Positions 1 through 50,251 of a DNA stretch of 50,251 nt are shown here, in pieces. The stretch is from contig JAKPKU010000213.1 of NCBI GenBank assembly GCA_029553545.1, positions 1 through 50,251 on the forward strand. Direction: 5' to 3'. Within the stretch, counting starts at the first letter, position 1. Every line of letters starts with the position of its first letter. A program made the position numbers and the translations under genes. Below the pieces are notes generated by a model. That model did not search any database, had not been told where the DNA came from, and saw only the letters and a list, made by a program, of their open reading frames with translations. The stretch comes from Candidatus Cloacimonadota bacterium. GTDB taxonomy: Bacteria; Cloacimonadota; Cloacimonadia; Cloacimonadales; WRIO01.

Positions 1-722
1 GCCATACCCATATTGGTAACGTCATCGCCACTATTTCTTTCATACATACCATAGTTTAATGCGAATGTAGCGTCTACATCAAAACCAAAGTTTGCATAGT
101 TAAAGAAAGGCATAATCCAGAAATCATTTTCTTGTTCGCCAGCGTTTGTCTTTTGTCTGTGTACTACAGTATTAAGACCAGTAGCCATGTCATCATTGAT
201 TTTGTAATCAACGTTGAACAAGAAACCGTCGCTATCTCTTGGATAAGCGTTGAATTGTGATTCTTCTAAAACAATGTAACCAAATTCTAAATCAAGGTTT
301 GGAGCAACATTGTCTTTTCTTAATAAGAGAACAGGAATTTCATCATCGAGTACAAGGCTTTTGTGATCAGCCCAGCTCATGAAACCAGCTTTAGCATTAA
401 GTGATGTAAATGGGCAAACCCAATTAACATAAGCTTCGTGAGTTTTTACGTCGATATTGTTTGACCAACCTGCATTACCTCCCCATACTAAGTTGCCTGA
501 TCTAAGGGAGTAAACGAAGTTTAAGTTTTTGTCAACTTGTGCATTTAAAGTGACATTAGCTCTTGAATCAACATAGTTTCCCGCTTCTAAGTCATTTAAA
601 ACCATGCCTAAGTCTTTGTACAATGACAATCTTGTTCTAAAATCTCCATTTACTGAGAAATTAGTAGCCATAAGACCAACAACTACCATTGTTAAAATGG
701 TTAATACAAGGATTTTTTTCAT
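1..722 (-). CDS. Outer-membrane beta-barrel (porin-like) protein, 3' end beyond window
   Basis: The frame is open from an ATG at 720-722 to the window edge, giving at least 240 residues with no stop, so the C-terminus is missing. The N-terminus MKKILVLTILTMVVVGLMA is a typical signal peptide. The mature part alternates polar and hydrophobic residues and contains many aromatic strand ends (FVYSLRSGNLVWGG, EAYVNWVCPF, FFNYANFGFDVDATFALNYG), as in porins of the alginate-export/OprD style. It presumably forms a channel in the outer membrane; the substrate is unknown. The ribosome site GGAGGTTCAAAAATG fixes the start. A near-consensus promoter lies about 35 bp upstream, so the gene is transcribed separately from the surface-protein unit upstream of it. 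Confidence 0.75.
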   Translation of the reverse strand, partial: MKKILVLTILTMVVVGLMATNFSVNGDFRTRLSLYKDLGMVLNDLEAGNYVDSRANVTLNAQVDKNLNFVYSLRSGNLVWGGNAGWSNNIDVKTHEAYVNWVCPFTSLNAKAGFMSWADHKSLVLDDEIPVLLLRKDNVAPNLDLEFGYIVLEESQFNAYPRDSDGFLFNVDYKINDDMATGLNTVVHRQKTNAGEQENDFWIMPFFNYANFGFDVDATFALNYGMYERNSGDDVTNMGM

Positions 723-1039
723 TTTTGAACCTCCATTTTAATTTTTATGAGTTTATATTACTGGATATACATTATTGTGTCAACATATTTTTTGCATTTG
801 CAAATAATAAAGAGTGCTCGATGATCGATCTATCTGTAAAATAGTAAGATAGCAATTGCTAAAAAAATGATTTATTGTAAAGAAAAATATACTAATAAAA
901 CATACATTTAGCTTAAATGCCTTAATCAATTCCCTAAAAGGAGAAAAACACCCTTTAAAAAGGCTATTTAATAAGAGATTGTTTAAATCAAAAAGTCGTC
1001 TTTGTATATAACTCTTGTGTATATAGTGCATATTGAACT
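723..1039. other. Intergenic stretch holding only a promoter
   Basis: Between the porin-like gene and the PorV-like gene I see the promoter at 755-783 and a short palindrome (TAGCAATTGCTA) near 855. There is no convincing terminator and no RNA gene. A 92-codon minus-strand frame crosses this stretch but lacks a ribosome site and overlaps the end of the PorV-like gene. Confidence 0.5.
755..783 (-). promoter_or_regulatory. Sigma-70-type promoter of the porin-like gene
   Basis: On the minus strand TTGACA (778-783) is followed after exactly 17 bp by TAATAT (755-760). The downstream ribosome site and ATG at 722 sit at a normal distance for a short leader. Confidence 0.75.
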
Positions 1040-2023
1040 CTACATTAATATATCGCATGACAGTCTAAATGTATTATGCTTTTCCCAATTTGTCTCTATT
1101 TGATATGCTAAATCAAGGAATATCTTGTATTTTTGCTTTGGATTGATATTAAATCCTGTGCCAAAAGAATACTTCTTGTTTTCACCAGTCATCATTTCTT
1201 GTGAATAACCCGTACAAATCGTCATAATGTCTTTAAAGAGAATGTAATCTACACCAACTTTTAAAACATCTTCTGTGTCTGAATGAATCGACTTATCAAG
1301 ATCCAAGGCAAATGAGTATTTTGAGCCAATTTTACCATAACCAAAGATAAGCGTTGTCGGTAAACCTTCGCTATACTTGCCACTTGCCGTTCCAACTTCA
1401 TTTTTACTATCCCATGTGATCGAAGAAATAGGGTTTTTGAGTACGAGTCCAAAATGATTATTATCTGCAAATTTTTTATGTAAAGATAGATCAACTGAAA
1501 ATCCAGTAGCATTTCCAGTGACTTGATGGTTCAAACCTGTGACAGGGTCGAGATAAGCGCCGTCTTCATTATTTCCAAATGAAGAGATGAGCAGCCTCAA
1601 ATTCATGCCAATATCGCAAGTTGGAAAGCTCAATCTATCTTTTAAATAATTCTCAGATATTGCTGAAGATAATATTATGCTTGTCTCAGACATTGCATCG
1701 TCTCCAGAGTAAATAAAGCCAATACCAAAAGTATTGTCTGTATTTGTTTTGTGCAAATAACCAAAGTATGAGTAAGAGTACAAATCTTGGATATTTGTAT
1801 TATCAAAACAAACAGAATTGTCGTGATTTGACTGTGTGCCAGCTGCAGGGTTCCAAATGATGCTACCTGCATTTTTGGTAATTGCAGTTTGAGCGCCACC
1901 CATCCCCATAGCTTTTGCGCCAAAACCAACGTCTAAAAAAGCTGATGGGATATTACTAAGATTATCTGCAAAAGCGGTAAGTGCGACACTTAATATGATG
2001 ATGATAAAAATAATTCTTTTCAT
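1040..2023 (-). CDS. PorV/PorQ-like outer-membrane protein
   Basis: This 327-residue protein has a signal peptide (MKRIIFIIIILSVALTAFA). The N-terminal block DVGFGAKAMGMGGAQTAIT...SIIWNPAA is the hallmark of the PorV/PorQ (UPF0164) family. These are FadL-like 14-stranded barrels; in type IX secretion bacteria PorV shuttles or anchors secreted proteins. The rest is barrel-like (LGVDYILFKDIMTICTGYSQ, YSFGTGFNINPKQKYKIFLDLAYQ). The start is fixed by a purine-rich GGGGGAATA just before ATG. It is the last gene of a three-gene surface unit, 10 bp after the 2913-residue protein, which carries a C-terminal sorting-type module. A role in handling that protein is a reasonable inference, not shown. Confidence 0.75.
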   Translation of the reverse strand: MKRIIFIIIILSVALTAFADNLSNIPSAFLDVGFGAKAMGMGGAQTAITKNAGSIIWNPAAGTQSNHDNSVCFDNTNIQDLYSYSYFGYLHKTNTDNTFGIGFIYSGDDAMSETSIILSSAISENYLKDRLSFPTCDIGMNLRLLISSFGNNEDGAYLDPVTGLNHQVTGNATGFSVDLSLHKKFADNNHFGLVLKNPISSITWDSKNEVGTASGKYSEGLPTTLIFGYGKIGSKYSFALDLDKSIHSDTEDVLKVGVDYILFKDIMTICTGYSQEMMTGENKKYSFGTGFNINPKQKYKIFLDLAYQIETNWEKHNTFRLSCDILM

Positions 2024-2033
2024 TATTCCCCCT

Positions 2034-5000
2034 TTATTTTATCAAGACAATGGCTTTGACATATTCTTTACGGTCTTTCGCATCTTCAACAATTAAGTGA
2101 ACTACATAGCGACCGTTACGCGCCATTCGATTATCATCTGTTTTGCCATCCCAATAGAGAGATGTTGTTTCGCCCATATCATATATTCCCTTTAAGAAGG
2201 CTTTTTGGTTGACGATAGTTCTCACTAATGTTCCATTTAGATTGTATATCTTGCAGGTAAGTTTTGGATATCGTGTGCTTCTTGAAGCTAATTTGAACGA
2301 TATTTGCAAGCCTTTATTGGCTCCAATTTGGTCATTTGGTGTAAATGGGTTTGGCAAGAGTTTCAAATCATATAAGCCTAAAGATAAAGAAGGGCTAAGC
2401 AAAGCGTATTGCCCCCAGTTTGGCATTTCTTGGACAATGATCGTTGAGCTTGCGCGTCTTACTTGGCTTGGCAAGTGTATCCAATGCATTTTATCTAAGT
2501 CCCAATTAGCAATTGTTTTGAGATTGATATTATCTTCATTTAATGTGTCAAAAGCAATGCCAGGCTTGGTAATGAAGTTTGGATTACCTGAGGATAATGC
2601 TTGGAATACCCTTCCTTCGACATCATATTCTGTGCCGTATTGCTGTACAGCAGAGACCTGTATTCTATTGAGATAAATATTAGCAGAGCCAGATGCAAGC
2701 ATATTTGCAGGCAAGAAAAGCTGGCAACCTAAGCCTGTATCTAATGTGTCAGCGGGAGTATTTGGAGTGATCAATTTAAAGACATTAACTTCTTTTTCTC
2801 CACTTACAACAAGGGTAGAGTCATTTGGATCTAATGCCTTAGCTTGAAGCATTATAGCACCGATATAATCAGGTTGTGGACTTAATTTAATGAGATTTCC
2901 ATTGATCGATAAACTGCCTTGATAGTCTTTAATTGCTTTGATAGAAGGCGTCACAGTCATAACTTCGCCACTATCACTCTTGGCAATAATACGGTAGTAA
3001 TTATTGACAATTGAATTATTGATCTCTTCATCGCCATCGATTGTAAGCTCGGCAAGTTTCATTTCTTTGATGGTAATTGGCGCACTCAGATTGATAGTGA
3101 TATCATTGAGCTTGATCTTTGCTTTGATGATATTTTGAGCATAATTCTCTGCATATGAAGGCGAGTAGAAATTAATGCTTCTTTTTTGTCCATTGACTTT
3201 TGCAAGGGAACCCAGTGTTGTGTCTGCAAGAGTCCATTCCACAGAGCCATTTAGATCAATAATGCTATTTAAGTCATTTTCTAATTCATCTAAGATATCT
3301 GCGGTAAAGGTTAATTTTTGATTATAGGTGATTAATGCGGTATTTGGTGTGATTGAGCTTGTGTTTTGTGAGATAATACCTGCTGAGGTAATCAACCAAT
3401 AATCAGGGTCGCTTTGATTTGTATAAGTAAGTCCATTTGCTTCTGATTCAGACATGAAGTAAAACTTTACTTCGCCAGACTTATTTTGAGCAGGGATATT
3501 GGCAATAAGCTCTTCATTATTCACGCCTATACCCATGATGCTTGAGCCCCATACATTGTTTAAGTTTTTATAATATAAGATAACATCATCTGTATAGTTC
3601 TCAGCTTTTATGAGTGTCACATTTATAGATTCATCACTGGCAACAGGTTCGATAATAGACTTATTAAAAGCTAAAGGTATTTGTTTTTCATGGGCAAGAT
3701 TACCAATACTGTCAAAGCTTATTGTATAGCTATTTGGTGCTAAATAGGTAATTGCACCCATTTCAGGTGGATTGATCTTCACTGAGTATTCACCCGTATG
3801 TAATATCTGTCCAGTGCTAATTAGCCCTTGACTATCGGTGATCAGATTAATTGGCTGTAAGAGGTTTTCACCCGATATTCTTACATTTACGAATTTAAAA
3901 GGCTCATTTTTATTATTCATCACTGTCAGCATATATTCGCAAAGGATATAATCAAAAAAGTGATCTAAGATGATATCATCGCCTGTCCAGTTAATATCAA
4001 TATTAGTAGAGAATTCTTCGAAGTCATAGATAGAGGTAATTCTGACATTTAAGGGGAAATTTGCCTCAATTAGTGAATTGAACTGGTAATAGCCACTATT
4101 GCTGGCATTTACAGAGTCGATGATGGTATTGGCATGGCTAATGACAACTTTTGTGCTTGTAGGTAGATCAAAGGTGTTTTCATCCAGCTTCATTTTGACA
4201 TAACCGCCGAGATTAATAGAATTTGGTATATAATTAAAGTTATGATCAAATACTGTATTTTCGCCTGGTGTCATGCCTATTACTTGAACTTTTTTGAAAG
4301 TATTATTCAGGTAACTGGCAATAATATCAATTGTAATATTAAAGTTATTTATTGGTAAGTTGATGTTTTCAATCAGGTAATCGCTGGTATCGTGATAAAC
4401 CTGCACTATTGGGTCAGCCTCAGGGATATAGATAGTGACTGTCATTTGAGCAGGTGCAACAATTTCATATGGTTCTTCTGTTTGATCTGTAATGGTGATA
4501 GCGCCGCTAATGCTTGCTGGTAATTGCTTTAATTGGAAGCTAACTTGTGCGACAGGATTGTTTTCAGTTAAATTTGCTATGACAGAAGATGAGTTTGCAT
4601 AATATTGTTTTTTAGCATAGACTTGATATTCACCAAAGTTAGGTACAGATAAGCTATACTGTCCATTTGAATTAGTGGTAGTTTGGTAAGTATTATCATC
4701 TATTGTAGCATAGACAGTCGCATCAGGTAAGGGGTCAAGCTTTGTGTTGGTAACATTTCCATAGATCACCTTGCTCTTTGGTGTCATAGAGAATTGGACT
4801 TGGCTTGGATTTGATACACCATTTAGAAGTGTCACTGATATATCATCGACGGGATTATATGCCCCATGACTTGCAGACAATTGGTATGTGCCGTCTGCAA
4901 TATTAGCAAAGTTGAAAGAACCTGAACTATTAGTATTCATTGTATTGAGGATCTCATCGTTTTGTTTTAGATTTATTACAACACCTTGAATACCTTCAGA

Positions 5001-8000
5001 GGTCTCATTATTAATCGCAGAACCTGAGATGCTATTTCCCATATAAGTTAAAGTGAAGTGTAAGGGGTCGCTGATTTCGCCAGCATTAACTTGGACAGTA
5101 GGAAATTCTTCATTGACAGTATAGCCGTCCTTTATCACTTGAATATAATAAGTTGCGCCAGTTAAGCCTGTGAGAGTAAAGGCACCATTAGTATTTGAGC
5201 TGGTGGAAAAAACTCGTCCAGTGTTGACATTTGTTGCGATGATTGAGGCACCAGCAATTCCTTGATTATTATACATAATATCGCCAGGTATGCTTGCAGC
5301 TTGCATCAAATCAATGTCTTGAATAATGTATTCTCCTGGGATAATGGTGACCTCTTGTTGATATGATACAAGGTTGCCAGAGTTTGCCCATACCTTGTGA
5401 TAGCCTATGATATTAGAAATGATATAATCGCCATCATCATTTGTTGTTGTCGTGTATGTGTCACCTTGAATATTAATTGCGCGTACTGTGGCGTATGCAA
5501 TGGGGCTGTTTTGGTATTTTACTGTGCCTATGACGCTATTTGGCACCCCAGATAAACCGACATTAACAAAGATCGAGTCCACAGCTAATGTATTGGGGTG
5601 GGTGTAGTTTAGGTATCCTGTTTTGGTCACGCTTAATTGATAGTTAATGCCTTCAGTAGCGCTGAATGTAAATGAACCATTTTCTCCTGTTTGTGCCAAG
5701 ACAAAGCTCTGTGTGTTTTCATTTACCAGTTTGACTGTTGCATTTTGAACAGATTGTCCGAGATAATTGTGTACAAAGCCAGCTATTGATCCTTCAAGCG
5801 GCTGTAAGGTGATAGGTAATACTTGGGTATCGTTATCAGCTAAGGCAATATTTTGAGACGTGTATGACTGATAACCTGCACTGTTTACTTTTAATTGATA
5901 ATCGCCTTCGTATAGATGAGTAAAGGAGAATTGTCCATTTGTACTTGTAGTAAAGTTGATTTCTTCATTATTTGATAATTTCTTTAAAGTAACAAGCGCA
6001 TTATTGATGAATGCACCACTCAGATTAGCCACAGCACCAGATATTGAAGCATTGTGAATATCAATAATCAGAGGTTCTATTTGAACATTAATATTTGCTG
6101 TATTAAATGTCCTGCTTGCATTATCGTGTGTAGTTGGATTGAGATTCGTACCTATTGTGAGATTAGTTTTATATGGTAGCACATTGGTAAATTCATATTC
6201 GCCATTACTGTTTGTAGTGGTAGTCAGATTTAGCCCAGAGCCGCTAATATTTACTTGAGTATTAGCTTGAGGTCTATTGCTCGTGTCTTTGACCAAGCCG
6301 CTAACAGTAATAGGTTGGCTATACTGTAATTGTATGTTTTTTGTGATGCTTTCATTATAGGCAATAGGCACATTTAGTAGGCTATCAGGCTTATATGAAT
6401 CTTTGTTAAACTTGATCTTTAAAGTGCCATTATAGAGATTATTAATGACATATGTGCCATCCGTTTGTGTCGTAGTTGTTCTCGATAAGCCACTAAGAGA
6501 ATTATATGTTGAGACAGTCACGCCAGGTATTGGTGCCTGAGTATTCTGATCAATGACAATTCCTGAGAGAGTTGAAGTATGAACTTGCATTGTCAAGTTT
6601 ATGCCGGTGACATTATTAACAGTAATAATTTGAGTAATGGTCGTATTTTCCCAGCCAGGTTGAACTTTATTTGTAGAGATCTGATAAGTTTTATTTGGCG
6701 ATAGACCATTAAGGGTAAATTGCCCTGCGCTGTTTGTGGTAGCTTGAATTGAGATATCTTCAGAAACCGCTTTTACAGGGATATTAGCTAAAGCGCTACC
6801 TAATTGGTTTTTCACCAAGCCTGATATAGTGATATTATTTGGTATCATGGTAATATGTTTGTTTTGTACAGGCGTGCTATTTGGAAGAGCAACAGATAAT
6901 GTATTAGTTTGATTGTAATTGCTCAAGGTAGCTGTAATGATATAGGTATTATTTGTTTGTAAATTATTCAGCACATAATTACCACTGGCATCACTGATTG
7001 CAGAGCCAGAAAACCCTCCACTTGTACTAACTGCACTTATTTGTGCATTTGCCAGACCATCGCCAGCGCCATTTGGTTGATTGGTAATCTTTCCAGATAT
7101 CGAGCCGATTGCCTGTACGAGAGTGAAAGATAAAGACTGCGAACCATTTGCGGGGATAGTAACACTCTGTGTTTGTGGGTAGTAATTTGTTTTGGAGACA
7201 GTCACATTGAGTGGTACTTGAGGTGTGATGCCCTGTAGTTCTGTAAGTTGAGCAGTAGTTGTGTAGTTATTAATAGCGCTTGTAACAGAGTTTTCAATAG
7301 TGATCGTAGATCCTGTTTGATTACAGGTGATAGCCAATTCGCCAGTTAATGGAATCATAGTGATATTTTTGAGTATATTTTGATTACCAGGTATAGATAG
7401 ATTAATAACAGTAGCGGTTTGATAGTTATTTCGTGTCACTGTTACTGTATAGTTACCAGGTACAAGGTTGTTTATTTGATAGTCACCATTTTGATTAGTA
7501 ATTGCCGAGCCACCGCCGCCAATGCTGCTTGTGGCAGTGACAGTAGCATTTTGTAAAGGATTGGCATTGATACTATTTGTTATTTTGCCTCTCAAAGTGG
7601 AGAAGTTCGTATTAATAATGAAGTTTTTATTTGCAAGACTTTGCCCAGGATTGATCGTAAATGTGCTATCAGAGTTGGTATAACCCAGCTTTGATACATT
7701 AATATTCCAGGTACCATATTGCAAGCCGAGTGTATAATTACCAGTTGCACTTGAATTGATCTGTATAGTCTGTGTGCCTTTACTTGCAGAGATGACGGCA
7801 TTAGTAATAGCATTTCCATTCTGGTCAAATATCTTGCCGGAGATAGAAGCACTTTGCCCTGCAATCGTCAGATTTCGAGTATAAGTTTCACCGATATTAG
7901 AGGGGTTTTGCATAGTATAGCTATTGGCTGTATAACCAGAAGCGCTCGCAGTAATGGTATATCTCTTACTTGCAGGAACGTTTAGAGTATAAGAACCGTA

Positions 8001-10775
8001 GATATTAGTCACAGTAGAAAAAGTATTGTTCACATTATTTACTTCTGTGATTGTGATATTTGCATTTCTTACGACTGTGCCTTGGTCATTGGTAATCGTG
8101 CCATTCATCGTTGTTTGATTCAGAATCATGACAATATTCTTTTGGCTAATTGTTGCTCCAGCAGCGACAGTCACACTAATTGGATTTTGGGTCAGCATAC
8201 CTGTTTTGGTCGCTGAAAGCTGATAAGTACCTGCCGTGAGATTAAGCGAATAATTGCCGAGCCCATCAGTATTAATTGGCGTAATAGGAATCATATTTGA
8301 GCCGCTGACTCTAAAGCCTGTTATTTGAGCGGAGGCAACGCCAGAGCCATTTAATAATGCTTTACCTGAAATCACACCAGGGTTGGCATTTAACGAGAAG
8401 TTAACCCCTGATGTTGTTTGTCCGATACTAACAGAGATATTAGTCTTTGTATCTGTGATATAATCTGCTTTTTGCGCTACGACATTATAAGTGCCCGCAG
8501 AGACGGACATTGTAAAAAAGCCCGCTGCATTTGTTTGCGTAGTAAAATTGCCCGCTGTGATATTTGCATTTGCAACAGGATTGCCAGAGCTGGTCACTGT
8601 TCCATTGATATATGATTGATTGGGGTATAAGATAAAGTCATTTGCATGGATAGTCTCACCAACTGTGACATTTACATATCGTGTATTTTGTGTTGTATAG
8701 TTAGATTTGCTTGCGGTAATCGTATAATTACCCTGTGGAATGTTTAGCGTATAATTACCGTATTCATTGGAAATGGCAGTGATAGGCGTGCCACTTATTG
8801 GAGTTGCAGTAATCAGACAGCTTGGAATACCAACAGTACCATTGCCTGTATTACCCGTTAATACATTTGCTCGTGGTGTCATTAATGCATCCATGAGGTT
8901 TGTATTTGTGGGAGAGGTCGCTGATATCGTAAGCTGATAATTGTTCGGTGCAGAATAACCTGTTTTGCTCCAGCTGATAGTCCACGTACCAGGTTCTAAG
9001 CCGTTAAATTGATAAGCGCCATTACTATTTGTTGATTTTGTATAGCTCAAAGAGCCTTTCGTAGCTATTACTGTCACTGTTGCAATGGCTGATCCAGAAG
9101 GTAATTTTGTATAGCCAGAGATATTCTTTGTGTTTTGATTCATCACAATAGTCGTCATTGTTGTCGTTTGCCCAGAGCTAATATTTGTTTGTGCAGTATT
9201 TGTGGCAGTATAGCCTTCTTTTTGTGCAGAAACAGTCCAAACACCAGGCGTTACAGCTATACTATAACTACCATTTGAGGCAGATACTTTTCTTATTTCG
9301 CCCGTACTTTTGGTGGCTGTTACTTGCACATTGTTTAATGCATTGCCACCAGATGTGACAGCTCCCACTAAGAAGGCGGGAGAATAATCTAAGACTATAT
9401 TAATAATTGTATCGCCAGTTGAATCAAAGCTTGTTGATCCTGGTTGATAAATAAAATCATCTTTTAAAACTGTGACGAGCGTGTCTCTTGTTTCATAACC
9501 AGCTTTTGAAGCTGAAAACAGATATTGCCCTACTGGTAATAATTTACGCTCAGCGCCAGCAGCGTCAACGGTAAGGGGTACATTATCCATAGTACCCTCG
9601 ATAGCATCGACAATCACACTTGAAAAACCAAGAGATACGCCTTGCCTATTCTTGATGGTAATGTTTGCTGTACCTGTCGGTATTGTATAGTTAAAGCTTC
9701 TCACATTACTTGAGGCTGAGACATTGTTTTCACTTGTAGCGATCACTTTCCATACATAAGTAGATTGAATTAAAACATTTTCTGCTTGGAAGTCAACAAT
9801 ATTATTAGTGGTAATCTGATTCCAAATAGGGTAAAGGACTTCACTGCCAGCTTCAACTCTCTTTTCATAGAGGAAAATATGGTAGGTGACAGCAGAAGGA
9901 ATATTGTCCCATTGGAAAGTAATAGTCTTAGCATTGACAAAATTCTGATTTGCTGTTGGTTGACTTAAGACAGGTGCAGGAATTGTAGGGCTTGAATAGT
10001 AGAAGCTACTTGGATTACCCGTCACATCAGAAGAGTAAAGCGGTGAGTTGCCAAAGTTGCTCATTACCACCCAGTTATATTCTTTGCCATTGATAAGTGG
10101 CGGTGGTGTAATATGATTAAAATTATCAGACGGGTCAGGGCTACCGTAGGTGATTGAAGTGTTTGGTGTGATAGCTTGCCAGATTAAATTAAGCCCATTG
10201 ACAATTAATTTATCGTTTTCATCATAAGAAAGAGTAAATGGCTGATCAGATAGAACAATATAATAATAAGGCACGCCCGAAATAGGCTGCCAGGAGAAGG
10301 TAGGAGTAGCATTATTTGTAATAGTGCTGCCATTTAGAGGTTGAGCTGTCGCCACGCCAGATGAGGGCTGGATAATCAATTGAAACTCCATTGACTGGTC
10401 ATTTGAGTTTGGATCTTTAATTACACAATAGTAGAGCCCGACACCAATGCCCAACTGTTGTGCATTAGTGCTTATGGTGCGTGTATTACCTGTTGCAGAG
10501 CTATTTACATTTGCCATAGTGTACGGACCACCAGGGCTTTGTGAATAGTAGAATTTTGCATTAATACTGGAAGGTTGCCAGCTAACTTTAAAAGTCCTGT
10601 TGGGCTTATACATATCCATTGGTATTTCAGTTAATACAATGGAATTATTTGTGTTCATTGGATGGTAAAGTATGTCTTGATTGTATGGAGCGGCAATGTT
10701 TAATTGGCTTTGGCTTGCGTATAAAGTCATCATAGCAAGCAGTATCAGCGATAGTATTAAGTATTTTATTCTCAT
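2034..10775 (-). CDS. Giant secreted protein with about 20 carboxypeptidase-regulatory-like repeats and FlgD-like C-terminal module
   Basis: The product is 2913 residues with signal peptide MRIKYLILSLILLAMMTLYAS. Residues about 40-370 hold fibronectin-III/Ig-like strands with Trp-rich motifs (PTFSWQPISGVPYYY, TFQWDNIPSAVTYHIFLYEKR). From about 385 to 2280 there are roughly 20 tandem units of 65-95 residues of the form (I/L)xG.(V/I)....A.V.A......T.T...G.Y....L..G.Y.(V/I).....Y, the carboxypeptidase D regulatory-like (transthyretin-like) fold. Residues about 2800-2913 form a FlgD-Ig/T9SS type A-like module (LLPNPFTPN, KIYNLNGTLVRT, YWDGKTDDN, NGRYVVHLIVED). Asn, Thr and Ser are abundant and Cys is rare. 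It is probably a long surface fibre or adhesin, with function unknown. AAGGAG sits just before the start and overlaps the end of the preceding gene, so the two are co-translated. Confidence 0.85.
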   Translation of the reverse strand: MRIKYLILSLILLAMMTLYASQSQLNIAAPYNQDILYHPMNTNNSIVLTEIPMDMYKPNRTFKVSWQPSSINAKFYYSQSPGGPYTMANVNSSATGNTRTISTNAQQLGIGVGLYYCVIKDPNSNDQSMEFQLIIQPSSGVATAQPLNGSTITNNATPTFSWQPISGVPYYYIVLSDQPFTLSYDENDKLIVNGLNLIWQAITPNTSITYGSPDPSDNFNHITPPPLINGKEYNWVVMSNFGNSPLYSSDVTGNPSSFYYSSPTIPAPVLSQPTANQNFVNAKTITFQWDNIPSAVTYHIFLYEKRVEAGSEVLYPIWNQITTNNIVDFQAENVLIQSTYVWKVIATSENNVSASSNVRSFNYTIPTGTANITIKNRQGVSLGFSSVIVDAIEGTMDNVPLTVDAAGAERKLLPVGQYLFSASKAGYETRDTLVTVLKDDFIYQPGSTSFDSTGDTIINIVLDYSPAFLVGAVTSGGNALNNVQVTATKSTGEIRKVSASNGSYSIAVTPGVWTVSAQKEGYTATNTAQTNISSGQTTTMTTIVMNQNTKNISGYTKLPSGSAIATVTVIATKGSLSYTKSTNSNGAYQFNGLEPGTWTISWSKTGYSAPNNYQLTISATSPTNTNLMDALMTPRANVLTGNTGNGTVGIPSCLITATPISGTPITAISNEYGNYTLNIPQGNYTITASKSNYTTQNTRYVNVTVGETIHANDFILYPNQSYINGTVTSSGNPVANANITAGNFTTQTNAAGFFTMSVSAGTYNVVAQKADYITDTKTNISVSIGQTTSGVNFSLNANPGVISGKALLNGSGVASAQITGFRVSGSNMIPITPINTDGLGNYSLNLTAGTYQLSATKTGMLTQNPISVTVAAGATISQKNIVMILNQTTMNGTITNDQGTVVRNANITITEVNNVNNTFSTVTNIYGSYTLNVPASKRYTITASASGYTANSYTMQNPSNIGETYTRNLTIAGQSASISGKIFDQNGNAITNAVISASKGTQTIQINSSATGNYTLGLQYGTWNINVSKLGYTNSDSTFTINPGQSLANKNFIINTNFSTLRGKITNSINANPLQNATVTATSSIGGGGSAITNQNGDYQINNLVPGNYTVTVTRNNYQTATVINLSIPGNQNILKNITMIPLTGELAITCNQTGSTITIENSVTSAINNYTTTAQLTELQGITPQVPLNVTVSKTNYYPQTQSVTIPANGSQSLSFTLVQAIGSISGKITNQPNGAGDGLANAQISAVSTSGGFSGSAISDASGNYVLNNLQTNNTYIITATLSNYNQTNTLSVALPNSTPVQNKHITMIPNNITISGLVKNQLGSALANIPVKAVSEDISIQATTNSAGQFTLNGLSPNKTYQISTNKVQPGWENTTITQIITVNNVTGINLTMQVHTSTLSGIVIDQNTQAPIPGVTVSTYNSLSGLSRTTTTQTDGTYVINNLYNGTLKIKFNKDSYKPDSLLNVPIAYNESITKNIQLQYSQPITVSGLVKDTSNRPQANTQVNISGSGLNLTTTTNSNGEYEFTNVLPYKTNLTIGTNLNPTTHDNASRTFNTANINVQIEPLIIDIHNASISGAVANLSGAFINNALVTLKKLSNNEEINFTTSTNGQFSFTHLYEGDYQLKVNSAGYQSYTSQNIALADNDTQVLPITLQPLEGSIAGFVHNYLGQSVQNATVKLVNENTQSFVLAQTGENGSFTFSATEGINYQLSVTKTGYLNYTHPNTLAVDSIFVNVGLSGVPNSVIGTVKYQNSPIAYATVRAINIQGDTYTTTTNDDGDYIISNIIGYHKVWANSGNLVSYQQEVTIIPGEYIIQDIDLMQAASIPGDIMYNNQGIAGASIIATNVNTGRVFSTSSNTNGAFTLTGLTGATYYIQVIKDGYTVNEEFPTVQVNAGEISDPLHFTLTYMGNSISGSAINNETSEGIQGVVINLKQNDEILNTMNTNSSGSFNFANIADGTYQLSASHGAYNPVDDISVTLLNGVSNPSQVQFSMTPKSKVIYGNVTNTKLDPLPDATVYATIDDNTYQTTTNSNGQYSLSVPNFGEYQVYAKKQYYANSSSVIANLTENNPVAQVSFQLKQLPASISGAITITDQTEEPYEIVAPAQMTVTIYIPEADPIVQVYHDTSDYLIENINLPINNFNITIDIIASYLNNTFKKVQVIGMTPGENTVFDHNFNYIPNSINLGGYVKMKLDENTFDLPTSTKVVISHANTIIDSVNASNSGYYQFNSLIEANFPLNVRITSIYDFEEFSTNIDINWTGDDIILDHFFDYILCEYMLTVMNNKNEPFKFVNVRISGENLLQPINLITDSQGLISTGQILHTGEYSVKINPPEMGAITYLAPNSYTISFDSIGNLAHEKQIPLAFNKSIIEPVASDESINVTLIKAENYTDDVILYYKNLNNVWGSSIMGIGVNNEELIANIPAQNKSGEVKFYFMSESEANGLTYTNQSDPDYWLITSAGIISQNTSSITPNTALITYNQKLTFTADILDELENDLNSIIDLNGSVEWTLADTTLGSLAKVNGQKRSINFYSPSYAENYAQNIIKAKIKLNDITINLSAPITIKEMKLAELTIDGDEEINNSIVNNYYRIIAKSDSGEVMTVTPSIKAIKDYQGSLSINGNLIKLSPQPDYIGAIMLQAKALDPNDSTLVVSGEKEVNVFKLITPNTPADTLDTGLGCQLFLPANMLASGSANIYLNRIQVSAVQQYGTEYDVEGRVFQALSSGNPNFITKPGIAFDTLNEDNINLKTIANWDLDKMHWIHLPSQVRRASSTIIVQEMPNWGQYALLSPSLSLGLYDLKLLPNPFTPNDQIGANKGLQISFKLASRSTRYPKLTCKIYNLNGTLVRTIVNQKAFLKGIYDMGETTSLYWDGKTDDNRMARNGRYVVHLIVEDAKDRKEYVKAIVLIK

Positions 10776-10785
10776 ATCTTACTCC

Positions 10786-12357
10786 TTAAAAATTCCAGGT
10801 AAAACTTGTACGCAGAAATGGATTGGGTAAAGCGACAATATTTATATCCATTAGAGTGTTTTTTGTAATATTAAAGCCAGTTCCAACAGCTATCGTGGGG
10901 ATAATAATATTTTTCATTGGTTTGACTGGTAGCCCATCATCGTCTTTGAGACCGTCAGCAATCTGATCCATAATAAATATTTGTGTGCTAAAGGCAAAGT
11001 TCTTCCAGCCTGCAGCGAGTTTGATATTTTGTTTTGGTTTTACGCCAACTTTATAGTGTAAGCGCGTTGTATCAGCATATGCTTCAAAGGTGTTTTCTTC
11101 AATATTTTTCTTTTGACCATCTCTGTATCTGTCGCATTTATAATCAAGGGATAATTCGCCAAATGGTATTTCAAGAGAGAAGATAAACTTAAAGTCTTTA
11201 TTAATATAGGTTGTTGCTAAGGCAAGATTACCAGGAATATTTACTTTCAGATCATCGCTGAGATAGACGGTTCTATTGGTATAAGCAATCTGAGAAGGCT
11301 TTAATAGCTCAACGTCAAACATTTCCTCATCATCATCTGTGCCTGGTATCCCATCTTCACCATCTTTTTCATAACTCATTTTTAGGGCGCCTAATGTGTG
11401 CTGAACAATGTATAAATCACCATTTAGCTTTGTATTCATGGGTGCATTAAAAACAAGGTCAAAATAAAACTTCGGGCTTACATGCCATGAAATAGCGAAG
11501 TTTGAACTTACTAAATTATTGTTAAAATCAACTCTAATTGTGTCGTTCATCGTATTTCGATACACAACATTTGGGTCGTCAAATGCCACATTTATATCTG
11601 TATCACCACCATATTGTCTAATAAAACCGCCTATTTTGGCATCAAGTCCACTTTCGATAGTGAGGCGATTGACATTTAAACCCGCTCCAACTGATACCTT
11701 TTCATTGAGAGATTTACCCCAAGAGATATTCGCTGTTTGCATACTAAATACACTGTTTGCAAGGAGCTCTATGCTCAAAGGTAGCACGGTTTTTTCAGTG
11801 TATTCAGTTTCTTGTCCCACGTCTTTTAAGACAGAATCTTCTACGACAAATTCAATACTATTACCCAAAAAATTCATATCAAGATAGAATGGACGATACC
11901 ATGTGAAGCCAATATTTCCCATTGCAAGCCCAGTATGGGTAACAGATACATTGTTTAATAAACCGCTTTGCCCAGCATTCATCTCAAGCTTTGGGTATAT
12001 CTTTTCGATATTTGGTGATTCTGTGTCTTCTATCGCAGAGTCTACAGCATCATTTACAGCATCTTTTAAAAAGCTTGATAGGTTAAAACTAAAGCCTGGC
12101 GCTGCGTCAATTGCAATCATTGATTTATCCATAAATCCTAAAGCCGCGGGGTTTAAAACATTCATGGATGGATCAACAACAACTGATGAAACGGAATTTC
12201 CAAAGTTTCTACTTCTTGCGGTTAAACCTGATAAAAATGAATTGTAGAAGTAAAGATTTAGTTGGTGTTTACCTCCATTGAATTTGGTAATTTGATTATC
12301 AGAAAACAATAAAGATAAGCATAAGGCAATGATTACGAGTATTACATATCTTTTCAT
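10786..12357 (-). CDS. Outer-membrane barrel protein (FadL/PorV-like)
   Basis: This 523-residue protein starts MKRYVILVIIALCLSLLFS (signal peptide). The early motif VVVDPSMNVLNPAALGFMDKSMIAIDAAPG resembles the N-terminal hatch region of FadL/TodX and PorV-type barrels. The remainder is strand-like with Asp/Glu-rich loops (EKDGEDGIPGTDDDEE, likely a Ca-binding loop in style) and ends in a barrel-type aromatic terminus, SFTWNF. I chose the ATG at 12355-12357 rather than an in-frame GTG six bases upstream. GGAGG lies about 5 bp from the ATG but abuts the GTG. It is the first gene of the three-gene surface unit, driven by a strong promoter. Substrate or partner is unknown; helping to export or anchor the giant protein is inference. 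Confidence 0.65.
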   Translation of the reverse strand: MKRYVILVIIALCLSLLFSDNQITKFNGGKHQLNLYFYNSFLSGLTARSRNFGNSVSSVVVDPSMNVLNPAALGFMDKSMIAIDAAPGFSFNLSSFLKDAVNDAVDSAIEDTESPNIEKIYPKLEMNAGQSGLLNNVSVTHTGLAMGNIGFTWYRPFYLDMNFLGNSIEFVVEDSVLKDVGQETEYTEKTVLPLSIELLANSVFSMQTANISWGKSLNEKVSVGAGLNVNRLTIESGLDAKIGGFIRQYGGDTDINVAFDDPNVVYRNTMNDTIRVDFNNNLVSSNFAISWHVSPKFYFDLVFNAPMNTKLNGDLYIVQHTLGALKMSYEKDGEDGIPGTDDDEEMFDVELLKPSQIAYTNRTVYLSDDLKVNIPGNLALATTYINKDFKFIFSLEIPFGELSLDYKCDRYRDGQKKNIEENTFEAYADTTRLHYKVGVKPKQNIKLAAGWKNFAFSTQIFIMDQIADGLKDDDGLPVKPMKNIIIPTIAVGTGFNITKNTLMDINIVALPNPFLRTSFTWNF

Positions 12358-12386
12358 ATACACCTCCAGTATACTTAATAATAAAG

Positions 12387-12415
12387 ATTAAACCATTTGT
12401 TATCTATTTTGTCAA
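12387..12415 (-). promoter_or_regulatory. Sigma-70-type promoter of the surface-protein unit
   Basis: On the minus strand TTGACA (12410-12415) is followed after 17 bp by TTTAAT (12387-12392, five of six consensus bases). The first ATG lies 30 bp downstream with GGAGG in between. Confidence 0.75.
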
Positions 12416-12471
12416 TATAAATATTATTATTTTTAATATTTATTAATAATCATCTTATAAGAAAGTATGAT

Positions 12472-12577
12472 AAATCACATCTAACCAGCTCGTAGCAAGC
12501 ATCTGCTGATTTGAAGGGTAATAGTTTTCATAAAGCTCCATTTTGTCTTGCCTATATAGAGATGGTACTGTTTTTTT
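12472..12577 (+). repeat. Dispersed palindromic element, copy 1 (diverged)
   Basis: This copy carries the family landmarks in order: AAATCACATCT at the left end, GCTCGTAGCAAGCATCTGCTG, ATAGTTTTCA, CCATTTTGT, CTATATAGAGATGGT and a terminal T-run. It is the most diverged of four copies in the window, and the inverted right end has decayed (GATGGTACTG instead of GGTGATG). It lies in the 330-bp gap between the surface unit and the next minus-strand gene. No coding potential is visible. Confidence 0.7.
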
Positions 12578-12609
12578 AATCATATATCTTCTTTATTCTC
12601 GATAATATC

Positions 12610-12636
12610 AAAAAAAAGACCCCCATTATGGGGGTC
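12610..12636 (-). terminator. Intrinsic terminator of the 701-residue secreted protein gene
   Basis: Read on the minus strand, a perfect 7-bp stem (GACCCCC/GGGGGTC, positions 12618-12636, 5-nt loop) is followed directly by eight T residues (12610-12617). It lies about 50 bp after the stop codon of the gene at 12688. Confidence 0.9.
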
Positions 12637-12687
12637 GAACTCTATAATTCTAAGAATTTATTTACTCGTTTTTACAAAACCTCTCTG

Positions 12688-14793
12688 TTATTTCATCAAG
12701 ATCATTTTACGAGTAGAGGTGTATTTTCCAGATTTCATATTGAAAAAATAGATGCCACTGCTGACTTTTTTACCATTATCATCAGTGCCATTCCAATTTA
12801 TAGTGTGAAGTCCAGCGCTTTGCCGTTCATTTATTAGTGATCTTATCTTTTGCCCTTTGACATTGTAAATATCAATTGCCACATTACCCTCATTAGCTAA
12901 TTCGTATTTGATTGTAGTAGAAGGATTGAAGGGGTTTGGATAATTGCTTATCAAGCTTGTCTGCTTTACTGAAGGGAGTATTTCTTCAATAGAATTTGGT
13001 CCATCAACTTCCACAAAGTCAATTTTAACTGCAAAATTATCTGTGCAATCATAGTGTCTGAAAGCTATGTAAATATCTTGTCCAGCATATGGCAAACTAA
13101 CTGTTTTCTGCTCCCAATTTGTAAAATTAATAGTTTCGGAGAACACTTCTGAAAAGCTGGATAATTCGGTATCTGTGGTTGAAACAAAGATGCCATAATG
13201 TTCTTCACGATAACTTGGGTCTTGTGGCGCCACCCAAAATGTTAATGTACTTGCTACACCTGCTGCCAAAGAGAGTTGTGGAGTAATCATCCAGTTATCG
13301 GGTGTTAATGCACCAACGCCATTTTTATATGACAGTGAACCTGCACAAGCCACACCATTATAAGGCGTATTGGTAAATCTATACCAATTGAGCTCATCAG
13401 CATCATTATCTACAATTTCCCAGCCCTCAGGGGGAAAATCACCATCGAAGCTTTCTGATAAAATAATATATCTTACAGGTAAAACAATGGTAGGATGTGT
13501 ATATTCAGCTTGATTGATGATAATATCGGTCTCAACAATAGGTTGATAGCCATCTTTAACAACTTTTAAATTGTAAAGTCCATGCCAAACATCAAGAAAA
13601 CTGGTAGCCTCTGAACTTGCTGTAGCAGAGTAAATATGAGTTAAATTGCCATCTTGATTTGTAAGGGTAATCATTGCTCCTTCAGGCGATACACCGTCTT
13701 CGGTAGCTAAAACGATAGTGACATCACAGGTCATGTTTTTATAAATAGTATTTGAAAAAGCAGGCGCAGAAATGCCGTCTGTATATACTGCTTTGACAAC
13801 GTATTTGAACTCGCCAGTAGCAACATCAGCCCAGGTTTCATCAATGTAGTTTGTTTCTGTCAGGTTAGTTGCAATAGGAGTCCAGGTATTTTCATTGTTC
13901 ATCGATGCGATTGGCGTTCTCCAAACATTATAGCCTGTGAGTGTGCGAGTATTTTGCCTATAATTTTCTGTTGATGATAATTGTGTAAAGTCATTATTTT
14001 TTGCAATATAAACTCCATTTGCAGAAGCCTTTTTTAAAATACTTGTTTCTCTTTTATTCATAGAAATAAGATCAGTATTTTGTGTAGAATCATTACCAAA
14101 TACGATACTATTTACTTCGCTTGCACCTGAAGCCAATCCTTTAATCATCCAATTTGCATCAGAATCAGCGAGCATATCAAGTGTATACCAGCCATCTTCT
14201 AAGAAAATCATATTGCCATAATTGCCAATAGCGGGGCCTGCATCACAGCAAGCGGGAAAGCCTGTTGGGGTCGAGATGCTAATAGCAATCCATAGCTCGC
14301 CCTCAGTTGGGATGGTGATGCTTTGAGATAATTCAACTTCTGTCCACTGCTGCTCAATCATGTTTGGAACAGCTTGGGTTAAAGCAAGAGAGCCAGGAGT
14401 AGCATTAGATCCACCAATATAGATTTTTAAAGTATATGAAGCAGAAGGTTCATGTCCCATAAACTGAACTTTTGTCAAGGTTGCACCGGACACGCCAAAA
14501 GCTTGAAGCTGGCTTTGTGAGAAGCGTTGAGCAACTTCAAAGTCTATTGGTCCACCAGTGCCTATAGCATCGTCAAAAGTATTTGCTTGGGTGTGACTAA
14601 ACCATACATCAATGCCCGTTTCTGGATCATTCCAGGTGAGATCTACTTGGTCTTGTGTTGAGTTTGCAAGGACTCCAGTAGGGGGCATAAACTCGTCTTC
14701 TAAAACCCTTTGTGTTTGAGCCCAAAGCCCAAAGCTAAGAGTCAGAGCAAAAACCAGAAATAGAATTTGAAGTAATTGTGATTTCTTTTTCAT
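12688..14793 (-). CDS. Secreted adhesin-like protein with T9SS-type C-terminal module
   Basis: The product is 701 residues. The signal peptide is MKKKSQLLQILFLVFALTLS. The start at 14791-14793 has AAGGAG at good spacing; a frame extending upstream to 14850 would begin inside the promoter. Residues to about 230 form a beta domain with FnIII-like strands (VDLTWNDPETGIDVWFSH), followed by a second FnIII-like segment and a carboxypeptidase-regulatory-like unit (about 350-430). Residues about 440-600 match the cleaved-adhesin/choice-of-anchor J type (ESFDGDFPPEGWEIVDND, NWMITPQLSL). The C-terminus from about 615 is the classic sorting module (NYPNPFNPSTTIKYEL, VKGQKIRSL, DDNGKKVSSGIYFF). It is probably an extracellular or surface adhesin or matrix protein, transcribed alone between its own promoter and terminator. 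Confidence 0.8.
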   Translation of the reverse strand: MKKKSQLLQILFLVFALTLSFGLWAQTQRVLEDEFMPPTGVLANSTQDQVDLTWNDPETGIDVWFSHTQANTFDDAIGTGGPIDFEVAQRFSQSQLQAFGVSGATLTKVQFMGHEPSASYTLKIYIGGSNATPGSLALTQAVPNMIEQQWTEVELSQSITIPTEGELWIAISISTPTGFPACCDAGPAIGNYGNMIFLEDGWYTLDMLADSDANWMIKGLASGASEVNSIVFGNDSTQNTDLISMNKRETSILKKASANGVYIAKNNDFTQLSSTENYRQNTRTLTGYNVWRTPIASMNNENTWTPIATNLTETNYIDETWADVATGEFKYVVKAVYTDGISAPAFSNTIYKNMTCDVTIVLATEDGVSPEGAMITLTNQDGNLTHIYSATASSEATSFLDVWHGLYNLKVVKDGYQPIVETDIIINQAEYTHPTIVLPVRYIILSESFDGDFPPEGWEIVDNDADELNWYRFTNTPYNGVACAGSLSYKNGVGALTPDNWMITPQLSLAAGVASTLTFWVAPQDPSYREEHYGIFVSTTDTELSSFSEVFSETINFTNWEQKTVSLPYAGQDIYIAFRHYDCTDNFAVKIDFVEVDGPNSIEEILPSVKQTSLISNYPNPFNPSTTIKYELANEGNVAIDIYNVKGQKIRSLINERQSAGLHTINWNGTDDNGKKVSSGIYFFNMKSGKYTSTRKMILMK

Positions 14794-14822
14794 TTTGATC
14801 TCCTTAATACTCTTTTTTTCAC

Positions 14823-14850
14823 AAATTATTTGCTTTTGTTTTACTGTCAA
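14823..14850 (-). promoter_or_regulatory. Promoter of the secreted adhesin-like gene
   Basis: On the minus strand TTGACA (14845-14850) is followed after 16 bp by TAATTT (14823-14828). The same -35/spacing/-10 combination precedes the tRNA-tuf cluster at 40613-40640. Confidence 0.55.
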
Positions 14851-14966
14851 GTAAAAGATATAGGGGTGTGATTAATGCATAATTCAAGTTTACAGACTGG
14901 TGAATACTGTGAGTTGAGATTTAAGGTGTAATTGACCTACGGCATAAAGATAGTTGTTTGTGTGGT

Positions 14967-15080
14967 AAAAAAAAATCACCTCTAAACTCGCTCGTAGTAG
15001 GCATCTGCTGATTTGGGTGAAAATAGTTTTCAAAAAACACCATTTTGTAAGTCCTATATATATAGAGGGTGATGTTTTTT
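14967..15080 (+). repeat. Dispersed palindromic element, copy 2
   Basis: The left end AAAAATCACCTCT and right end AGAGGGTGATGTTTTTT are imperfect terminal inverted repeats. Inside lie CGCTCGTAGTAGGCATCTG, the small palindrome GAAAATAGTTTTC, CACCATTTTGTAAG and a TATATATA tract. It is very close to the reverse-oriented copy at 40962-41075. The form suggests a MITE or REP-like mobile repeat; no target-site duplication was identified by eye. Confidence 0.8.
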
Positions 15081-15081
15081 A

Positions 15082-15170
15082 AATTGATATTTTTGCTTTA
15101 TTCTTTTATCAGTAATTTTGGCTACTATGCAATAGCATTGATAGAGGTGATGAAGCTTGGTTTGCTTTGA
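15082..15170 (+). repeat. Right-hand extension of element copy 2, shared with 41176-41268
   Basis: The sequence from about 15095 (CTTTATTCTTTT) through TACTATGCAATAGC to about 15165 resembles the reverse complement of 41197-41262. In one frame both copies read a similar peptide: LLYSF.S.FGYYAIA here (TTG 15084 to TGA 15170, 28 codons) and LLYSF.S.LGYYATA at the other copy. The only gap is three bases. It is either a decayed gene tail carried with the repeat or a small conserved ORF. There is no good ribosome site. Confidence 0.5.
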
Positions 15171-15328
15171 TTTAACTGATCTTTTATAGTTAAAAACTTA
15201 TTGTTTTTTCTTCTTTTTGAGTTAAATTATTACTATTAATGAAAAATTACTTTACTAAATAATCTGTTTTAAATTAATGGATATTATTAGTCTTTAATGA
15301 AAAATCATGATTTATAAGGAGTTATGCT

Positions 15329-15763
15329 ATGGATAAAAAAGTGTTAATTTTGCTTTTTATAAGCATATTAGTTGTTAGCTTATTTGCAGCAGCTACTAAA
15401 TCAAAAAATAGAAAGGTTGTGAAAATGGATTCAGGATTACAATATGAGGTTTTAGTAGAAAGTCAAGGCGAGCAATGTAAAAAAGGCGACCTTGTAAGAG
15501 TCCACTATACAGGCTGGTTAATGGACGGAACGAAGTTTGATAGCTCATTAGATAGACATCAAGCATTTGATTTTAAATTGGGTGCTGGCATGGTAATAAA
15601 GGGCTGGGATCAAGGCGTAGAAGGAATGAAAATTGGCGAAAAGAGAGTCTTGACTATTCCCTCAAACCTGGCATATGGCGATAGAGGCGCTGGCGGAGTA
15701 ATACCTCCAAAAGCAACATTAAAGTTTGAAGTTGAATTACTTGAAATTAACCCCAAGAAATAA
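15329..15763 (+). CDS. FKBP-type peptidyl-prolyl cis-trans isomerase, exported
   Basis: This 144-residue protein has a hydrophobic N-terminal segment (ILLFISILVVSLFAAA) acting as signal peptide or membrane anchor, followed by one complete FKBP domain from about residue 45. Family landmarks are VRVHYTGWLMDGTKFDSS, GAGMVIKGWDQGVEGMKIGEKR and AYGDRGAGGVIPPKATL. It should catalyse prolyl isomerisation to help proteins fold in the periplasm; the anchor and lack of a dimerisation domain make it a minimal form. AAGGAG precedes the ATG. It sits 29 bp upstream of the oligopeptidase gene, so the two probably share a transcript. Confidence 0.9.
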   Translation: MDKKVLILLFISILVVSLFAAATKSKNRKVVKMDSGLQYEVLVESQGEQCKKGDLVRVHYTGWLMDGTKFDSSLDRHQAFDFKLGAGMVIKGWDQGVEGMKIGEKRVLTIPSNLAYGDRGAGGVIPPKATLKFEVELLEINPKK

Positions 15764-15792
15764 AGAAAAAATAAAATAAATAAGGAGTTTTC

Positions 15793-17820
15793 ATGAACAA
15801 TAACCCTTTTTTTGAGAAATGGAATACACCGTTTGACTCTATTCCTTTTCACCTATTTAAAAAAGAGCACTATGTGCCAGCTATCGATAAAGGCTTGGAA
15901 GACGCACGTAAAGGCTTGAAAGAATTAAAAGAAAATAATGCTACACCAACTTTCGAAAACACAATTTTACCTTTGGAAGTCGGTGAAGAAGATTTGGGCA
16001 TTGTAACAGGCGTCTTTTTTAATTTGCTCTCTGCTGAATCTGATGATGAATTTAAGCAAATGGCAAATGAAATTTCACCAAAATTGGCGTCTCTCTCTTC
16101 TGAGGTGTTTTTGGACGATGTGATTTTTCAAAAAGTAAAACACGTTTACGAAAACCAAGATGGACTAAATGCTGAACAAAAGAGACTTGTAAATATGCTT
16201 TACAAACGCTTTATCAGAAATGGCGCATTGCTGGATCCAGAAAAGAAAAAGAAACTCGAGCAGATCGACCAAGAATTATCTGTACTCTCACCAAGTTATT
16301 CAAGAAATGTGCTCAATTCAACTAACTCTTTTATCCATTTTGTGGATACAATTGAAGAGCTCGACGGTATGCCAGAAACAGCTAAGCAAGCTGCAAAAGA
16401 ATTGGCAAAACAAAGAGGGAAAGAAGATAAATGGGCTTTTAACTTACAAGCTCCATCTATCGTCCCTGTATTGAGCTATGCAAAAAATAGAAAGCTGAGA
16501 GAGATAATTTCACGTGCAGCAGGGAAAAGAGCTTTTAATGATGATTTTGATAATCAAGATATCATCAAAAAAATCATCACCTTGAAACATGAAAGAGCAG
16601 AACTTTTAGGTTATAAAAACCACGCAGATTATACCCTGCAAGAGAGAATGGCTGAAAACGTTGAGACAGTCAATGAATTTTTGGAGAAGATATATCAAGT
16701 CTCATATCCTAAAGCAAAAGAAGAAGTAGAAGAATTGAAAGCCCTCGCTAAGCGTATTGATAATTTGGACGAATTTATGAGTTGGGATTCCAGTTATTAC
16801 TCAGAAATTTTGAAAAAAGAGAAATACGATTTTAATGAAGAAGAATTAAAACCATATTTCAAAATGGAAAACTGCATTGAAGGTATCTTCAAAACAGCAG
16901 GAAAACTCTATGGACTGAGATTTGTCGAAAATAAAGAAGTGCCTGTTTATCATAAAGATGTAACTGTCTATGAAGTTAGAGAAAATGAAAATGACTTCGT
17001 TGGCTTATTATATCTCGACTTATTCCCACGTGAGACCAAAAGAGACGGTGCTTGGATGACAAGCTATCGCTCTCAAGGCTTATTTAGAGGCGAAGTGGTA
17101 AGACCATTCATCTCAATCGTAGCAAACTTGACTCCTTCAACATCAGATACACCTTCTTTGCTCAATCTCAGAGAAGTTGAAACACTCTTCCATGAATTTG
17201 GTCATGCATTACACGGACTATTGTCTGATTGTACATATCCATCACTTGCAAGCCCAAGCGTGTATTGGGACTTTGTGGAATTACCAAGCCAAATAATGGA
17301 AAATTGGGTGAAAGAAGAAGAAACATTAAAACTCTTTGCTTATCATTATCAAACTGGAGAATTGATACCCAAAGAATTAGTCGAGAAAGTTCGTAGAGCA
17401 GAGAAATTCAATAAGGCTTCTTTCAATATTAGACAGCTAAACTTTGGTATGCTTGATATGGCGTGGTACTCTCAAGATAATAGAAATGTGAAGAGTGTGA
17501 TCGAATTCGAAGATAATGCAATAGAAAAACTGCGCTTACTCCCAAGAGTCGAAGGTAGCTGTATCTCAACCAGCTTATCACATATCTTTGCTGGTGGTTA
17601 CTCTGCTGGTTATTACTCATATAAATGGGCAGAAGTGCTTGATGCTGATGCTTTTGAAAAGTTCTTGGAAGATGGCATTTTCAATCAAGAAACTGCACGC
17701 TCTTTTAGAGAAAATGTCTTGGCAAGAGGCAATACAGAGCATCCAATGGACTTATATGTTCGCTTTAGAGGTAGAAAACCTGATGCGGCTGCATCTCTCA
17801 GAAGAGATGGCTTAATCTAA
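15793..17820 (+). CDS. dcp: M3 family metallopeptidase (peptidyl-dipeptidase Dcp-like)
   Basis: The 675-residue length is usual for Dcp/oligopeptidase A enzymes. The zinc site is complete: H467-E-F-G-H471 in LFHEFGHALHGLL, with a third ligand Glu near 496 in WDFVELPSQIMENW. C-terminal family features are present (SCISTSLSHIFAGGYSAGYYSYKWAEVLDADAF). It degrades short peptides, removing C-terminal dipeptides in the Dcp branch. No signal peptide is visible, so it is expected in the cytoplasm. The start has AAGGAG at 7 bp. The SPSVYWDFVELPSQ context favours Dcp over PrlC, but I cannot separate the two with certainty. Confidence 0.88.
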   Translation: MNNNPFFEKWNTPFDSIPFHLFKKEHYVPAIDKGLEDARKGLKELKENNATPTFENTILPLEVGEEDLGIVTGVFFNLLSAESDDEFKQMANEISPKLASLSSEVFLDDVIFQKVKHVYENQDGLNAEQKRLVNMLYKRFIRNGALLDPEKKKKLEQIDQELSVLSPSYSRNVLNSTNSFIHFVDTIEELDGMPETAKQAAKELAKQRGKEDKWAFNLQAPSIVPVLSYAKNRKLREIISRAAGKRAFNDDFDNQDIIKKIITLKHERAELLGYKNHADYTLQERMAENVETVNEFLEKIYQVSYPKAKEEVEELKALAKRIDNLDEFMSWDSSYYSEILKKEKYDFNEEELKPYFKMENCIEGIFKTAGKLYGLRFVENKEVPVYHKDVTVYEVRENENDFVGLLYLDLFPRETKRDGAWMTSYRSQGLFRGEVVRPFISIVANLTPSTSDTPSLLNLREVETLFHEFGHALHGLLSDCTYPSLASPSVYWDFVELPSQIMENWVKEEETLKLFAYHYQTGELIPKELVEKVRRAEKFNKASFNIRQLNFGMLDMAWYSQDNRNVKSVIEFEDNAIEKLRLLPRVEGSCISTSLSHIFAGGYSAGYYSYKWAEVLDADAFEKFLEDGIFNQETARSFRENVLARGNTEHPMDLYVRFRGRKPDAAASLRRDGLI

Positions 17821-17836
17821 AAAATGTTATTAAGTG

Positions 17837-17870
17837 GTTGCCCATTAGAAATGATGGGCAACTTGCTTTT
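17837..17870 (+). terminator. Intrinsic terminator after the oligopeptidase gene
   Basis: A 9-bp perfect stem GTTGCCCAT/ATGGGCAAC (17837-17845 and 17854-17862) is followed by TTGCTTTT. It lies 16 bp after the dcp stop and only 15 bp before the next ATG. It therefore either ends the FKBP-dcp unit or attenuates read-through into the TPR gene. Confidence 0.65.
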
Positions 17871-17885
17871 ACAAATGGAGAGTGG

Positions 17886-18536
17886 ATGTTAATTAGCTAT
17901 TTTCAGCGTTTTAAAGAGAAATATTTACAAAATAGAGGGCAAAGACTCTTAACACAAGGGCAGAATAAAAAGGCTTATACCTGCTTTGAAAAGGCTCTGA
18001 TTCTGAATAATAATTATATCAATCAGTTTAATATGGGACTGGTGCTCATAGCCATGAATAAGCATAGTCAAGCTTTGGGTTATTTGGAGAAAACATTAGA
18101 ACAATTTCCCGATAATGAAGTAATTCTGACTACCATAGGGGAGAGCTATACCGTACTCAGGCAATGGGATAAGGCAATTGAATGCTATCAAAAACTGCAT
18201 GAGAATCACAGTGACTTCCCACTCTATAAAAAGAACTATGAACGATTATTGGATGCAGAAAAGCGGGAACAATATGTTAAGTCGCGTGAGTTATTCTTTA
18301 AAGGCTTAGAATTGCAAGAGCAGAAATTATTAAATGAAGCTATTGAGTCTTTTCAGCAAGCATTGTCTTTAGATGAAGATAATGCTATGATTAATAATAC
18401 TATAGGCATTGCAATGTCAATGGCAAATAAGAGTAAAAAAGAGATAGAACCTTATTTTGAAATGGCTGTGAAATTATCACCACAAAATGAGGGCTTTAAG
18501 CGTAATTTGGCAAGTGTTAAAGCACAAAAAAAGTAA
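17886..18536 (+). CDS. TPR-repeat protein
   Basis: The product is 216 residues from the ATG at 17886, which has GGAG upstream. A longer frame back to a TTG at 17838 would start inside the terminator stem and is rejected. Tetratricopeptide units are recognisable: KAYTCFEKALILNNNY...NMGLVLIAMNKHSQALGYLEKTLEQFPDN, WDKAIECYQKLHENHSD, and EAIESFQQALSLDEDNAMINNTIGIAM. Such arrays form helical scaffolds for protein-protein contacts. There is no signal peptide. It overlaps the lytic transglycosylase by one base (TAATG) and is followed by flhB, so a scaffold role for that envelope machinery is possible but unproven. Confidence 0.75.
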   Translation: MLISYFQRFKEKYLQNRGQRLLTQGQNKKAYTCFEKALILNNNYINQFNMGLVLIAMNKHSQALGYLEKTLEQFPDNEVILTTIGESYTVLRQWDKAIECYQKLHENHSDFPLYKKNYERLLDAEKREQYVKSRELFFKGLELQEQKLLNEAIESFQQALSLDEDNAMINNTIGIAMSMANKSKKEIEPYFEMAVKLSPQNEGFKRNLASVKAQKK

Positions 18537-19021
18537 TGAATAAACTTTTTATTATTAGCCAAATGATTATTATTTTAATGGTAATAGCCCTGTTTAACCC
18601 TTTGACAAATATGCTATTAACATACTATTATGGGAAACAGTTTTCATTAAATACTAAGTATTTTTATAAGCAAATTGAAGCAGAAAGCTCTTTTCGTTGC
18701 TTTGCTTACTCGTCCGCTAAGGCAATAGGAGTCGGACAGATTACTTATTTAACAGCAAAGTATATGGATAGCTCAATCAAACAATGGCAATTGTGGCTGC
18801 CATGGGTAAATATTCAGCTCTCGGCACAGTATACACAGTACCTTTTGCACAAATATAAGAATAATTATAGTCTCGCTCTGGCAGCTTATAATTGGGGTGA
18901 GACTAATGTCGATAATAAAATAAAATACCATCAAATACATATTTCAAGTAATATTAATTATGGTTTTCTTTTTAAAAATGTCAGTGAAACAGATACCTTT
19001 TTGAAAACAATCTTGGATTAG
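18536..19021 (+). CDS. Membrane-anchored lytic transglycosylase (SLT domain)
   Basis: This 161-residue protein has one N-terminal membrane segment (LFIISQMIIILMVIALF), then a compact SLT lysozyme-like domain. The likely catalytic Glu is E50 in AESSFR, followed by KAIGVGQIT and the ALAAYNWGE motif near residue 120. It should cleave the MurNAc-GlcNAc bond of peptidoglycan from the periplasmic side. It is shorter than Slt70/MltC types and close to the dedicated transglycosylases that open the wall for secretion or flagellar systems. Its position directly before flhB, separated by three bases, supports that idea as inference. Confidence 0.82.
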   Translation: MNKLFIISQMIIILMVIALFNPLTNMLLTYYYGKQFSLNTKYFYKQIEAESSFRCFAYSSAKAIGVGQITYLTAKYMDSSIKQWQLWLPWVNIQLSAQYTQYLLHKYKNNYSLALAAYNWGETNVDNKIKYHQIHISSNINYGFLFKNVSETDTFLKTILD

Positions 19022-19024
19022 GTA

Positions 19025-20083
19025 ATGGCAGACGAAACAGAGAAAACAGAAGCCCCCACTGGTAAACGACTACAAGATGCCAGAAAGAAAGGAGATGTTG
19101 CTCGCTCAAGCGAGATCGATACGGCAATATTTCTTTTGATTCTCTTGGTAATTCTCAAGGTGGGCGGACCTTTTCTTCTGTATGTCTTTAAAGAGTTTTT
19201 TACATATGCCTTTTTGAATTTTAATACAAGGCTGGATATTCTTAGTGTACAGAACTTGGCGAATAAGTATTTCATTTATTTCTGGCTAATAATTGGTCCA
19301 ATTGGTTTGATATTGATGATCAGCGGTACTATTGCTTCAATTGTGCAAGTTGGGTGGATTGTCACTACCGATAAACTAAAGTGGAACTTAGATTTCTTAA
19401 AAATGAATGGCTTAAACCAAGTCTTCTCTATGGATGGATTTAAAAAACTTGCTAAGGGACTAGTTAAATTAGCGATTCTGACAATAAATATTTGGTTGGT
19501 GGTGAGAAAAGAAGTAGACAACTTCATGGGACTGATTTTCTTAGATATATATCAGATTTTTACTTACTTATTAAAGATAATCATTCGCGTAATCATCTAT
19601 CTACTCATATTTTATGTGTTTTTTGCTGTTATAGATTATGTCTGGAGTAAATTCCTCTATATGAAAAAACTCAAAATGACTAAGTCCGAAGTAAAAGACG
19701 AATTTAAACAGCTCGAGGGCGATCCACAAGTAAAACGTAAAATCTTAAAATTAATGATGGAAGAATCGATGAAAAGAATGATGGGAGACGTGCCACAAGC
19801 AGATGTCGTGATCACAAACCCCACTCATTTGGCGATCGCCATTAAGTATGACCCTGAAGTATCTGATGCCCCAATTGTCCTCGCTAAAGGAAAGAGATTG
19901 ATTGCTGAAAAAATAAAAGAAATTGCCAAAGAGAATAATATTCCAATTGTCGAAGATAAGCCGCTGGCAAGGCTATTGTATAAACATTCAGAGATTGGGA
20001 AGCCTATTGATGTGCAGTTTTATGCTGCTGTGGCTGAGATTTTGGCAAGCATTTATAAGGCAAAAGGAATGGGGAATAGCTAA
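19025..20083 (+). CDS. flhB: FlhB/YscU family export-apparatus switch protein
   Basis: The product is 352 residues. It begins ADETEKTEAPTGKRLQDARKKGDVARSSE, the usual cytoplasmic prefix of the family. Four membrane segments follow (about 32-55, 86-110, 140-165, 180-205), then the cytoplasmic domain with the self-cleaving N265-P-T-H motif in VVITNPTHLAIAIKYD. FlhB controls substrate switching of flagellar or type III secretion export. No other flagellar or secretion-system gene is near except the upstream transglycosylase, so flagellar or injectisome membership cannot be decided here. Its 3' end overlaps the convergent mnmA by 4 bp. Confidence 0.9.
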   Translation: MADETEKTEAPTGKRLQDARKKGDVARSSEIDTAIFLLILLVILKVGGPFLLYVFKEFFTYAFLNFNTRLDILSVQNLANKYFIYFWLIIGPIGLILMISGTIASIVQVGWIVTTDKLKWNLDFLKMNGLNQVFSMDGFKKLAKGLVKLAILTINIWLVVRKEVDNFMGLIFLDIYQIFTYLLKIIIRVIIYLLIFYVFFAVIDYVWSKFLYMKKLKMTKSEVKDEFKQLEGDPQVKRKILKLMMEESMKRMMGDVPQADVVITNPTHLAIAIKYDPEVSDAPIVLAKGKRLIAEKIKEIAKENNIPIVEDKPLARLLYKHSEIGKPIDVQFYAAVAEILASIYKAKGMGNS

Positions 20084-21153
20084 TCAAAAGGAAGTATCAC
20101 GCCGCCGCCAACTAATTCATCATCTCTATAAAAGACAGCTGACTGACCAGGCGAAATGGCACTTACGGGCTTTTTCAATTCAACAGTGAGAATATCATCT
20201 TGAAAATGTAAAGACTGCACCTCTTCATCGGGGCTATGATAACGCACCTTGACCCTCAAATTTGTAGCGTATAAAGGCAAATCTTCTCTGATGAGATTAA
20301 TCTGATGAATTTTGAAGGTCTTACTCTCCAGCATTGTGGGGTCATCTGTCACTATTAGGGTATTTGCTTTGCTATCTATTTTCATCACATAGAGTGGCTT
20401 AGTCCATGGCACGAGCCCTTTTCTCTGACCAATCGTGTAATAAATAAGCCCTTTATGCTTGCCAATGATTGTGCCATCAGGGAGAATAATATTACCCTCT
20501 TTTGCAGAAATATAATTGTTTAAAAAGGTGTGATAATCTTTGTCAATGAAGCAAATATCTTGACTGTCTTTCGATTGAGCTACGGGTAGATTTGCTTTGT
20601 GCGCCATTGCTCTGATCTGCTCTTTGGTAAAATCAGTCAATGGAAAAAGGCTTTGTTCAACCTGCTTTTGTGAGAGTTGCCACAGCATATAGGTCTGATC
20701 TTTTTTTATGTCAGAAGGGCGAAAAATGGCTGATTTTTGCCCTATTATGACTTTTTTAGCATAATGACCAGTTGCGATAATAAAGTCGCTTGAATTGTAT
20801 TTTTCGCACATAATATCAGAGATCTTATTTAAGAAAGCACCCCATTTAATTGTTGGGTTACACAGCGTGCAAGGATTGGGTGTCAAACCCTTTTTATACT
20901 GATTGATAAAGTCATTGATGACAATATCATTGAACTCTTTTTGCAGATCTATCGTATAATGCTCTATGCCGAGGCTTTTGGCAACATTTTGTGCATCTTC
21001 AACAGCTTTACTGAGGGCGCCTTGCTGAAAAGGGAAAGTGCGATCATTAAAATGATACATGGTAAAGCCAATCACATGATGCCCTTGCTCTTTTAATAAT
21101 AAGGCGGCAATAGAGCTATCCACGCCTCCGCTCATTGCTACAGCATAAATCAT
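20080..21153 (-). CDS. mnmA: tRNA-specific 2-thiouridylase MnmA
   Basis: This 357-residue protein transfers sulfur to C2 of uridine 34 in tRNA-Lys/Glu/Gln. The PP-loop is AMSGGVDSSIAALLL at the N-terminus; other landmarks are ATGHYAKK, DQTYMLWQL and SQDICFI. The cysteine pattern is C95-T-L-C98 (NPCTLCNPTIKW) plus C201, instead of the DxxC form of Escherichia coli. The C-terminal barrel (GLIYYTIGQRKGL, PVSAISPGQSAVFY) is complete. It is the last gene of the long minus-strand cluster, 12 bp after murA, and ends convergently into flhB with no hairpin terminator between them. Confidence 0.95.
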   Translation of the reverse strand: MIYAVAMSGGVDSSIAALLLKEQGHHVIGFTMYHFNDRTFPFQQGALSKAVEDAQNVAKSLGIEHYTIDLQKEFNDIVINDFINQYKKGLTPNPCTLCNPTIKWGAFLNKISDIMCEKYNSSDFIIATGHYAKKVIIGQKSAIFRPSDIKKDQTYMLWQLSQKQVEQSLFPLTDFTKEQIRAMAHKANLPVAQSKDSQDICFIDKDYHTFLNNYISAKEGNIILPDGTIIGKHKGLIYYTIGQRKGLVPWTKPLYVMKIDSKANTLIVTDDPTMLESKTFKIHQINLIREDLPLYATNLRVKVRYHSPDEEVQSLHFQDDILTVELKKPVSAISPGQSAVFYRDDELVGGGVILPFD

Positions 21154-21165
21154 AGTTTTGAATTA

Positions 21166-22422
21166 TTACCCCAATACTCTTTTGATATTTGCGCCTACAT
21201 TAGAGAGTTTTTCTTCTATTTTATCATAACCACGGTCAATGTGATAAATTCTTGAGATCTTAGTCTGACCTTTTGCAACAAGTCCTGCCAAAACTAATGC
21301 AGCACTGGCACGTAAATCTGTCGCCATAACTTCAGCTCCAGAGAGGCTTTGGACACCATTGATTGTAGCTGTGCCATTTTTTACAGAGATATTTGCATTT
21401 AATCTATTGAGCTCGGCTGCGTGTAAAAAGCGGTCAGGGTAAATAGTCTCAGTAATGTGTGAACAGCCATTTGCTAATGCCATATAGGTCATAAACTGCG
21501 CTTGCAAGTCTGTGGGAAAGCTGGGAAATGGTTCAGTTACGATATCTACGGGTTTTATCTCTTCTGCAGACAAAACAAAGATATCATTGTCTTCAACTCT
21601 GAAGTGACAGCCCGCTTGCTCGAGTTTTATCATCAGGGCTTTGAGATGCTCAGGATTGCAATTGACGACTTTGAGCGGTGACTTTGTAATGGCTGCAGCA
21701 ATGATAAATGTGCCCGCTTCAATACGGTCAGCAATCACTCTGATATTGGCTGGCTTTAATTCTTTAACCCCTTCAATAGTGAGTGTGCTCGTATCCTTGC
21801 CTTCTATTTTGGCACCCATAAGACATAGAAAGTCAACTAAATGGCTTATTTCAGGTTCGAGTGCAGCATTCTTGATGGTCGTGATTCCTTCTGCTAAAAC
21901 AGCGCCCATTAAGATATTGGCGGTCGCACCAACCGAGACAAAGGGGAATTCAATTTCAGCGCCCTTGAGCCCGTCTTTGCATTCAGCAATAATATCGCCA
22001 TGCTCGATTTCTATTTTGGCACCCATTTTTTCAAAGCCCATCAAGTGTAAATCAACAGGTCTTGAACCTATGGCACAGCCGCCAGGAAATGAGACAATGG
22101 CTTTTCTATAGCGCCCTAAAAGAGGTCCTAAAACATAAATTGAGGCACGCATTTGAGAGACAAGCTCATAAGGTGCTTCGTAGCATGTGCAGGTTGTGGC
22201 ATCGATAGCCATCTGCTCGTTTTCATAATCTACACGAGCCCCAATGACTCTTAAAAGATGAGCCATTATTTTCAAATCTATGAGCTTGGGTACATTGCTC
22301 AATACGCTTTTACCTGGCGCTAAAAGAGCTGCTGCCATGAGCGGCAAAACTGCATTCTTTGCACCGCTGACTTTTATTTCTCCTTTTAAGGGGTGTCCAC
22401 CTTCTATAATAAAGCTATCCAT
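21166..22422 (-). CDS. murA: UDP-N-acetylglucosamine 1-carboxyvinyltransferase MurA
   Basis: The 418-residue length is usual. The protein adds enolpyruvate from PEP to UDP-GlcNAc, the first committed step of peptidoglycan synthesis. Motifs visible: GAKNAVLPLMAAALLAPG at the N-terminus, RASIYVLGPLLGRY, and FPGGCAIGSRPVDLHL, which carries the active-site Cys that fosfomycin alkylates. Further on are FPSFPTDLQAQFM and DLRASAALVLAGLVA. The presence of Cys rather than Asp predicts fosfomycin sensitivity at the target. It overlaps the prmC stop by one base and precedes mnmA. Confidence 0.96.
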   Translation of the reverse strand: MDSFIIEGGHPLKGEIKVSGAKNAVLPLMAAALLAPGKSVLSNVPKLIDLKIMAHLLRVIGARVDYENEQMAIDATTCTCYEAPYELVSQMRASIYVLGPLLGRYRKAIVSFPGGCAIGSRPVDLHLMGFEKMGAKIEIEHGDIIAECKDGLKGAEIEFPFVSVGATANILMGAVLAEGITTIKNAALEPEISHLVDFLCLMGAKIEGKDTSTLTIEGVKELKPANIRVIADRIEAGTFIIAAAITKSPLKVVNCNPEHLKALMIKLEQAGCHFRVEDNDIFVLSAEEIKPVDIVTEPFPSFPTDLQAQFMTYMALANGCSHITETIYPDRFLHAAELNRLNANISVKNGTATINGVQSLSGAEVMATDLRASAALVLAGLVAKGQTKISRIYHIDRGYDKIEEKLSNVGANIKRVLG

Positions 22423-23273
22423 TATGCCTCCATTTTAATAAATCTTTCGATACCACATAAGTCTTTGATGATTTCGAATGAATTGTAATTATGTTTTTTT
22501 ACAAACTCAACAATCTTCTCTGATTGCTGATAGCCGTTTTCGATAAATAGTTTCGCATTTGTATTCATATATAATAGAGCATTTTCTATTATCATGAAAA
22601 TATGTTGAAGCCCTTCATGATTGGAAACAAGAGCATTTTTGGGTTCATGTTTCAATTCATCTTCGAGCGTTTGGTATTCTGTTTCTGTGACATAGGGGGG
22701 ATTTGAAATGATCAGGTCGTATTTGTCGCTGACCTTTTCAAATAGATCTGAAGTAAAGAATTTAATTTCAACTTTATTAGCATTTGCATTCTTCTTCGCA
22801 GTCAAAAGCGCTTTGTCGGATATATCACACGCCTCCATCTTGATGTGTGGTAATTCTTTCTTTATGGCAATTGCAATAGCCCCCGAACCTGTGCCAATAT
22901 CGAGACAACTGATCTCTTTGTTTTGCCCTTTATACTCTTTGATTATCATGTCGCAAAGAAACTCTGTCTCTGGTCGTGGGATGAGCACAGACTCGTCAAC
23001 ATAAAGCTTTGTATTTAAAAAATGTACTTCATTCAAGATATATTGCAGTGGGTAATGCGTGCCTCTCTTTTGTAGTGCATTTTTAATCTGAACAGCAATC
23101 TTTTCCTCAATTATCATATTGTGAGAAAGATATAGCTCAGCTCTTTTCATCTGCAAAAAGTGCATAAAGATTAATTCAGCGTCAACCTTTGCACTGGTAA
23201 TACCCTTTTCAAGTAAAAAAACAGTAGATTCATTTAATAGAGCGCCAATATAGCTGGCAGAGTCAGTTTTCAT
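22422..23273 (-). CDS. prmC: Peptide-chain release factor N5-glutamine methyltransferase PrmC
   Basis: This 283-residue protein methylates the Gln of the GGQ loop in release factors RF1/RF2. The SAM-binding motif I is LDIGTGSGAIAIAI, and the catalytic NPPY motif is in LIISNPPYV. The PLQYILNEVHFLN and LIPRPETEFL segments are typical of PrmC rather than the PrmB (ribosomal L3) paralogue. Its start overlaps the end of the receiver-HATPase gene by 11 bp and its stop overlaps murA, so translation is probably coupled. Confidence 0.94.
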   Translation of the reverse strand: MKTDSASYIGALLNESTVFLLEKGITSAKVDAELIFMHFLQMKRAELYLSHNMIIEEKIAVQIKNALQKRGTHYPLQYILNEVHFLNTKLYVDESVLIPRPETEFLCDMIIKEYKGQNKEISCLDIGTGSGAIAIAIKKELPHIKMEACDISDKALLTAKKNANANKVEIKFFTSDLFEKVSDKYDLIISNPPYVTETEYQTLEDELKHEPKNALVSNHEGLQHIFMIIENALLYMNTNAKLFIENGYQQSEKIVEFVKKHNYNSFEIIKDLCGIERFIKMEA

Positions 23274-24171
23274 TTATTTTTTTTTCAAAAATAATTCTTG
23301 AACCATTCTCTAAAAAAGTGATCTTATTAGAGAGTATTCGTACCAGATTTAATCCTCGTCCTGTCGAATAACTAAAGTCCAGCATTAGCGTATTATTTGC
23401 ATCAATTGTTTGTGTATTAAAACCCGTCCCTTGATCTTTTACACTGAAAGTCAATGTCTTTTTAGTGCCACAATAATCAATGTTTACAAAAACTTTTTTG
23501 TTTGCAATATCTGTTTTCATTTGTGCATTGATGAAGCTGCGATAATCTCCATGCGACTGTTGACGAATTGAATCAGGTATCATTAATGTCCCATGTATAA
23601 ATGCGTTTGTGATGGTTTCTTCAAGACAAACAGACAATTCATTGATACACTTAATTGGCAGATAAATGCTCTTTTTGATTAGATATAAAATATGATCAGG
23701 AATGTTCTGATTCAAAAAGTCATATGGTGAAAACTCAAAACTCCAGCTGATGGCATTAATATTTGGGTCAATCTTATCCTTTTTTTCTTTAATCTTGCTC
23801 TTAATGAGAAGGTTATTGATTGACTTTAGAATAGTGTTTGATTCAATAGGTTTTTTGATAAAGTCATCGACACCAAGAGCGATTGCTTCAATAGCATAAT
23901 CGATTTCCAGATGTCCTGTCATCAGAATAACAGGTATATCGAGCAACATAATTCTCTTTAATTGATCGAGTAATTCGAGCCCGCTTTTTTTGGGCATTTC
24001 GATATCGCTAATGACTAAATTATAGTTGTTTTCAGTGATTTTGTTTAATGCGATATTTACACTGCTGGCAAGATCAACTTCAAACTTATAAACAGAAAGA
24101 ATGTTCTTTAATGAATTTAATAATTCAATATCATCATCGACCAGAAGGATCCTGTTTGCTGCGGTAGACAT
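23263..24171 (-). CDS. Response-regulator receiver fused to an RsbW-type HATPase domain
   Basis: The product is 302 residues in two parts. Residues 1-125 are a complete receiver domain: acidic pocket V-D-D-D (11-14), phospho-acceptor D56 in ISDIEMP, T85 in LMTGH and K107-P108. Residues about 165-300 are a GHKL ATPase of the anti-sigma/serine-kinase type: N-box EETITNAFIHG (E184/N189), G1 VKDQGTGF and G2 STGRGLNLVR. There is no dimerisation/His box, so it looks like an aspartate-regulated serine kinase or anti-factor for partner switching. The STAS protein encoded 6 bp upstream is the obvious partner. No good ribosome site precedes the ATG, suggesting coupling to the STAS stop codon. Confidence 0.85.
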   Translation of the reverse strand: MSTAANRILLVDDDIELLNSLKNILSVYKFEVDLASSVNIALNKITENNYNLVISDIEMPKKSGLELLDQLKRIMLLDIPVILMTGHLEIDYAIEAIALGVDDFIKKPIESNTILKSINNLLIKSKIKEKKDKIDPNINAISWSFEFSPYDFLNQNIPDHILYLIKKSIYLPIKCINELSVCLEETITNAFIHGTLMIPDSIRQQSHGDYRSFINAQMKTDIANKKVFVNIDYCGTKKTLTFSVKDQGTGFNTQTIDANNTLMLDFSYSTGRGLNLVRILSNKITFLENGSRIIFEKKINEN

Positions 24172-24177
24172 AAAACA

Positions 24178-24483
24178 TTATAAGCTGATAGAAATTAGTT
24201 GATTGAGCTTGATCGTATTGAATAGCTCATAGACAGCTGTAGAAGATTTGATAATCTCGATTTCGCCATTACGAGCGATAAAGTCTTTATAAAAGATAAG
24301 CAGTTTGCCTATGCCGATGCTACTCATATTTCTGCAGGCAGATAAATCCATATCAAGTTTGGTTACATCGGAATTTAGGACTGAATTAAGTTTTTCTTGA
24401 AACAGATAAGCATTATCGCTTGAGATGACCCCATCAATTTTCATAAGAGCAGTTTTTCCTGTAAAATCAAGAGCTATTTCCAT
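24178..24483 (-). CDS. STAS-domain protein (anti-sigma-factor antagonist type)
   Basis: This 101-residue single-domain protein starts with AGGAGG before the ATG. The fold pattern ALMKIDGVISSDNAYLFQEKLNSVL, LDMDLSACRNMSSIGIGKLLIFYKDFIARNG is that of SpoIIAA/RsbV. S54-S55 in MSSIGIG occupies the site phosphorylated by the partner kinase. It should bind and release the anti-factor encoded just downstream, depending on that serine. The target, whether a sigma factor or some other output, is not encoded in the window. It lies 11 bp after fusA within the same transcript. Confidence 0.85.
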   Translation of the reverse strand: MEIALDFTGKTALMKIDGVISSDNAYLFQEKLNSVLNSDVTKLDMDLSACRNMSSIGIGKLLIFYKDFIARNGEIEIIKSSTAVYELFNTIKLNQLISISL

Positions 24484-24494
24484 GTTTCCTCCTT

Positions 24495-26591
24495 TTAATA
24501 TCCTCTTATCTTTTTTAACAGATTTTGTTGTAATTGTAAAGGAATTTTTTCATATTTTTTAAATTCCATTGTGAAGACGGCGCGTCCTTGCGACAGAGAG
24601 CGGATTCTGGTTGAATAACCAAACATCTCATTTAAAGGAATTTCTGCAAGAATCTCTTGCTTTTGACCCATTGTTCGTATTTCGATTACTCTTCCTCGTC
24701 TTACATTAATATCGCCAATTATGTCCCCAATAAAGTCGACTGGGGAGATGATTGTTACATTCATAATAGGTTCCAATATCAAGGCACCTGCTTTTTGCAA
24801 ACCTTTTGAGATCGCCATACCCGTTGCTACACGGTAAGCAACCTCATTCGATTCACCTTGGTGATAAGCTGTGTCGATTAATTCAACTTGTAGTCCCTCT
24901 ATTTGCCCGCTTAGCAAAGGACCATCAGAGCAAGAGTTGAAAGCGCTTTCTTTGATTGCTTCGATAATTGAGGCTGGTATCTCATCAGATTCAACTCTAT
25001 TTATAAACTTGTTCTTTTTTTGTAAATGGTTTTCTGGATCATTTTCATAGTCATATGGCGAGAGCCTTAATTTGACATAGCCATAAGTGATTTTATTGTT
25101 TAATTCACGGCGTAATTCTTCGTCAACCTCGCATATTTCAGTTATTGTCTCTTTATATGTGACTTGTGGATTGCCTTGGTTTACCGAGATATTGTATTCT
25201 CTTTTTAATCTATCCAGTATAATATCGAGATGTAGTTCGCCCATACCAGTAATGAGGATTTGTCCTGTATCTTTATCTTGCTTAACTTTAAAAGTAGGGT
25301 CTTCTTCTTCTAATCGTGTCAATGCCTCTGAGAGATCATCTTGATCTGCTTTCGTTTTGGGCTCAATTGCGATAGAAATAACAGATTCAGGAAAGTCCAT
25401 CTTTGATAATAATACAGGGTTATTTTCTTCGGTAATCGTGTCACCTGTAAAGGTAAACTTTGTGCCGACAAGCGCTACGATATCACCTGCTCGTGCATGA
25501 TCGATATCATTCTTCTTATTCGATTGCATTTGGATCAGGCGGATAGCCCTCTCTTTTTTGCCATTTGTTTGATTGTAAAAGATCTCACCTTTTTTGAGTG
25601 TGCCACTATAAACGCGGATATAAACGAGCTTTCCTGTATGTTTTTCTATTTGAACTTTAAATGCTAAAGCAGCAAACTTTGCATTAGGATCTGTTTTTAA
25701 GCATATTTTTTCATTGTTTGTTCTGTCAATCACCTCTGGCAATGTGATGTCTGTTGGCGATGGTAAATAATCATTGATAGCATTGAGTAATAGGTGCACA
25801 CCAAAGTTTTTTAGAGAAGAGCCAGTTAAAACAGGAACGATTTTATTTTGAATAACGCCTTTTCTCAAAGCACGTTTTATTAATGATGGACTAATGTCAT
25901 CTCCTTCAAGAAAAGCCAACATTAGTTCATCATCAAAATCAGCAATTTTATCAATTAGGATCTCTCTTGCATTTTTAGCTACTTCAAGCAGGTTCTCAGG
26001 TATTTCGGCATATTCGTAGTTTTTGGGATTGTCACTTGTATTAAAAATAGCTGTACGCATTTCGACCAAGTCAATAATGCCTGTTAGATGGTCTTCTTTG
26101 CCAATTGGCAGCTGAATACAGGTAGCATTGGGGGTAAGCCTATTTTTGATCATTTCTAAAACGTTCTCAAAATCAGCTCCGAGCCTATCCATCTTATTGA
26201 TATAGGCAATTCTTGGCACAGAGTATTTGTCTGCTTGATGCCAAACTGTCTCTGATTGTGGTTCTACACCACCCACAGCGCAAAATATGCCGATCGCACC
26301 GTCAAGCACCCTTAAAGATCTTTCAACTTCTGCAGTAAAGTCAACGTGACCAGGTGTATCGATAATATTAATTTGTTTGTTTTTCCAAAAACAGGTTATG
26401 GTTGCAGAGGTAATAGTGATACCTCTTTCTTTTTCTTGTTCCATCCAGTCAGTAGTGGTATTACCATCATGGACTTCACCCATTTTATGGATAGTATCTG
26501 TATAGTACAAAAGACGTTCTGTAGTAGTAGTTTTACCTGCATCAATATGCGCGATAATACCTATATTTCGTATATCTGATATTTCAGTCAT
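24495..26591 (-). CDS. fusA: Elongation factor G (atypical domain IV)
   Basis: The product is 698 residues. The GTPase domain is canonical: AHIDAGKTTTTERLLYY, RGITITSA, DTPGHVDFTAEVERSL and NKMDR. Domains II, III and V are normal (ITGMGELHLDII, EPIMNVTI, LNEMFGYSTRIRSLSQGRA). Domain IV is unusual. The near-universal SGGRGQ block before YGHV is replaced by LNNKIT (RRELNNKITYGYVKL), and the usual GG.IP loop reads ESDEIPASI. The tip histidine in YHQGES is retained. It moves tRNA-mRNA through the ribosome or, in some paralogues, recycles ribosomes. Its place behind rpsL-rpsG supports the main EF-G role, but a specialised paralogue elsewhere in the genome cannot be excluded. Confidence 0.92.
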   Translation of the reverse strand: MTEISDIRNIGIIAHIDAGKTTTTERLLYYTDTIHKMGEVHDGNTTTDWMEQEKERGITITSATITCFWKNKQINIIDTPGHVDFTAEVERSLRVLDGAIGIFCAVGGVEPQSETVWHQADKYSVPRIAYINKMDRLGADFENVLEMIKNRLTPNATCIQLPIGKEDHLTGIIDLVEMRTAIFNTSDNPKNYEYAEIPENLLEVAKNAREILIDKIADFDDELMLAFLEGDDISPSLIKRALRKGVIQNKIVPVLTGSSLKNFGVHLLLNAINDYLPSPTDITLPEVIDRTNNEKICLKTDPNAKFAALAFKVQIEKHTGKLVYIRVYSGTLKKGEIFYNQTNGKKERAIRLIQMQSNKKNDIDHARAGDIVALVGTKFTFTGDTITEENNPVLLSKMDFPESVISIAIEPKTKADQDDLSEALTRLEEEDPTFKVKQDKDTGQILITGMGELHLDIILDRLKREYNISVNQGNPQVTYKETITEICEVDEELRRELNNKITYGYVKLRLSPYDYENDPENHLQKKNKFINRVESDEIPASIIEAIKESAFNSCSDGPLLSGQIEGLQVELIDTAYHQGESNEVAYRVATGMAISKGLQKAGALILEPIMNVTIISPVDFIGDIIGDINVRRGRVIEIRTMGQKQEILAEIPLNEMFGYSTRIRSLSQGRAVFTMEFKKYEKIPLQLQQNLLKKIRGY

Positions 26592-26619
26592 TTTCCCTCT
26601 ATACTCTTAAACAACATAT

Positions 26620-26643
26620 ACCACGGGCAAGATTGCCCGTGGT
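26620..26643. promoter_or_regulatory. Intercistronic hairpin between rpsG and fusA
   Basis: Stem ACCACGGGCAA/TTGCCCGTGGT (11 bp, 2-nt loop) starts about 30 bp before fusA. The following T-run (TTTTATATAT) is on the plus strand, so as a terminator it would act on antisense transcripts. For the sense operon it may be a processing or stabilising stem. Confidence 0.6.
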
Positions 26644-26674
26644 TTTATATATATACTCTAATATGTAAAAAAGT

Positions 26675-27145
26675 TTACCAGCGTAAGTGAGCAAAAGCTT
26701 TATTTGCTTCTGCCATTTTATGTGTATCTTCTCTTTTTTTAACGCTTGTTCCTTCTTTTTTATAAGCTGACAAAAGCTCGGCTGCAAGGCATTCTTTCAT
26801 GCTTTTCTCAGATCTACTTCTTGATACAGCGATGATCCAACGAAATGCAATTGCAATACCTGCTTTTTCAGTTACTTCAGTTGGGATTTGGTAGTTTGAT
26901 CCACCAACTCTTCTTGAAACAACTTTTACCAAAGGGCGAACATTATTCAAAGCTTCTGTAAAAACTTCGATACCTTCTTTTTTGGTTTTATCGCTTACAA
27001 TTTCTAAAGCGCCATACACGATTTTTTCAGCGACGCTTTTTTCACCATGTTTCATTACGCAATTTATAAATTTACTGAGCATAATGCTATTATATTTTGG
27101 ATCTGGAAGTATTTCTCTTTTTATTGCTTTACCTTTTCTTGCCAT
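26675..27145 (-). CDS. rpsG: 30S ribosomal protein S7
   Basis: The 156-residue length is standard. S7 nucleates assembly of the 30S head and lies near the tRNA exit site. Landmarks are ILPDPKYNSIMLSKFINCVM, ALNNVRPLVKVVSRRVGGSNYQIPTEV and REDTHKMAEANKAFAHLRW. It starts 11 bp after rpsL with a GGGAGG ribosome site and is followed by a strong hairpin before fusA. Confidence 0.97.
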   Translation of the reverse strand: MARKGKAIKREILPDPKYNSIMLSKFINCVMKHGEKSVAEKIVYGALEIVSDKTKKEGIEVFTEALNNVRPLVKVVSRRVGGSNYQIPTEVTEKAGIAIAFRWIIAVSRSRSEKSMKECLAAELLSAYKKEGTSVKKREDTHKMAEANKAFAHLRW

Positions 27146-27156
27146 TGATTCCTCCC

Positions 27157-27531
27157 TTATTTCTTAGGTCTTTTTGAACCGTATTTTGAGCGGCTATTTA
27201 CGCGTTTGTCGACGCCTGCACAGTCTAATGCACCACGAATAATATGATAGCGAACACCTGGAAGGTCTCTTACACGACCGCCACGTACGAGTACGATGGA
27301 GTGTTCTTGCAAGTTATGGCCTTCGCCTGGTATATATGCAGTTACTTCAATTCCGTTTGTCAAACGAACACGGGCAATTTTACGCAAAGCTGAGTTAGGT
27401 TTTTTAGGTGATGATGTATAAACACGTGTGCATACACCTCTACGTTGTGGGCAAGCTTCCAGAGCTCTATTCTTTTTCTTTTTTTCAATTGTTGTGCGAC
27501 CTTTGCGGATCAGCTGATTGATTGTTGGCAC
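27157..27531 (-). CDS. rpsL: 30S ribosomal protein S12
   Basis: The 124-residue length is standard. S12 sits at the decoding centre and monitors codon-anticodon pairing. K43 in [11 protein letters not shown] is the common residue. Position 88, in [13 protein letters not shown], is Arg where most bacteria have Lys; K88R is a known streptomycin-resistance change. AAGGAGG precedes the ATG. This is the first gene of the str part of the cluster, 90 bp after rpoC. Confidence 0.97.
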
Positions 27532-27578
27532 ATTTTCCTCCTTTTTGATTTTGCCAATTTGAAAGAGATCACTTTTAC

Positions 27579-27607
27579 CATAAAAATTACTGACATTAAT
27601 TCGTCAA
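27579..27607 (-). promoter_or_regulatory. Possible promoter for the str genes
   Basis: In the 90-bp rpoC-rpsL gap the minus strand has TTGACG (27602-27607), 17 bp, then TTTATG (27579-27584). The -10 is a weak match. No terminator hairpin follows rpoC, so read-through is also likely. Confidence 0.35.
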
Positions 27608-27621
27608 GTAAATTGTATGGC

Positions 27622-30600
27622 TTAAAAATCCAACACCTCGTCTATGGATTCTTCGTGTTCGTCAATTTCATCGCTATGAGCGAACATTTGGATGATTTCT
27701 TTAATGGTTTTACCATTCTTAATCTCTTTCTGTACCATTTGATTATAGTATTTTGTTCCTGTTCCGACTGGGATTCTGTATCCAAGTATAATGCTTTCTT
27801 TTAGTCCTTCAAGGAAGTCAAGACGACCTTCGATCGATGCTTCGGTCAAGACACGTGAAGTCTCTTGGAATGCTGCAGCGGAGAGCCAGCTATCTGTTAA
27901 TAGAGATGCCTTAGTAATACCCAAAAGTATTTGCTCAAACTTTGCAACTTTTTCATCGATAGTAAGAATCTTATCTTCTCTCTTGATTTCAATGGTCTCG
28001 ATACGCTTATTCTCTTTAATAACGGCATTTTTATCTACTAATTCGCCTTCAAGAAAATTGGTATAGCCAGGGTTTGAGATACGAACTTTATTAAACATTT
28101 GACGAATAATCACCGAAACGTGCTTATCGTCGATTTTAACTCCTTGTTTACGATATACTTCTTGCACTTCATTGAGAATAAGGAATTGGGCTGCTTTAAT
28201 ACCTTTCGCTTTTAAGATGTCGTGAGGATCTAAAATACCGTCAGATAATGCGTCACCACTTTCTACTAAATCTCCTTGATGGACAATAATACGCTTTCCA
28301 GGAGGAACAATATATTTCTCTTGTATTTCATTTTCATTTTCGCCTGTATCTGCTGTAACATAAATTGCACGACCTGACTTTGTCAAGTCACCGATTGATA
28401 CTCTACCTGTAATAAATGAAATCAAAGCTTTGTCTTTGGGTTCACGTGCTTCAAACAAGTCTTGGACACGTGGAAGACCACCAGTAATATCTCTTTGTTT
28501 TATAGTGATACGTGTTGATTTACCGAGAATATCACCAATCTCTACTTTATCACCTTCGGCAACTTCAAGCACTAAGCCTGTTGGCAAAAGGAGCTTTTCT
28601 TCTTTTGTATTTTCGCTATTTACAATAGCTATTTGTGGTTGAATTCTACGATCTTTACTCTCAATAATCGTGATTTCTCTTTGACCTGTGAGATCGTTAA
28701 ACTCTTCTTTATAAGTAAAGTCTTTTTGGAAGTTCTCAAATTTAACCACACCACTCGTTGTCGCAATCAATGAGTTATTGTAATGGTCCCAACTAAATAG
28801 CTTGGTATTTTTAACTATCTTCTGACCATCACGAACATCGATTTTTGCCGAGTATTCAACTTTATATTCTTCTTGAACAACGTTTTTCTCGTCTAATACT
28901 TGAATTCTACCCAAGTGACTGACAGAGATCAGTTCTTCATTTTTATTAACAACATAGTTCATTCTATCGAATTTAATAGTACCATCATAATTGGAAGTGA
29001 CTTCTGCACGTTCTACGTCTGTGCTGGCTGTACCACCAATATGGAAGGTTCTCAGGGTAAGCTGTGTACCAGGCTCGCCAATACTTTGAGCTGCAATAAT
29101 ACCCACAGGCTCACCGATATTGGTCAACTTATTATTGCTCAGGTTTTTACCATAGCATTTCATGCACAAGCCTTTTACCTCTTCGCAAGTCAAGACGGAG
29201 CGAATTTTCACAGAGAAGATACCTCTTTGTTGAATAATTGTTGCTTTTTCATCGTCAATATATTCATTAGCATGTACGATAATCTTATCTGTAATTGGGT
29301 CTTTCACATCTTCTGCTGCAAATCTACCTTCGATACGATCTTTAATCGATTGAATTGTCTCTAAACCTTCTTTTAATGGTGTAACCAAGAGTCCTTCGAT
29401 AGTACCACAGTCTTCTGAAGTAATAATTGCGTTTTGTGCCACGTCAACGAGACGGCGTGTAAGATAACCAGCATCCGCAGTTTTAAGAGCGGTATCTGCA
29501 AGACCTTTACGTGCACCGTGAGTTGAAATAAAGTACTGCAATACAGAAAGCCCTTCTTTAAAGTTAGACTTAATAGGAGATTCAATAATTTCAGCTTCAC
29601 CGTAGCTTGTTGACTTCGCAGGTTTTGCCATCAGACCACGCATACCACCGAGCTGTTTAATCTGGTCTTTACCACCACGCGCACCAGACAGATACATCAT
29701 ATAAATAGAGTTAAACCCATCTTTATCTTTCACCAATTCTTCCATCAGTGCTTCTGTAACCTGTTCTGTTGCAATTTTCCATTTATCAATGATACGAGAG
29801 CTTCTTTCGTTTTCTGTAATACCACCATTTTGATAAATATCATCTATTTCTTTAATTTGACGTTCTGTTTCTTCGATAATATCATTCTTCTTTTCAGGAA
29901 CAACAATATCGCTAAAGCTAAACGTGATACCAGCTTTGGTAGCGTATTTAAATCCAATATCTTTAATATCGTCCAATAAAATCGCTGTTCTTGCTTGACC
30001 AACTAATCTATAGCTTTTCATCGCTAAGTCATTCAGCTTGCCTTTATCAAAAGTAATGTTTTGAAAGCCTAATTCTTTGGGCAATATACTATTAAAGATC
30101 ACGCGTCCTACGGTAGTTGTATACCAAACTCTTTCTTTTGAATCTACGTCGTCAGCTTTAATTCTAATCCAAGTGTGTAAGTCAAAAGTACGATTAGGTT
30201 TATCTTGTCCTTTTTGCATATTCAAAGCTTCTTCTCTTTCATAAGCGAGCATGACTTCTTCAAATGATGCAAAATGTTTTAACTTCTCGATTGGATCTGG
30301 TTCTTGTGGCTTGGTATTAGTTAGATAAAAGCAGCCCAAAACGATGTCTTGGCTCGCTGCCATCGCAAGTTTACCATTTGCAGGTAGCAATAAGTTTCTC
30401 GCAGATAACATCAAGGTTCTTGCTTCCATTTGTGCTTCATAGGAGAGAGGTACGTGGACAGCCATTTGGTCACCGTCGAAGTCAGCATTAAACGGGCTAC
30501 AGACCATTGGATGCAATTCAATTGCTTTACTCTCTGTCAATACAGGCATAAATGCTTGTATACCCAATCTATGAAGGGTTGGTGCTCTATTGAGCAATAC

Positions 30601-31851
30601 AGGATAATCTTCGATTACTTCTTCTAAGATTTTCCAAATCTGTGGTTGTTTTTTCTCAACCATTTTTTTAGCTGATTTGCTCTTATCAATTTCACCGTAT
30701 TTTTCAAGCTTTTCGATAATAAAGGGCTTGAATAATTCAATCGCCATATCTTTTGGCAGACCGCATTGATGAATCTTCAAGTGTGGTCCTACGGTAATAA
30801 CTGAACGTCCAGAGTAGTCAACACGTTTACCCAAGAGGTTTTGTCTAAATCTACCTTGTTTTCCTTTGAGCTGATCAGTCAATGATTTCAATGGTCGATT
30901 GCCTCTACCTTTTACAGGGCGTGCCTTGCTCTGATTGTCGATCAAAGCATCTACCGCCTCTTGCAGCATTCTTTTTTCATTTCGAAGAATCACTTCTGGG
31001 GCGTGAATATCTATTAATTGTTTTAATCTATTATTTCTGGAGATAACTCTACGATACAAATCATTAAAGTCAGCTGTAGCAAACCTTCCGCCTTCCAGCG
31101 CAACTAATGGTCTTAGAGTTGGTGGCAAGACAGGCAATACTTCGAGCACCATCCATTCAGGTCTGTTTCCAGAACGAATAAAAGCTTCTACCACTTTCAG
31201 TTTACGAATAAGCTTTTGTTTTCTAAAAGCAGATGTCTCATTAGCGAGAGGAGCCTTAATCTTGTATGCCTCATTTTCGAGATTGAGACCTTCAAGCAAT
31301 TCTCTGATCGCTTCTGCGCCCATTTTTGCCTTAAAGTTTGGTCCCACTTTATCGATGATTTCATAGTATTCATCTGCATCGATTAGGTCGAGTTTCTCAT
31401 AATCGCTTTCACCTGGATCGAGCACTATATATGATTCATAATAAAGGACACGTTCTAATTTATTAACTGTTAAATCGAGCAAAGCCCCTATTTTTGAAGG
31501 TGAGCTTTTGACAAACCAAATATGTGCTACAGGGACTGCAAGTTCAATATGTCCCATTCTTGAGCGTCTGACTCTTGATGATGTAACTTCCACGCCGCAT
31601 CGATCGCAGACAATGGTCATAGATGATCTTTTTTTGTATTTACCGCAGCTACATTCATAGTCTTTTTCTGGTCCAAATATCTTTTCGCAGAAGAGACCGT
31701 CTTTCTCTGGTTTTAATGATCTATAGTTTAAAGTCTCAGGTTTTGTTACTTCGCCTCTTGACCATGAGCGGATTTTTTCTGGAGATGCAACTCTGATCCG
31801 AACGGCATCATAGTTAGTGGTTTGTTTTGGGATTTTATTGTCGTTACTCAT
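27622..31851 (-). CDS. rpoC: DNA-directed RNA polymerase subunit beta'
   Basis: The product is 1409 residues and complete. The N-terminal zinc site is CSCGKYKK...CDRCGVEV. The catalytic metal-binding loop is NADFDGDQM. The second zinc site is CEEVKGLCMKCYG. The bridge-helix/trigger-loop part includes GLADTALKTADAGYLTRRLVDV and IGEPGTQLTLRTFHIGGTAS. The C-terminal omega-contact region is present (AAFQETSRVLTEASIEG). It starts 9 bp after rpoB and forms the polymerase core with it. The acidic tail (SDEIDEHEESIDEVLDF) is common in the family. Confidence 0.98.
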   Translation of the reverse strand: MSNDNKIPKQTTNYDAVRIRVASPEKIRSWSRGEVTKPETLNYRSLKPEKDGLFCEKIFGPEKDYECSCGKYKKRSSMTIVCDRCGVEVTSSRVRRSRMGHIELAVPVAHIWFVKSSPSKIGALLDLTVNKLERVLYYESYIVLDPGESDYEKLDLIDADEYYEIIDKVGPNFKAKMGAEAIRELLEGLNLENEAYKIKAPLANETSAFRKQKLIRKLKVVEAFIRSGNRPEWMVLEVLPVLPPTLRPLVALEGGRFATADFNDLYRRVISRNNRLKQLIDIHAPEVILRNEKRMLQEAVDALIDNQSKARPVKGRGNRPLKSLTDQLKGKQGRFRQNLLGKRVDYSGRSVITVGPHLKIHQCGLPKDMAIELFKPFIIEKLEKYGEIDKSKSAKKMVEKKQPQIWKILEEVIEDYPVLLNRAPTLHRLGIQAFMPVLTESKAIELHPMVCSPFNADFDGDQMAVHVPLSYEAQMEARTLMLSARNLLLPANGKLAMAASQDIVLGCFYLTNTKPQEPDPIEKLKHFASFEEVMLAYEREEALNMQKGQDKPNRTFDLHTWIRIKADDVDSKERVWYTTTVGRVIFNSILPKELGFQNITFDKGKLNDLAMKSYRLVGQARTAILLDDIKDIGFKYATKAGITFSFSDIVVPEKKNDIIEETERQIKEIDDIYQNGGITENERSSRIIDKWKIATEQVTEALMEELVKDKDGFNSIYMMYLSGARGGKDQIKQLGGMRGLMAKPAKSTSYGEAEIIESPIKSNFKEGLSVLQYFISTHGARKGLADTALKTADAGYLTRRLVDVAQNAIITSEDCGTIEGLLVTPLKEGLETIQSIKDRIEGRFAAEDVKDPITDKIIVHANEYIDDEKATIIQQRGIFSVKIRSVLTCEEVKGLCMKCYGKNLSNNKLTNIGEPVGIIAAQSIGEPGTQLTLRTFHIGGTASTDVERAEVTSNYDGTIKFDRMNYVVNKNEELISVSHLGRIQVLDEKNVVQEEYKVEYSAKIDVRDGQKIVKNTKLFSWDHYNNSLIATTSGVVKFENFQKDFTYKEEFNDLTGQREITIIESKDRRIQPQIAIVNSENTKEEKLLLPTGLVLEVAEGDKVEIGDILGKSTRITIKQRDITGGLPRVQDLFEAREPKDKALISFITGRVSIGDLTKSGRAIYVTADTGENENEIQEKYIVPPGKRIIVHQGDLVESGDALSDGILDPHDILKAKGIKAAQFLILNEVQEVYRKQGVKIDDKHVSVIIRQMFNKVRISNPGYTNFLEGELVDKNAVIKENKRIETIEIKREDKILTIDEKVAKFEQILLGITKASLLTDSWLSAAAFQETSRVLTEASIEGRLDFLEGLKESIILGYRIPVGTGTKYYNQMVQKEIKNGKTIKEIIQMFAHSDEIDEHEESIDEVLDF

Positions 31852-31860
31852 ATTGTCTCC

Positions 31861-34800
31861 TTATATATCCTTAGTCATGACAAAGTCTATGTCAAAACAT
31901 AATGATTTTAATTCGCTGATTAATACATTGAAAGACTCTGGAGTACCAGGTTTAGGTACATTTTGACCAGAAGTTATTGCCTTATAAGCGCTAATTCTTC
32001 CTTCAACGTCATCAGATTTTAATGTCAGCATTTCTTCAAGTAAATAAGCTGCACCATATGCTTCAAGAGCCCAAACTTCCATTTCACCCAATCTTTGTCC
32101 ACCGTGTTGTGCTTTACCGCCAAGTGGTTGTTGAGTAATGAGAGAGTAAGGACCTGTGGAGCGTGCGTGCATTTTATCAGCGACTAAGTGATTTAATTTA
32201 AGCATATAGATAATACCAACGGTAACATTTTCTTTGAATCTTTCGCCTGTTTTACCATCGTATAATACGCGTTTTCCGTCTTCTGGCAATCCTGCTAATC
32301 TGAGCTCATTTTGGATATCTTCAGGTTCTGCACCGTCAAAAACAGGAGTTTCTACGTCAAAACCGAGTGTCTTTGCTGCCATACCCAAGTGAGTCTCCAT
32401 GATCTGCCCAATATTCATACGAGATGGAACGCCCAATGTATTCAAAATAATATCTACTGGCTCTCCATTATCTAAGAATGGCATATCTTCGATAGGACAA
32501 ATTTTTGAGATTACGCCTTTATTACCGTGACGTCCAGCCATTTTGTCGCCAACTTGAATCTTGCGTTTTTTCGCAATATATACTTTTACCATTTTACGAA
32601 CACCATATGGTAATTCATCACCATGTTTGAGGCGCTCTCTTTTTTTCTTGTAAATATTATCTGTATCTTCTAATGCATGTTTAACTTTTTGTATAACATC
32701 ATAGTAGATGATTTGATTTTTATCATGATTTTCAACCAATTCAAAATCAAGGTTCAATTTCTTAAAGTTTATCTTTTTGATATCTTCTTTAGTAATCTTT
32801 TTGCCTGGTGCGATTATAAAGTTACTTTGCTTTTCTTCCATAATGGTTTTAGCAACTTCACCTTCTAATAATTCGCTCAATTTTTTCTTTAAGAAGTTAT
32901 CTACACGTCTGACTCTTTCATCTTTTTCTCTTTTCAAGCGTGCAATATCGTCTTTTTTCTCTTCTTCAAAGTCTTTTATATCTTCAAGTCTGGAGAAAAC
33001 TTTTACGTCGATTACAATGCCTTCCATGCCTGGTTTTGCTTTTAAAGAGGTATTAGTAAAGTCGCCAGCGCGATCACCAAATAATGCTCTCATCAATGAT
33101 TCTTCTGGTGATGGATCAATTTCTGAGCTCTTTGGTGTGATTTTACCAACTATTATATCACCTGCTTTGATCACTGAACCAACGCGGATAATACCTGTTT
33201 TATCGAGATTTCTTGCAGCTACCACAGGTACGTTAGGGATATCATAAGCGAGTTTTTCTGTACCGTTTTTAGTGTTTCTGACCAAGAGTTCTTTTACTTC
33301 AATATAAATTGAGGTGAGTATATCTTCTCTTGCCACTTTTTCACTGAGAATAATAGCGTCTTCATAGTTATAACCATACCAAGGCATAAATGCTACAAGC
33401 ATGTTTCTACCAAGGGCAAGTCTATTATCTTCGACACATGGTCCGTCTGTAATGATATCGCCAGCTTTAACTTCTTGTCCAACCTCTACAATTGGTCTTT
33501 GGTTAAAGCATGTATCTTGATTAGAACGAAGATATTTCTTTAAATATATTCTATTTTCATCTGTGAGATCAATTTGATCATCATTAGCATCTTTACGTTT
33601 TAAATCGATATATGATGATGTAATATGTTCAACAATACCATCATATGGCGCTGTGAGACATGCACCAGAGTCTTGCGCTACAACACTTTCAAGCCCTGTT
33701 CCTACAACGGGAGCTTCTGGGTTTAAAAGTGGTACTGCCTGACGTTGCATGTTTGAGCCCATCAATGCACGGTTACCGTCATCATGCTCTAAGAAAGGAA
33801 TTAATGCTGCTGAAACAGAGACGATTTGTTGTGGTGAAACATCCATATACTGAATGTCATTTCTGCTCACTTGAATAAATTCATCTTTAAAACGAGCAAG
33901 CACATACTCATCCATAATCATACTATCATCGTCAATATTTGCAGTAGCTTGACCGATAACATACTTATCTTCTTCGGTTGGATTGAGATAGTATATTTCA
34001 TTTGTAACTCTACCATTTTCCACTTTTATATAAGGAGTTTCTAAAAATCCTAATCTATTAATTGATGAAAAAAGCGATGGAGAAACAATCAAACCAATAT
34101 TCGCACCCTCGGGTGTCTCTACTGGGCAAATACGACCATAGTGAGAGAAGTGAACGTCACGAACTTCAAAGCCTGCTCTTTCACGTGTCAGACCGCCTGG
34201 TCCCAATGCAGAAAATGATCTTTTATGTTTGATCGCTGCCAATGGGTTGGTCTGCTCCATAAATTGAGAAAGCTGTCCAGTTAAGAAAAATGAATTAACT
34301 ACGCCAATTAAGGCATTACAGTTGATTAAGTCATGCACATTAGGTTCTTCTTGCAAGCTTGATAGGTTCATTCTTTCAGAAGCAGTTCTTGCGACACGGT
34401 AAAGTCCGATAACATACTGTTCTTCAAGCAATTCACCAACAGTTCTGATACGGCGATTTTCAAGGTGATCAATATCATCAACTTCCGCTACGCCTGCGTA
34501 TATTTTTATTAATTTATCAATTAGTGCAAAAATATCATCAGCGGTGAGTATAGTGGTATTTTGGTCAGTATCTAAACCAAGGCTTTGGTTTAATTTATAA
34601 CGTCCCACTTCGCCGAGATTATATCTTTTTTCATCGAAGATTAGTTTTTCAAAGTAAGCAAGAGCAGCTTCATCAGATATTTCTTCGCCTGGTCTCATTA
34701 TTGAAAAGATTTTTTGAGCAGCTTCAGTTTGTGTAGTTGTATTATCTTTTGCTAATGTATTTTCAATAATTTTATGCCAAGCTTCAGTTCCAGCTTTCAA

Positions 34801-35661
34801 TACTTTTATTTTTTTTATTTTTGCGTCAAGAAGGTCGCTCTGCAATTCTGGAGTGATTTCTTCAGCAGCATCAGCTAATACTTCACCATTTTTTGGATCG
34901 ATAGCATTTTCATAGAGATATCTTCCTTTAGCATCAGCGGTTTCGATAGTTTCGCTTATGTAAAATTTATTTCTAATTTCATGGTTTTCTGATAATCCTA
35001 AGCAGCGCAAGAGTACAGAGACAGGGAATTTCCTTTTTTTATCGATATACACGTGCATTGTCTCGTATGAATCGATAGAAAATTCGAGCCAAGATCCATT
35101 AAAAGGGATGATCTTTGCCGCATAAGTTTCTTTACCAGCAGATTGTCTTTCTTCTGTAAAAAACACACCTGGTGAGCGGTGCAATTGGGAGATGATAACT
35201 CTTTCCGCACCATTTATAATGAATGTACCAAGTTGTGTAATCAATGGGATATTTCCTAAATAAACCTCTTGTTCAATAACATTTTTCACATGTTTTTGCC
35301 CAGTTTGTTTGAGGACTTCTTCGTCATAGCAAATCAATTCCATTTTTGCTTTTACAGGTGCATCGTAGGTTAAATTTCTTTCTACGCACTCATCGATATC
35401 GTATTTTTCTTTAAGAATCATATATTCGATGAATTCCAATCGATACAGACCTTTTGTATCGCTTATTGGGAATATTTGTTCAAATACAGATTGCATTCCT
35501 TTTTTTGCTCTTTGGCTTGGATGCAATTCTGCTTGTAAAAAGTCATTATAAGAGTCTATTTGAGCTTGAATTAGGTTTGGTACTTCAACTTTTTGAATAC
35601 CTAATTCCTCAAATCTCTTTGTAATGCGGGAATAACTTTTGATCTGTTTTTTCAAAAGCAT
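31861..35661 (-). CDS. rpoB: DNA-directed RNA polymerase subunit beta
   Basis: The product is 1266 residues and complete. Landmarks are SPGVFF, LGPGGLTRERAGFEVRDVH, the PVETPEGANIGLI block, GYNYEDAIILSE, KMAGRHGNKGVIS and the C-terminal GGKAQHGGQRLGEMEVWALEAYGAAYLL. In the rifampicin pocket (residues about 462-490) it reads QLSQFMEQTNPLAAIKHKRSFSALG. Compared with Escherichia coli this has E at 516, T at 518, S at 529 and F at 530. The ribosome site AAGGAG precedes the ATG. A 130-bp gap with a strong hairpin separates it from rplL. Confidence 0.98.
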   Translation of the reverse strand: MLLKKQIKSYSRITKRFEELGIQKVEVPNLIQAQIDSYNDFLQAELHPSQRAKKGMQSVFEQIFPISDTKGLYRLEFIEYMILKEKYDIDECVERNLTYDAPVKAKMELICYDEEVLKQTGQKHVKNVIEQEVYLGNIPLITQLGTFIINGAERVIISQLHRSPGVFFTEERQSAGKETYAAKIIPFNGSWLEFSIDSYETMHVYIDKKRKFPVSVLLRCLGLSENHEIRNKFYISETIETADAKGRYLYENAIDPKNGEVLADAAEEITPELQSDLLDAKIKKIKVLKAGTEAWHKIIENTLAKDNTTTQTEAAQKIFSIMRPGEEISDEAALAYFEKLIFDEKRYNLGEVGRYKLNQSLGLDTDQNTTILTADDIFALIDKLIKIYAGVAEVDDIDHLENRRIRTVGELLEEQYVIGLYRVARTASERMNLSSLQEEPNVHDLINCNALIGVVNSFFLTGQLSQFMEQTNPLAAIKHKRSFSALGPGGLTRERAGFEVRDVHFSHYGRICPVETPEGANIGLIVSPSLFSSINRLGFLETPYIKVENGRVTNEIYYLNPTEEDKYVIGQATANIDDDSMIMDEYVLARFKDEFIQVSRNDIQYMDVSPQQIVSVSAALIPFLEHDDGNRALMGSNMQRQAVPLLNPEAPVVGTGLESVVAQDSGACLTAPYDGIVEHITSSYIDLKRKDANDDQIDLTDENRIYLKKYLRSNQDTCFNQRPIVEVGQEVKAGDIITDGPCVEDNRLALGRNMLVAFMPWYGYNYEDAIILSEKVAREDILTSIYIEVKELLVRNTKNGTEKLAYDIPNVPVVAARNLDKTGIIRVGSVIKAGDIIVGKITPKSSEIDPSPEESLMRALFGDRAGDFTNTSLKAKPGMEGIVIDVKVFSRLEDIKDFEEEKKDDIARLKREKDERVRRVDNFLKKKLSELLEGEVAKTIMEEKQSNFIIAPGKKITKEDIKKINFKKLNLDFELVENHDKNQIIYYDVIQKVKHALEDTDNIYKKKRERLKHGDELPYGVRKMVKVYIAKKRKIQVGDKMAGRHGNKGVISKICPIEDMPFLDNGEPVDIILNTLGVPSRMNIGQIMETHLGMAAKTLGFDVETPVFDGAEPEDIQNELRLAGLPEDGKRVLYDGKTGERFKENVTVGIIYMLKLNHLVADKMHARSTGPYSLITQQPLGGKAQHGGQRLGEMEVWALEAYGAAYLLEEMLTLKSDDVEGRISAYKAITSGQNVPKPGTPESFNVLISELKSLCFDIDFVMTKDI

Positions 35662-35749
35662 CTCCTTTTCAGAATAAAAAAATGGTTAAAAAGGGTTGTT
35701 TGATAATTGATCTTTTAAGTTCAAAAACACTTGTTTTCATATATGACAT

Positions 35750-35775
35750 AAGGGAACGACAGAGGTCGCTCCCTT
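35750..35775. promoter_or_regulatory. Hairpin in the rplL-rpoB gap
   Basis: An 11-bp stem AAGGGAACGAC/GTCGCTCCCTT with a 4-nt loop lies 16 bp after rplL. On the operon strand it is not followed by a U-run; on the plus strand TTTTATTTT follows. The rplL-rpoB gap carries an attenuator and RNase III site in Escherichia coli, so a processing or attenuation role here is a fair analogy only. Confidence 0.6.
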
Positions 35776-35791
35776 TTATTTTAATCTGAAA

Positions 35792-36169
35792 TTATTTAAT
35801 TTCAACAGAAGCACCAGCTTCTACTAATTTTGCTTTTGCTGCTTCAGCTTCTGCTTTTTCGACATTTTCAAGAACAGCTTTAGGAGTGCTATCAACTAAG
35901 TCTTTAGCTTCTTTTAATCCTAAACCAGATACTAATTCACGAACAACTTTAATAACGTTGATTTTTTTGTCGCCTGCGCTTGTAATAATAACGTTAAATT
36001 CAGTCTTTTCTTCAGCAGCAGCTGCAGGAGCAGCGCCAGCAGCAGCAACTGCAACAGGAGCAGCAGCTGTTACGCCAAATATTTCTTCAAGTTCTTTAAC
36101 TAATTCTGAAAGTTCAATTACTGTCATTTCTTTCAGGATATCAATGATTTGTTGTTTTTTATCAGACAT
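35792..36169 (-). CDS. rplL: 50S ribosomal protein L7/L12
   Basis: The 125-residue length is standard. It has an N-terminal dimer helix ([22 protein letters not shown]), an Ala-rich flexible hinge (about residues 35-55) and a C-terminal domain that recruits translational GTPases ([35 protein letters not shown]). It forms the stalk with L10, encoded 24 bp upstream. GGAGGAAAA precedes the ATG. Confidence 0.97.
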
Positions 36170-36193
36170 TTTTCCTCCAAATGAATATATACT

Positions 36194-36730
36194 TTAATTT
36201 GTTTTGCTTTTTGCAATTTCGTCTACACAGTAAACGAATTTTCTTATGATACCTTGCAGGGTTCCAACAAAACCACTGATAGGTGAATTGAAGCTCGCAA
36301 GAACCTTTGAGATTAATTCTTCGCGAGGTGGTAAATCAGCTAATTGTAATAATTGTGCAGATCCAAATAAATCGCCACTGATGAGTCCTGCTTTAAAAAA
36401 GAGCATTTCTTTGCGCTCTTTTTCCAATTCCGTTTCTACGAACTTTTTTACTACTCGAGCAGGAGCAACTTCATCTTTTACAGAAACTGCAACAGCTGTA
36501 GGTCCACTAAGATGAGAGTCAAGATTTGTGATATCTAACTCTTTTAAAGCAAGTTTGATCAATGTGTTTTTTGCAACGAAATAATCAACATCTGCTTGTC
36601 TAAATTTGCTTCTTAATAGACTGTCTTCTTCAACATTAATTCCTTTGTAGTCCACAAGTACAATCGCGCGTGCGTCTTTTAATCTTTGTTTAATTTCTTC
36701 GACTTTGTTAATATTATAGTCTTTTGGCAT
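36194..36730 (-). CDS. rplJ: 50S ribosomal protein L10
   Basis: The product is 178 residues from the ATG at 36728-36730, chosen because AGGAGGG lies six bases upstream. A nine-codon upstream extension would run into the end of rplA and has no ribosome site. Family motifs are VLVDYKGINVEEDSLLRSKFRQ, YFVAKNTLIKLAL and LSGPTAVAV. L10 anchors L7/L12 dimers on 23S rRNA and in many bacteria represses its own operon by binding the leader; I do not identify that leader here. Confidence 0.96.
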   Translation of the reverse strand: MPKDYNINKVEEIKQRLKDARAIVLVDYKGINVEEDSLLRSKFRQADVDYFVAKNTLIKLALKELDITNLDSHLSGPTAVAVSVKDEVAPARVVKKFVETELEKERKEMLFFKAGLISGDLFGSAQLLQLADLPPREELISKVLASFNSPISGFVGTLQGIIRKFVYCVDEIAKSKTN

Positions 36731-36740
36731 GATTACCCTC

Positions 36741-37445
36741 CTATTTCTTCGCTTCAAGTGTTATTGAATTAACACTGATCTTGATGCTGGGGTTCATGGT
36801 TGATGTGATGGTCACTGATTTTATAAATTGACCTTTTAATGCAGCAGGACGTTCTTTAATGATAGCAGATACAAGAGCTAAGATATTCTCTTTCAAATCT
36901 TCTACACTAAAGGATAATCTACCTGCAGGAATATGAAGGTTGGCGAACTTATCAACTCTATAAGCCACTTTGCCACCTTTAGCATCCTTAATTGCATTGG
37001 CAATATCCATTGTAACGGTGCCAACTTTGGGGTTAGGCATTAAGTTACGAGGACCTAAAACACGACCAATACGACCAATTTTACCCATAAGGTTAGGAGT
37101 TGCAATCACAGTGTCAAATTCAAACCAACCACCTGAGATCTTCTCAATGAGGTCGTCGACTCCAACATAGTCTGCACCCGCTTCTTTTGCTTCATCGGCT
37201 TTATCGCCTTCTGCAAATACTAATACTCGTACTGTCTTACCAGTACCTTTTGGCAAAACGAGTGAGTTACGAATCTGTTGATCTGCTTTTCGGGGATCAA
37301 CACCTAAATTCATATGCAACTCAACCGTCTCATCGAATTTGGCTGTAGGGAATTGTTTGAGTATCTCAAGACCTTTACTTAGATCATAATACTCTAAATG
37401 ATTCACCGATTCCAGCGCTTTTTTGTACCGTTTACTTCTTACCAT
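36741..37445 (-). CDS. rplA: 50S ribosomal protein L1
   Basis: The 234-residue length is standard. L1 forms the mobile stalk near the E site and can act as a translational repressor of the L11-L1 message. Motifs: FDETVELHMNLGVDPRKADQQIR, GKTVRVLVFA, NLMGKIGRIGRVLGPRNLMPNPKVGTV, and the C-terminal SVTITSTMNPSIKI. It starts 38 bp after rplK. Confidence 0.97.
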   Translation of the reverse strand: MVRSKRYKKALESVNHLEYYDLSKGLEILKQFPTAKFDETVELHMNLGVDPRKADQQIRNSLVLPKGTGKTVRVLVFAEGDKADEAKEAGADYVGVDDLIEKISGGWFEFDTVIATPNLMGKIGRIGRVLGPRNLMPNPKVGTVTMDIANAIKDAKGGKVAYRVDKFANLHIPAGRLSFSVEDLKENILALVSAIIKERPAALKGQFIKSVTITSTMNPSIKISVNSITLEAKK

Positions 37446-37483
37446 TTACACTCCTTTGAATACATCTCCTGCAGTTGCATTAA

Positions 37484-37915
37484 TTAGTCACTGATTGTGA
37501 CACCCATGCTTCTTGCAGTGCCAGCGATAGTACTCTTAGCAGACTCTAAGGAATAACAGTTCATGTCTTTCATCTTCAGTTCGGCAATTTTCTTTAATTG
37601 TGCTTTGGTAATTGATCCAACCTTTGTTTTGTTGGGAACACCTGAGCCTTTTGCCAATCCAGCTTCTTTTCTTATTAAGACAGCAGCTGGAGGGGTTTTG
37701 ATCTCGAAGCTGAAAGATTTATTTTTCGCAACATAGATAACGACTGGAAATATCATTCCAGGGCTATCTGCTGTTTTGTCGTTAAACTCTTTACAAAACT
37801 GTGGGATATTGACACCAGCTTGTCCTAATGCAGGACCCACTGGTGGTGCTGGAGTTGCTTTTCCAGCTGGCAATTGTAATTTAATTATATGTACTACGTC
37901 TTTAGGTTTAGCCAT
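37484..37915 (-). CDS. rplK: 50S ribosomal protein L11
   Basis: The 143-residue length is standard. L11 forms the GTPase-associated centre with 23S rRNA. The N-terminal thiopeptide-contact segment [20 protein letters not shown] is intact, as are [12 protein letters not shown] and the C-terminal GTARSMGV. It lies 20 bp after nusG. Confidence 0.97.
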
Positions 37916-37935
37916 TTTATTTCCTCTATTTTAAT

Positions 37936-38457
37936 TTATATTATTTCTACTTGTTCACTATTTACTTCGACAGGTGTTACCCTACCAAAGACTGTAACTT
38001 TAACTATTAATTTGCTTGCTTCTTGATTAATTTTATCGACAATACCTTCAAAATCAGTGAAAGGACCTGTTATAATCTTAATCTTATCTCCAGGTAAGAA
38101 ATTGTATGTTTTGCTATCTGATTTATCACGCTGAGCAACGCCCTTTATACGGTCAACTTCTTCTTCTGATAGTGGGATAGGCTTGCTTTTTGAGCCTAAA
38201 AAATGTGTAACACCAGAAATACCTGTAATAAAGCTACGCAATTTAATATTTAGGTCTGCTTCGATTATTATATAGCTATTGAATACCTTACGCTCACGCT
38301 CTACTTTTTTACCCTTACGGATATGAAAGCTTCTTTGCGTGGGTATAATGATATCGCCAAGGTATTGCTCAAGATCATTAATCCGAGCACCACTCTCAAT
38401 AGCGTCTTTCACACGGTTTTCTTGACCTGAATATGTATGCAAAACATAATACTTCAT
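37936..38457 (-). CDS. nusG: Transcription termination/antitermination protein NusG
   Basis: The product is 173 residues with an NGN domain (YVLHTYSGQENRVKDAIES, GVTHFLGSKSKPIPLSEEEV) and a C-terminal KOW domain (FLPGDKIKIITGPFTDFEGIVDKI, VTVFGRVTPVEV). It binds RNA polymerase at the clamp and links it to Rho or the ribosome. It starts 9 bp after secE, the conserved secE-nusG pairing. Confidence 0.97.
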   Translation of the reverse strand: MKYYVLHTYSGQENRVKDAIESGARINDLEQYLGDIIIPTQRSFHIRKGKKVERERKVFNSYIIIEADLNIKLRSFITGISGVTHFLGSKSKPIPLSEEEVDRIKGVAQRDKSDSKTYNFLPGDKIKIITGPFTDFEGIVDKINQEASKLIVKVTVFGRVTPVEVNSEQVEII

Positions 38458-38466
38458 CTAAAACTC

Positions 38467-38646
38467 TTAAATAAACAATTTTATTACTTGTCCGAAAACA
38501 AGATCTATTAATGACAAGAAGATTGATACTATTGCCGATATGACAATAACAACGGTTGTACCTTCTTTGATATCATGTTTATTAGGCCAAGAGACAAACT
38601 TCATCTCCCTGATTACTTCTTTGATAAATTTCTGTATCTTTTTCAT
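38467..38646 (-). CDS. secE: Preprotein translocase subunit SecE
   Basis: A 59-residue frame from ATG 38644-38646 to TAA. The protein starts MKKIQKFIKEVIREMKFVSW, followed by PNKHDIKEGTTVVIV. This is the amphipathic helix and W-P-(N/S)-(K/R) motif of SecE, then one membrane segment (VVIVISAIVSIFLSLIDLVFG). It stabilises SecY in the Sec translocon. Position between tRNA-Trp and nusG is the classic one. Its small size makes it easy to miss. Confidence 0.93.
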   Translation of the reverse strand: MKKIQKFIKEVIREMKFVSWPNKHDIKEGTTVVIVISAIVSIFLSLIDLVFGQVIKLFI

Positions 38647-38709
38647 CTATTATCCGATCTCTATTAATTAAGTAAAAGCCAGCAGCAAAATACTGCTGAC
38701 TTTAATATA

Positions 38710-38785
38710 TGGCAGGACAGGCAGGATTCGAACCCGCAACTTTCGGTTTTGGAGACCGACGCTCTACCAGTTGAACTACTATCCT
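38710..38785 (-). tRNA. tRNA-Trp (CCA anticodon)
   Basis: The cloverleaf has acceptor AGGATAG/CTGTCCT, D-arm TTCAACTGGTAGAG, anticodon stem-loop CGGTCTCCAAAACCG with anticodon CCA, T-arm GCGGGTTCGAATCCTGC and an encoded 3' CCA. It lies between rpmG and secE, as in many bacteria. Confidence 0.95.
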
Positions 38786-38796
38786 TTAACATCTGT

Positions 38797-38946
38797 TTAT
38801 CGGGTTTGCTTGTGCTGTGTATGTTTACGGCAGGTAGGACAGAATTTCTTAAATTCCACTCTATTTGGATGTTTTCTCTTATTCTTGGTCGTAGTATAAT
38901 TTCTATTCTTACACTCTTCGCAAGCAAGTACTATGATATCTCTCAT
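38797..38946 (-). CDS. rpmG: 50S ribosomal protein L33
   Basis: A 49-residue basic protein, [20 protein letters not shown] at the start and [16 protein letters not shown] at the end. Two Cys pairs (CEEC, CPTC) form the zinc ribbon of the zinc-containing L33 form; KNKRKHPNR is the family core. It lies between tuf (14 bp) and tRNA-Trp, the standard place. AAGGAAAGATAA precedes the ATG. Confidence 0.94.
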
Positions 38947-38960
38947 TTATCTTTCCTTAA

Positions 38961-40145
<1,185 letters not shown>

Positions 40146-40193
40146 TTTTCCTCCCAGACTTAAGTTAATTCTTTATTATATTTTTTTAAAAAA

Positions 40194-40269
<76 letters not shown>

Positions 40270-40308
40270 TAAAACTTCACGACTCAGAAGCCCTGTCGTA
40301 AGTATATA

Positions 40309-40385
40309 TGGAGCGGGAAACGGGGTTCGAACCCGCGACCCTCAGCTTGGAAGGCTGATGCTCTAGCCAACTGAGCTACTCCCGC
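40309..40385 (-). tRNA. tRNA-Gly (UCC anticodon)
   Basis: Acceptor GCGGGAG/TTCCCGC, anticodon stem TCAGC/GCTGA with loop CTTCCAA (anticodon TCC), T-arm GCGGGTTCGAACCCCGT and encoded CCA. Confidence 0.95.
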
Positions 40386-40433
40386 TTATATATGCGAAAA
40401 AGACAGTCAAAAAATGACTGCTCTCGCAAAAGA

Positions 40434-40518
40434 TGGTGGAGAGGGAAGGATTTGAACCTTCGAAAGCTTCGCTGACAGATTTACAGTCTGTTCCCTTTGA
40501 CCACTCGGGAACCTCTCC
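40434..40518 (-). tRNA. tRNA-Tyr (GUA anticodon)
   Basis: An 85-nt class II tRNA with a long variable arm (CAGCGAAGCTTTCG region). Acceptor GGAGAGG/CCTCTCC, anticodon stem ACAGA/TCTGT with loop CTGTAAA (anticodon GTA), encoded CCA. A small CAGTCA/TGACTG stem lies between it and tRNA-Gly. Confidence 0.95.
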
Positions 40519-40525
40519 ACAAATA

Positions 40526-40600
40526 TGGAGCCAATGAAGGGAATCGAACCCCCAACCTAGTGATTACAAATCACTTGCTCTACCATTGAGCTACATTGGC
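40526..40600 (-). tRNA. tRNA-Thr (UGU anticodon)
   Basis: Acceptor GCCAATG/CATTGGC, D-arm GCTCAATGGTAGAGC, anticodon stem AGTGA/TCACT with loop TTTGTAA (anticodon TGT), T-arm GGGGGTTCGATTCCCTT and encoded CCA. It is the first gene of the whole minus-strand cluster. Confidence 0.95.
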
Positions 40601-40612
40601 TAATTAAATTCA

Positions 40613-40640
40613 AAATTAAATTACTTAGTTTTCTTGTCAA
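40613..40640 (-). promoter_or_regulatory. Promoter of the tRNA-tuf cluster
   Basis: On the minus strand TTGACA (40635-40640), 16 bp, TAATTT (40613-40618). The first tRNA begins 12 bp further on, giving a very short leader. Confidence 0.6.
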
Positions 40641-40732
40641 GAACTTTTTTAATTTATTTTTATTTCGATCACTTTTTAAATGCTCGTCTTCCACTGCTAT
40701 GTTTTTTTCATTGAACAAAATCAACTTTAAGC

Positions 40733-40761
40733 ATATTTCAAAAGCTTACATTTTTTGTCAA
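40733..40761 (-). promoter_or_regulatory. Possible second upstream promoter of the tRNA-tuf cluster
   Basis: On the minus strand TTGACA (40756-40761), 17 bp, AAATAT (40733-40738). The -35 is perfect but the -10 is poor, so this is tentative. Confidence 0.35.
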
Positions 40762-40961
40762 GCCTTATTTGTAAAATATGAAAAAAAATGTATAAACTAT
40801 GTGACTAAATTACTAAAAAATATCACTATAATAAAAACAAAAAATAATTAAATCATAATAATAATATTGACTTAAAATGCAAAAATATCACGAAAATCAT
40901 TACACTAATCAATAGAATAATAAAAATAGGTATTATGAATTATCTCGTATAAATTAGCATA

Positions 40962-41075
40962 AAAAAATATCACCCTCTATATATATAGGGCTTACAAAAT
41001 GATGTTTTTTGAAAACTATTTTCACCCATTTTCGCAGATGACCACTACGAGCGGGTTTAGGGTGATTTTTTTTTT
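40962..41075 (-). repeat. Dispersed palindromic element, copy 3
   Basis: Read on the minus strand it runs from AAAAATCACCCTAAACCCGC through CTCGTAGTGGTCATCTGC, GGGTGAAAATAGTTTTC and CATTTTGTAAG to TATATAGAGGGTGATATTTTT. The terminal inverted repeats are better preserved than in copy 1. It lies 203 bp from copy 4 in the same orientation. Confidence 0.8.
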
Positions 41076-41092
41076 AACAACGGGTTTTTTGA

Positions 41093-41126
41093 ACAACACA
41101 CCTTTGATCCTCGCTTCGCTGCGGGT
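41093..41126 (+). repeat. 34-bp exact direct repeat, first copy
   Basis: Begins ACAACACACCTTTGATCC and ends CGCTTCGCTGCGGGT. The same 34 bases recur at 41388-41421, in each case just right of an element copy, so the element and its flank were duplicated together. Confidence 0.85.
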
Positions 41127-41184
41127 ACCGTTTAAAAAAATCGGCAGTTTTTTTTAAACGTACCCACAACTATCCTTAGTTGTG
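41123..41184. other. Two adjoining hairpins
   Basis: The first stem pairs GGGTACCGTTTAAAAAAA (41123-41140) with TTTTTTTTAAACGTACCC (41148-41165), with one bulged base and a 7-nt loop. The second pairs CACAACTA (41165-41172) with TAGTTGTG (41177-41184) perfectly, with a TCCT loop. The first could work as a bidirectional terminator, since T-runs occur on both strands. Confidence 0.6.
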
Positions 41185-41268
41185 CAGCGAAGCAAATTCT
41201 TCTATTTCCATCAATGAGGCTGTTGCATAGTAACCAAGATAGCTTTTAAAAGAATAAAGTAGAATCAT
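41176..41268 (-). repeat. Extension of element copy 4, homologous to 15082-15170
   Basis: The reverse complement contains CTTTATTCTTTT, then GGTTACTATGCAACAGC, matching the sequence right of copy 2. An ATG (41266-41268) opens a 30-codon frame reading MILLYSFKSYLGYYATAS then LMEIEEFASLHN, similar to the frame at copy 2. No ribosome site is visible. Treated as repeat rather than gene. Confidence 0.5.
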
Positions 41269-41275
41269 AAATTAA

Positions 41276-41382
41276 ATCAACCCCCTCTATATATATTGGC
41301 AGGACAAAATGTGTTTTTTTGAAAACTATTTTCATCCATTTTCGCAGATGCCTACTACGAGCGGGTTTAGAGGTGATTTTTT
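41276..41382 (-). repeat. Dispersed palindromic element, copy 4
   Basis: Minus-strand reading: AAAAATCACCTCTAAACCCG, CTCGTAGTAGGCATCTGCG, GATGAAAATAGTTTTC, CATTTTGTCC, TATATAGAGGGGG. The left end and core match copies 2 and 3. The right inverted repeat is degraded (GGGGTTGA in place of GGTGAT). Confidence 0.8.
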
Positions 41383-41387
41383 ATTTT

Positions 41388-41421
41388 ACAACACACCTTT
41401 GATCCTCGCTTCGCTGCGGGT
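41388..41421 (+). repeat. 34-bp exact direct repeat, second copy
   Basis: Identical to 41093-41126 and likewise immediately right of an element copy. Confidence 0.85.
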
Positions 41422-41427
41422 TGGGAG

Positions 41428-41454
41428 CTTTCACATTCGTGAAAGGTGTTTTTT
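41428..41454 (+). terminator. Terminator-like hairpin without an upstream gene
   Basis: Perfect 7-bp stem CTTTCAC/GTGAAAG (41428-41434 and 41439-41445), then GTG and six T residues on the plus strand. No plus-strand gene precedes it, so it either ends an unseen transcript or is part of the repeat block. Confidence 0.5.
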
Positions 41455-41497
41455 AAAGGAAGGTGAAAGCAATTAGATGTATGCGACTTCGTCGCTG

Positions 41498-41687
41498 CTG
41501 ACGAGCAAAGCTCGCCCCTACGTTATTTCTCCAGAGGGCTGACGAGCAAAGCTCGCCCCTACATTATTTTTCCGGAGGCTGACGAGCAAAGCTCGCCCCT
41601 ACATTATTTCTCTGAGGGCTGACGAGCAAAGCTCGCCCCTACATTATTTCTCCAGAGACTGACGAGCAAAGCTCGCCCCTACATTTA
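41498..41687 (+). repeat. Five-unit tandem repeat of 40-41 bp, each with a hairpin
   Basis: Units begin at 41498, 41539, 41579, 41619 and 41659 with CTGACGAGCAAAGCTCGCCC followed by CTAC. The first 24 bases are identical in all five. The remaining bases vary slightly (TTATTTCTCCAGAGG, TTATTTTTCCGGAGG, TTATTTCTCTGAGGG). Each unit has a CGAGC/GCTCG stem with an AAA triloop. A similar triloop stem GCGAC/GTCGC lies just upstream at 41483-41495. No unique spacers, so not a CRISPR. Confidence 0.9.
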
Positions 41688-41748
41688 TAAATTACGCATT
41701 ATATATCATGAATTACTTGGGCTACGCTTACTTTTATCAAAATTTATC

Positions 41749-41777
41749 TTGACAGCGCAAGCCTCTTAAATAATTAT
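41749..41777 (+). promoter_or_regulatory. Promoter of the PotD-like gene
   Basis: TTGACA (41749-41754), 17 bp, AATTAT (41772-41777). The -10 matches four of six consensus bases and is the same hexamer as in the gcvH promoter. Confidence 0.5.
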
Positions 41778-41800
41778 ACTAAAAAAATATTGGAGGAGCA

Positions 41801-42856
41801 ATGAATAAAATTTTGAAGCTCAGTTTAATACTTGCACTTAGCGTATTAGTTCTATCGTGTGCAGGATCAAAAAAGGAAAAGTTATACGTCTTTAATTGGA
41901 CTGATTATATTGATCAGGATATTATTCGTGAGTTTGAAAAGGCAAATAATTGCACAATTGTCTATGACACTTACAATTCAAATGAGAATATGTTGACCAA
42001 GATGAAGACTTCAAATGACGCTTATGATATTATTGTGCCAAGCGGTGACCACGTTACAATTTTAGCAAATGAAGGTTTAATCGAAGAACTCGACAAATCA
42101 AAGTTGACCAATTACAATAATCTTAGTAAATCTATTTTGCATAAAGCAGAGCAATTCGACCCTGAAAACAAATATTCCATACCTTATTTCTGGGGAACTT
42201 GCGGTTTTGTTTACAATAAAAATTATATGTCAGATGAAGAAATGCAAAATGTCTCTTGGAACTTGCTTGGTGACCCAAAATTTGCTGGTAAAAGAAACAT
42301 TACGATGCTCGATGATGCACGCGAAGTTGTTGGCGTGGCTCTGATTACTAATGGTTATGACCCCAATGATTTTAGCGACGAAGCAATGGAAAAGGCTAAT
42401 AAAACGCTCATGGAATGGGATAAAAATGTCTCACAATACGACTCAGATAGCTTTAAAAATGAAGTGCAAGACGGCACTATTTGGTTTGGGCAAGCTTATA
42501 ATGGCGATGCTTTACAGGTAATGGATGAAAATGAGCATGTTGGCTTTGCTTTGCCAAAAGAAGGCTCTACACTCTGGATTGACTTTCTTGTCATTCCTAA
42601 AAATTCCGAGAATAAAGAGCTTGCATACAAATTTATCGATTTTCTTTTAACCAAAGAAATCGCCATGAAAAATGCTCTCTATGTGCAATATGCAACTCCT
42701 AATGATGCAGCTTTCGAACTTTTACCAGAGGAAATTCGCCTCAATAAGAGCATCTACCCAGAAGATAGTTATCTTGATAAATGCTATCTAATTCTCAATG
42801 CAGGTAAAGATATCTTGAAAGTTGATAAAATCTGGCAAAAAATACGAAATAATTAA
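41801..42856 (+). CDS. potD: PotD-like spermidine/putrescine-binding lipoprotein
   Basis: The product is 351 residues. The lipobox is LVLSCAGSKK after a short hydrophobic signal, so it is a lipid-anchored periplasmic protein. The family signature at the mature N-terminus is LYVFNWTDYIDQDIIREFEK, with NNCTIVYDTYNSNENMLTKM and DIIVPSGDHV following. Later come YSIPYFWGTCGFVYNK and WIDFLVIPKNSENKELAYKFIDFLL. It captures polyamines for an ABC importer, but no permease or ATPase gene is adjacent. GGAGG lies before the ATG and the stop overlaps the next ATG by one base. Confidence 0.88.
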   Translation: MNKILKLSLILALSVLVLSCAGSKKEKLYVFNWTDYIDQDIIREFEKANNCTIVYDTYNSNENMLTKMKTSNDAYDIIVPSGDHVTILANEGLIEELDKSKLTNYNNLSKSILHKAEQFDPENKYSIPYFWGTCGFVYNKNYMSDEEMQNVSWNLLGDPKFAGKRNITMLDDAREVVGVALITNGYDPNDFSDEAMEKANKTLMEWDKNVSQYDSDSFKNEVQDGTIWFGQAYNGDALQVMDENEHVGFALPKEGSTLWIDFLVIPKNSENKELAYKFIDFLLTKEIAMKNALYVQYATPNDAAFELLPEEIRLNKSIYPEDSYLDKCYLILNAGKDILKVDKIWQKIRNN

Positions 42857-43695
42857 TGGTAAATTTTCAAAAGATAAATGAATATCTTACCATAGCTCAA
42901 TCTTCTGTGCTGAGGGTAAATGCGGTAATTATTGACTGCATAGATCATATTTGTTTGGTTGATACCCTGCTTTTACCCTCAGATATTAAAGCTTTAAAAG
43001 CATTTTTAAAAAACCTCAATAAACCCCTCAAATACCTTATAAATACACACTGGCATAGCGATCACTCGATCGGTAATAAATATCTTGCCGACTCTGATAC
43101 TATTATTATCGCACATCAACGCTATTTTTACACACATACTGATGAAAAAGAACGGATACGTTCAGTCTATAAAGGGCAAGAAAATAGTAAAAATAGTTAT
43201 TTGGTCGATTATAATCGCATAATGCAGCCTCATATTTGCATTAAAAACAAGTTTTCTTTTGCCGATGGCTTAACTTTTAGTCTCATACCAACGCCTGGTC
43301 ATTCAAGCGACTCTATTTGCATTTATCTTCATGAACTAAAAACCCTAATTGCTGGCGACACACTCCTTGGTAGCCCTGATGGATATTATAGTTTGCCCTA
43401 CTTTTATTGGGGTGATGAACAGGACTATATAGAGAGTTTGGAGGCACTAAAAGGGCTCGACCTCACCTGCATTATTCCAGGGCATTCCAATATCTTAACA
43501 AGTGAAATATTCGACCATTATTTATCATATTTGCATTGTTTACTGGACTATAAAGAGAAACTCTCTCATCTAAACTACCCCCTTGAAAAAGTTAAAGAAA
43601 TAGTCAATGCAGATCAATGCGTAGATTTTGCAAATGGAAGAAAGCTTTGGAAACCAGAGATACATAATCTTAACCTGGAAAAAGTGTTTATTTGA
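42856..43695 (+). CDS. Metallo-beta-lactamase-fold hydrolase
   Basis: The product is 279 residues. The metal motif H65-W-H67-S-D69-H70 in INTHWHSDHSIGN is complete. Further ligands are in PTPGHSSDSICIYL and LIAGDTLLGS, with a late His in IIPGHSNIL, giving a two-metal glyoxalase II-like site. The substrate cannot be told from sequence. It has no signal peptide and is translationally coupled to the PotD-like gene (TAATG). A link to polyamine metabolism would be guesswork. Confidence 0.82.
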   Translation: MVNFQKINEYLTIAQSSVLRVNAVIIDCIDHICLVDTLLLPSDIKALKAFLKNLNKPLKYLINTHWHSDHSIGNKYLADSDTIIIAHQRYFYTHTDEKERIRSVYKGQENSKNSYLVDYNRIMQPHICIKNKFSFADGLTFSLIPTPGHSSDSICIYLHELKTLIAGDTLLGSPDGYYSLPYFYWGDEQDYIESLEALKGLDLTCIIPGHSNILTSEIFDHYLSYLHCLLDYKEKLSHLNYPLEKVKEIVNADQCVDFANGRKLWKPEIHNLNLEKVFI

Positions 43696-43800
43696 AAAAT
43701 ATAATTCTTAAAAAGTTGCACTTGCTTGGTAGCTATTGCCAAAGTAAATATATGAAAAATAGCATTATAAGTATATTAATAAAAAAGTTATTTATATATC

Positions 43801-43830
43801 TTGACACTTTTAGCTAATTTTTAAAATTAT
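43801..43830 (+). promoter_or_regulatory. Promoter of gcvH
   Basis: TTGACA (43801-43806), 18 bp, AATTAT (43825-43830), then a GGAGG ribosome site just before the ATG at 43859. The 163-bp gap around it shows nothing else. Confidence 0.55.
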
Positions 43831-43858
43831 TCATAAACAAAATATTATTGGAGGAAAC

Positions 43859-44239
43859 ATGGCTGTTTTAGAGAATCTTTATTACACAGAAAGTCACGAA
43901 TGGGTAAGAGTTGACGAAAAAATTGCCTTTATAGGAATTAGTGATTTTGCACAGAGTGAACTTGGCGATATCGTACATGTTGAGCTTGCAGAAGTTGGCG
44001 AAAAACTTAATGCAGGAGAACCTTTAGGAAATCTTGAAGCTGTAAAAACAGTTGAAGACCTTATTTCTCCTATCACAGGTACCGTGTTAGAAGTCAATAG
44101 TGAATTATTTGATTCACCAGAGCTTATCAACCAATCAGCATACGAAGATGGCTGGCTTTTAAAAGTACAAATCGAAGATGCAGAAGAGCTTGAATCATTA
44201 ATGACTGCTGAAGAATATCGCAAACTTATCGGCGAATAA
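43859..44239 (+). CDS. gcvH: Glycine cleavage system H protein
   Basis: The 126-residue length is standard. The lipoyl-carrying lysine is K63 in GNLEAVKTVEDLISPITG. Other landmarks are YYTESHEWVRVDEKIAFIGI, LGDIVHVELAEVGEKL and the C-terminal YEDGWLLKVQI. It shuttles the aminomethyl group between the P, T and L proteins, none of which is encoded here. It is monocistronic by appearance, with its own promoter and a terminator 18 bp after the stop. Confidence 0.96.
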   Translation: MAVLENLYYTESHEWVRVDEKIAFIGISDFAQSELGDIVHVELAEVGEKLNAGEPLGNLEAVKTVEDLISPITGTVLEVNSELFDSPELINQSAYEDGWLLKVQIEDAEELESLMTAEEYRKLIGE

Positions 44240-44256
44240 TTCATTGAAATATAATT

Positions 44257-44285
44257 AAGTCTCCCGCAGGGGAGACTTATTTTTA
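44257..44285 (+). terminator. Intrinsic terminator after gcvH
   Basis: A 9-bp stem AAGTCTCCC/GGGAGACTT (44257-44265 and 44270-44278), loop GCAG, then ATTTTTA. It ends only 10 bp before the gmk ATG, so gmk expression needs read-through or a promoter inside gcvH. Confidence 0.85.
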
Positions 44286-44294
44286 TCAAGAAAA

Positions 44295-44900
44295 ATGAAA
44301 AAAAAAGGCTTTATCATTACTCTCGCATCCCCCTCTGGGGGCGGGAAAAGTTCCATTCTATGCTCTGTATTAGGCTTATTACCACAGGCAAAATACTCAA
44401 TTTCATATACAACACGCCAAATACGCGGCACAGAACAAGATGGCATTGATTATTTCTTTATTTCTGAACAGGAATTTTTGAAAAAGAAAGAAGAAGGCTT
44501 CTTTTTAGAATATGCACATGTCCATAACTATTGGTATGGCACCGCTAAAGACTATGTACTCAATACTTTAGACCAAGGTAATCATGTAATCATGGATATC
44601 GACGTGCAAGGCGTCGCCCAAGTTAAAGAATTGGGCTATGATGTCGTCTCTATCTTTGTTTTACCGCCTGATTTTGAGACATTAAAACAAAGATTATTTG
44701 ACAGAAAAACTGATTCTAATGAGCAAATCGAACAAAGATTGATTAATTCAAAAAAAGAAATTGACCAATTAATTGCATATGATTATTTGGTAATTAATAA
44801 TTCTCTTGACAAAGCAATTGAATGTGTTGTAAATATTATTTTGGCAGAAGAAAATAGAGTGATTAGATATATAGATCCAATAAAAACATTTTATAAGTAA
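44295..44900 (+). CDS. gmk: Guanylate kinase
   Basis: The 201-residue protein phosphorylates GMP to GDP. The P-loop is LASPSGGGKSSI, and the GMP-binding segment is SISYTTRQIRGTEQDGIDYFFI with EYAHVHNYWYGTA following. DIDVQGVAQVK and FVLPPDFETLKQRL are typical. No strong ribosome site lies between the gcvH terminator and the ATG (ATCAAGAAAAATG). It is the first gene of a plus-strand unit extending to trmL. Confidence 0.95.
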   Translation: MKKKGFIITLASPSGGGKSSILCSVLGLLPQAKYSISYTTRQIRGTEQDGIDYFFISEQEFLKKKEEGFFLEYAHVHNYWYGTAKDYVLNTLDQGNHVIMDIDVQGVAQVKELGYDVVSIFVLPPDFETLKQRLFDRKTDSNEQIEQRLINSKKEIDQLIAYDYLVINNSLDKAIECVVNIILAEENRVIRYIDPIKTFYK

Positions 44901-44914
44901 AATAAGGAGGAACA

Positions 44915-45364
44915 ATGGATAGTAAGACTGATAGATTAGTAAACCAATTTCTTGAAAACAATAATATGGATTATTTGTTTTTAATTCTTGCAAACCTCGA
45001 AGTTAATAGATTGTCAAATTTACCTGACGGCATAAAAAAAGATTTTGAGAGAAAGATCTCTGATATGGCATTAAAACACACTGCAATCAACGATATCCCT
45101 GATTTTGTCTTGGAATACAGCGAAGAAGAGGAAACTGAAGATAATAGAAATATGTTTGCTTTTAATGACTTTGATGATGAAGATGATGACTTGTATGAAG
45201 AGAATGAACCTGTTAATAATTACAATCCACAAAAAGAAGAGTACAAAGAATCAAGAAGACTTTCTCAATACAATGATGACGACGATGACGGCTTTGACGA
45301 CGATTTCGACGACGATGACGGCTTTGACGACGACGATGCCTTTGACGACGATGATGACGATTAA
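44915..45364 (+). CDS. Small protein with Asp-rich C-terminal tail, in the usual rpoZ position
   Basis: This 149-residue protein has no clear family match by eye. Residues 1-75 are predicted helical (DRLVNQFLENNNMDYLFLILA, then NLEVNRLSNLPDG, FERKISDMALKHTAINDI). Residues 75-149 are disordered and very acidic, with repeated DDDDGFDD(D) units near the end; the DNA there is a GAC/GAT run that could slip. AAGGAGG precedes the ATG. The gene directly after gmk is often rpoZ (RNA polymerase omega), and FLILANLEVNRLSNL loosely resembles the LVLVAARRARQL core of omega. A diverged omega-like subunit with a delta-like acidic tail is my speculation. Confidence 0.6.
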   Translation: MDSKTDRLVNQFLENNNMDYLFLILANLEVNRLSNLPDGIKKDFERKISDMALKHTAINDIPDFVLEYSEEEETEDNRNMFAFNDFDDEDDDLYEENEPVNNYNPQKEEYKESRRLSQYNDDDDDGFDDDFDDDDGFDDDDAFDDDDDD

Positions 45365-45380
45365 ATAATAATCTTTTGCT

Positions 45381-46148
45381 ATGAGCTTGCGGTCTTTTAA
45401 ACAATATATTGAGCTATTACAGCTCTCTGGGCTATCTTATTTAGTCACTGATTTTAATAAGATTAATATAAAAGTTGAAAAGAATAAGGCAGAAATTGAA
45501 GACGATAACTACGAATTGTCTGATCATATCGTATGCAGCCCAAATACCGATGTAATTACCGACGAAAAGTTCGATGAGCTCGGATTATACAAACTTAAAG
45601 ATAAAATACAAGATTGTCAAAAATGCGGCCTCGCTAAGAGTAGACTCAAGCTCGTTTATGGTGAAGGACCGCAGACTGCCAAGATCATGATTATCAGCGA
45701 GGGACCAGGCGCAGAAGAGAATATCACAGGGCGCCCATTTGTCGGCGAAGCAGGAAAATTGCTGACCAATATGCTGGCGGCAATTAATCTCCAACGTAGC
45801 GAAGTTTATATCGCCAACATTGTAAAATGCAGACCGCCCAAGAATCGTACACCACAGCAAAATGAAATTGACGCTTGTATGCCTTATCTTCAGCAGCAAA
45901 TCAGAATCATTCAACCCCAAGTAATTCTGCTCTTAGGCAAAACTGCTATTATTAGCATGCTAAAAAATACACATCCAATCGATACAGTTAGAGACGCACA
46001 GCCATTTATTTATCAAAATATTCCTGTGTGGGTAACATATCATCCAGCTGCACTTCTTCGTGATAAATCTCTAAAAAGAAAAGCTTGGGCTGATCTACAA
46101 AAGTTTAGAGATTTTTTGATTGAAAAAGGAATAAAAGAAGCTTTATAA
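45381..46148 (+). CDS. Family 4 uracil-DNA glycosylase (iron-sulfur type)
   Basis: The product is 255 residues. It has an N-terminal extension of about 70 residues of unknown use, then the catalytic core. This contains CQKCGLAKSRLKLVYGEGP, the motif SEGPGAEENITGRPFVGEAG, VKCRPPKNRTPQQNEIDAC and WVTYHPAALLRD (motif with catalytic-region His). Four Cys (CQKC, KC, AC) fit the 4Fe-4S cluster of UDG family 4. It removes uracil arising from cytosine deamination. The ribosome site is weak. It lies between the acidic protein and dnaB in one transcript. Confidence 0.9.
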   Translation: MSLRSFKQYIELLQLSGLSYLVTDFNKINIKVEKNKAEIEDDNYELSDHIVCSPNTDVITDEKFDELGLYKLKDKIQDCQKCGLAKSRLKLVYGEGPQTAKIMIISEGPGAEENITGRPFVGEAGKLLTNMLAAINLQRSEVYIANIVKCRPPKNRTPQQNEIDACMPYLQQQIRIIQPQVILLLGKTAIISMLKNTHPIDTVRDAQPFIYQNIPVWVTYHPAALLRDKSLKRKAWADLQKFRDFLIEKGIKEAL

Positions 46149-46160
46149 GGTACACTGAAA

Positions 46161-47498
46161 ATGAATGAACAAATAGAAAGAATGCTGCCAAATGACTTAA
46201 ATGCCGAGGCTGCTGTATTATCTGCTATGATGATAGATAATACTTCCGTCGCAAGGGTTTTGTCTAAAATAAAAGAACAGCACTTTTATAAAAATGCACA
46301 TAAAACAATCTTTCGTGCCATAGCAGAGCTGTTTAATAGAAATATTGAAGTAGATATTATTTCACTGATTCACGTTCTTGAAGAAAGAAAAGAGTTGGAT
46401 AAAATCGGTGGAAAGCTATATATTAACGATCTTTCAGATGTGGTATTGAGTAGTGCAAACGTTGACTATCACGCAGAGATTGTGCTTGAAAAGGCATTAC
46501 TGCGTGAACTAATTAGCACTTCAAACCAGATAATCAAGAATTGCTATAGTCCAGAAGGTCCGATCAATGAATTAGTTGACTGGGCTGAGCAAGAGATCTT
46601 TAAAATTGCTGAAATGCCCAATAAGAGATTCTTTGTAAAAGCAAAAGACATTATCACTGATGTGCTTGAAAATGTACAAGAAGTGGCAAAAACCAGAAAG
46701 AGCGTCTTGGGCGTGGCTTCTGGGTTTGATGCATTGGATAAGATGATTGGTGGATTTCGTAAAGGTCAATTGATCATTATCGCAGCACGCCCAGCGATGG
46801 GTAAGACTTCTTTTGCACTCAATGTCGCTTATAATGCCGTCATGCAGGATCTAAAAGTTGGCGTCTTTACCCTGGAAATGGAAGACGAGGAATTACTCTT
46901 AAGGATGTTTAGCGGCTATGCAGAAGTGACAATGGACTCATTGATAAAAGGCTATGGCATGGATCAAAATAAAATTGCTCGCATTAGCCAAGTCGCAGAG
47001 GTATTGAGCAATAAAGATCTTTATATCGACGATACAGGATCAATAACAGTTTTGGATATCAAAGCGAAAGCACGCCGATTAAAAGCAGAAATCAAAGGCT
47101 TGGACTTGATTATCATCGACTATTTGCAGTTAATGAGCTCAAAGAAAAGCATAGAAAATAGACAGCAAGAAATTGCAGAGATATCAAGGGCGCTCAAGCT
47201 ATTAGCAAAAGAACTTGAACTGCCGATTATTGCCTTATCACAGCTCAATCGCGGGCTTGAGTCGCGACCAGATAAACGCCCTATGCTTTCTGACTTGAGA
47301 GAGTCTGGCGCTATTGAGCAAGATGCCGATATCGTAATGTTTATTTATCGTGATGATTATTATAATAAAGAATCAGAAAAGCCTGGCTTGGCTGAGATCA
47401 TTATTGGCAAGAATCGACACGGCGCAACTGGATACGTCGATTTGGAGTTCCAAAAAGAGTTTACAAAGTTTAAAGATATAGAAAAAAATGTTTTTTAA
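46161..47498 (+). CDS. dnaB: Replicative DNA helicase DnaB
   Basis: The product is 445 residues. The N-terminal DnaG-interacting domain starts PNDLNAEAAVLSAMMIDN. The RecA-like motor has Walker A in AARPAMGKTSFALNVAYNA, Walker B in LIIIDYLQLMS, and the arginine-finger/sensor blocks LSQLNRGLESRPDKRPMLSD and LRESGAIEQDADIVMFIYRDDYY. No intein or insertion. It unwinds DNA at the fork as a hexamer. Its last 11 bases overlap the start of the permease gene. Confidence 0.97.
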   Translation: MNEQIERMLPNDLNAEAAVLSAMMIDNTSVARVLSKIKEQHFYKNAHKTIFRAIAELFNRNIEVDIISLIHVLEERKELDKIGGKLYINDLSDVVLSSANVDYHAEIVLEKALLRELISTSNQIIKNCYSPEGPINELVDWAEQEIFKIAEMPNKRFFVKAKDIITDVLENVQEVAKTRKSVLGVASGFDALDKMIGGFRKGQLIIIAARPAMGKTSFALNVAYNAVMQDLKVGVFTLEMEDEELLLRMFSGYAEVTMDSLIKGYGMDQNKIARISQVAEVLSNKDLYIDDTGSITVLDIKAKARRLKAEIKGLDLIIIDYLQLMSSKKSIENRQQEIAEISRALKLLAKELELPIIALSQLNRGLESRPDKRPMLSDLRESGAIEQDADIVMFIYRDDYYNKESEKPGLAEIIIGKNRHGATGYVDLEFQKEFTKFKDIEKNVF

Positions 47499-48246
47499 TA
47501 ATGCCCTTGTTACAATCGGAGAATACATAATCTTTTCAGCAAAGGTTATAAAAACGACTCCCCTTGTCTTCAAACGCGCATATGATGTTTTAAAACAAAT
47601 CAAAAAAATAGCCATAGACTCTGTCTTTTTAATACTAATCACCTCCGTGTTTACTGGCTTAGTGACCGCTTTGCAAGCCTCATATCAGTCGAAGGGCTTT
47701 ATACCGAAGTACCTGATCGGGGTTTTAGTTGGAAAAACGACAATGACAGAATTGGCTCCCGTCTTAACATCATTAGTCTTAACAGGTAAAATTGGCGCCT
47801 CAATCGCTGCAGAAATAGGGACAATGAGAGTCACAGAGCAAATAGATGCATTGGATGTGATGGGAGTTGATGAGTACGAATATCTCTATATGCCACGTAT
47901 CATCGCTGGCATCGTATCAGTTCCAATGTTGACAGTTATATCTCTCGTTGTGAGTATTTTTTCATCTTATCTTTTGACACTATACAGCTATGATATATCC
48001 TTTTACATGTTTTTTGAAAACATGAAGAATTATTTTTTACCACTTGATTTGTGGTTAGGCATCTCAAAATCCTTTTGCTTTGGTTGGACAATCACTTCCA
48101 TTGCTTGTTTTGCTGGCATGAAGACACAAAATGGGGCAGAGGGGGTAGGACGTTCAACGACTGACGCAGTTGTATATTCATCTATCGGGATTTTGATGAT
48201 GGACTTTATAGTTGCAAAATTAATATTCGGAGGAATGGGAATATGA
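47488..48246 (+). CDS. MlaE/YrbE-type ABC transporter permease
   Basis: This 252-residue integral membrane protein has five or so hydrophobic segments. Family landmarks: VFTGLVTALQASYQ, TELAPVLTSLVLTGKIGASIAAEIGTMRVTEQIDALDVMG and LYMPRIIAGIVSVPML, plus a C-terminal GAEGVGRSTTDAVVYSSIGIL. MlaE moves phospholipid between inner and outer membranes together with an MlaF ATPase and an MlaD MCE protein. Neither follows here; the next gene encodes a thiamine-binding-type lipoprotein. Missing partners must lie elsewhere if the system works. Confidence 0.9.
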   Translation: MFFNNALVTIGEYIIFSAKVIKTTPLVFKRAYDVLKQIKKIAIDSVFLILITSVFTGLVTALQASYQSKGFIPKYLIGVLVGKTTMTELAPVLTSLVLTGKIGASIAAEIGTMRVTEQIDALDVMGVDEYEYLYMPRIIAGIVSVPMLTVISLVVSIFSSYLLTLYSYDISFYMFFENMKNYFLPLDLWLGISKSFCFGWTITSIACFAGMKTQNGAEGVGRSTTDAVVYSSIGILMMDFIVAKLIFGGMGI

Positions 48247-49268
48247 AAAAAATAATCCTAATAATGCTTGTTTTGAGCACAATGCTTTTTGCTTGCTCAA
48301 AGAAATCTGCAGATGGCAATGGTGCTGCTGCAGACTCGGTTTTAACAATTTACTCATATGATAGCTTTGCCAGTTGGGGGCTTGGTAAAGAGGCGATCCC
48401 TGAATTTGAGCGTCAGAATAATTGCAGAGTTATCATGATTACTGCTGGTGATGCTGGAGAAATTCTCAATCGTCTTATTTTAGAAAAAGATCAACCCGTC
48501 GCTGATGTAGCGATAGGCATTGATAATACATTTCTTCTCAAAGCTATTGAGCATGATGTTTTTCAGACTTATAAACCTAATAATTTATCTTTGATTGACC
48601 AAAATACCATTTTTGATACGACCTTTCATTTAACTCCTTATGACTATGGTTATTTTGCTTTTGTTTATGATTCAAAGAAGATCAAAAAGGTGCCTAAGTC
48701 ATTTGAAGAGCTATTATCAAGTAATTTTAAAGAAAAAATTATATTGATTGACCCACGCACCTCCAGCCCTGGAAAGGGACTATTTCTCTGGTCAATGGCA
48801 GCATTTGGTGAAGACGGTTTTGAAGACTTTTGGAAGAGAATCAAGCCAAAAGTGCTCACGATTACTTCAAGTTGGGATGAAGCTTATACAGCCTTTCTTG
48901 CTGGCGAAGTCAATATGGTTTTGAGCTATGCCTCAAGCCCTGCTTTTCATTATGAAGAAGATAAGTCAACACGATACCAAGCATTTATTCCAAGTGAAGG
49001 CGGCTTTAAACAAGTTGAGGGTGCTGGCATAGTCAAAAATTGCAATAACCCTGAATTAGCGAAGAAGTTTATCGAATATATGCTGACTGAGGACTTTCAA
49101 AAGCATGTGCCTTTAACTCAGTGGATGTACCCCGTATTGCCAACTGTGACTTTACCAGAGGGCTTTAAGTATTGTCCATTACCTACTCACGATCTTGAAT
49201 CACCAAAATCTACTGATTATTTTGAAGAACAATGGATCAATAAATGGCTGGACATCATGACGAAATAA
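48243..49268 (+). CDS. thiB: ThiB-like thiamine-binding ABC lipoprotein
   Basis: The product is 341 residues. The lipobox is STMLFACSKK. The mature start LTIYSYDSFASWGLGKEAIPEFERQ and the DVAIGIDNTFLLKAI segment are typical of thiamine/ThiB binding proteins. Later come YDYGYFAFVYDSKK, DPRTSSPGKGLFLWSMAAFG and LSYASSPAFHY. It should bind thiamine or a phosphate ester in the periplasm for an ABC importer. No thiP or thiQ is adjacent and no TPP riboswitch can be placed upstream, since its start overlaps the permease stop (ATGA). Confidence 0.85.
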   Translation: MKKIILIMLVLSTMLFACSKKSADGNGAAADSVLTIYSYDSFASWGLGKEAIPEFERQNNCRVIMITAGDAGEILNRLILEKDQPVADVAIGIDNTFLLKAIEHDVFQTYKPNNLSLIDQNTIFDTTFHLTPYDYGYFAFVYDSKKIKKVPKSFEELLSSNFKEKIILIDPRTSSPGKGLFLWSMAAFGEDGFEDFWKRIKPKVLTITSSWDEAYTAFLAGEVNMVLSYASSPAFHYEEDKSTRYQAFIPSEGGFKQVEGAGIVKNCNNPELAKKFIEYMLTEDFQKHVPLTQWMYPVLPTVTLPEGFKYCPLPTHDLESPKSTDYFEEQWINKWLDIMTK

Positions 49269-49726
49269 CTTTCAGAGTAGTGCTCTATCAGCCTGAAATA
49301 CCTGCAAACACAGGGAATATTGGGCGACTTTGCCTCGGTGCAAATGCAGAGCTGCATATCATTAAACCTATGCGCTTTTTTTTAAATGATAAATATCTAA
49401 AGAGGGCTGGGCTTGATTATTGGGACAATGTGAAATTATTTGTCCACGAATCTTTGGATGATTTAATTGAGAAGTACCCTAATAATGCAGTTTATTTTTG
49501 TACAACCAAAACAAAGCAGAGTTATACAGACTTTTCTTATCAATCTGGCGACCTCTTTGTCTTTGGTCCAGAGTCAAGAGGGCTACCTGAAGATATTTTA
49601 TTAGCGCAACAAAACAGAAATATTACAATTCCTATGCATGACAGTATTCGCTCAATCAATCTGTCTAATTCTGTTTCGATTATACTATACGAAGCGCTAC
49701 GGCAAATAAATTTTAACTTTATCTAA
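49244..49726 (+). CDS. trmL: tRNA (cytidine/uridine-34 2'-O)-methyltransferase TrmL
   Basis: The 160-residue SPOUT protein methylates the ribose of the wobble base in tRNA-Leu. Motifs: VVLYQPEIPANTGNIGRLCLG near the N-terminus, LKRAGLDYWDNV, FGPESRGLPEDIL and the knot segment IRSINLSNSVSIILYEALRQ. The start overlaps thiB by 25 bp. No in-frame ATG is available closer to the domain, so the overlap appears real. It is followed six bases later by a strong hairpin terminator. Confidence 0.92.
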   Translation: MAGHHDEITFRVVLYQPEIPANTGNIGRLCLGANAELHIIKPMRFFLNDKYLKRAGLDYWDNVKLFVHESLDDLIEKYPNNAVYFCTTKTKQSYTDFSYQSGDLFVFGPESRGLPEDILLAQQNRNITIPMHDSIRSINLSNSVSIILYEALRQINFNFI

Positions 49727-49731
49727 TAAAA

Positions 49732-49757
49732 AAAAGCCACTCATTTGAGTGGCTTTT
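49732..49757. terminator. Bidirectional intrinsic terminator between trmL and tRNA-Asp
   Basis: An 11-bp stem AAAAGCCACTC/GAGTGGCTTTT with an ATTT loop. A long T-run follows on the minus strand (end of the tRNA-Asp transcript) and four T residues on the plus strand (end of trmL). Confidence 0.88.
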
Positions 49758-49761
49758 AAAA

Positions 49762-49838
49762 TGGCGGGAGAGACGAGGCTCGAACTCGCGGCCTTCTGCG
49801 TGACAGGCAGACGTTCTGACCAACTGAACTACTCCCCC
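49762..49838 (-). tRNA. tRNA-Asp (GUC anticodon), distal copy
   Basis: Acceptor GGGGGAG/CTCTCCC, D-arm GTTCAGTTGGTCAGAAC, anticodon stem TCTGC/GCAGA with loop CTGTCAC (anticodon GTC), T-arm GCGAGTTCGAGCCTCGT, encoded CCA. Identical in sequence to the copy 38 bp upstream. Confidence 0.95.
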
Positions 49839-49876
49839 TCTATAAAATTATAAAAAGATCATTAGCGGAATTAAAA

Positions 49877-49953
49877 TGGCGGGAGAGACGAGGCTCGAAC
49901 TCGCGGCCTTCTGCGTGACAGGCAGACGTTCTGACCAACTGAACTACTCCCCC
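49877..49953 (-). tRNA. tRNA-Asp (GUC anticodon), proximal copy
   Basis: Same 77-nt sequence as 49762-49838, anticodon GTC with encoded CCA. A promoter lies just upstream, so both are probably processed from one transcript. Confidence 0.95.
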
Positions 49954-49979
49954 GCGTTCACACTATCAATACTCAATCC

Positions 49980-50008
49980 ATAAAATGGTAATAGTGTTTT
50001 TCTGTCAA
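49980..50008 (-). promoter_or_regulatory. Promoter of the tRNA-Asp pair
   Basis: On the minus strand TTGACA (50003-50008), 17 bp, TTTTAT (49980-49985). The first tRNA starts 27 bp downstream. Confidence 0.6.
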
Positions 50009-50127
50009 TCAATATTTTGTTATTTTGTAATAAAAGTGTTGTGTGGCTGTTTAAGCTATTGCAAAGTAGATAATAAGCTCACACCCTTTTGAGTAAATAA
50101 TGCTATGAGATCAATAGCAGAAAATCA

Positions 50128-50250
50128 TCAGATGCGTATTTCATTAATACTCAATCCAAATTTACTATACTTTTTATAAGAAATATATTCGACGAAAATG
50201 GATCTTTTATTTATACTTTTTTGCCATTTGCCGATAATCATGAGTTTTTC
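50128..50250 (-). CDS. Possible C-terminal end of a gene entering from the right edge
   Basis: A minus-strand frame is open from the window edge to a TGA at 50128-50130 (about 40 codons). It reads EKLMIIGKWQKSINKRSIF then VEYISYKKYSKFGLSINEI. It is Lys/Ser-rich with no recognisable family. A chance open frame of this length is possible in AT-rich DNA, so this is weak. Confidence 0.25.
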   Translation of the reverse strand, partial: EKLMIIGKWQKSINKRSIFVEYISYKKYSKFGLSINEIRI

Positions 50251-50251
50251 A

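Follow-up and report, generated by a model that had tools for sequence, protein, structure and literature searches.

The minus strand of the window (the whole stretch of 50,251 nucleotides that was analysed) carries three intact open reading frames, encoding a FadL-fold barrel, a giant repeat protein, and a PorV-family barrel, in that order (Table 1). The gaps on both sides of the giant gene are 10 bp each, and hydrophobic N-termini are visible in all three proteins. The length of the FadL-like protein is counted from a GTG at position 12363, and an in-frame ATG lies at 12357. The preliminary description of this DNA had recognised three packed genes with gaps of about 10 bp, which we confirm, while the range that it gave (2034-12357) omits the PorV-like gene (1040-2023). 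It had also placed the genes under one strong promoter. A promoter-like sequence is present as a candidate; the pattern was composed after the sequence had been seen, occurs 4 times against 2.0 expected when 1 mismatch is allowed, and shows no visible conservation in the nearest relative.

Table 1. Coordinates of the trio, of parts of the giant protein, and of flanking elements
Feature	Coordinates	Strand	Basis
PorV-family barrel gene, putative dedicated carrier/anchor for the CTD (327 aa)	1040..2023	-	ORF, NCBIfam, profile
Giant surface protein gene (2913 aa, 315 kDa)	2034..10775	-	ORF, Pfam
CTD (C-terminal domain; aa 2798-2913), a putative signal for type IX secretion or targeting	2034..2384	-	Profiles, conservation
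Ig-like module preceding the CTD, aa 2448-2797	2385..3434	-	AlphaFold2, structure alignment
Array of 18 transthyretin-like repeats (CarboxypepD_reg; aa 469-2088)	4512..9371	-	Pfam, own-repeat model
N-terminal region of the giant (aa 25-468), with beta-domains recognised by eye	9372..10703	-	Conservation profile
FadL-fold outer-membrane beta-barrel gene, first of the trio (525 aa)	10786..12363	-	ORF, AlphaFold2
Candidate promoter-like TTGACA-17-TTTAAT, upstream of the trio	12387..12415	-	Pattern scan
Hairpin resembling an intrinsic terminator, separating the trio from the upstream gene	12618..12636	-	
Type A type IX cargo (Cleaved_Adhesin + Por_Secre_tail), neighbour outside the trio	12688..14850	-	Domain matches

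The giant protein and its C-terminal domain

The body of the giant is made of transthyretin-like repeats. Pfam recognises 18 CarboxypepD_reg stretches (E = 2e-185), and a model of the protein's own repeat finds 18 repeats at i-E ≤ 0.01 between residues 469 and 2088, and none in 20 shuffled copies; the repeats noted earlier are present, numbering 18 by both routes. Full-length relatives contain 6 to 22 copies. A conservation profile of 8 of the 9 giants (G001 was excluded as a near-copy) revealed conserved ends and a less conserved middle, with a mean pair identity of 0.48-0.56 over residues 131-370 and of 0.65 in the CTD, the best conserved part of the protein. At three loci (L039, L043, and L044), the giant was identified by eye from its start.

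The AlphaFold2 model of residues 2448-2913, spanning the Ig-like module and the CTD, had a mean pLDDT of 86.2. It aligned with Ig-type chains of S-layer proteins and adhesins at Z of about 10 with mostly large rmsd, and Foldseek returned generic Ig-type and other beta chains. PorZ (5m11) aligned with positions 350-466 of the model at a middling Z of 8.5 (rmsd 2.9 over 88 residues), and PorU (6za2) at Z 10.4, with an rmsd of 23.6 across several domains.

A C-terminal sorting-type module had been proposed in the preliminary description. Two Pfam families do match the last 116 residues, FlgD_ig with 23.9 bits and CHU_C with 23.6 bits, although both scores fall under the 27-bit cut-off. Against the type A model TIGR04183, the window's CTD scored 13.6 bits, below the 23-bit cut-off, and it is absent among the 58 type A matches of its genome. 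At E ≤ 0.1, this model matches 5 of the 12 CTDs of the subtype described below, and the type B model TIGR04131 matches one (best E = 0.027), which is not that of the window. Assignment to type A or type B was rejected, as the scores lie below the cut-offs of both models. The PorU model touches all 12 CTDs. In hhalign comparisons within the phylum, their profile reached 98.3% (E = 1.6e-14) against four type A-like tails and 95.4% (E = 1.7e-8) against four PorU tails; residues 10-101 align with the type A-like tails, sharing motifs that include PNPF and a W.G..D.G stretch. Given the better fit to the type A-like tails, we did not adopt the reading of the CTD as PorU-like and therefore uncleaved; it may be either cleaved or uncleaved.

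The two barrels and the type IX machinery

The FadL-like protein matches no Pfam family up to E = 1, Toluene_X included, and no NCBIfam model. Its earlier designation as a FadL/PorV-like barrel is nevertheless borne out by the predicted structure (mean pLDDT 78.6), which aligned with CymD (Z 27.6, rmsd 5.2, 329 aligned), FadL (Z 27.3, rmsd 4.5, 302 aligned), and PorV (Z 23.8 and 23.5). The closest solved folds include CymD, FadL, and TodX (Z 24-28; 10-16% identity).

The designation of the third protein as PorV/PorQ-like also holds, with a match to NCBIfam PorV_fam (NF033709) at 75.3 bits (E = 6e-21; the 90-bit cut-off is not reached) and a match between a profile of 12 such proteins and chain F of the solved PorV 6h3i (E = 6.6e-9), strongest over profile positions 1-104. 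Of the 12 proteins, 10 are recognised by PorV_fam and all by PorVQ2 at E ≤ 0.001. The possibility that this protein is PorP/SprF was rejected, as TIGR03519 gave no match above cut-off in 21 genomes; the one weak match in the window's genome, 19 bits against a cut-off of 90.55, falls on a different PorV-family gene. A plasmid scan with the window's PorV-like protein and a scan of viral contigs for the CTD returned no match.

The window's genome encodes a full-length SprA homologue, a single frame of 2070 aa with three matching stretches that score 212 bits at best and 521 bits in sum (cut-off 200), and SprA was found in 29 of the 31 genomes searched, this one included, compared to 0 of 14 control genomes. 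The genome also has a PorU-PorV pair, in which a gene with a Peptidase_C25 match (E = 3e-70) and a FlgD_ig tail lies 15 bp before a PorV-family gene, and 56 of its 58 type A sorting-domain matches exceed the cut-off. Among type IX components, SprA and PorU-PorV were found, while the PorL/PorM-type motor gave no match above cut-off. The GldM model returned none above cut-off in 21 genomes, with 1 weak match, and the GldL model did likewise; neither matched in the window's genome. These searches had no type IX-positive control, so that this absence may be one of sensitivity.

Conservation of the trio and pairing of subtypes

The distribution of the trio is patchy. A search of the phylum yielded strong matches to the FadL-like gene in 11 of 124 genomes, and the trio is counted in 12 if G121, whose contig starts inside the giant, is added; a weak match in G037 (E = 5.6e-4) adjoins no giant and was excluded. 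Across the 11 genomes, the FadL-like gene is followed by the giant at 12 of 12 loci, and wherever the contig extends far enough (10 of 10 loci) a PorV-like gene comes next after the giant. This order is kept in two families of the order and in one further family of the class; one of the phylum searches behind this finding scored up to 13 candidates per genome. The three proteins diverge in step (r = 0.75-0.88, values equalled by no more than 2 of 2000 permutations; 9 loci), which joint descent alone would also give. The 9 loci were taken from 13 trio loci; two of the 9, G118 and G090, have a FadL-like gene truncated by the contig end, and the FadL-like start of L018 was placed 54 codons into its ORF for alignments A1 and A4.

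The CTD and the PorV-like protein each define a subtype, and both subtypes occur at the same 12 loci in 124 genomes. These loci scored 148-204 bits with the CTD model (next best 46 bits; up to 37 candidates scored per genome) and 426-517 bits with the PorV model (next best 74 bits; up to 17 candidates per genome). Since both models were built from these same 12 loci, the informative result is that the candidates scored included neither a 13th copy nor an unpaired one. Two of the 12 are miniatures, in which a protein consisting of a signal-like start and the CTD only (154 and 161 aa) is encoded 13-14 bp upstream of the PorV-like gene; the one in G008 combines the 154-aa protein with a 328-aa PorV-like protein. 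The two miniature-bearing genomes gave no FadL-like match in the 124-genome search. In a tree of 31 of the 33 fetched PorV paralogue loci (L115 and L117 were excluded) and the 12 trio and miniature proteins, the latter 12 form one side of a branch (100/99) and the trio proteins that of another (98/93), with the trio's PorV-like protein on a different branch from the PorU-linked PorV of the genome.

Across four genomes, 21 of 33 assessable PorV-family genes lie directly downstream of a CTD-type gene (17 with Pfam support), and 12 have none directly upstream. The starting set was 44 PorV_fam loci at E ≤ 0.001, from which 9 were left out (short or weak partial matches and G031:C11); 35 were looked at, comprising 33 fetched loci, that of the window, and the G008 miniature, and 2 of these had no upstream gene on the contig. 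Among 19 newly fetched CTD-type upstream genes, 15 show a match to CTD families of Pfam at E ≤ 0.1, which in 11 cases exceeds Pfam's cut-off, and L086, L093, L100, and L106 were taken as CTD-type by the look of the tail, with no Pfam CTD family. A general rule by which closer CTDs have closer carriers failed: across families, the correlation (r) between CTD and PorV closeness was 0.66 with the trio-miniature pair and 0.14 when that pair, which alone carries it, was removed, so that general CTD-PorV co-evolution is not shown.

Proposed role of the trio

We consider it probable that the trio constitutes a self-contained unit serving a single type IX cargo, a fibre with a private PorV-type carrier or anchor. 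Gene order, co-inheritance, the pairing of CTD and PorV subtypes, the variable repeat number between conserved ends, and the occurrence of SprA, PorU, and PorV in the genome are read directly from the sequence. From co-segregation we infer the putative carrier role of the PorV-like protein; secretion, anchoring, the shape of the fibre, and all that is said of the FadL-like barrel are likewise put forward as predictions. The dedicated export or anchoring module suggested in the preliminary description gains support at this level from the type IX genes and the co-conserved trio; the two observations named there as counter-evidence, a genome free of type IX components and no joint conservation, are both contradicted.

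In the proposed mechanism, the giant would cross the inner membrane via Sec, its CTD would be recognised by the SprA translocon, and the repeat chain would pass out. The private PorV-family protein would take the CTD from the side gate of SprA and retain it, leaving the fibre anchored in the outer membrane. The transthyretin-like repeats, 6-22 in number, would act as a length-variable stalk that holds the conserved N-terminal tip off the cell. The FadL-fold barrel may have the giant's body or tip as its partner and not the CTD, because the barrel was not found where the CTD alone is present.

Other explanations, not all of them mutually exclusive, were weighed against this one. The giant could be an ordinary type A-like cargo of the general PorV and PorU, its CTD cut off and its body released or linked to lipopolysaccharide, with the adjacent PorV-like and FadL-like genes unrelated and co-expressed. 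The nearness of the CTD profile to type A-like rather than PorU tails agrees with this, as do the genome's own PorU-PorV pair and 58 type A matches, but the sub-threshold type A score and the pairing of CTD and PorV subtypes at 12 of 12 loci, even where the CTD alone remains, make it unlikely. It is also quite improbable that the giant has the FadL-like barrel as its carrier or membrane anchor and that the PorV-like protein is structural or PorQ-like. The barrel has the FadL fold, with PorV among its structure matches (Z 23.8), its gene directly precedes the giant at 12 of 12 loci, and PorP/SprF carriers are, according to an excerpt of PMC9143113, FadL-family barrels as well; the two CTD-only genomes, however, keep the PorV-like gene with no FadL-like match, and the FadL-like gene lies upstream, whereas PorP/SprF genes are commonly found directly downstream of their cargo (excerpt of PMC12618676). 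A substrate-uptake unit, in which the barrel would import a hydrophobic compound captured at a distance by the giant and the details of secretion would be secondary, is highly improbable. CymD, FadL, and TodX do rank with the nearest solved folds, and part of the giant's N-terminal region is conserved, as a binding part should be; but similarity of fold does not establish function, identity to those channels is 10-16%, and no transport or metabolic gene recurs beside distant trios in the stretches read.

The preferred reading, a cargo with a private carrier, resembles SprB-SprF of Flavobacterium johnsoniae in its very long repetitive surface protein, its C-terminal secretion/targeting domain, and the FadL-family carrier gene directly downstream; SprF binds SprB in Flavobacterium, as an excerpt of PMC9143113 states. 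It differs in that its carrier belongs to the PorV family and not to PorP/SprF, its CTD stays below the type B and type A cut-offs whereas SprB is a type B cargo, there is an additional FadL-fold barrel upstream, miniatures with the CTD alone occur, and the GldL/GldM searches gave no match above cut-off (21 genomes, no positive control). With PorU-PorV of Porphyromonas gingivalis and of this genome, the trio would share the anchoring of a CTD-bearing surface protein via a PorV-family barrel (excerpt of PMC5562754), and in this genome too the CTD gene is directly upstream of a porV-type gene; PorU is a sortase, whereas the trio's cargo is a presumed repeat fibre, and the PorV-like proteins sit on separate branches. 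The upstream barrel has the fold of the FadL/TodX/CymD channels but lacks a Toluene_X match and stands directly before a giant. The CTD shares aligned motifs with type A domains, yet it has 116 residues and no intermediate scores occur among the candidates scored in 124 genomes.

A wider and more tentative extension is that the type IX system of Cloacimonadota has diversified its PorV carrier into versions private to single cargoes, each encoded behind a special cargo of its own, a task that falls to PorP/SprF proteins in Bacteroidota, and that the system is possibly powered by something other than the known GldL/GldM motor. The trio would then be the most elaborate case, in which a fibre as long as about 3160 residues is moored by its own PorV-type carrier and assisted by a second barrel of FadL fold. 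T9SS may be present in Cloacimonadota according to an excerpt of PMC11285876, and in the available text of PMC8542988 type IX secretion occurs in the reference list only. The titles and abstract beginnings of the literature on Cloacimonadota and type IX secretion, T9SS, or PorV, and on PorV paralogs or shuttles, describe no such trio.

In type IX secretion, an open question is how a single translocon can direct its many cargoes to different fates; work in Bacteroidota has addressed it through PorV in the case of type A cargo and through PorP/SprF in that of type B. The trio adds another pairing, of a CTD subtype with a PorV subtype, in a different phylum, and the natural miniature in G008 would make the contact between CTD and carrier directly testable. 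Our results suggest that PorV-family genes can serve as pointers to cargo in uncultured genomes. Judged from sequence, the trio appears as a variation on the way in which type IX systems deliver and hold their cargo, with a giant repeat-built surface fibre that comes with its own outer-membrane carrier.

Organization and distribution of the three-gene unit

The preliminary description had the FadL-like barrel, giant and PorV-like genes packed about 10 bp apart, and three intact minus-strand reading frames are indeed separated by gaps of 10 bp each; its account of the trio proved correct in essentials. As for the strong promoter that it proposed, a promoter-like TTGACA-17-TTTAAT lies ahead of the trio; such strings are common in positions 1-14000 of the window, since a simple promoter scan found 62 sites against 56.4 expected. 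Ten more window proteins were scanned, of which nine gave housekeeping-type matches (rpoB, rpoC, EF-G, DnaB and others) and the one at 1-722 gave none. The last two tRNA genes (49765 and 49880) have equal scores. The window's genome (G000) comprises 2.88 Mb in 268 contigs.

Coordinates of features in the window, elsewhere in its genome and in loci fetched from other Cloacimonadota genomes
Feature	Location	Strand	Remark
FadL-like barrel gene	10786-12363	minus	intact ORF, 525 aa
Giant gene	2034-10775	minus	intact ORF, 2913 aa
PorV-like gene	1040-2023	minus	intact ORF, 327 aa
Promoter-like TTGACA-17-TTTAAT	12415-12387	minus	ahead of trio; putative
Terminator-like hairpin	12636-12618	minus	3' of gene upstream of trio
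Type A type IX cargo with Cleaved_Adhesin domain	12688-14850	minus	upstream neighbour of trio
Seven tRNA genes	38713-40600 and 49765-49953	minus	
Miniature CTD protein, 154 aa	L077:10812-11276		PorV-like gene next
Miniature CTD protein, 161 aa	L078:10625-11110		PorV-like gene next
Genes upstream of trio in G097, G096 and G086	L042:12692-15711; L043:625-3635; L044:647-2353		
PorV-OmpA fusion	L112:1-1483 (G031:C165)		frame continues past fetched stretch
Half-size SprA-like family	G000:C250:14943-15086		short match

The FadL-like gene was detected in 5 of 58 genomes by single-sequence search and in 12 of the 124 genomes of the phylum by profile (11 strong, and G037 weak). When co-conservation was checked, as the preliminary description had suggested, the giant directly followed the FadL-like gene at every one of the 12 loci in the 11 strongly matching genomes, and a PorV-like gene followed the giant at all 10 assessable loci, those extending past it, with a gap of 4-13 bp at eight and longer gaps in G118 (104 bp) and G121 (about 760 bp). 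At L039, L043 and L044 the contig covers only the giant's start; L039 is a second FadL-like and giant-start copy at a contig in G118, with the giant's frame apparently interrupted. With up to 13 candidates scored per genome, 10 of 124 genomes had a strong match (>500 bits) to the giant's C-terminal 470 residues; one of them is G121, in which the giant is cut by the start of the contig. In the stretches read, carriers that are distant from each other had different flanking genes. Upstream of the trio in G097 and G096, printed ends compared by eye showed similar 274-aa, response-regulator-like and 198-204-aa proteins, a possible local regulation of the trio; G086 shares just an end resembling that of the 274-aa protein.

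Repeats, conserved ends and predicted structures

The roughly 20 transthyretin-like repeats claimed for the giant were borne out by 18 CarboxypepD_reg stretches (Pfam) and by 18 domains at residues 469-2088 in a self-derived repeat model, which found no domain in 20 shuffled copies. Counts in full-length relatives are lower bounds, because the model was built from the window's giant: at least 22 (G116, G031), 21 (G097, G023, G021), 19 (G001), 17 (G118) and 6 (G090). Mean pair identity among eight giants was highest in the last 116 residues (0.65), reached 0.48-0.56 at residues 131-370, and was lower in the repeat array (0.38) and the Ig-like module (0.34); together with the varying repeat counts, this profile suggests a variable-length stalk between two conserved ends. 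Such domains are about 3.5-4 nm long, and by this estimate the window's fibre could extend some 70-100 nm. Giants of one family, f9 (L016, L017, L018, L042, L043, L044), have an additional domain at the N-terminus that contains a WTHNDSG-like string (in some, WAHNDSG, WSHNDSG or WLHNDSG), for which the one tested (L016) gave no Pfam match. The L041 giant has a similar start.

The predicted FadL-like barrel (mean pLDDT 78.6) aligned with CymD (Z 27.6), FadL (27.3), 9n2d_B, a chain of a Flavobacterium BAM complex (26.6), and PorV (23.8). A stretch conserved among the FadL-like proteins, at about residues 246-271 in the window's copy, lies partly in a low-confidence loop. A low-confidence loop at residues 327-358 contains the string DGEDGIPGTDDDEE, with an acidic stretch kept in relatives. 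The model of the giant's C-terminal module (mean pLDDT 86.2) is similar to Ig-type chains of S-layer proteins and adhesins, at Z about 10 and in most cases with a large rmsd. Its last 117 residues matched the C-terminal end of PorZ at a middling score (Z 8.5, rmsd 2.9 over 88).

Pairing of C-terminal domains with PorV-family proteins

The C-terminal domain (CTD) subtype was found at 12 loci in 124 genomes, in 10 giants (184-204 bits) and two short proteins (148 bits), with the next-best match at 46 bits and none elsewhere among the up to 37 candidates scored per genome. The PorV subtype occupied the same 12 loci (426-517 bits), with the next-best match at 74 bits and none elsewhere among the up to 17 candidates scored per genome; both models were built from these loci, so high scores there are expected. 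The short proteins, miniatures in G008 (154 aa) and G009 (161 aa), consist of a signal-like N-terminus and the CTD, lie 13-14 bp ahead of the PorV-like gene, and occur in genomes without a FadL-like match by profile search. Locus L078 continues with a 669-aa CTD-type protein; L077 has one of equal length, on the opposite strand. A tree of 43 PorV-family members, midpoint-rooted for drawing, has one branch (98/93) that separates the 10 trio proteins from all others and another (100/99) that sets the trio and two miniature proteins together apart from the rest. Judged from these sequence comparisons, the trio-type CTD and its PorV-like protein belong together.

We surveyed the upstream stretches of 35 of 44 PorV-family loci in four genomes (33 fetched, the window's own and the G008 miniature). 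Among the 33 assessable, 21 had a gene with a CTD-like tail immediately ahead of them and 12 had none there. For the 19 of these 21 that were newly fetched, the distance between the two genes had a median of 10 bp and a range of -4 to 114 bp. At E ≤ 0.1, Pfam CTD families (FlgD_ig, Por_Secre_tail or CHU_C) supported 15 of these 19, 11 above the family cut-off, and the miniature and trio CTDs below it, giving 17 of 33. CTD-type neighbours occurred in 7 of 11 PorV families, as grouped by the analyst from the tree (chance 6e-9 at a 3% background, taken from 58 CTD matches in the window's genome and an assumed ~2,500 genes). One pair is PorU-PorV (Peptidase_C25, E 3e-70), and three more cargo-PorV pairs recur in all four genomes (L086/L093/L100/L106, L088/L095/L103/L108 and L091/L096/L105/L113); the first set, one family and four of the 21 neighbours, was judged by the look of its tails, which had no Pfam match. 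A general lock-and-key rule is disfavoured, because CTD and PorV similarity between families showed no correlation without the trio-miniature pair (r 0.14). One PorV-like protein, encoded directly behind a CTD-type gene, also contains an OmpA domain (E 7.7e-16); this fusion may be a PorV carrier that is attached to the cell wall.

Type IX machinery and proposed roles

SprA scored above the model cut-off in 29 of 31 genomes searched, including all four trio genomes in the set (G000, G001, G021, G023), and in none of 14 controls. Of the type IX components, SprA and a PorU-PorV pair are present in the window's genome; neither GldL nor GldM exceeded the cut-off in 21 genomes searched with no positive control, each having one weak match outside the window's genome. 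With SprA and many CTD proteins present, their lack would mean either a divergent motor or another motor. PorP/SprF had no match above cut-off in the 21 genomes and weak matches in eight. A second, half-size family has short SprA-like matches (model positions ~580-690), with frames of roughly 1100 aa in other SprA-searched genomes.

In Flavobacterium johnsoniae, each type B cargo depends on its cognate PorP/SprF carrier, whose gene commonly lies just downstream, and SprB was found bound to SprF (PMC12618676, PMC9143113, PMC10994853). Type A cargo is described as shuttled by PorV, through which PorU is thought to be anchored (PMC5562754). On the SprB-SprF precedent, the PorV-like protein would most likely carry and moor the giant. 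The FadL-like barrel would go with the giant's body, not with the CTD; within that body, the tip or the Ig module would be a likelier partner than the array, because the barrel is kept in G090 though only 6 repeats were found there. The trio would follow the cargo-with-own-carrier logic of SprB-SprF, but its carrier would belong to the PorV family, its CTD is of an unclassified subtype and it includes a second barrel. The one paper found to name Cloacimonadota with PorV goes no further than to say that the phylum may have type IX systems (PMC11285876); the trio would represent an SprB-SprF-like logic in new form in this phylum.
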